Positions 1-28,544 of a stretch of DNA of 28,544 nucleotides are shown piece by piece. How positions within the stretch are numbered: the first letter of the stretch is position 1; each line of letters opens with the position of its first letter. Below the pieces are notes generated by a model. The model did not search any database and was not told the DNA's origin. It saw only the letters and a program-made list of their open reading frames with translations. Both the position numbers and the translations under genes were made by a program. The DNA is from a virus. The DNA is taken from positions 1-28,544 of the IMG/VR virus record IMGVR_UViG_3300027734_000249; one strand, written 5' to 3'.

Positions 1-2283
1 AGGTGTGCCTGCATTGGTTGCAATGCCCGCACCATTCTGTGTGGCACTTAATCTAAACGCACTGACACCATCTGTGTAAGTTATGAAATATGTGCCGTTG
101 GCCACACTGGGTGCCAACACTGTAAACGTAATGCCTGTGGGTCTACCACCTGTGGTAACCAGTGCGTCACCAGCACCGTCTACTAGAGAGTATTGTCCAT
201 TGGCTATTGATAGATAATAAGTTGTTGGATTGGTATATCCTGTTATGCTGGGCTTCAGTATCTTTACTGTGATACCTGTGGGTGTTCCAGCCTGTGTTGT
301 TATGCTTTGACCACTTTGTGTTATCAGTGTAAAACTAGTAGTGCCATTGGTTGATCCAATTAGATAAGTTGTAGGATTGGTGTATCCAGTAATTGCTGGT
401 GCCAGAACTTTAACAGTGATACCTGCTAGGCTACCACCAGTTGTTGACAATGGGGCGCCGTTGGTTTCAACTAGAGTAAACGTTGTTGTTCCATTGGTTG
501 CTGAAATAATATAATCTTTGGGACTGGTGTAACCTACAGCACTGGCAATCTGTGTTTGAAATGTCAGCCCCGGTGTTGTTCCACCAAAGGTTAATAAAGG
601 TGTGCCATTGAGTTCTGTTAATGTAAATGTTGTTGTAGTATTTGTAGCACTGATAACATAGGTTGTAGGATTAGTATAACCATTGATCAATGGTGCTTGC
701 ACTTCATAGGTTAATCCAGTGGGCGTGCCTGCTGTAGTAACCAATGCTGTGCCATCTAGTTCTGTTAGTGTAAACGTTGTTGTGCCATTGGTTGTACTGA
801 TAACATATAAACTAGGATCAACATAGCCTGTGATAGTGCCAGTGCCACCCAGAGTGCCTGATATTTTAACTACTTGTCCTGCTGTTAATGTTGATGCTGT
901 GCAACTAAACTGACCTGCTGTGCCTGTAATGGCTACACCAGCCAGTGCTGTCACTGTGGTATTAGTATTAGTGCCTGAAACTATAACTGTTTGTCCAATA
1001 CTTAACGTGCTGGCAGCACAACTGAATTCACCACCACTGCCAGCAATGACTACTCCACTCAGTGTCTGTGGTGTTGCGCTTACTGAACCACTGACGTTGA
1101 CAGTTTGCCCCACTGTGAATGTTGATGCCGCTGAACTGAATGTTCCCTCAAGTCCTGTAATGAACACTGATGACAATGTAGTATCTGTATTAGTGATAGT
1201 GCCTGATATTTCTACGCTTTGTCCTGCTATAATTGTAGTACTGTCACAGGTAAAGTCACCGCCACTGTTGACTATCTTCACATTACTCAGTGTTGTATCA
1301 GTATTGGTAATAGTCCCTGCTACAGTGACGCTTTGTCCTTCAACTAGGTTAAATTGTTCATAGCCCTGAAATGCTTGACTCAGTCGTTCCTGGCTGTTGT
1401 TTACAGTGTAAACACCCACACCACCATTAGTGCCAGATACAAAGGCTGTAATTGTTGTGTTTGCTGTTAGACTGCTGGCTGACAGTGCCATGCCAACTTC
1501 AATAAAGCCTGATGTCACTGATGTCACTGTTAACACAGTGCCTGCACCTGGAGCAGTGCCATCATCAATTGTGCCTACAAAACTGGCAAAACTAGGATTG
1601 TCAAAACTTATTCTACCAGCGTTACCTACAATGTCTACATTGGTTAACTGTTTGGTTGTTGTGTTAGTGTTAGTGCCAGATATTGTAACCTTTTGGTTTA
1701 CCTTTAATACTGCACCATTGGTATAACTGAAGTCACCAGTGTGACTGGTGATTGCTACACCAGTGAGTTCATCTGTTTGATTATCAAAGGTAATTGTTGT
1801 TGTGCCAGCCGCTGAACTAGCCGCAGTGGTCTTTAAACTTACGCCACTGAACTCAGGCCAAAACATGGGAGGATTGGCTTCGTCATTGTAGAAAGGCACA
1901 GTACCATTCCAGGCTTCTGTGATGTTTGTTGCTTGTCCATAAGTGGTAAATGGTCCAGCACCGGGAGTGATATCCTGCCAGGCACTGAGTCCATTGGTAG
2001 CATACCAGTAGCCTTCTGTGGTGGCTGCTACAAAGTAGTAACTATTGTCCTTGCCAGGCTGTGGCTGTCTAAAGCCTGCACTGACATAAGTGGGAGTGCC
2101 AGGTATTGTATCTAAAAACTCTTGATCACCAGCCACTGATCTAATGCCTCTAACGTCTGTTTCAACATTTAAACCAGAATTATATTCATTGGGTCCCAGA
2201 GCCGTTGATGGTACGTCGGGCGTGTAACTCATCTTGGCAAAGGGTATTCTTACTTCTTCATAACTCTTTTTAGGTTGTGGCAT
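1..2283 (-). CDS. Probable tail nozzle/tube protein with two families of tandem repeats (partial, runs off left edge)
   Basis: An ATG at 2283 opens a frame of 761 codons with no stop before the left edge, so the C-terminus is missing. Residues 1-150 look like the start of a podoviral nozzle or tail tubular B-like protein: GLNVETDVRGIRSVAGDQE, then a Tyr/Trp-rich stretch with AWNGTVPFYNDEANPP. Residues about 165-490 carry repeats of about 34 aa around GQxVxVSGTxTNTxTTLS. Residues about 490 to the edge carry six copies of a module of about 49 aa, GYTNPTTYxISxTNGTTTFTL, resembling the FCCH-type beta modules common in phage structural proteins. The SD GAGGA and a CTAAATA element lie just upstream. 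The nozzle role is inferred from the N-terminus and size; a tail fibre or other baseplate protein is possible. Confidence 0.6.
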   Translation of the reverse strand, partial: MPQPKKSYEEVRIPFAKMSYTPDVPSTALGPNEYNSGLNVETDVRGIRSVAGDQEFLDTIPGTPTYVSAGFRQPQPGKDNSYYFVAATTEGYWYATNGLSAWQDITPGAGPFTTYGQATNITEAWNGTVPFYNDEANPPMFWPEFSGVSLKTTAASSAAGTTTITFDNQTDELTGVAITSHTGDFSYTNGAVLKVNQKVTISGTNTNTTTKQLTNVDIVGNAGRISFDNPSFASFVGTIDDGTAPGAGTVLTVTSVTSGFIEVGMALSASSLTANTTITAFVSGTNGGVGVYTVNNSQERLSQAFQGYEQFNLVEGQSVTVAGTITNTDTTLSNVKIVNSGGDFTCDSTTIIAGQSVEISGTITNTDTTLSSVFITGLEGTFSSAASTFTVGQTVNVSGSVSATPQTLSGVVIAGSGGEFSCAASTLSIGQTVIVSGTNTNTTVTALAGVAITGTAGQFSCTASTLTAGQVVKISGTLGGTGTITGYVDPSLYVISTTNGTTTFTLTELDGTALVTTAGTPTGLTYEVQAPLINGYTNPTTYVISATNTTTTFTLTELNGTPLLTFGGTTPGLTFQTQIASAVGYTSPKDYIISATNGTTTFTLVETNGAPLSTTGGSLAGITVKVLAPAITGYTNPTTYLIGSTNGTTSFTLITQSGQSITTQAGTPTGITVKILKPSITGYTNPTTYYLSIANGQYSLVDGAGDALVTTGGRPTGITFTVLAPSVANGTYFITYTDGVSAFRLSATQNGAGIATNAGTP

Positions 2284-2304
2284 TGTGGTGTCCTCTTAAT
2301 CCAA

Positions 2305-2311
2305 TATTTAG
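2305..2311 (-). promoter_or_regulatory. Late-promoter-like CTAAATA element
   Basis: CTAAATA on the minus strand lies 21 nt before the ATG at 2283, in the gap after the 85-aa gene. The spacing leaves room for a short leader containing the SD GAGGA. Assignment rests on recurrence of the element before many genes in the window and on similarity to the T4 late promoter TATAAATA. Confidence 0.5.
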
Positions 2312-2341
2312 CCACGGATAATCTTAGATTTTCTCAAACAA

Positions 2342-2599
2342 TTAATACAGTCTAATCACTGCAAAGTCAGTGGTGTTGAACTCTGTGTTAAGTTTATTAA
2401 CCAAGTTCTCTGCCACCTTCTTAGTGGGAAACTGACATCTAGGATATTTGAAACGTTGTCCTTCCAGTTTCTGTTGTCTTGTTCTCAGCGTAACATGCTG
2501 ACCCTGGTAAGCAATTGAGTAAACATGTTCACTGACTATGATGTCTACGTGATTACATTCACGTTCTGTGCTCATTAGTATGTCTGGTTCTGGTCTCAT
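2342..2599 (-). CDS. Hypothetical protein, 85 aa
   Basis: I do not recognise this protein. It has no signal peptide or membrane segment. The C-terminal part (FPTKKVAENLVNKLNTEFNT) looks like a short helix in a small soluble alpha/beta protein of the kind phages often use as host-takeover or accessory factors. Its ATG at 2599 overlaps the stop of the preceding gene as ATGA, so the two are probably translationally coupled. Confidence 0.7.
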   Translation of the reverse strand: MRPEPDILMSTERECNHVDIIVSEHVYSIAYQGQHVTLRTRQQKLEGQRFKYPRCQFPTKKVAENLVNKLNTEFNTTDFAVIRLY

Positions 2600-2802
2600 A
2601 TCTGTGTAAACCTTTCACTGTATTCTGGATATTTTAATGTAAAGGCCAGTGCGTCTTCATTGGTCATAGTTGCCCATAGGTACTGGAACTCCCAGTCAAA
2701 TCCCGACTTAAATGGATGTTCTTTGTGAAAATCTTTGAGTCTTTGATTAAGCACTTGGTGATTCATGCCTTCATAATCAATGCTTTGTCTTATTTGCATC
2801 AT
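2596..2802 (-). CDS. Hypothetical protein, 68 aa
   Basis: The start chosen is the first of two adjacent ATGs at 2802, because AAGGAGA lies 5 nt upstream (2814-2808). A longer frame back to 2847 would run through the SD and the promoter-like element. The product (MMQIRQSIDYEGMNHQVLNQ...) is acidic/aromatic with no recognised domain. It overlaps the next gene by 4 nt (ATGA). Its ending DALAFTLKYPEYSERFTQI resembles the end of the upstream 257-aa protein (EALAVLNKHPVYTERWNAEFVK), which suggests an ancient duplication of a C-terminal segment. Confidence 0.7.
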   Translation of the reverse strand: MMQIRQSIDYEGMNHQVLNQRLKDFHKEHPFKSGFDWEFQYLWATMTNEDALAFTLKYPEYSERFTQI

Positions 2803-2824
2803 TGCTGTCTCCTTGTTATGTAAG

Positions 2825-2832
2825 TATTTATT
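2825..2832 (-). promoter_or_regulatory. Late-promoter-like AATAAATA element
   Basis: AATAAATA on the minus strand overlaps the TAA stop of the 257-aa gene. It is followed by a leader ending in TAACAAGGAGAC before the ATG at 2802. Nearly the same element and leader occur before the 143-aa gene (4304-4281), which supports a shared regulatory unit. Confidence 0.5.
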
Positions 2833-3601
2833 TAACAAACTCAGCATTCCAGCGTTCTGTGTAAACAGGATGCTTGTTAAGTACTGCCAAGGCTTCTACA
2901 TCAGCGTTCATGGCATATAAATGATTGACTCTGGCTTTGAATTCCTCATACTCATAGTCTATGCCTTCTTGAACAAAATGTTCATTGGTTGTAGGCATGT
3001 AGTAGTCTGGGTCTATGTTAAATGCGTGAGCATAAGTTTTCATATAGACTTTACTCTTACCACCGCCTTTGTTGTCCCACATTTCAATTTTACAGTCATT
3101 TTGATCTATGACAAACTCCAAGGTATCATCGGGCATGATCCAGTGAACCAACCAATATAAACTATTGTCTGGATTGCGTAAGTGTTGCACACGGATCAAA
3201 CTGGGCAGTCTGGGTATGTACCATTTGTGTATGTTCTTACCAGTTTTTTTAAACGTGCCGCTTTGATATTCACTGGGCATGCCTAACAATGGTGGCAGTG
3301 GGCTGGGTCTGTTTACATCATCTTTGATTGTCTGTGCAATGGTTCTCTGTTGTTCATAAAATACTTTACAATCTTTCCAGCGTTGTCTGCGGGCTAGATC
3401 ACTGGGCGGCCAACTCAGTGTGCTTTGCAGTTGCACTGGGCGTGTGGGTGTCAGCATCCATAAGTTTAATTTGTATCTACCAGAATATTCTTTTTTAGTG
3501 TATCGGGTATTGAATCCTGGATCAAACCAGTGGTTGTCCAACATGTTTGGTATGTTGTCTATAATCGTTATTTTCAATTGATTAATCCTTTTGCTTTTCA
3601 T
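2828..3601 (-). CDS. Hypothetical protein, 257 aa
   Basis: Unrecognised. A soluble protein rich in Trp, Tyr and Pro with no signal peptide, membrane segment or obvious catalytic motif. The middle (HKWYIPRLPSLIRVQHLRNP, then WLVHWIMPDDTLEFVI) looks like a beta-rich core, and the C-terminus is helical. The ATG at 3601 is preceded by AAGGAAT at good spacing. It is the first gene after the iteron-like intergenic region and so may be expressed from a promoter within it. Its C-terminal EALAVLNKHPVYTERWN resembles the end of the next protein, DALAFTLKYPEYSERFT. Confidence 0.75.
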   Translation of the reverse strand: MKSKRINQLKITIIDNIPNMLDNHWFDPGFNTRYTKKEYSGRYKLNLWMLTPTRPVQLQSTLSWPPSDLARRQRWKDCKVFYEQQRTIAQTIKDDVNRPSPLPPLLGMPSEYQSGTFKKTGKNIHKWYIPRLPSLIRVQHLRNPDNSLYWLVHWIMPDDTLEFVIDQNDCKIEMWDNKGGGKSKVYMKTYAHAFNIDPDYYMPTTNEHFVQEGIDYEYEEFKARVNHLYAMNADVEALAVLNKHPVYTERWNAEFVK

Positions 3602-3623
3602 TTCTATTCCTTGTCTATGTTAT

Positions 3624-3643
3624 TAGGTCTGCATCTAGTAGTA
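3624..3643 (+). repeat. 20-bp element, copy 1 (inverted relative to copies 2 and 3)
   Basis: Reads TAGGTCTGCATCTAGTAGTA on plus. With copy 2 it forms an almost perfect inverted repeat flanking an AT-rich segment immediately upstream of the 257-aa gene. It could be an operator or an origin iteron. Confidence 0.7.
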
Positions 3644-3674
3644 TATAACAATAAGATGTATATATATATGTTTG

Positions 3675-3694
3675 TATTACTAAATGCAGACCTA
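3675..3694 (-). repeat. 20-bp element, copy 2
   Basis: Reads TAGGTCTGCATTTAGTAATA on minus, differing from copy 1 at two positions. It is followed on plus by a further partial match (tagtaggtct). Confidence 0.7.
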
Positions 3695-3719
3695 GTAGGT
3701 CTTTACAGCATTTGACAAA

Positions 3720-3770
3720 CACGACTTCGTCGTCGCTTCGCCGTTTGGGAGCCCAGGGGGCTTGAAGTCA
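3720..3770. other. GC-rich potential hairpin block
   Basis: Distinctly GC-rich against the AT-rich flanks. It contains ACGAC-TTC-GTCGT (about 3720-3732) and AGCCC-AGG-GGGCT, within a longer GACTTC...GAAGTC pairing. These are partly alternative folds. No long T-run follows on either strand, so it is not a clear terminator; it may be a structured RNA or part of an origin. Confidence 0.4.
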
Positions 3771-3799
3771 TTTTGAGGGATCAGGAGTAAAGGCTTGCT

Positions 3800-3819
3800 T
3801 ATTACTAGTTGTAGACCTA
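3800..3819 (-). repeat. 20-bp element, copy 3
   Basis: Reads TAGGTCTACAACTAGTAATA on minus, 17 of 20 positions identical to copy 2 and in the same orientation. It lies just downstream of the 143-aa gene. Confidence 0.6.
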
Positions 3820-3843
3820 GCCCTGAAAAAAACGCCGGTGATT

Positions 3844-4275
3844 TCATGTTTTAATTTTTGCAAACAGCGTAGTAAACTCAGTGGTTTCAATGATCGTGCC
3901 AGATTCAATAAATTTAATTTCTGGTATTTGGTTGCTGTGTATCTCAGCCATGAGTGTAGTCAATGTTTCAATGCCTGTGCATGTTTTAGGACTTAGGTCT
4001 CTGCGCTTGGGTGTCTGTGATAGTTTATCAATGACGCCTTCACAGAAACTTCTGGGACTGTTATATTGATTGTTTTTCTGTGGCTGTCTCAGCAGTTTTT
4101 CATTGGGTTTATTGAACCATTGATTGAATTCGGGTCTGGGGTCATAGTCCTGTAATAGCATGTAAGCAGTAAGTACCTGGCGTAACCATTGTTGATCCTG
4201 AACGTTCAGTGATCGCAGTGGGTCTCTGGTTTGCACACCCTGTCGCAGTTTATAAGTGATGTGTTCTGTCTTCAC
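3844..4275 (-). CDS. Hypothetical protein, 143 aa
   Basis: Starts at GTG 4275, chosen because AAGGAGA lies 4 nt upstream. The product is a soluble, basic, mostly helical protein (MKTEHITYKLRQGVQTRDPL...), with no recognised domain, signal peptide or catalytic motif. It is the last gene before the iteron-like region, so a role in replication or regulation is possible but not shown. A GATAAATA element 22 nt upstream suggests separate transcription from the coupled operon above it. Confidence 0.7.
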   Translation of the reverse strand: MKTEHITYKLRQGVQTRDPLRSLNVQDQQWLRQVLTAYMLLQDYDPRPEFNQWFNKPNEKLLRQPQKNNQYNSPRSFCEGVIDKLSQTPKRRDLSPKTCTGIETLTTLMAEIHSNQIPEIKFIESGTIIETTEFTTLFAKIKT

Positions 4276-4296
4276 AGTGTCTCCTTGTTAAGTTAG

Positions 4297-4304
4297 TATT
4301 TATC
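4297..4304 (-). promoter_or_regulatory. Late-promoter-like GATAAATA element
   Basis: GATAAATA on minus lies just after the stop of the 193-aa gene. The leader that follows, ending TTAACAAGGAGACA, nearly duplicates the one before the 68-aa gene at 2802. Confidence 0.5.
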
Positions 4305-4306
4305 TA

Positions 4307-4888
4307 TTATAACTCTTTTCCTGTGAGCATTATGTATTCTTCTTTGGAAATGTAATAAAGTTCAGTGGGTTTAGTTTTTAACCAATGATCCAATTTGCCC
4401 ATTGCATTTACAACACCCAATGATATCATGTGTTCAGCCAAATGCTTTTTACCAGGAAATACACCATATTCAGTTGATACAATTGGTTTACATTTTTTTT
4501 TAGCGGCTTCTAAATTTTTTTCATACCAACCATTTTCATTGCGTTTGTTTAGGCCTTTGGCATGAGCATCTTTCCATTTATCAGTTTTAGTAACTTCTTG
4601 AATAATTGCAAGTCTAAATTCTTTATAAATTGGATCAGCATATTGTTGCTTAATAGTCTGTGATTTTTTATCTTGAACAGTTCTATCTTTGGCCATTTCT
4701 TTATTAAGACGAGATCTATTGGCTTGATAGTTTGGATCCTGTTTCTTGGTATTAATAGCACTTTGATTGGCTGCATGCCATGCAGGATCTAAACTACGTT
4801 CACTGATACCAATTTGGTGTTTAGTTGCCTTATAAATTTCAGCAGTTTGACGTTGCTCATCTAAGATTTGTTGTATAGATTTAGTCAT
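4307..4888 (-). CDS. Homing-endonuclease-like DNA-binding protein lacking a visible nuclease domain, 193 aa
   Basis: The first two thirds are lysine- and glutamine-rich, with repeated short elements (DPAWHAANQSAINTKKQDPNYQ, DPIYKEFRLA) recalling the NUMOD3-like DNA-binding modules of phage GIY-YIG and HNH endonucleases. The C-terminus, TEYGVFPGKKHLAEHMISLG then KLDHWLKTKPTELYYIS, matches the typical terminal helix-turn-helix of these proteins (x-P-x-G-V-F-x-S-x-K). No GIY-YIG, HNH or LAGLIDADG motif is visible, so it may be a decayed or repurposed endonuclease. It is more A+T-rich than its neighbours, as expected for a mobile gene. Its start overlaps the ATPase stop (TAATG). Family assignment is from motif memory, not a search. 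Confidence 0.6.
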   Translation of the reverse strand: MTKSIQQILDEQRQTAEIYKATKHQIGISERSLDPAWHAANQSAINTKKQDPNYQANRSRLNKEMAKDRTVQDKKSQTIKQQYADPIYKEFRLAIIQEVTKTDKWKDAHAKGLNKRNENGWYEKNLEAAKKKCKPIVSTEYGVFPGKKHLAEHMISLGVVNAMGKLDHWLKTKPTELYYISKEEYIMLTGKEL

Positions 4889-5745
4889 TATTTCACCTGA
4901 ATGTAATTAGTTGTCCAAATATCAAGATAATCTTTGGGATAACGAACCATGTCCTTGGTCATCTTTTCAGTGAGACTTAGGTTGCGTTCTGTAACTTTAT
5001 CCCAGTGCGTATAGCACCAAGTAGCAATTTGTTCCTTTTGGCTCATTGAAATGTTGGGCATAAACTTTTCGCAGATTTGTTCATTGATAACAACATCAGC
5101 AACATAACCCCAAAGTTCCAAGTTATCCATGCCAATTTCTTTGTATTCTGTTCTACGACGAATAGCATACAGATCTTTGGCTTTGCTATGTTTTGAAGTA
5201 GACGGATCCATGTCATCAACTTCATTGACTGTGGGTAAATGACGATTGGTTAATGTGATAAAAGTTACATCATTCAATGGAACTGTAAAGCCTGCTGATT
5301 CAGGCTGAGCAAAATTTTCAATTGCTTCAATTTGTAAATCTGTACAGAATTTATACAAGCCTTTGGCTACTTTACCATAGCGTAAAATCCTTGTATCATC
5401 AAACATCTTTTTTGCTATATTGACATTACTATCTTCAAAGATAACATCACAGTCATCAAGTACCACTGTAAGATGTTGACCTCGTGCCAAATAGACTGCG
5501 GTGGCAACATCAATGATAAATGATGGCATACTGGCTGTACCATTAAACACCAGCGGTGCATTAGTCATTAATTTTAATGCTTTATCCATTTCAAAACTTT
5601 TACCCAATCCTGGCATACTTGAGACTACAAAATTCTCACGGAATGGATTGTTGTGTAGTGCTTCATTGATCTGTGATCGCAGTGTAGCGCGATGCACTTG
5701 TCCTTTGGCAATGTAGTGTAATTGATCTTTGTTAAATACTTGCAT
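4888..5745 (-). CDS. AAA+ type P-loop ATPase, 285 aa
   Basis: Walker A is SMPGLGKS at residues 43-50 and Walker B is LTVVLDD at 92-98. A sensor-1-like asparagine (TFITLTNRH) lies near 167 and a YAIRRRTEY arginine cluster near 190, in the order expected of AAA+ proteins. The length suits a phage helicase loader (DnaC/gp59-like role) or a recombination or takeover ATPase; no specific family is recognised. It sits in a four-gene operon, overlapping both neighbours by one base (TAATG). Motifs and class are directly visible. The cellular role is not, although the DNA-binding-like downstream neighbour favours work on DNA. Confidence 0.8.
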   Translation of the reverse strand: MQVFNKDQLHYIAKGQVHRATLRSQINEALHNNPFRENFVVSSMPGLGKSFEMDKALKLMTNAPLVFNGTASMPSFIIDVATAVYLARGQHLTVVLDDCDVIFEDSNVNIAKKMFDDTRILRYGKVAKGLYKFCTDLQIEAIENFAQPESAGFTVPLNDVTFITLTNRHLPTVNEVDDMDPSTSKHSKAKDLYAIRRRTEYKEIGMDNLELWGYVADVVINEQICEKFMPNISMSQKEQIATWCYTHWDKVTERNLSLTEKMTKDMVRYPKDYLDIWTTNYIQVK

Positions 5746-5918
5746 TATACTCGCTCCAATTCGTTGTTAAGTTTTTTAGCCAAATCAATCATTTCTTGTT
5801 TATTGCGGCTCATACCTTTAGACCAAAGTTCCAATCCTCCATGAACTTCTACTACCTTCCAAAATGGAATGCCATCTCCGTCACTGCCCACAACTTTGTA
5901 TGTTATAAATTTATTCAT
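5745..5918 (-). CDS. Hypothetical protein, 57 aa
   Basis: A small gene that fits exactly between its neighbours, with TAATG overlaps at both ends (ATG at 5918, TAA at 5747-5745). The product begins MNKFITYKVVGSDGDGIPFW and continues with VVEVHGGLELWSKGMS, then a C-terminal amphipathic helix. It looks like a two- or three-strand sheet plus helix, a common layout for small phage regulators. Function unknown. The tight coupling and conserved reading frame make it very likely real. Confidence 0.8.
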   Translation of the reverse strand: MNKFITYKVVGSDGDGIPFWKVVEVHGGLELWSKGMSRNKQEMIDLAKKLNNELERV

Positions 5919-6226
5919 TATAGCACCTTATAACCAAGTTTGTTACAACTTTCTTGGCTCATTTGAAACATGACTTGAGCATTTCTATTGTTAAGTCCAT
6001 TCCAAAGTCCTTCATAAGCGCGAATTGCTTTGGGGTCATTTTTCATTTGACTGGCAACGGCATTCCAAGTGTTAATATTTTTATTAGATATTTGCTTGTC
6101 TTGATTTAAGATCAACATACAACTTCCAAGTTGGAAACTGCGGCTATTGAATTCTTTAAGAATATCCTGTGCCTGTGTGGCTGTTACAGAACCTGCAATA
6201 ACTAAAAGTGTTAAAAGTTTTTTCAT
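5918..6226 (-). CDS. Small exported protein with Sec signal peptide, 102 aa
   Basis: The N-terminus MKKLLTLLVIAGSVTATQAQ is a classic Sec signal: two lysines, a hydrophobic core, and predicted cleavage after TQA near residue 19. The mature protein of about 83 aa has two cysteines (36 and 94) that could form a disulfide in the periplasm. It has no lipobox or recognised domain. The ATG at 6226 has the SD AGAGGA and lies downstream of an extended -10 promoter with a leader of about 50 nt. It heads a coupled operon. Candidate roles are superinfection exclusion, envelope modification or lysis control; none is shown. Confidence 0.8.
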   Translation of the reverse strand: MKKLLTLLVIAGSVTATQAQDILKEFNSRSFQLGSCMLILNQDKQISNKNINTWNAVASQMKNDPKAIRAYEGLWNGLNNRNAQVMFQMSQESCNKLGYKVL

Positions 6227-6279
6227 AATATCCTCTGTGTGTTAAGTGTGTTATGTAGCATTATCGCTGACATGTATCA

Positions 6280-6288
6280 ATTATAGCA
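6280..6288 (-). promoter_or_regulatory. Sigma70-type extended -10 promoter
   Basis: The minus strand reads TGCTATAAT: a perfect TATAAT -10 at 6285-6280 preceded by the extended -10 TGn. No good -35 is visible at 17 nt, as is usual for extended -10 promoters. It lies downstream of the terminator at 6386-6355 and 54 nt before the first ATG of the 6226-4307 operon, suggesting host RNA polymerase transcribes that operon. Confidence 0.7.
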
Positions 6289-6354
6289 CAGGCAGGAATA
6301 AACGCCTAATTATTTGGATTATTTACGGTGTTGTATTTTTGCAACACTTCAGCC

Positions 6355-6386
6355 AAAGAAAAAGCCCTAGATGCGAAACTAGGGCT
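6355..6386 (-). terminator. Rho-independent terminator
   Basis: On minus, AGCCCTAG pairs with CTAGGGCT (8 perfect bp, 8-nt loop, 6386-6363) and is followed directly by TTTTCTTT. It closes transcription arriving from the structural genes and from the CTAAATA element at 6527, and insulates the promoter at 6280. Confidence 0.85.
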
Positions 6387-6515
6387 AATTCCCGAATCAC
6401 CTTACCCTACAAACAATATTGGAGATTAAACGTATGACAACGGTGATTCTAACAAGGATAATAACAACAACAGACCTACTCTAATGGCCGTAAGGGATAT
6501 GAATCTGCCGCTGTC
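6355..6515 (-). ncRNA. Candidate structured small RNA, about 160 nt
   Basis: The gap between the 186-aa gene and the 102-aa gene has a CTAAATA element at 6527-6521, then about 130 nt with no convincing ORF, then the strong terminator. Within it GAATCACC (6449-6442) pairs with GGTGATTC (6401-6394), an 8-bp perfect stem next to the terminator hairpin. The only ORF is 13 codons (starting MTAADSYP). It does not fold as a tRNA. This layout suits a small RNA, but a 3' UTR of the upstream gene is an alternative. Confidence 0.4.
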
Positions 6516-6520
6516 ATAGT

Positions 6521-6527
6521 TATTTAG
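6521..6527 (-). promoter_or_regulatory. Late-promoter-like CTAAATA element
   Basis: CTAAATA on minus lies 30 nt after the stop of the 186-aa gene, with no long ORF downstream before the terminator. It is the strongest hint that the following segment is a separately transcribed RNA. Confidence 0.45.
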
Positions 6528-6556
6528 TATATAAAACTAAAATACTATCTAGTACT

Positions 6557-7117
6557 TTAGTAATCTTCGGTGAAATCTTCTTGTTCAATGCTGACGTTAA
6601 ATGTTCTTGGTTCACCAACAATGGCATTGACAAACTTAATGTCTGCACCCTTGTAAATCAAACTGTTAAACGTGCCCTGACCATACAGTCGTTCGTCCAA
6701 GGTCTCACCACTTTGTCGTCCCCAGTGCCTGACAACATCCAATTGAATGCGACTGATGCGAGGTCTGGGTGGTCGTGGCATGGGGTTGGTCCACAGTGCC
6801 AGTGCATCCTGGGGTATCTGTGATTTAAATGTGTCAACATCTTCTACGTAGTACAAACTCATCCAGCCTTTGCGGCTACGATTTTTATACCAACACTGAT
6901 AGTCAACACTGTCTATGAACACAGGTCCTAGACTCCAAATTGCGTGTGTGTAATTATCTGGTTCTGGAAAAGCGTTAATTGTATAATCAGCGTAATTATT
7001 AATGTTTGTTTTAACCCAGCCTGTGTGTGCTGATACTTGTATGCGTGGGTCTGGCATTCTATAATCGGGTTTAGTACCCGTAAAGAATTGCCAGTCTTTG
7101 TTTTGTGGACGTCTCAT
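6557..7117 (-). CDS. Hypothetical virion-associated protein, 186 aa
   Basis: Unrecognised soluble protein, Trp/Tyr/Pro-rich in the first 110 residues (WQFFTGTKPDYRMPDP, HAIWSLGPVFIDSVDYQCWY), with a PRPPRPRISRIQLDVVRHW segment and an acidic tail ending EQEDFTEDY. It follows the large fibre gene, so a tail or fibre-attachment role is plausible from position only. The ATG at 7117 lies only 4 nt after a TTAAATA element and has no clear SD. Confidence 0.65.
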   Translation of the reverse strand: MRRPQNKDWQFFTGTKPDYRMPDPRIQVSAHTGWVKTNINNYADYTINAFPEPDNYTHAIWSLGPVFIDSVDYQCWYKNRSRKGWMSLYYVEDVDTFKSQIPQDALALWTNPMPRPPRPRISRIQLDVVRHWGRQSGETLDERLYGQGTFNSLIYKGADIKFVNAIVGEPRTFNVSIEQEDFTEDY

Positions 7118-7121
7118 TGAC

Positions 7122-7128
7122 TATTTAA
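7122..7128 (-). promoter_or_regulatory. Late-promoter-like TTAAATA element
   Basis: TTAAATA on minus, embedded in the inverted repeat GACTC-n-GTC and ending 4 nt before the ATG at 7117. If functional, the transcript would be leaderless or nearly so. Confidence 0.35.
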
Positions 7129-7149
7129 CGAGTCAATTCTTAATACAGA

Positions 7150-10100
7150 TTATGCTCCTATGGGTGTCACTGTTGTGATTAAACTTGCTGTGCCGGGCCC
7201 AAATGCTGTGGCAGCGTATGTTGGGAATATCACCGCGGTGTCGTTGACAGCATAAGCCAATTCATAATAGTCTGTGGTATTGGCAGAACTTATCACATAA
7301 TTCCAACCAGCAATGGTTGCTCCTGACTTAGGAATGTTAATACGGCCCATACTGCCTGTGACATCCGTGCCATTCTTACGCAGCCAAATATAAGCCACAT
7401 GTTCTGCGTTGACTGTATTTTCTACTTGAACACTGAACTGTAGGTTATACAAGCCTGCGGCACCTATGATAATCCTGCTGGTAGATCCTACACTAACAAT
7501 GTTGCTGAAATCCACAATGCCTATAGGGAACACAGCCGCTGTGTTTGCGGCAGCAGGTGTTACTGTGGTGTTGTATTGGAATGCTCCATACACTCTGTTG
7601 TAAGTAATTTTACTGCCAACAAGATTTACGCTATTGCTGTCATTGAGAGTTAAAGCATCACTGGCTATTACAGCATTGGCACTGCTAATGCTAATGGCAT
7701 CTAATGGTGTAGTGCCACCGATTTTATCCACATTGATGGCAAATGCACCACCACTGGCAGACGCAGTAAAGTTTTCAGCGGCCGTAGCCCTAAAACGAAC
7801 GCTGGGCCCCAGTGTGGTAAAAGTGCCGGTAGTACCATAATTACCACCAAAAAAGAACTCACCTAGATAATCACCACTTTGCGTAGCACTGAACAAGTTA
7901 GTGCCTGTGTTAAATTTACCAGTGTTAAATGTAATTGTTGATGCTTCACTGCTACTGGTAGTTGCTGTTTGAACACGCAGTTGACTGACACGATCATTAA
8001 ATGATGCTGCCGCTGGATTACCTGCATTAATGAGTAAACTAGTGCTGCCACCGTATGTTGTCTGCGTTGTAGGATTAGTTAAACTTAATAAAGTAGTATT
8101 AACAGTGGTGGTTGTATTAGCACCAGTCATACTAATAACCGCAGTGCCAGAACTGTTTTGTATGTCATTACCATTGATACGAACATCGCCGGTGACAGTT
8201 AAATTACCACTGACATCCAGAGCCATGGTCTGTGTAGTGCCAGTTTTACCATTGGCCCAGGTAAATGCGTCACTGCGACTGGCAAATGTCTGTGGATTAA
8301 TAGCCAATACAGACACTAAGTTAGCACCTGTGGCAATTGTTGTTGCTGTGGGTGCTAACAATAATTGGGCTTGTGTGCCAAGGTTTGTATTACTGATCCA
8401 GTTTTCAGTGGCTGTATAATTGAAAACACTGGGCATAACTGCCAGTGTGTCAGCCAACCAACCAGTTGATGTATAACCTGTGCCTTCAAGGCTACCAATT
8501 TGATCACCACTTTGAACTGCTGTGGGACTGGCACTGGTTCCTCGTGCTCGTTCAAATATAACACGACCACGAGTGCCAGCACCTGCCACTGCGCCACCGG
8601 TAAAACTACGCAGTATTGTCATAGGACCATCTGCTGTGTCAGCACTGTTGTCTAAACTGATACCTTTGAAGCCTGTGCCTGAGGGACCCAGTGTGAAGAC
8701 TTCACCAGCAGCCGCTGTTGTTGCATTGCGAATAGCACCCTGCACATAATTTCTGGTGTTTGTTAAGTTACCACCATTGGCCAGTGTAAGTGCAACACTA
8801 CCACTACCATTGGGTGCTAAAGTCATGTTGCCATTGACACCATTGGCCAATGTTAATGTGCCAGCATTGGTGCCGTTGTTAGTGTTTAATATTAAGTTAC
8901 CAGTGCCATTGGTTGTAATTGTAGCGGCTGTGTTTGCATCACCAACTTGAACAATGTCTGCACTTAAAATAACATCACCAGTGCCATTAGGAACAATATT
9001 GATGTTGGCATTGGCACCATTTAATATTGTGATCTGGCCACTGTTTGTGCCATTGTTAGTATTCAATACTAGGTCACCTGTGCCATTAGTTGTCAGTGCG
9101 GCATTGGTGTTAAGATCACCAATTATAGTAGAATCAGCAGTTAATAAGACATCACCAGTGCCACTGGGAGTAAGCACAATGTTTGAGTCTGTGCTACCAC
9201 TGGTAATTCTTAGTTCACCTGTGCTGTTGGTAATGTCACCACCCTGCACGTTTAAATCACCGGTCATTGTTGTAGCACCAGTAATTGTAATTGCACTGGT
9301 TGCCGCAGTGATTAATAAGTCACCTGTGGTTGTTGAAATAGTATTTGGTGTAACACTACCCACAGTAATGTTACCAAACGTATGACCACTGTTATCAGCC
9401 ATGTCATAGTACGTAGTGCCGTCATTGGTAAACTGCCATTTGTTTGTTGAGGAGTTCCATCTTAGAGCAACGTCTGCACCTGTGCTACCGCGATTAACTG
9501 CATAATACGCATCAGTGGCCGCACCTGTAAGGTTATAATTTAGTGTTAAAATTGTAGCATCAAATTTGGCATCAGTGCCATTTACATCCATGACAGTTGT
9601 TCTAGTTGTAAAATTGTCTGTGGTTGTAACTGCAAGGAAACTTGGATCAGTGGCACTGTAAGCAAAGCCTGTTAGACCAATACCCACTGTGGCTTGTGTA
9701 TCACTGGTTATTTGATATTGAACTGCGGTACTATCACCTGTGACATAAGTGTAAGTGTCATAATCTCTGTTTACCAGCAATGAACTTGTAGCAGTTGATG
9801 TAGAATTTTGATATGTGGCTTTGAAACGAGTCGCACCTGTTAAACTTGTAACTGTGCTATTGTTTACAAAATTACTGCCATTATAGGTAAGCACATTACC
9901 AGCCGCTGGTGTAGTAATGATGACGTCACTGAGGTCATCTAGTGTTTGAACAAATGGACTCCAGTTAGTGGGACTAGTTCCATCTGCATTGAATTCAAAT
10001 CTGTTTGTAGTTGCGTTCCAACGAATGGCAGCATTGTTGTTTGGTGCTACACGACCAAAGTTTAAGTATGTGTCAAAATTAGTTTTATCACTGTTAATGG

Positions 10101-11154
10101 TAATGGCATCTGCTTGCACAGCCAATGAACCTGTAATGACAGCGTCTTTGTTAACAGTAACATAAGTACCAGCACTGGTAATTGTTAAATCACCTGTGGT
10201 TGTAGATATAGTATTGTCTGTGGTTACAGCAATAGTGATGTTACCAAAGGCAGCACCATCACTGTTGATGCCACCGGTGGCATCCCAGACTGTGCCATTC
10301 CAGGTTAAACTACCTAGACTACTACCACTGTATGCCTGATAACTTGGATTAGTAACTGTTTGATCATTGTTAATAGCAACAATGCCATTAAAATTACCAT
10401 TGCCTGTGACTTCAAAATCACCATTGACTTGAACTTCACCACCAGTGCTTTGTAAAAACAAATTACCTGAAGTAGTGGTAATAGTGTCAGGATCTCCAGC
10501 ACCCACTGTGACAAGGCCTGCAGTTATTCCGGCAAATGTTGGACTGCTTGTAGTAGCAATGTCCTGTGGTGTGCTTAACGTAACAGCACCTGTGCTGGCA
10601 CTGGCAATAACCTGATTGGCTGTGCCTGTAATACTGGTTACGCCTGCTGAACCAGGACTGGAGTTTGTAATAGTAATAGTGTCAGCATCTGTTCTTGTCA
10701 CAGTAATACCAGTTCCACTGGCAAACTTTACTGCGTCTGTGCTGGCATCACTGCCCACTAAATTTAAATTGGCGCCACCTGCTACTGTGCTGGCGTTAAT
10801 GGCATAGGTTGTTCCTGCAGGATTTGTGTTAGTAATAAGAATAGTACTGCTGTCTGTGCTTGACACAGTAATGCCTGTGCCACTGGCAAATGTAACGAAA
10901 TCACTGCTGCCATCACTGCCTGTTAATAATAGATTACCACCGCCACCAGTGACAGCACTGGCAATGTTATAAGTTGTATTACCAACTACAGTCACTGGAA
11001 TAGGATCTGCTCCACCTCCACTGTACAATGTAGTAAAGTTTTTACTGGCTATTGAACTATCAAGTGCAGGGTCACTGGGTGTGGCCAAATTTACATTGGT
11101 GTCTGTGCTACCATACAGTGATGTTAGATTATTTGATGATACGGTGTCTGTCAT
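7150..11154 (-). CDS. Large tail fibre / receptor-binding protein, 1334 aa
   Basis: A Thr/Ser/Asn/Gly-rich beta-repeat protein. Residues about 50-165 hold two copies of a module of about 57 aa around SDxVxFASGTGITVxxTD. Further on, ISTTTGDLxIT segments recur. Residues about 640-810 carry three copies of a module of about 47 aa, TTNGTGDLVLNTNNGTNSG followed by NIVPNGTGDV. The last 140 residues (GLYNLQFSVQVEN, AYIWLRKNGTDV, GWNYVISSANTTDYYELAY) look like a C1q/TNF-type jelly roll, a typical receptor-binding tip. AAAGG lies before the ATG at 11154. It sits between the adaptor and a 186-aa protein, as expected in the tail module. Virion location and host-recognition role are inferred from composition and the C-terminal domain. 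Confidence 0.8.
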   Translation of the reverse strand: MTDTVSSNNLTSLYGSTDTNVNLATPSDPALDSSIASKNFTTLYSGGGADPIPVTVVGNTTYNIASAVTGGGGNLLLTGSDGSSDFVTFASGTGITVSSTDSSTILITNTNPAGTTYAINASTVAGGANLNLVGSDASTDAVKFASGTGITVTRTDADTITITNSSPGSAGVTSITGTANQVIASASTGAVTLSTPQDIATTSSPTFAGITAGLVTVGAGDPDTITTTSGNLFLQSTGGEVQVNGDFEVTGNGNFNGIVAINNDQTVTNPSYQAYSGSSLGSLTWNGTVWDATGGINSDGAAFGNITIAVTTDNTISTTTGDLTITSAGTYVTVNKDAVITGSLAVQADAITINSDKTNFDTYLNFGRVAPNNNAAIRWNATTNRFEFNADGTSPTNWSPFVQTLDDLSDVIITTPAAGNVLTYNGSNFVNNSTVTSLTGATRFKATYQNSTSTATSSLLVNRDYDTYTYVTGDSTAVQYQITSDTQATVGIGLTGFAYSATDPSFLAVTTTDNFTTRTTVMDVNGTDAKFDATILTLNYNLTGAATDAYYAVNRGSTGADVALRWNSSTNKWQFTNDGTTYYDMADNSGHTFGNITVGSVTPNTISTTTGDLLITAATSAITITGATTMTGDLNVQGGDITNSTGELRITSGSTDSNIVLTPSGTGDVLLTADSTIIGDLNTNAALTTNGTGDLVLNTNNGTNSGQITILNGANANINIVPNGTGDVILSADIVQVGDANTAATITTNGTGNLILNTNNGTNAGTLTLANGVNGNMTLAPNGSGSVALTLANGGNLTNTRNYVQGAIRNATTAAAGEVFTLGPSGTGFKGISLDNSADTADGPMTILRSFTGGAVAGAGTRGRVIFERARGTSASPTAVQSGDQIGSLEGTGYTSTGWLADTLAVMPSVFNYTATENWISNTNLGTQAQLLLAPTATTIATGANLVSVLAINPQTFASRSDAFTWANGKTGTTQTMALDVSGNLTVTGDVRINGNDIQNSSGTAVISMTGANTTTTVNTTLLSLTNPTTQTTYGGSTSLLINAGNPAAASFNDRVSQLRVQTATTSSSEASTITFNTGKFNTGTNLFSATQSGDYLGEFFFGGNYGTTGTFTTLGPSVRFRATAAENFTASASGGAFAINVDKIGGTTPLDAISISSANAVIASDALTLNDSNSVNLVGSKITYNRVYGAFQYNTTVTPAAANTAAVFPIGIVDFSNIVSVGSTSRIIIGAAGLYNLQFSVQVENTVNAEHVAYIWLRKNGTDVTGSMGRINIPKSGATIAGWNYVISSANTTDYYELAYAVNDTAVIFPTYAATAFGPGTASLITTVTPIGA

Positions 11155-11163
11155 TATAGCCCT

Positions 11164-12372
11164 TTACTTAACGTTGAATTGACGATATATACGTGGTTGC
11201 CATACTGATGTCAACTTTGTATGTCCACCACTCCATTTACCTAAATTGTTTTGATCATTTACTTGGTTCCATGCTTCTTTAAATTTACCATCATAAATGG
11301 CAGCATCTGTTTCGTTGTGTCTCTTAATAAAATACTCACGCAGTGTAGCATATACATAACCTTCTGCCCAGGTCTGTAATACAGCATTGTTTTGAACTGT
11401 TTGATTAATTAATTTAATGTTGGTTACTGTACCTGCTGTGGGAGTTGATCCACCTGTGGCTGCCACTGAGATTGTTATACTGGTACTGCCAATAACACTG
11501 GCCACTGTAATAGTGCCTGTGCCAATACTGCCTGTGCCAGCAGTTGCACTGATTGGTTTGCCTGGTGTTAAGCCAGTTGTTGAACTCATGCCTGTTATGG
11601 TAGCAGTCCAAGGACCTGCGCCTGATATTGATCCAACAGTGCCGGTTGTGCTGATAATAGCATCTGCCACTGGAGCAAACAACAAGGGCCAGGCTTTGTA
11701 GTAATACATGTTAACAGCAGTTCCTTCTCCAATAAGTGGTAAGAATTGATATTGATTATAAACCTCACTGAACTTACCACGGATAACCTGCGGTACGTTA
11801 TAGGGTTGCATGTATAATTGTGCCAGTAAGCCTTGACTGATAATGTCTCTGTCACCAATGCGATCATACACCAACCAAGGACCATTGCCTGTGGTGTTGC
11901 CTGCTGGCGTTGAAAATGTTATTGTTCCACTTACAGTGCCTGAGTTAACCACACTGAGTGTAACCACGCTGCCTATACTACCACCACCTGAACTGGCAAC
12001 TGTTGCGCCTGCGCCAATACCTGTGCCTGTTACAGTCATACCAGTTGATATGTTTTGTCCTGGATTGGATGTCAGTGTTATTGTATAAGCCGCACTAACA
12101 CCTGTTGCTGTAGCAGTGGTTGTTACTTGATTGCCTTGTCTAAAGAACACAATGGGCTTGTTCATGTCACCGGGAATGTCAATGCGTCCATTCTCATCGG
12201 CTACGCCAATGTTTTCTGCGGCATAGGGGTCACTGCGTAGTGCTGGCAATTCAATGTTACGCATGGACATTTCTGCCATAAAGATACATTTCTTTATTTC
12301 TGTGTCATTGGTGCTGCCAGTAAAGTCTTTGATGAAAGTTACTAGATCATCTGCTGTGGGTATTACAAACAT
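11164..12372 (-). CDS. Head-tail adaptor-like protein with two inserted beta modules, 402 aa
   Basis: The core resembles phage adaptor / tail tubular A-like proteins: an N-terminal helix set (TADDLVTFIKDFTGSTNDTE, then MAEMSMRNIELPALRS), a central FLPLIGEGTAVNMYYYKAWP, and a C-terminal LQTWAEGYVYATLREYFIKR helix. Two Gly/Thr-rich insertions interrupt it at about residues 84-155 (STGMTVTGTGIGAGATV) and 238-320 (GAGPWTATITGMSSTTGLTP). Without them the core would be about 250 aa, nearer the usual adaptor size. Position after the capsid gene and before the fibre fits a portal-tail connector. Adaptor identity is from pattern recognition and should be taken as probable. Confidence 0.65.
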   Translation of the reverse strand: MFVIPTADDLVTFIKDFTGSTNDTEIKKCIFMAEMSMRNIELPALRSDPYAAENIGVADENGRIDIPGDMNKPIVFFRQGNQVTTTATATGVSAAYTITLTSNPGQNISTGMTVTGTGIGAGATVASSGGGSIGSVVTLSVVNSGTVSGTITFSTPAGNTTGNGPWLVYDRIGDRDIISQGLLAQLYMQPYNVPQVIRGKFSEVYNQYQFLPLIGEGTAVNMYYYKAWPLLFAPVADAIISTTGTVGSISGAGPWTATITGMSSTTGLTPGKPISATAGTGSIGTGTITVASVIGSTSITISVAATGGSTPTAGTVTNIKLINQTVQNNAVLQTWAEGYVYATLREYFIKRHNETDAAIYDGKFKEAWNQVNDQNNLGKWSGGHTKLTSVWQPRIYRQFNVK

Positions 12373-12375
12373 TTT

Positions 12376-12960
12376 TTATATTCCTTGAAAGAATCTTTTT
12401 TCGCCTACTTTTGTAGGATATGGCACATCAATGGGTATGGGTAATTTGCCATGTGGATAGCACACAAATTGTGGATATTCTGTTTCCACAACTTTATAAA
12501 ATTGTGCTTTAAGTGTGCGATCATGTTTAATTGTATTCCAGGGCATGCCACCAAAATAATCATCACTGATTTTAATAGCAACCACCTTGGGTAAATCTAT
12601 CCACTTCCAACCAACAGTGCCATCAGGCATGTATGGTCCCAGAGGATCAGTGATACCTTTTTCTGCCATTGTTCTGTAATCTTTGACAGCGTCAATAACA
12701 GCCTTTATGTTTAGTTGTTCGCGTTGAATGTAAAACTTGCCGTCTTCACGGCCTGTAGTAACTTTTATGTTGCCGCTTTTGTTTAACTCACTGCGAGTCC
12801 AGTCACCTTTCATGGCATTGTATAGTTTATTGTTTTGCAATAATCTATCTGCTATACCATTGTGACTGGTAACGGTGCCACCATGGTCCTGGCGCCAGTA
12901 ATTTAAATTCTTTTCTGGGTCCGTATCATCTAAGTATTCGGGTTGGTTAATATCATTCAT
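12376..12960 (-). CDS. Hypothetical protein, 194 aa, between capsid and adaptor genes
   Basis: The frame is open back to 12999, but the start is set at ATG 12960 (MNDINQPEYLDDTD) because the upstream part runs through a terminator hairpin and a CATAAATA element. The product is soluble with mixed charge; WRQDHGGTVTSHNGIADRLL and VGWKWIDLPKVVAIKISDDYFGG are its notable parts. No domain is recognised. Its place between the major capsid and adaptor genes suggests a head or neck component. It has no SD, and the promoter-like element ends 5 nt before the ATG, so the mRNA may be leaderless. Confidence 0.75.
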   Translation of the reverse strand: MNDINQPEYLDDTDPEKNLNYWRQDHGGTVTSHNGIADRLLQNNKLYNAMKGDWTRSELNKSGNIKVTTGREDGKFYIQREQLNIKAVIDAVKDYRTMAEKGITDPLGPYMPDGTVGWKWIDLPKVVAIKISDDYFGGMPWNTIKHDRTLKAQFYKVVETEYPQFVCYPHGKLPIPIDVPYPTKVGEKRFFQGI

Positions 12961-12965
12961 AGCAG

Positions 12966-12973
12966 TATTTATG
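12966..12973 (-). promoter_or_regulatory. Late-promoter-like CATAAATA element
   Basis: CATAAATA on minus lies between the capsid-gene terminator and the ATG at 12960. Because the terminator closes the upstream transcript, this is the only visible candidate promoter for the downstream adaptor and fibre genes. Confidence 0.55.
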
Positions 12974-12982
12974 CAAATAAAC

Positions 12983-13012
12983 ATCAATGAAAAGGCCACC
13001 GAAGTGGCCTTT
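12983..13012 (-). terminator. Rho-independent terminator with cUUCGg tetraloop after the capsid gene
   Basis: On minus, AAAGGCCAC-TTCG-GTGGCCTTT (9 perfect bp, 13012-12991) continues as TTTTCATT. The loop and closing pair form the very stable C(UUCG)G motif. It lies 22 nt after the capsid stop codon and probably also protects the abundant capsid mRNA from 3' decay. Confidence 0.9.
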
Positions 13013-13034
13013 ATCAGTTTACTAAATCCTTGAA

Positions 13035-14526
13035 TTAGGAAGTAGAACCTGGACCTGCGTTTACACGACGGACTAGGTTAGCACTACGTGGGCTAGTAAC
13101 GATTGTTGAGCCTGTAGTAATGTTGTTTAACATACCAACACCTGCTGGGTTACGTACGATAAGTGTCCCCTCCATAAGAAATTGATCCAATGAAGCGTCA
13201 GCAGAACTGAATACTTCGTTGTTAGGACCTAGGTCACGTAAACTACCCCACTGCAACACGTCTTCGTTTAAGAAGTAAATGCTGTTAGAAGTACCACTCT
13301 GGTCCATCACCCATGAGTCATAAACTTCGTATGTGTAACTGAAGTCGCCTTCGTATGTTTGAATCGTGTCACCACGCTCAACGTTACGACGGTTTACGCT
13401 TGTGTTAGAACTAACGATGTTATCACTGATAGTAGTTCTCAAACTTGTTGGAACAACCATAGTGCGGATCTTAGCGTTGTAACGTTGTTCAGCAGTAGTT
13501 ACCAATTGCTTGTATAATACTGGGCTGAATACTTGGTTACTGAAACCAGAACCGTTGGCTGTGTAGTAGTAGTTACCGTTGGCAACAACATACAATGCGT
13601 TTACACCACTGGGGCTGCCAGATAATTGGCTCAATGTTGTTGAACTTGTGTCACTGCTAGGTGCGTTGTAGTTTGTTGTCAAACCTGCTTCTGTGCCAGA
13701 CACTGTGTTGAATGACAATGTGCCAGCGTAAGATGCCAGTGAACCCATACGACGACCGCTGGTGTTCTGGCTACCTGCTGTAGTTTGGCTGTTACCAGTT
13801 GCACTACCGCTTTGACCGCTGTATTGTGTACCAATTTGGTCACTGCGAACTAATTGTTGTTCTACGTCAAACATCAATTCAATTAACTGCTTCACTTCTT
13901 GATCATTTATATTCGCAATAGATTCGTTACTTCTATCACCGCCTTTTCAGGCTGCTATATGTTTCCATATAGATTAGACTATCTCACAATCCACTAGGGA
14001 TTCTCTGCACTTCGGGTCACTTGACCCTACGAACTTACGTTCTAGTCGTTACACCTTCACTATTACTAGTGCTTGGCACGGTATTGTCTTCAACTTTACT
14101 TGCTAAGAGTTTCACCGTTTTCACAGAGTTATTCAATACTGCTTACGCAGTAAGGGCGCTTTCAAAAGTTAACGCTTGGGGATCACCACCAGATTGCATA
14201 ACAGCACGAGCAGTACCAGTGGCACCAATCGTAGTCTGGAAGATCTGTGTGAAGTTGTTCAAGTTGTAACGCTGATTTGCTTCTGCGTATGTAGAACTAA
14301 CACTTGCACCTTCTTGCACAGCATTAACTGCTGGCAAGCGATAAATGTCATCAGTCCACAAAGGTTGTGTGCTGTTAACTTTACGCTTTTTGCTCATACA
14401 CATGTTTAATACAGGTGTATCGTCTTTAACTCTGTTAGAGACGTCTAAATCCAAATCCTTGACAACGATGTCTGTTGCGAATGCGCCTGTACCGTTACCA
14501 ATGTTTGTAGTTGAAATAAATGCCAT
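13035..14526 (-). CDS. Major capsid protein, 407 aa, interrupted by a group I intron (join of 14526-14172 and 13903-13035)
   Basis: Exon 1 (355 nt) encodes residues 1-118 plus one base, and exon 2 (869 nt) encodes the rest. Joining them completes a TAT codon and gives GGDPQAYQEVKQLIELMFDV, with the DPxAYQ motif and following helix typical of the DUF5309/SU10-like major capsid family. N-terminal landmarks are VSNRVKDDTPVLNMCMSKKR and the TQIFQTTIGATGTARAV strand before the junction. Exon 2 has the family-like SGRRMGSLASYAGTL. Unspliced mRNA would stop after 127 aa (ALTA, then TAA). AAAGGAG precedes the ATG. It follows the scaffold gene and ends at a strong terminator, as expected for a highly expressed capsid gene. 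Splice sites are inferred from P1 pairing, similarity to the T4 td intron and protein continuity. Confidence 0.88.
13904..14171 (-). ncRNA. Group I self-splicing intron (td-like, IA2 type), 268 nt, no ORF
   Basis: Read on minus. The 5' exon end GCGU (14175-14172) pairs with GCGC (14159-14156), giving the U-G wobble at the 5' splice site. P2 is ACUGC-GUAA-GCAGU (14151-14138). Core strands include ACGGU/ACCGU (14118-14114 with 14082-14078), the R element ACGACTAGA (about 14050-14042) and the S element GAGATAGTC (13985-13977) forming P7. P7.2 is GGGTC-AAGU-GACCC (14027-14014) and P8 is AATCC/GGATT (14002-13988). P9 is CUAUAUG-GAAA-CAUAUAG (13972-13955) and P9.1 is GCCU-GAAA-AGGC (13952-13941). 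The terminal G is at 13904. Order and wording match the T4 td intron closely (compare AGGGTCAAGTGAC and GACAATxCCGTGC). There is no room for an endonuclease gene. Confidence 0.93.
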
Positions 14527-14545
14527 TTTTAGGCTCCTTTAAATT

Positions 14546-15703
14546 TTATCTACCACCTCTGTTTGCACGAAGTCTACTGAGTTGTGCTACTAAGAGATTA
14601 TCTGCGGCTTTTTTATCACCGCCCTTGGCTTGTTCACGAAGTTTGCTGATGCCATCGTCCTGGTTTTTCTGTGTAGAACTACCTTTACGCTGAGTCAATG
14701 TAGCGAAACTACTGCCTGCACTTTTAGCACTGGGTTTATCTCTGTATCTTAGACCATCGCGAACAAGACTTAACAAAGCCTCATCACTGCTGATCAAATC
14801 AATGTTTGGCACACCAGGCACTATTTGTGCATTGGCGCTGGGCCATAGTTTTGACATCTTGTCGCGTAGTTCATTATAGATATATTCATTTTTCAATTCT
14901 TTATCTGTAAAATTCTTACGACTTGTTGCCAATACTTCACTGACTTGATGGCTACGTATTTGTTGGAATTGTTCAACAGCAGGTTGCAGTCGTTTGATCT
15001 GCTTTTGTTGTTGTCTAATCCACTGCTCATTTTGAGCCATACTAGCCTGAATCCTTGCTACAGTAGCAGGATCCCTGGTCTGTGCCAATTGTTGTTGAAA
15101 AGTTGTTTGATAGTTTTGAGTTTTCAAAATCTCATCATAGGCTTTCTTCAACTTGGGTTGTACAGTAAACTCCATTGCTAACATCAGGCCATCTGTTTTG
15201 CTTCTAGCATCGTTGACATATTCTTCAAACTCTGCTCGTTCAACTTTCAGTTGGCGTGCTTCTTCGTGTATTGCTGATCCTTGACCTAGAATGGCTGCGG
15301 CTTTCTTAGCATCAACTACAACTTCTTTGCCGTTCTTCATAAATTTGAATTTGGCGTTGGGGTTTGTTTCTGCAAACTCAACAAAGTCAATTAGTTCTTC
15401 TGCTGTAGAATCGGTACTATCGGGGCTTACAGTTTCCTGGGCATCCGCTTCCTGATTGTCGCTGGCATATTCTGTATCGTTGGTATCACCAACTTCGGCT
15501 CCGCTATCGGGTGCCACAGAGGCTGATCCATCTGCCGATGCATCTACTCCTGTTGCAGTTTGTTCAGTAGGACGAATTTGATTACGCAGCGTTTGGTCAC
15601 GCATGGCGGTCATTTTCGCGGCTATTGAGTCTAAACTTGGGACTGCGCTTTGCTCAGTGGCCGCCGGCGCTGTAGGCTGGTTAGGGCTGATCGTTGTTTC
15701 CAT
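14546..15703 (-). CDS. Capsid scaffolding protein, 385 aa
   Basis: Sits between the portal/113-aa genes and the capsid gene, the standard scaffold position. Residues 1-100 are disordered and acidic (Pro/Thr/Ser/Asp-rich), followed by a short folded segment (AKFKFMKNGKEVVVDAKKAA). From about 145 to 275 there is a long charged, Gln-rich coiled coil (ARQLKVERAEFEEYVNDARS, QWIRQQQKQIKRLQPAVEQF). The tail is basic and low-complexity, ending LSRLRANRGGR, suited to binding the capsid interior. AAAAGGAAA precedes the ATG. Scaffold assignment is by position, coiled coil and composition, not sequence identity. No protease motif is visible. Confidence 0.82.
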   Translation of the reverse strand: METTISPNQPTAPAATEQSAVPSLDSIAAKMTAMRDQTLRNQIRPTEQTATGVDASADGSASVAPDSGAEVGDTNDTEYASDNQEADAQETVSPDSTDSTAEELIDFVEFAETNPNAKFKFMKNGKEVVVDAKKAAAILGQGSAIHEEARQLKVERAEFEEYVNDARSKTDGLMLAMEFTVQPKLKKAYDEILKTQNYQTTFQQQLAQTRDPATVARIQASMAQNEQWIRQQQKQIKRLQPAVEQFQQIRSHQVSEVLATSRKNFTDKELKNEYIYNELRDKMSKLWPSANAQIVPGVPNIDLISSDEALLSLVRDGLRYRDKPSAKSAGSSFATLTQRKGSSTQKNQDDGISKLREQAKGGDKKAADNLLVAQLSRLRANRGGR

Positions 15704-15714
15704 TTATTTTCCTT

Positions 15715-16056
15715 TTAAGTATTGGGCACTTCGTTAGTGTTACCAATACGACTTTTTAAGTAAACTGCCCGCTTAAGGCTGTTTACAAAATTATCAATGC
15801 CTGCAAGTTCATTGCTTATGGCAATTCTGCGAGCATTGTCCTCGGGCAGATGACTGCGAATGGACGCTAATTCATCTGCCAGACTAAATTTAAAATGATG
15901 AACAAACATGGCTAACTCTTTGTTCTTCAATAATGTTTCTGCCTGGCTACCGTAATGTCTAACCCGGTCTTGTTGACTAGGATTGAGTTTACTAAGTTGT
16001 CCCAGGTCTACAGTTAATCTACTGTTATAGTGGTCTATTGTATCGTCGTTGATCAT
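15715..16056 (-). CDS. Hypothetical protein between portal and scaffold, 113 aa
   Basis: A small helical protein (SKLNPSQQDRVRHYGSQAET, KFSLADELASIRSHLPEDNA, ELAGIDNFVNSLKRAVYLKS) with no recognised domain. Placement directly between portal and scaffold suggests a head-assembly accessory role. A CTAAATA element lies 18 nt upstream, and the SD is weak (AGAAAAG). Confidence 0.75.
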   Translation of the reverse strand: MINDDTIDHYNSRLTVDLGQLSKLNPSQQDRVRHYGSQAETLLKNKELAMFVHHFKFSLADELASIRSHLPEDNARRIAISNELAGIDNFVNSLKRAVYLKSRIGNTNEVPNT

Positions 16057-16074
16057 ATGCTTTTCTATTGTGAT

Positions 16075-16081
16075 TATTTAG
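16075..16081 (-). promoter_or_regulatory. Late-promoter-like CTAAATA element
   Basis: CTAAATA on minus, 3 nt after the portal stop codon and 18 nt before the ATG of the 113-aa gene. It could boost transcription of the scaffold-capsid segment. Confidence 0.5.
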
Positions 16082-16083
16082 TA

Positions 16084-18366
16084 TTATGAATATACTTTTG
16101 GATCACCAGCGGCCATGGACATAAAGTCTAGTTGACTTTCTGCATCAGTGCCAGCAACTTCCATTTCAATTTGCTTGGCCTTAATATCATTAAGGTTAGC
16201 CACTGAAAGTTTCTGTTTGTCTTCTGGACTTGGCTCTCTGTTCTTGGCTGCTTCTGCACTGGCTTGTATCATTGCCATGACTTCTTCGTCACTGGGCAAA
16301 TAACTGTCTGCGTCTTTGACACCCAGCACATATAATGTATCTGCAAAAGGCTTTTTAATCTTTTTGTAGATCTCAGGTGTTAACGCACCTTGGCCCACCA
16401 TTTGCTGTGTTGTTTGGAATAATTCACTTTGTGCTTTTTGTATGATCTGTAAGCGACCCAGTGCATTTTCTTCACTCATCATACCCAGGGCTAGTTCTAA
16501 GTGAACTTGTTTTCTGTCACAGAAGTTCATGTTGTCCCAGGAAGAAAAATCCAAGAACTCTGGCTTCTTATCTGGGTGACTGCTTTGTGCCAATTTCTTA
16601 ACACCATAGTCATCACCATATTGTATCAATGTTCTCCATATCAAATACAATGCTTGTTTTAGGCCTTCAGCCGCATTGCGTACTGTGTTGTCCTGTATGA
16701 TCTGGTTGGGACTCAGTGCCATTTGTAGTTTGATACCACTGTTACCAGCAGCCATGACTTCTGGATTGAATACGTCCTGTGGAGTTGTCATACCCACCAT
16801 GGCCATAGTATCCTTTTGAATACGATCCATGGCAACTTCTAGGAATGCTAGGTTACCACTGGGAGGAGGCATTTGGTAAATGTCTTTGCTGGGGTCAAAC
16901 TTGCTGTCTAGAATAAAGATAGCACTTTCACCGTCCTGCATCATTTCAAAGTCTACACGATCTGGCTTAACACCAATACGTGGTGTAGCAGTTAACAAAC
17001 CCAGTTGTATTTCTGCACGAGCCGCTGATGTGTTATATTCTTGCATGGGAATAACACTTTCACCAATGCTCATACCATAGAAGTTTCCAGGCAAGGGTTT
17101 TGGACATAGGTTAGCCACAGGAATAAACTCTACTTCACGTGCGCTGATAATGTAACTGCCTGAATAAATTACTTCAATTAGTTCTAGTTCACCGTCACCA
17201 TCAATGTCAAATCTATTCCATACAGTGACAATACTTACTTGTCTACTGTCTGGATCTGCACTGGCTGCACTGCTAACTGGTATACCCATGATAGGTACTG
17301 AGTCACGTGCGTGAATAGCCAAGTTGTTTAATACACTGCCTGCTTGATATGCACCACTTTGGTTGTATTCAGCATGTGTTCTAAATTCTTCTAGGTTAAT
17401 ATCTGGATATAATTCAGTGGCTTCCTGAATTGTCATAGGATCATAGTAACCGCAGAATGGTTGATCCTTCATTTCTTCCACAGTGGGATCACAGACCCAG
17501 TAATGTTGTGCAATAGGATGGAACTTGATGTTTAAGTTATAACCTGTTAATTTATACTTGGCTTTATATATTGTATTACGTTTGATAGCGGAATTTAAGA
17601 TCTCTTCTTGGCCGTCAACATTTTCTTGTTGCATGGCTTCTGCTTCCATGGCCATGGCTTCTGTGTCTTGTTCTTCAGGTAATTGACCCAGTCTTTCTAT
17701 CTGTTGATCTATTAGACCCTGTGTCATGCCCTGTTGTTGATCGCCCAATAACTGTTGAACTTCAGCCATGACCTTTTCCATGTCAACATTGACTTGGCGC
17801 TTGCTTTGTCGCAGTGCTGTGAGTCCACCTTCAGCGGCCTGTAGTTCAAATGCTTTTAATTGTTCCAGTGTACCTTCTGTTTCTATGTAACGAGTAATTT
17901 GCTCACGCACTGGTTTGATCATCATCATGCCATTTTTGTGCATGTTGGCATCCATGACCCAACGCTCTAGGATAAAGTGCGGGTCATTCATTTGGTTAAC
18001 AACTTTTGACACCATGTCAGTGGCCTGACGTGCGGCTTCTTCATCATCTTGCCCATCGGCTACAAAATCAAAGTTAACTTCACCATTGGGCATAAGTCCC
18101 TTGGCAATAACTGCTGTGGCATAGTCAACAACTGGCTTAACACTGGGGTGTATGTAGTCAATGCCATTGACAGGTGCAGTACTTTCTGTAACTGCTAGGC
18201 ACAAATAGTGATAGTCCACTGCACGATTAACAGCATTCTTAGTTCCCAAATAACGCAAATAACTGGCCATCTTTGTGTCCATCATATTTTTCATACGTAC
18301 GAACTGGGCATTTTGCTTGACATTTTTATTGATGTCTTCAATAGGGATATTCTTAATATTCAACAT
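16084..18366 (-). CDS. Portal protein, 760 aa
   Basis: Large P22/SU10-type portal, the dodecameric head vertex through which DNA passes. The N-terminus has the helical clip/wing-type pattern (KMMDTKMASYLRYLGTKNAV, IHPSVKPVVDYATAVIAKGL). Residues about 200-265 form a Gln/Glu-rich insertion (QQLLGDQQQGMTQGLIDQQI). The core includes HYWVCDPTVEEMKDQPFCGY and PKPLPGNFYGMSIGESVIPM. The C-terminal part has DTMAMVGMTTPQDVFNPEVM and a long helical tail. Its position after the terminase and before the scaffold supports the call. The frame starts at ATG 18366, preceded by AAAGGA within a short dyad (18381-18369). Confidence 0.9.
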   Translation of the reverse strand: MLNIKNIPIEDINKNVKQNAQFVRMKNMMDTKMASYLRYLGTKNAVNRAVDYHYLCLAVTESTAPVNGIDYIHPSVKPVVDYATAVIAKGLMPNGEVNFDFVADGQDDEEAARQATDMVSKVVNQMNDPHFILERWVMDANMHKNGMMMIKPVREQITRYIETEGTLEQLKAFELQAAEGGLTALRQSKRQVNVDMEKVMAEVQQLLGDQQQGMTQGLIDQQIERLGQLPEEQDTEAMAMEAEAMQQENVDGQEEILNSAIKRNTIYKAKYKLTGYNLNIKFHPIAQHYWVCDPTVEEMKDQPFCGYYDPMTIQEATELYPDINLEEFRTHAEYNQSGAYQAGSVLNNLAIHARDSVPIMGIPVSSAASADPDSRQVSIVTVWNRFDIDGDGELELIEVIYSGSYIISAREVEFIPVANLCPKPLPGNFYGMSIGESVIPMQEYNTSAARAEIQLGLLTATPRIGVKPDRVDFEMMQDGESAIFILDSKFDPSKDIYQMPPPSGNLAFLEVAMDRIQKDTMAMVGMTTPQDVFNPEVMAAGNSGIKLQMALSPNQIIQDNTVRNAAEGLKQALYLIWRTLIQYGDDYGVKKLAQSSHPDKKPEFLDFSSWDNMNFCDRKQVHLELALGMMSEENALGRLQIIQKAQSELFQTTQQMVGQGALTPEIYKKIKKPFADTLYVLGVKDADSYLPSDEEVMAMIQASAEAAKNREPSPEDKQKLSVANLNDIKAKQIEMEVAGTDAESQLDFMSMAAGDPKVYS

Positions 18367-18392
18367 TTAAAGGAATCCTTTAGTATAACTGT

Positions 18393-18399
18393 TATTTAG
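18393..18399 (-). promoter_or_regulatory. Late-promoter-like CTAAATA element before the portal gene
   Basis: CGCTAAATAAC on minus, in a true intergenic gap between the stop at 18411 and the portal ATG at 18366, 26 nt upstream of the start. Confidence 0.55.
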
Positions 18400-18410
18400 C
18401 GTTTTTGTCA

Positions 18411-19046
18411 TCAGGATTTTCTTGGCTCAATGCTGTAAAACCAATCATCACCTGCTGTCCACTTACGTGTGCCATCCACAGTCCATAGGTTCTGTGCCGC
18501 TTGAAAGTCTGGAAACTTTGTTTCACTGGGGATTAAACTTTGATCATACCATAAACATCTGTTATTGGGTTGAACTGCAAACTGTCCATTTTCCAATTTA
18601 ATAAAATTAAATGATTTGTGTTCTTCTGCAACCTCTGTAAAGCCTGTGTCCACGTCCATGCCTTCAGCACAAAAGTCCACAGTAAACAAATAGTTGCCAT
18701 AATGCCAGGCTCGGTCTTTGCCCAGGAACTTTACGCCTAGATTACGTAATCCTATCTTTTCAATGATGGTAAAGCGGTAGCCCATGCAGTCCCATAATTG
18801 TAACTGATCTATGGGCAGTGTACCTGTGTGATCTGTTTTCCATACATAAGCATGTATGGGTAGTTTGTCATACAATGCACCGTAATTAGGCAGCAGTGAC
18901 TCAATGCGGAATACTTGTCCACGCAGTGCTTTGAGACTGACCCAGATTGCTGGTTCCAGTTCTCCATGACCCTTGGTAAAATTATAAAGAAACTCACGTT
19001 TTACAAAGCATTTAATGGGTGGTAGTGCTGATACAATATAACTCAT
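18411..19046 (-). CDS. Conserved hypothetical protein, 211 aa
   Basis: Resembles a protein I recall from marine T4-like phages and pelagiphages, with the opening IVSALPPIKCFVKREFLYNF and later WDCMGYRFTIIEK and QPNNRCLWYDQSLIP; its function is not known. Soluble, no signal peptide or catalytic motif. The ATG at 19046 overlaps the upstream stop as TAATG, with GGAGA 5-6 nt upstream, so it is coupled to the 67-aa gene. It lies between terminase and portal, so it may be structural, but no role can be claimed. The similarity is from memory. Confidence 0.75.
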   Translation of the reverse strand: MSYIVSALPPIKCFVKREFLYNFTKGHGELEPAIWVSLKALRGQVFRIESLLPNYGALYDKLPIHAYVWKTDHTGTLPIDQLQLWDCMGYRFTIIEKIGLRNLGVKFLGKDRAWHYGNYLFTVDFCAEGMDVDTGFTEVAEEHKSFNFIKLENGQFAVQPNNRCLWYDQSLIPSETKFPDFQAAQNLWTVDGTRKWTAGDDWFYSIEPRKS

Positions 19047-19249
19047 TAAAAGTCTCCGGGCATTATGATCTGTGGACGAGTAAGTTCATCTTGTAGGTTA
19101 CATGCATGGCATGTAGCACCCGCACTGTCCTCATCTTCCAGTTCATAGACTGTGTGTGGAGTCATTGCTATCATTGCCGCTGTTTCAAATACTTTGGCAT
19201 GCTTTTCGCAGAGTATCATTGTGTTGTCTTCAATAGCGCATATAAACAT
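19046..19249 (-). CDS. Small protein with possible zinc-binding cysteines, 67 aa
   Basis: Starts at ATG 19249 overlapping the upstream stop (TAATG). It contains CEKH near residue 14 and CHAC near residue 47, a C-x2-H plus C-x2-C arrangement that could bind one zinc ion. The middle is acidic (YELEDEDSAGATC). Function unknown. The zinc site is an inference from spacing. Confidence 0.65.
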   Translation of the reverse strand: MFICAIEDNTMILCEKHAKVFETAAMIAMTPHTVYELEDEDSAGATCHACNLQDELTRPQIIMPGDF

Positions 19250-19464
19250 TATAGTGCGTCCTTGAATTTTTTAAGTTCTTCGTGTGTTAGGAACATCTCA
19301 AAACGGTTGTCAAATATACTTTGACTTTGTATTTGTATGTGCCAAACTTCTGTGGCTTCTACCCAGGTTTTTCTTAACCTAAGTCTATAATCTTCATTGT
19401 TGATTATATCATGTTCTTCTCGGGGTGCTCCCTGTGAATATACCATAAATTGTCCTTGTCTCAT
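19249..19464 (-). CDS. Hypothetical protein, 71 aa
   Basis: A small soluble protein (MRQGQFMVYSQGAPREEHDI..., ending EELKKFKDAL) with strand-rich middle and helical end. AAGGAAT precedes the ATG at 19464, 12 nt after the large terminase stop. Unrecognised; probably co-transcribed with the terminase. Confidence 0.7.
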   Translation of the reverse strand: MRQGQFMVYSQGAPREEHDIINNEDYRLRLRKTWVEATEVWHIQIQSQSIFDNRFEMFLTHEELKKFKDAL

Positions 19465-19476
19465 TGCTATTCCTTG

Positions 19477-21084
19477 TTATGCTGAGAAGGTCTTCTTCCA
19501 AGCGGGTTTATTAGTTTCATCCTGTCTAATGTATCTATCTCTCTGCGCCAACATTCTTTGCTGTGAAGTGCGGTTATCCCAGGGTTCAGCATAGCCATTT
19601 AAACAGGCCAGTACTGCATAACGACAACTATCAATACAGTCATCTGGATCACTGAATCTACCCTTTTCATCAACAAAATAGTTTTGTGCTTCATTGAGGA
19701 AATGAGTGCAGTTTTCATTGATCATTAAGTTACCAACTTCCAACATCTGTCGCATTTGATTAATACCATAGGCTTTGTGATTGGTTACACGACCCTGACT
19801 GTCTGGTGGATTCATAATGGCTTTATCTATTACATTGAGTTCATATTGTTCAAACAGTTCACGGATACTGCTACTGCTCATGGTGTATCTGCCAGCAGTG
19901 CTTGCGTCAGGAGGTAAAGCAATAGGAGTGCCAAACACTTCAGGACGAAGTAGATGATTGATATACTGAGTGGGGACAGCCTCTTCAATGCCCTGCACAA
20001 CAATCTGTCTATGTAGATACATAATTCGTTCATGTGGTTCATAATACATTAATGATATAACTGTTTTATCGTTGACTAAACCCAAGTCCAGTGCAATAAC
20101 ACGTTGTATACGCATCATGCGGGTAAAGTCAATCTCACCTGTTTTGTATGTGGGCCAGTTATTCAATTGGAATACAGCGCCTTTGCCCATGACAGGTTTG
20201 CCTGCAATACGTGCTTCGCGCTCGTGTGGCAGATAATCCTTTTCCAGTTGTCGTCTTGTTGCGGCAAGTAGAAAAGGTTGACCCCAGGGGTCATATTCAG
20301 GCACATCGTCCCAGGCTACACGAATATATTCATAGCCCTGTTCTTTGTTCCAAAATTTACTTACAAGGCCATTAAGACCCTTAAGCGGTGTGAACGAACA
20401 TAGAACTTTACCCTGTGTGGTAGCAGTTCGCGTAACGATCTCACTGAAAAAGTCATCGGGTGGTTGCTCATCAAATACTGCCAAATTAAGTTTAAAACCT
20501 TGAAGTTGTCTTACTTCTTGTGTATAGTTAGCAAATAATAGATAACTATTGGTACCACTAACATGCCTAATTTCACAGCCAATGTTATTAGCACCATCAT
20601 TACGCATAGTGTCAACCACAATGCAGTCACGAGGTATAGCACCAGTGCCAAGATTTTCTGTAATTTTGACATCCTGTGTTCCTATTAATTCATTTTGTAA
20701 CACCAATGCTACCTGACTCCAACCTTCACCTGCTACCATGGCAGTTATTGGTGCAGTAAATCTATAGCCAGTCCACCATTCAGGATATATGCCTGTCAAG
20801 TGCATGGCTGTTTCATAACAGGTACTTACTGTTTTACCAATCCTGTTGGCAGCCAGTATGCCACGACGTTCACTGGCACCTGTGCTAAAGAACTTCAACT
20901 GATGTTCAAATGGACGAAAGTATTTTAATTGATTGTAACGCATGTCGTCACAGATTTCAATACTTAATTCCATTAACTTGGCTTTTAAGTCACCATTGAG
21001 ATTGGGTAATGCATCAATGGGTAACTCATATTCATCTAAAGCCCAGCGCAGTGCTCGGGCCATTAATGTTTCTTGACCCAGCAT
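19477..21084 (-). CDS. terL: Terminase large subunit, 535 aa
   Basis: The DNA-packaging motor and headful or unit-length nuclease. The ATPase part has the divergent Walker A AANRIGKT at residues 78-85 (after the FEHQLKFF adenine-binding-like segment), Walker B LNLAVFDE at 199-206 with the catalytic Glu, and the coupling motif CSFTPLKG near 229-236. The C-terminal RNase H-like nuclease starts with VIALDLGLVNDKT (first metal Asp near 333), with later acidic residues at DPDDCIDSCRYA. Length is normal. It lies downstream of the probable small subunit and upstream of the portal, the canonical order. Confidence 0.95.
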   Translation of the reverse strand: MLGQETLMARALRWALDEYELPIDALPNLNGDLKAKLMELSIEICDDMRYNQLKYFRPFEHQLKFFSTGASERRGILAANRIGKTVSTCYETAMHLTGIYPEWWTGYRFTAPITAMVAGEGWSQVALVLQNELIGTQDVKITENLGTGAIPRDCIVVDTMRNDGANNIGCEIRHVSGTNSYLLFANYTQEVRQLQGFKLNLAVFDEQPPDDFFSEIVTRTATTQGKVLCSFTPLKGLNGLVSKFWNKEQGYEYIRVAWDDVPEYDPWGQPFLLAATRRQLEKDYLPHEREARIAGKPVMGKGAVFQLNNWPTYKTGEIDFTRMMRIQRVIALDLGLVNDKTVISLMYYEPHERIMYLHRQIVVQGIEEAVPTQYINHLLRPEVFGTPIALPPDASTAGRYTMSSSSIRELFEQYELNVIDKAIMNPPDSQGRVTNHKAYGINQMRQMLEVGNLMINENCTHFLNEAQNYFVDEKGRFSDPDDCIDSCRYAVLACLNGYAEPWDNRTSQQRMLAQRDRYIRQDETNKPAWKKTFSA

Positions 21085-21085
21085 A

Positions 21086-21316
21086 TCAGTGCAACGTTCT
21101 CTTTTGTTCTAATAGTTTTACGTTTAAAAAATCACGCAGTAATAATATTGAATTTCTACTCATTTTTAAATGAAACTCAATGTCATCTTCATTGTCCTGA
21201 TCAAACCTAAACGCTATGTGACATTCGTCGTCATCAATCCAATTTCCGCCTACATCAACGGCACTGGATTCATCATGCATGATATTAACTAACTGCATTT
21301 GTTTGAGTAGTGACAT
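21086..21316 (-). CDS. Hypothetical acidic protein, 76 aa
   Basis: ATG 21316 is chosen over the later ATGs because AGGAG lies 8 nt upstream. This makes it overlap the 112-aa gene by 32 nt. The product is acidic (GGNWIDDDECHIAFRFDQDN, EDDIEFHLKMS) with a C-terminal helix. Function unknown. It ends 1 nt before the terminase start. Confidence 0.75.
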   Translation of the reverse strand: MSLLKQMQLVNIMHDESSAVDVGGNWIDDDECHIAFRFDQDNEDDIEFHLKMSRNSILLLRDFLNVKLLEQKRTLH

Positions 21317-21623
21317 TTGGTAACTCCTGTGGATATTGTTGGCTGATTAAACTTAGGTAGTATAATGATTCACTGAGACTGGCAATCTCACTGGCAGTAC
21401 TGGTCCAAGTTTCTGGATTGCTGAGATCCTCAGGCTTTTTAACTAAAATAGCCTGTAGTCGTTCAGCAGTTAGTCGCAGACAATGTTCAATCTGTCCGGG
21501 GAAACGTTGTCTAAATGCTTCTCTGTGAACAGCATTGACTTTTTGCAGTATCAATGTGTCGCGTGTGCGGGCGGCTTCTTGTGCTTGAAAGATCATGCCA
21601 TCTCTCATAGTTGGATCTGTCAT
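21285..21623 (-). CDS. Hypothetical helical protein, 112 aa
   Basis: Almost entirely helical by composition (AQEAARTRDTLILQKVNAVH, CLRLTAERLQAILVKKPEDL). It sits just upstream of the terminase and could conceivably be the small terminase subunit, but the basic GRGGYRPGAGRKKG protein at 24258 is a better candidate. The start at 21623 is 1 nt after the upstream stop and has a weak SD. Confidence 0.65.
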   Translation of the reverse strand: MTDPTMRDGMIFQAQEAARTRDTLILQKVNAVHREAFRQRFPGQIEHCLRLTAERLQAILVKKPEDLSNPETWTSTASEIASLSESLYYLSLISQQYPQELPNVTTQTNAVS

Positions 21624-21624
21624 A

Positions 21625-22425
21625 TTAACTTACTCTTGTGTCCGTGCCCCAAGGGTCAACAATGGCTTCACTGTTAAACTGTCCAAAGTCTCTGTCTACA
21701 AATGTATCCCAGATGTTGCCAGCATTGATACGCTGTGCCTGCATCATGGTACGTAATCTACGTCCCACTGGAGTTAATGTGCCGTCTTCACGTTGAACTG
21801 TTTGCTCACCACTGCAAGCACCAATCCATTTAATAATCTCAGGACGCTCTCTGCCATATTTGTCAATCTTTGTGCCTGATTCTTTTTGTTCCCAGGGACC
21901 GTTGATTTCATAACTGATTGTGCCATCATTGTATTTGCGGAATGTGCAGTGACATTTCTTACCCACTGCTCTATATTCTGGATCTGGATGAGGAACAAAG
22001 GGACTGAAGAAGTAATTTTGTAATTCACTTTCAGGTGGCAGTGTGGGATCACGTTCGGGTATTGGTGGGAACGGTTCAACTGGAACCATGTCTGCACGAT
22101 CAATGTAAGGGTTATCACCACCAATAAATGTTGGATCAATCTCAACGCCATTGAGTGTGTCCATGGCTACTTGATATTTTAATTTGTTGGCACGCCCTTT
22201 TAAGTTTAGGACAATGCCTGTTTCATCATATACAAAGCGTTCTAGTTCTTTGGCTGTGGGAAAGTCTGTCATTAGACCTTCCATGTCAAAGTCTGCTGTG
22301 CTGGTTGAACGTGGTATAATACCAGCCACTGCTTCTGCTACTTCAATTATTTCTTCGGGGGTTGCCTGAGTATCTTCCCAGGGACTTTCCACATCTGTAG
22401 GTGTGGTTGTGGTTTTTTTCGTCAT
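21625..22425 (-). CDS. Hypothetical protein, 266 aa
   Basis: Starts at ATG 22425 with AAAAGGAA, after a terminator. The N-terminal 50 residues are disordered and acidic. A folded part follows with TAKELERFVYDETGIVLNLK and a PFPPIPERDPTLPPESELQ proline-rich linker, then a Cys-containing beta-rich segment (VGKKCHCTFRKYNDGTISYE, IGACSGEQTV). The C-terminus ends NSEAIVDPWGTDTRVS. No domain is recognised. Its position between the small and large terminase-type genes suggests a packaging or virion role. Confidence 0.7.
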   Translation of the reverse strand: MTKKTTTTPTDVESPWEDTQATPEEIIEVAEAVAGIIPRSTSTADFDMEGLMTDFPTAKELERFVYDETGIVLNLKGRANKLKYQVAMDTLNGVEIDPTFIGGDNPYIDRADMVPVEPFPPIPERDPTLPPESELQNYFFSPFVPHPDPEYRAVGKKCHCTFRKYNDGTISYEINGPWEQKESGTKIDKYGRERPEIIKWIGACSGEQTVQREDGTLTPVGRRLRTMMQAQRINAGNIWDTFVDRDFGQFNSEAIVDPWGTDTRVS

Positions 22426-22444
22426 TTCATTTCCTTTTCTATAC

Positions 22445-22477
22445 GAATAAAAACTAGTGTGAGTCTGTCACACTAGT
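22445..22477 (-). terminator. Rho-independent terminator
   Basis: On minus, ACTAGTGTGA-CAGAC-TCACACTAGT is a perfect 10-bp stem with a 5-nt loop (about 22476-22452), followed by TTTTATTC. It terminates transcripts from the 24258-22488 small-gene cluster. Confidence 0.88.
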
Positions 22478-22484
22478 GTAAAGT

Positions 22485-22491
22485 TATTTAG
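22485..22491 (-). promoter_or_regulatory. CTAAATA element overlapping a stop codon, upstream of a terminator
   Basis: CGCTAAATAAC on minus, where TAA is the stop of the 182-aa gene. The same 11 bases occur before the portal gene. The terminator hairpin begins only about 8 nt downstream, so productive transcription from here is doubtful. Confidence 0.3.
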
Positions 22492-23036
22492 CGATTGATG
22501 GGCATTCCTGTGCGTCTGCTTCTCAATATACCGCCACCTTGATTTGGTGGTCTATAATTACTGGGCGGTGTTCTTATACCACCAACATAACCTGGTCCAG
22601 GCATGGGTTGTTGCATCTGTGGAGGTAATGCGGGTGAGGGTGATTTAATAAAACCTTGATCAGGAGGTGCTTCTCCAGGCTGTCTAAAGATTGGCAACAT
22701 TGATTTGCCACCGCCACCGGGTGTCATGCCAGGACCAAACTGTCCGCCTTTACCACCTGGTGATACTGGACTAACATTAAAACCTGGATCAACTAGGCCT
22801 GTGCTGTCATCAATACGACCTCTACCTGTGGTTTGTTCACTGAGATCTAAGTTTGGATCCAATACAGCAGGCCTCATTTCTGCGCCACCACCAAGCATAG
22901 TCTTAGAATATTGATCATAAGACTGTTGTGGAGTCATTGCAGGCAGAGTCTGTGGTCTACCACCACTGGGAGCATTGTCCTGAAACGTCTTGGGAAGGTT
23001 TTGTCTTAGCCCGCCTGTGTTAGTACTCATGCTCAT
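22488..23036 (-). CDS. Disordered Pro/Gly-rich protein, 182 aa
   Basis: Low complexity throughout: GGRPQTLPAMTPQQSYDQYS, VSPGGKGGQFGPGMTPGGGG, PALPPQMQQPMPGPGYVGG, ending in the basic RSRRTGMPINR. No folded domain is visible. Such proteins are often virion-associated or linkers. It is the last gene of the small-protein cluster before the terminator. TAAGGA lies upstream of the ATG. Confidence 0.72.
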   Translation of the reverse strand: MSMSTNTGGLRQNLPKTFQDNAPSGGRPQTLPAMTPQQSYDQYSKTMLGGGAEMRPAVLDPNLDLSEQTTGRGRIDDSTGLVDPGFNVSPVSPGGKGGQFGPGMTPGGGGKSMLPIFRQPGEAPPDQGFIKSPSPALPPQMQQPMPGPGYVGGIRTPPSNYRPPNQGGGILRSRRTGMPINR

Positions 23037-23046
23037 AATTTATTCC

Positions 23047-23352
23047 TTACTTCTTTGGTGCTTTGTATTTTGCTGGCAACTTTGCGCCATCAGCAGTAGA
23101 ATTCTTCTTAGGTCCAACATTGGTGTCAGCACTTAGGCCTTCAACTGCTGGATCACGGAAACTTTGCATGCCACGACCACGTGCGGCCACTGCATTAGAT
23201 ACCATGTCTGCCAATGCGCTTTTCTCACCGCTGGTACTGGATTTTTCTTTCATAAAAGCATCACGCTTACCGCCCATGTCCATGTTACCAGTTGTTGGTC
23301 CACGCTTTTGGTTGATTGCTTTTGCCTGAGGATTAGATGTAGAGATTCTCAT
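23047..23352 (-). CDS. Basic low-complexity protein, 101 aa, with RGPTxGN motif
   Basis: Begins MRISTSNPQAKAINQKRGPT and carries the RGPTTGN motif near residue 17, a motif shared with the upstream 128-aa protein. Lys/Ala/Ser-rich, ending PAKYKAPKK. Its ATG overlaps the upstream stop (ATGA) and AAAGGAAA lies before it. Probably disordered and possibly packaged in the virion. Function unknown. Confidence 0.72.
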   Translation of the reverse strand: MRISTSNPQAKAINQKRGPTTGNMDMGGKRDAFMKEKSSTSGEKSALADMVSNAVAARGRGMQSFRDPAVEGLSADTNVGPKKNSTADGAKLPAKYKAPKK

Positions 23353-23735
23353 AGTTGGTTTCCTTTTGTTGGGCCACGACCAAAATTGATTTTGTCTGCG
23401 TTGCCTTTGTAATTTTGTCCTGCTTGTGGATCAAATGGACGTGTGCCTGGGAAGCGTCCACCGCCACTGGTGCGTACTTGTGGATTAGCACTTGCTGGGA
23501 ACATTTCTTTACCTGTAGTAAACTTAGGTAATGCGGCTGCATCTGGATATGTGCTGTCGTCATCACTTTTGTTGCCCACTGTAGGACCACGTTTGTTGTT
23601 AAACGTTTTGTTAGGGTTTTGTATACCACTGTGTTGGTTACCTGCGAATTTGTTTGCACCACGATTAACGCCATCACCCTTCATGCCGTTAAAATCTAAG
23701 TTCATATCGCTTTGTGTAATGCTGTTATGCTTCAT
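23349..23735 (-). CDS. Low-complexity protein, 128 aa, with two RGPTxGN motifs
   Basis: Asn/Gly-rich with KRGPTVGNK near residue 49 and GRGPTKGN at the C-terminus, matching the motif in the next protein. No domain is recognised. The ATG overlaps the stop of the 52-aa gene (ATGA). The repeated motif suggests a shared binding partner, possibly another virion protein. Confidence 0.72.
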   Translation of the reverse strand: MKHNSITQSDMNLDFNGMKGDGVNRGANKFAGNQHSGIQNPNKTFNNKRGPTVGNKSDDDSTYPDAAALPKFTTGKEMFPASANPQVRTSGGGRFPGTRPFDPQAGQNYKGNADKINFGRGPTKGNQL

Positions 23736-23890
23736 TTTGTTTTTCCTTTTGTCTTGGGAGACTTCATTGCCGCTGCCCTCTTAGTAGAGTAAGCGATTGC
23801 CAGGGCTTGCTTTTGAGGCTTACCTGCGGCGATTTCTGTTTTAACATTCTCTGTGAATGCTTTTTTGCTGGTTGATTTTTTTAACGGCAT
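23732..23890 (-). CDS. Small Lys/Ala-rich phage protein, 52 aa
   Basis: Frame begins MPLKKSTSKKAFTENVKTEI and continues AAGKPQKQALAIAYSTKRAA. This matches a small protein type I recall from many phages (MPLKKGxSKKxxxxNIKxE, then GKPQKQAVAIA), function unknown. It overlaps the next gene by 4 nt (ATGA) and begins 5 nt after an AATAAATA element that contains the stop codon of the small terminase gene. Confidence 0.8.
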   Translation of the reverse strand: MPLKKSTSKKAFTENVKTEIAAGKPQKQALAIAYSTKRAAAMKSPKTKGKTK

Positions 23891-23895
23891 GTGTA

Positions 23896-23903
23896 TATTT
23901 ATT
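23896..23903 (-). promoter_or_regulatory. Late-promoter-like AATAAATA element
   Basis: AATAAATA on minus includes the TAA stop of the 119-aa gene and ends 5 nt before the ATG of the 52-aa gene. There is no SD in between. Confidence 0.35.
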
Positions 23904-24258
23904 CCTGTTTAACGCCAGTAAGTTTGCTCAATGCTTCTGCAAAGGCAGCCTTTTTAGATGCAATAGCATCCTCACTGTCTGTTACTTCTATCTTTGCTAG
24001 ACTATTCATTACTTTACTTAAAATCAAATTGTGATATTTGTAAACTGTTTGTTTGTCACCTTCAAGACGTGCTTGTAAAAAGTCACCTACTAATATCTCA
24101 TCATAGTCTCTGCCACTTTGATCATAGACTTGGTCCAGTAATCCAGCCACTGTGATTTGATCTCGCTGTCCTTTTTTACGACCGGCGCCGGGTCTATAGC
24201 CACCACGACCTGGTCCAGTCTTGGGCTTTTCTATGCTAGTAATTTCTTTTGATTCCAT
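23899..24258 (-). CDS. Probable terminase small subunit, 119 aa
   Basis: The N-terminal half has GRGGYRPGAGRKKGQRDQ, the basic, Gly-rich motif common at the start of small terminase subunits of T7-like and related phages. The rest is helical (TVAGLLDQVYDQSGRDYDEI, ARLEGDKQTVYKYHNLILSK, AAFAEALSKLTG), suited to oligomerisation. It would recognise the packaging site and stimulate TerL. It is about 2.8 kb upstream of terL with six genes in between, which is less usual, so the call is probable rather than certain. The start ATG 24258 lies 6 nt after CTAAATA. Confidence 0.65.
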   Translation of the reverse strand: MESKEITSIEKPKTGPGRGGYRPGAGRKKGQRDQITVAGLLDQVYDQSGRDYDEILVGDFLQARLEGDKQTVYKYHNLILSKVMNSLAKIEVTDSEDAIASKKAAFAEALSKLTGVKQE

Positions 24259-24264
24259 AAGTAT

Positions 24265-24271
24265 TATTTAG
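24265..24271 (-). promoter_or_regulatory. Late-promoter-like CTAAATA element (divergent pair, minus)
   Basis: GCTAAATAA on minus, 6 nt before the ATG at 24258. With the plus-strand TTAAATA at 24298 it forms a divergent pair in the only divergent intergenic region of the window. Confidence 0.55.
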
Positions 24272-24297
24272 CATGACAAAATCGTGAATTTCCAGGC

Positions 24298-24304
24298 TTA
24301 AATA
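24298..24304 (+). promoter_or_regulatory. Late-promoter-like TTAAATA element (divergent pair, plus)
   Basis: TTAAATA on plus, 23 nt before the ATG at 24328, with AAGGA in the leader. It is the only such element oriented toward the only plus-strand gene, which supports the promoter reading. Confidence 0.55.
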
Positions 24305-24327
24305 TAGTATTACAGCAAGGACCAGCA

Positions 24328-24822
24328 ATGACAACTTATACTTGGAACAAAGCCACAGGCTTGGATGTTGATGACATAGTTAAAATGGCAGAACAACATT
24401 TTCAAACTGAGATTGATAATATCTTTACACCAGATCCTGTGGCATACAGCAGGAATATCACTTTTGCAGTGGTAAATCAATTTTATCTACCCACTACTGA
24501 ACTATTAACAGTGGCTAGGGATAATGATAACAAACTTTTAGCGTATACTTGGGCACATAGCAATGAACGTGCCGCTTGGAGTGATGATCCTATGTTAACT
24601 GTACGCATGGTTCATTTAAGTCTGGATCTCACTGTGAGACTGCGTGTTAAATTAATTTTGGATATGATGCATCAGTGGGAGGAGTTTGCCAGATTTGCTA
24701 AGATGCCTATTATTTGTAGTACTACCATGCGCCATGATCAAACTGCATTTTTAAAACTACATCAACGTCAGGGCTATGACATTAGAGGTAGTTTTGCATA
24801 TAAAAAGTTGAGTGTTGTATAA
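24328..24822 (+). CDS. GNAT-like N-acetyltransferase, 164 aa
   Basis: The only plus-strand gene. The C-terminus FLKLHQRQGYDIRGSFAYKK resembles the last helix and strands of GNAT folds, and VRMVHLSLDLTVRLRVKLIL fits the central strand and acetyl-CoA helix region. The classical Q/RxxGxG/A loop is not clear, so activity is uncertain. Proteins like this are common in marine phages and may modify host or virion proteins. The SD AAGGA lies at 24316-24320. Confidence 0.6.
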   Translation: MTTYTWNKATGLDVDDIVKMAEQHFQTEIDNIFTPDPVAYSRNITFAVVNQFYLPTTELLTVARDNDNKLLAYTWAHSNERAAWSDDPMLTVRMVHLSLDLTVRLRVKLILDMMHQWEEFARFAKMPIICSTTMRHDQTAFLKLHQRQGYDIRGSFAYKKLSVV

Positions 24823-24856
24823 GCCGGCCTGCCTATTCCATGATGCCTAGGTTAGA

Positions 24857-24899
24857 AAGCCACAAAATCACCTAGTTCTTAATCACACTCTGGTGGCTT
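24857..24899. terminator. Weak inverted repeat between convergent genes
   Basis: AAGCCAC (24857-24863) pairs with GTGGCTT (24893-24899) across a 29-nt loop, between the convergent acetyltransferase and Dps genes. There is no long T-run on either side, so terminator function is doubtful. Confidence 0.3.
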
Positions 24900-24902
24900 G
24901 AC

Positions 24903-25334
24903 TTATTCCAATGTGCTACGCAACATCCAAATAGATTTTTCCAAATCCAGGGCTTGATCCTGTGCGTAGTTACTAACTTCTTCAAAACCTTCATCATTGG
25001 CTATTGTGATTAATGCTTTATAATCATCTAGCAAGTGTTCTAGATCCATCATCACAGTTTCTAACAATGTATCCGCTGTGCCTTCTATGGTATCAATAGG
25101 TATTGTAGCATCAACAATAACATCCATGATATTACAGGGCATGTATTCCTGCATGGTACGTAGGATCTCACCAATTTTATCTATCTCTGCTTGTCTACGC
25201 TCATATACACCGCCCAGTAACTTGTGATCACTGCGGAAATTACGGCCTGTAATGTTTACATGTGCGGCATGGCTGCGAAAATAAGCAACGAAGTTATTTT
25301 TAAAGATTAGTGTTAGTTGTTCTGCTGTTGTCAT
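24903..25334 (-). CDS. Dps-like ferritin-family protein, 143 aa
   Basis: Matches the Dps four-helix bundle: FKNNFVAYFRSHAAHVNITG then FRSDHKLLGGVYERR and IDKIGEILRTMQEYMP. His25, His37, Asp52 and Glu56 keep the 12-15-4 residue spacing of the Dps intersubunit ferroxidase site (E. coli H51, H63, D78, E82), so iron oxidation is plausible. It would form a 12-mer that binds Fe(II) and possibly protects DNA from oxidative damage. The C-terminal helix (YAQDQALDLEKSIWMLRSTL) fits. It lies inside the late structural cluster, so it may be made late or packaged. The phage-Dps similarity is from memory of the family. Confidence 0.85.
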   Translation of the reverse strand: MTTAEQLTLIFKNNFVAYFRSHAAHVNITGRNFRSDHKLLGGVYERRQAEIDKIGEILRTMQEYMPCNIMDVIVDATIPIDTIEGTADTLLETVMMDLEHLLDDYKALITIANDEGFEEVSNYAQDQALDLEKSIWMLRSTLE

Positions 25335-25342
25335 AGTGTTAC

Positions 25343-26095
25343 TTATTGCCCACGGTTCATAATTGCCGCTGCCAATGAGGCATCACCGCCCATGGCACCC
25401 AACATCATATTGTCATAATATGCTTTACGCTGTTCTGGTGTCATTGCTGCCATTTGTCCACCGGCTATGCCAGTAGCGGCTGCACCACCCAGACCCACTG
25501 CGGCGGGAACTGCTGCCGCACCACCCATGCCAACAATACGACTAGCGGCTTGTTGTCTAACTTGGTTCTGTAAGTTCTGTGGTGCAACTGGACCCTGTGG
25601 CACAGGTGCTCTCATCTGTGGAACATTTTGTGTGGGTACATTGTAAGTTGCTTGTGGGCTAACTGGTCCTAGAGGTCTACCTACTTGAGCCGCTCTGGCA
25701 GCCTGATTGGCTGCAACTCTTTGTTCTGTTGCTTGTGCAATTTTATTAGCATTTTCTAAAGCACCAACACCACGTTGTGCAAAATCTACACCAGCGCGAA
25801 CTGCTGGATTTAATATAGCCTTACCACCATAGTATAATGCCGCTGGTACACCAACACCTGCGGCTCCTAGACCAACACCCATGGCGCCAGTCATTAAGTC
25901 TTCATTGGTGCGATCTAAATTATCACTGGGATTGGTTGCTGAAGTTCCTAAGACTTCTTCAGGACTTGGCAACTTAGTGGCTTGTTGTTGATCTTTATCT
26001 TTTTTAGTTTCTACATGCGGGTTGGCTGCAATGTAAGCATCAATCTCGTCATCGCTATAACCTGCTTCTTTTGCGGCTGCTCTATCAAATGCCAT
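25343..26095 (-). CDS. Internal virion-type protein with hydrophobic Gly/Ala segments, 250 aa
   Basis: The N-terminus FDRAAAKEAGYSDDEIDAYI is a short helical motif often found in phage ejection/internal proteins. Hydrophobic glycine-rich segments at about residues 70-90 (GAMGVGLGAAGVGVPAALYY) and 190-215 could insert into membranes. A Pro/Gln-rich linker lies between them. AAGGAA precedes the ATG. It follows the transglycosylase protein, as expected for a DNA-ejection set, forming part of an infection channel. This is inference from composition and position. Confidence 0.65.
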   Translation of the reverse strand: MAFDRAAAKEAGYSDDEIDAYIAANPHVETKKDKDQQQATKLPSPEEVLGTSATNPSDNLDRTNEDLMTGAMGVGLGAAGVGVPAALYYGGKAILNPAVRAGVDFAQRGVGALENANKIAQATEQRVAANQAARAAQVGRPLGPVSPQATYNVPTQNVPQMRAPVPQGPVAPQNLQNQVRQQAASRIVGMGGAAAVPAAVGLGGAAATGIAGGQMAAMTPEQRKAYYDNMMLGAMGGDASLAAAIMNRGQ

Positions 26096-26104
26096 ATTGT
26101 TTCC

Positions 26105-28544
26105 TTAATTTACAAAACTACCAATTGGTGGACGCTTCTTAGCATAAGGTTGACCTTTATATTCAAACTCACCTCGTTCAGCGTTCCACGCAGGCACTGG
26201 GAATAATTTATAAGCGGCAACTGCTGCCGCAGGTGTATTTTTATATTCACCAACGTATGCCGCTCTGGCCGCATAAATGTCATCATATTGTTTGTATAAC
26301 TTGCCTTCTTCTTTGGTCCATGCTTGATTAAATTTAGCAATGGTATTTAGATCAGGATTCTTAGCGGCAAAGTCTGCTTTTGCCTGTGTCAAATCAGTGT
26401 TAAACTTATTCTTACTCAACAAGTTAAATGTTACATAAGCAGGGTTACGTGTAGGATCAACTTGATTTGATGTATTCATTTTCTGTTCACTGTCACTGAT
26501 AGCACCAACTGGAGCAGTTTCTTTGATAGTCAATGGACCAAGTTCTTGTTGTAATCTTATCTGCATCATTAATGCATTGTAAACTTTAGGGTTACTATTT
26601 TGTAAACCTAAGCCAACTACACGCTTGTTCAAATCTTCAACACTGGTAAACTGTCCAGTAATCATATCACGTATGATGTTACCAACTTCACGTCCAGCAC
26701 TTCCACCACTGGCCATAATACCAGCAATTTCTGGTACATTAACTAGACCATCTGGACCATCCAATTGTGCGCTACGGATTCTACTAATTTTAGTAGCGTT
26801 AGGAACTTTGGCAACAATTTCTTTGTCAACATATCCATTAAAATCTTTACGGGCATCAACACTAACTGCACTTTCGGCTTCACGCTGTAATTTTGCTTGT
26901 GCTTCTTGACGTTTCATTTCTTCAGGACTCATGCGACCAGTAACACCAGCGCCTGGTTTTGTAACTGCTGTTGTTACAGGTTGTGCGCCTACAGTAGGCA
27001 ATGCCTGTGGAGGAATTGCACCCTGTGCTGTAGCAGGTGCCTGTCCTGTTGTACGTCTTGTTGGTGCTGGTCCAATATCAGGACGATTAACACCCATGCG
27101 ACTTAGTTCATCATCTGTTAAGTCTGCTTCACCACGATTAATAGCGGCTTGTCTAAATTCAGCAACTGCTTTTAGTTTGCTATCATAGTCAAGTTTTCTA
27201 ATACTATTACCAAACTGTGTAGCGTCATTTTCTCTACGGAATTCTTGCTTGCGAACATCTGCAGCCGCACCGGCTACATCACGTTCACGTTGTAATTTTT
27301 CTTCTCCATTGTATACTTTGCCAGTTTGTGAATTAACAATGCGGGTTTGTCCCTTTTCATTGTTTTGCTTTTGATATAAATTACCTGCTTTGTCTGTATA
27401 AGTTTCTGCTGTTGTATTCCATTTGCCGCCACCACCACTGGCAAATTTAGCAAGTTGTTCTTTATTCATTTCAGTGCCATCACTGTTAATGCCTGACAGT
27501 GGACTACCATTTGCACTATACTTTATCATGCCAGTGTTACCGTCTGCATCTGTGGCAGGCAGTGTTTTATGTCCAATGCCCAGTTGTTCTGCTTTGTCAT
27601 TGGCTAAGTCACTGAGACCTACATGTTTGAATAACAAATATTGTAACCAGTCACCAACACTGTTGCCTTCACTTTTCTTAGTGGCAACTCTGGCTAGTTC
27701 ATTGGGAGTCATTTTTGGCAGTGCTGCCTCAGCGGCCTGTCTATTGTTTTCACTGGTAATCATTTCAGCAACACGATTACCTGCACTTTTACGAACCCAA
27801 TCAGGCTGCGTACTATCTTCACGTAATTGTATCAGTGCAATAGGATCATTCTGTGCTTCTGTATATCTGTTAATTGACTGTGTTTGAGTTTGTAGATAAT
27901 TCTGTGCTTTATCTGCTGCCATTGCTACTTCATCTGGATTAACAAAATCCATGCCGCCCTGTGCTTGTGGAGCGGCCTGTGGTGCAGGTTCAGCATTAGG
28001 ATTTACATATTGTTGTAAACCCTGCATTTCATTTTGTGCTTGTTGTTGTACTTGTTCAGGACTTACTGGACCCATAATTGTTTGAGTGCCTTGAACTCCA
28101 TTAGGACCAGCAACTGCTACACCTTCTTGGGGATATGCTTGAGCACGAACATTTTGTGGTGCAGGTGCGGCCTGTGCTGTGGGAATAACACTGCCAACTA
28201 AGTTACCAAGTTTTTGCAAATAACCCTGTGTTTCTCTGGGTAGTTGTGCAACATTCATTTCACCTTGATTGGCTCGCATGTTTTGTTGAACTCTGCCTGG
28301 ACCAGCATTGTAAGCGGCAGCGGCTTTTTGTGTGTCACCACCAAACTGTTTCAACATTGCTTGAAAGTATTCTTGTCCAACTCTATTGTATTCTTCTGGA
28401 CTGTTATCTCTGGCTGGTACTATGCCATAACCTGGATTAGCCGCTGTGGCAGGCATAACTTGGTTCTTATACATAGCACCCACTGGGCTTTGTATAGGAC
28501 GACCCTGTTTATCGTAGTCTCTGTTGCCACTTTCAATTTGTTGC
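26105..28544 (-). CDS. Internal virion protein with lytic transglycosylase (SLT) domain, partial N-terminus
   Basis: The frame is open to the right edge (813 codons seen), so the apparent GTG start at 28483 is not the real start. The first residues QQIESGNRDYDKQGRPIQSP contain the catalytic Glu of the SLT fold (ESGN), followed by AMYKNQVMPATAANPGYGI and KAAAAYNAGPGRV, the family's structural motifs. The rest is a long Gln/Ala/Pro-rich, partly coiled protein. It would cut peptidoglycan during DNA ejection, like T7 gp16. The next gene has a matching ejection-type composition. Confidence 0.88.
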   Translation of the reverse strand, partial: QQIESGNRDYDKQGRPIQSPVGAMYKNQVMPATAANPGYGIVPARDNSPEEYNRVGQEYFQAMLKQFGGDTQKAAAAYNAGPGRVQQNMRANQGEMNVAQLPRETQGYLQKLGNLVGSVIPTAQAAPAPQNVRAQAYPQEGVAVAGPNGVQGTQTIMGPVSPEQVQQQAQNEMQGLQQYVNPNAEPAPQAAPQAQGGMDFVNPDEVAMAADKAQNYLQTQTQSINRYTEAQNDPIALIQLREDSTQPDWVRKSAGNRVAEMITSENNRQAAEAALPKMTPNELARVATKKSEGNSVGDWLQYLLFKHVGLSDLANDKAEQLGIGHKTLPATDADGNTGMIKYSANGSPLSGINSDGTEMNKEQLAKFASGGGGKWNTTAETYTDKAGNLYQKQNNEKGQTRIVNSQTGKVYNGEEKLQRERDVAGAAADVRKQEFRRENDATQFGNSIRKLDYDSKLKAVAEFRQAAINRGEADLTDDELSRMGVNRPDIGPAPTRRTTGQAPATAQGAIPPQALPTVGAQPVTTAVTKPGAGVTGRMSPEEMKRQEAQAKLQREAESAVSVDARKDFNGYVDKEIVAKVPNATKISRIRSAQLDGPDGLVNVPEIAGIMASGGSAGREVGNIIRDMITGQFTSVEDLNKRVVGLGLQNSNPKVYNALMMQIRLQQELGPLTIKETAPVGAISDSEQKMNTSNQVDPTRNPAYVTFNLLSKNKFNTDLTQAKADFAAKNPDLNTIAKFNQAWTKEEGKLYKQYDDIYAARAAYVGEYKNTPAAAVAAYKLFPVPAWNAERGEFEYKGQPYAKKRPPIGSFVN

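Follow-up and report, generated by a model that had tools for sequence, protein, structure and literature searches.

The window, as we call the whole stretch of DNA analysed here, is a 28,544-base virus record in which nearly all genes lie on the minus strand and whose structural genes, on our own reading, form a podovirus-like set. The locus considered here comprises a terminator, a promoter element and four consecutive open reading frames, with the following features.

6363..6386, minus strand: intrinsic terminator upstream of the cassette, with an 8-bp stem containing 5 GC pairs, followed by TTTTCTTT.
6280..6288, minus strand: extended -10 promoter element TGCTATAAT, read directly from the sequence.
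5918..6226, minus strand: 102-aa protein with a signal peptide, the first gene of the transcription unit and outside the conserved pair (ORF list).
5745..5918, minus strand: 57-aa protein, outside the conserved pair (ORF list), whose sole relative lies at L066:4020-4235.
4888..5745, minus strand: AAA+ ATPase of 285 aa with a P-loop, a distant NrdC.10/phrog_1250 relative (profile match, alignment, AlphaFold2 model and fold matches).
5596..5622, minus strand: Walker A, SSMPGLGKS, residues 42-50 of the ATPase, with G46 and K49 invariant in a 12-row alignment.
5446..5466, minus strand: Walker B, VVLDDCD, residues 94-100, with D97-D100 invariant in the 12-row alignment.
5152..5160, minus strand: probable arginine finger, RRR, residues 196-198, with R196 and R198 invariant in 12 sequences including that of phage FLC8 (27% identical).
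4307..4888, minus strand: 193-aa adapter, probably of a nuclease-less, homing-endonuclease-tail type, the family of this copy being assigned through its relatives.
4799..4888, minus strand: N-terminal motif of the adapter, MTKSIQQILDEQRQ..., the proposed ATPase-docking segment; among 12,283 ORFs an HMM of this segment matches only AAA-adjacent genes.
4319..4492, minus strand: C-terminal I-TevI/IENR1-like helix-turn-helix region of the adapter, whose profile matches the other adapters and an HNH-like protein in L025.

The sequence confirms what an earlier note had described, namely four frames joined by three successive TAATG overlaps, with a terminator and an extended -10 element upstream; the minus-strand ORFs spanning 6226 to 4307 have one base in common at each of the three junctions. 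The translational coupling that the note drew from this arrangement is also supported; in relatives the ATPase and adapter genes usually overlap or abut. We considered the TAATG overlap as a special sign of this operon and rejected it, because further 1-nt overlaps at 19046 and 19249 bring the number to 5 of the 27 junctions checked in the window, which makes it a habit of the genome.

Relatives of the ATPase were collected with a pattern scan, which gave 4 loci, and an alignment-based scan, which gave 13 at 49-69% identity. Not counting the window, 12 distinct cassettes fall in the close clade (AAA identity 49-69%), and every one has an adapter directly downstream of the AAA gene, at a spacing of -11 to +7 nt. 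The adapters are 150-283 aa long, and L011 has two of them in tandem. The pairing extends well beyond this clade. The Burkholderia jumbo phages FLC6 and FLC8 (24.8% ATPase identity) and three large contigs, L091-L093 (about 25%), encode a NUMOD3 plus I-TevI-type protein next to the AAA gene, 66-69 nt on, and in L097 a 23%-identical ATPase is coupled to a 231-aa partner of ambiguous type, at the same place between the terminase genes TerS and TerL as in L017. No such AAA gene was found in plasmids, nor in bacterial or archaeal genomes, which were scanned with two short patterns only. The components are of known kinds, and we found no description of an AAA/NUMOD pair, or of an AAA protein combined with a homing-type adapter, in the open-licence literature covered.

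The earlier note had proposed a joint function for all four genes. For the ATPase and the DNA-binding protein this is supported, since the two are conserved together in every close relative; for the four as a module it is not, and the neighbourhood check that the note had called for leads us to reject the four-gene unit, conservation being limited to the ATPase and the adapter. The 102-aa exported protein, whose signal peptide (MKKLLTLLVIAGSVTATQA followed by QD) is plausible by eye, has no relatives in any of the loci fetched, and the 57-aa protein has one, at 40% identity, which stands alone without an AAA gene; neither has relatives in the other cassettes. In L012 and L013 a small lipoprotein-like gene overlaps the start of the AAA gene, and the L012 lipoprotein has no sequence similarity to the exported protein of the window. 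The two small upstream genes would then have joined the pair in the window, where they would use its promoter. No known defence system was matched by the cassette in PADLOC, NCBIfam or Pfam; the adapters match homing-endonuclease models, beyond which PADLOC returned a weak match to mads_1 (E 8e-4, L091) and a marginal one to BrxF (E 0.0099, L016).

The ATPase has the Walker A, Walker B, sensor 1, arginine finger and fold of an AAA+ protein, with two deviations in its motifs, a serine in place of the first Walker A glycine and a Walker B that reads DDCD. Its AlphaFold2 model (pLDDT 91.6) finds solved structures only as a general match, at a TM of about 0.46 (CbbQ, NorQ, RuvB, Vps4, Cdc48; also Lon), and the 50 PDB matches listed include no helicase loader, initiator, TnsC, IstB or MuB. 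Viral models (BFVD) fit better. The best is a 283-aa protein (TM 0.86), which from its length and identity is taken to be the FLC6 homologue, followed by a model from RDJL Phi 1, and NrdC.10 of Aeromonas phage 25 is also a fold match (E 6e-11, TM 0.62). A 2006 paper mentioned NrdC.10 as an AAA ORF with no assigned function (PMC1524935). At the profile level the ATPase matches phrog_1250 over the P-loop core (E 1.8e-10; 8e-16 for the FLC8 copy), in a span of positions 106-197 out of 327, and the full-length architecture, including the N-terminal ~100 residues, is not present. Because the match is limited to these positions, we treat the window ATPase as a relative of NrdC.10/phrog_1250 rather than a strict member. 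The T4 NrdC.10/phrog_1250 group shares with it the P-loop core and the NrdC.10 fold, whereas the phrog_1250 ATPases examined, from Vibrio, Xanthomonas, Stenotrophomonas and Pseudomonas phages, differ in carrying an additional region at the N-terminus and in not being followed by an adapter gene. In Xanthomonas phage X1 (L086 2695-3684) that region is winged-HTH-like (AbiEi_4, E 0.018), suggesting DNA binding in cis where the cassettes would have it in trans. As a separate observation, the AAA gene at L005 10004-10642, on a contig shared with L018, lacks the N-terminal part including Walker A and is followed by an intact NUMOD3 adapter; its neighbours are ClpX-like, DnaK, Hsp20 and ClpS-like genes.

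DNA-binding modules of homing endonucleases are known to shuffle between nucleases, repressors and replication proteins, and the adapters appear to be built from them. Relatives of the window adapter match the Pfam families NUMOD3 (1.1e-8, L005), I-TevI_DNA-bd (5.9e-8, FLC8) and NUMOD1 (2.1e-6, L008), as well as phrog_314 and phrog_655, both annotated as homing endonuclease, and when the adapter profile was compared with PDB sequences, the I-TevI DNA-binding domain ranked first (E 0.047). The adapters of L009, L014 and L016 have no family match of their own. Alignments to TIGR01453, the NCBI model of group I intron endonucleases, start at position 81-93 of 215 and run through to the end, which places the adapters in the part that follows the nuclease domain, and alignments to phrog_314 run from about position 256-281 onward. 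In the tail homologues of SPbetaL3, PA-SR01 and Motura a GIY-YIG-type part precedes the tail, as judged by eye; no nuclease domain of the GIY-YIG, HNH or LAGLIDADG type was recognised in the adapters scanned. Alignment with these relatives suggests that the window adapter is probably a homing-endonuclease tail of the nuclease-less type. The label DNA-binding-like given to it in the earlier note is therefore probably right, although this copy itself has no significant Pfam match. Its structure model has a low pTM (0.38), and a fold search with it against the PDB gave no match.

At the N-terminus, in the position that the nuclease occupies in homing endonucleases, the close-clade adapters carry the motif x-IQ-x-ILDEQR-x-x-S. 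An HMM of 32 N-terminal residues, trained on 11 adapters and searched against 12,283 stop-to-stop ORFs, retrieved AAA-adjacent genes only, with the best unrelated ORF at E 0.56, and it scored the L016 adapter, which was outside the training set, at 1.2e-6. Both adapters of L011 have the motif. The L008 adapter has a weak form of it (12 bits, E 0.1), and the partners in FLC8, L091 and L097 lack it, so a common docking mode is unsupported for the wider family. A Mantel test of the ATPase against the two ends of the adapter gave r 0.42 for the N-terminus versus 0.41 for the C-terminus, and does not separate a linked N-terminus from an exchanged C-terminus.

Related phages carry the cassette at different positions. 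In G002, a sister of the window phage (TerL 72%, portal 61%, MCP 74/62%), the pair sits between the GNAT and TerS genes, a site other than that in the window; where this junction has no pair, the distance between the two gene starts is 53-70 nt in four relatives and 69 nt in the window. In turn, the AAA gene is missing from the window's site in all 64 loci that share the window's tail gene, 26 of which extend across the variable fibre region. L016 and L017 carry the pair in antisense orientation between TerS and TerL; in L098 and L099, which have no pair there, about 275-310 nt separate these two genes. Besides G002, no large terminase related to that of the window was found in the other cassette records searched, several of which are fragments. 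A pattern scan for empty sites found no relatives of the flanking genes at 6557-7117 and 3844-4275; two p143 relatives found later (L025, L072) have other genes at the place of the cassette. No cassette ends were detected and no target-site duplications defined, and no transposase was noticed in the cassette neighbourhoods read. The TerS-TerL interval (L094, L097-L101, L130) is itself a cargo site of this phage group, holding, mostly antisense, the AAA-adapter pair, a diverged AAA pair, an rIIA-like, a peptidase-like or a methyltransferase-like gene, or next to nothing.

A promoter usually travels with the cassette. That of the window outscores everything else within 120 nt upstream (p = 0.015 against shuffles) and has a poor -35 (TAGGCG). 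Across 13 homologous cassettes, which are related and hence not fully independent, the scores exceed those of dinucleotide shuffles (combined p about 1e-9) and those found upstream of other genes in these loci (86 regions, Mann-Whitney p = 4e-6). The 120 nt upstream often contain strong sigma-70-like promoters, reading TTGACA-17-TATAAT in L011 and TTGACA-16-TATAAT in L016, with close forms in L004, L009 and L014; scores in L002, L003, L006, L012, L015 and L091 are individually not significant. Because scores are high across the homologous cassettes, a host-type promoter is a recurrent feature of the cassette, and the proposal of an independent transcription unit under such a promoter is supported. 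Phage morons have their own promoter, are placed between conserved genes and are often antisense. The pair shares all of this, being placed where relatives have two genes side by side, and it differs from morons in its fixed ATPase-adapter cargo with a variable DNA-binding part and, in the window, in that no terminator was found after 4307, the terminator being upstream only. The pair is thus a small, moron-like mobile cassette found at different sites in related and unrelated phages. An Rfam scan of the intergenic region upstream of the cassette returned one weak, meaningless match. On the opposite strand of this region, at 6434-6484 (plus strand), is a tiny Thr/Ile/Leu-rich ORF, MTTVILTRIITTTDLL (by eye), with GGAG ahead of it, which has the look of an attenuator leader peptide, though chance may account for it.

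The constant, coupled pairing and a cassette-specific N-terminus in the place of a nuclease suggest docking on the ATPase, with the variable part choosing the site. Our preferred reading, to which we give a probability of about 0.5, is that the pair is a mobile, sequence-addressed AAA+ machine in which an adapter derived from a homing endonuclease brings the ATPase to a DNA site. The functional unit would be two genes, the ATPase and its translationally coupled adapter, the latter combining a short ATPase-specific N-terminal motif with variable DNA-binding modules (NUMOD, I-TevI helix-turn-helix, zinc finger). The motif would dock on the ATPase ring, the variable part would pick and bind a particular DNA site, and the ATPase would then remodel or block whatever occupies it, be it a polymerase, a repressor, a competing nuclease or a replication complex. 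The outcome could be phage-phage competition, by exclusion of competitors, or control or repression of a target gene, though any particular outcome falls short of even odds. If adapters do address the ATPase to DNA, phages would possess a modular system whose target could be switched by swapping a small protein, with the motor left as it is. Homing-endonuclease DNA-binding modules are here repeatedly joined to a motor ATPase, and to our knowledge NrdC.10-type ATPases have had no function assigned; the reading, if true, would give those of T4-like and jumbo phages a concrete and testable one. More tentatively, and with a low probability, the cassettes may represent an undescribed class of mobile element with no nuclease or transposase of its own, in which an AAA+ motor is directed to specific DNA sites by interchangeable adapters of homing-endonuclease origin through a common docking peptide and acts between phages as a weapon or a regulator, or as a means of nuclease-free homing via replication stalled at the target.

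Among the alternatives, the one that survives best, and which we still consider unlikely, is a control pair in which the adapter is a CapR-like repressor or activator, or an origin binder, and the ATPase a cooperating initiator or loader. CapR, of the Vibrio satellite PLE, is a nuclease-less relative of homing-endonuclease DNA-binding domains that acts as a repressor in phage-satellite conflict (PMC10448857, PMC8263062), I-TevI is an autorepressor (PMC2988022), and the phrog_1250 ATPases of T4-like phages are encoded within replication clusters, close to the genes for clamp loader and RegA. CapR differs, however, in being a zinc-finger repressor, and PMC10448857 mentions no AAA or ATPase. Occurrence at different sites and in unrelated phages suggests that the pair is dispensable cargo, and the solved folds nearest to the ATPase are CbbQ/NorQ, RuvB, Vps4/Cdc48 and Lon, with neither a helicase loader nor an initiator in the list of 50.

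Somewhat less probable again is that the adapter is a decayed homing endonuclease adjoining a phage ATPase by chance, the two being selfish remnants with no joint mechanism. The pair resembles GIY-YIG and HNH homing endonucleases of the I-TevI, Seg and Mob type in several ways: their NUMOD1/NUMOD3 and I-TevI-type modules are those of the adapter C-terminus, they too spread from phage to phage and insert near essential genes, and several loci have homing-type genes close by (L011 776-1366, NUMOD3 1.5e-9; L097 477-803). Yet the pair differs from them in having no nuclease domain, an ATPase partner and a promoter carried along. Chance adjacency also sits poorly with a pairing that is constant, coupled and in the same order in 13 close-clade cassettes and again in the 25% clade, with complete adapters that are all intact ORFs, and with an N-terminal motif that is retained exclusively beside AAA genes, including in both L011 adapters.

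The earlier suggestion, that four genes including a periplasmic factor form a system for early takeover, exclusion or defence, is very improbable; the host-type promoter and full coupling in the window, and the lipoprotein-like gene of L012 and L013, speak for it, but the other cassettes are without the exported and 57-aa genes and the L012 lipoprotein has no similarity to the exported protein of the window. Least probable of all is a transposition-type target selector pair (TnsC/TniQ-like or IstB/MuB-like) serving a transposase or recombinase in trans, since the logic of an AAA+ protein directed by exchangeable site-specific DNA-binding selectors, as with TnsC and TniQ/TnsD of Tn7 (PMC10293859), the mobile behaviour and a weak match of the FLC8 AAA protein to phrog_296 (phage DNA transposition, E 9e-4) are set against a cassette with no transposase, no detected ends and no TnsC-type fold, IstB or MuB among the matches listed.

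Two further observations concern other parts of the window and the related records. A group I intron (RF00028, 56 and 70 bits) with no long ORF is found at 13955-14181 (minus strand) in the window and at 865-1088 in L063. In both it interrupts the major capsid gene, whose parts in the window lie at 14143-14526 and 13035-13895; apart from L063, these parts are contiguous in the other 17 relatives checked. In G005 the adapter gene (1-537 of L084, which is G005 1-15000) runs off one end of the record, and an overlapping C-terminal part lies at the other end (L085, 15001-28763); IMG/VR classes this 28.8-kb record as linear, but it is probably circular or carries repeats at its ends.
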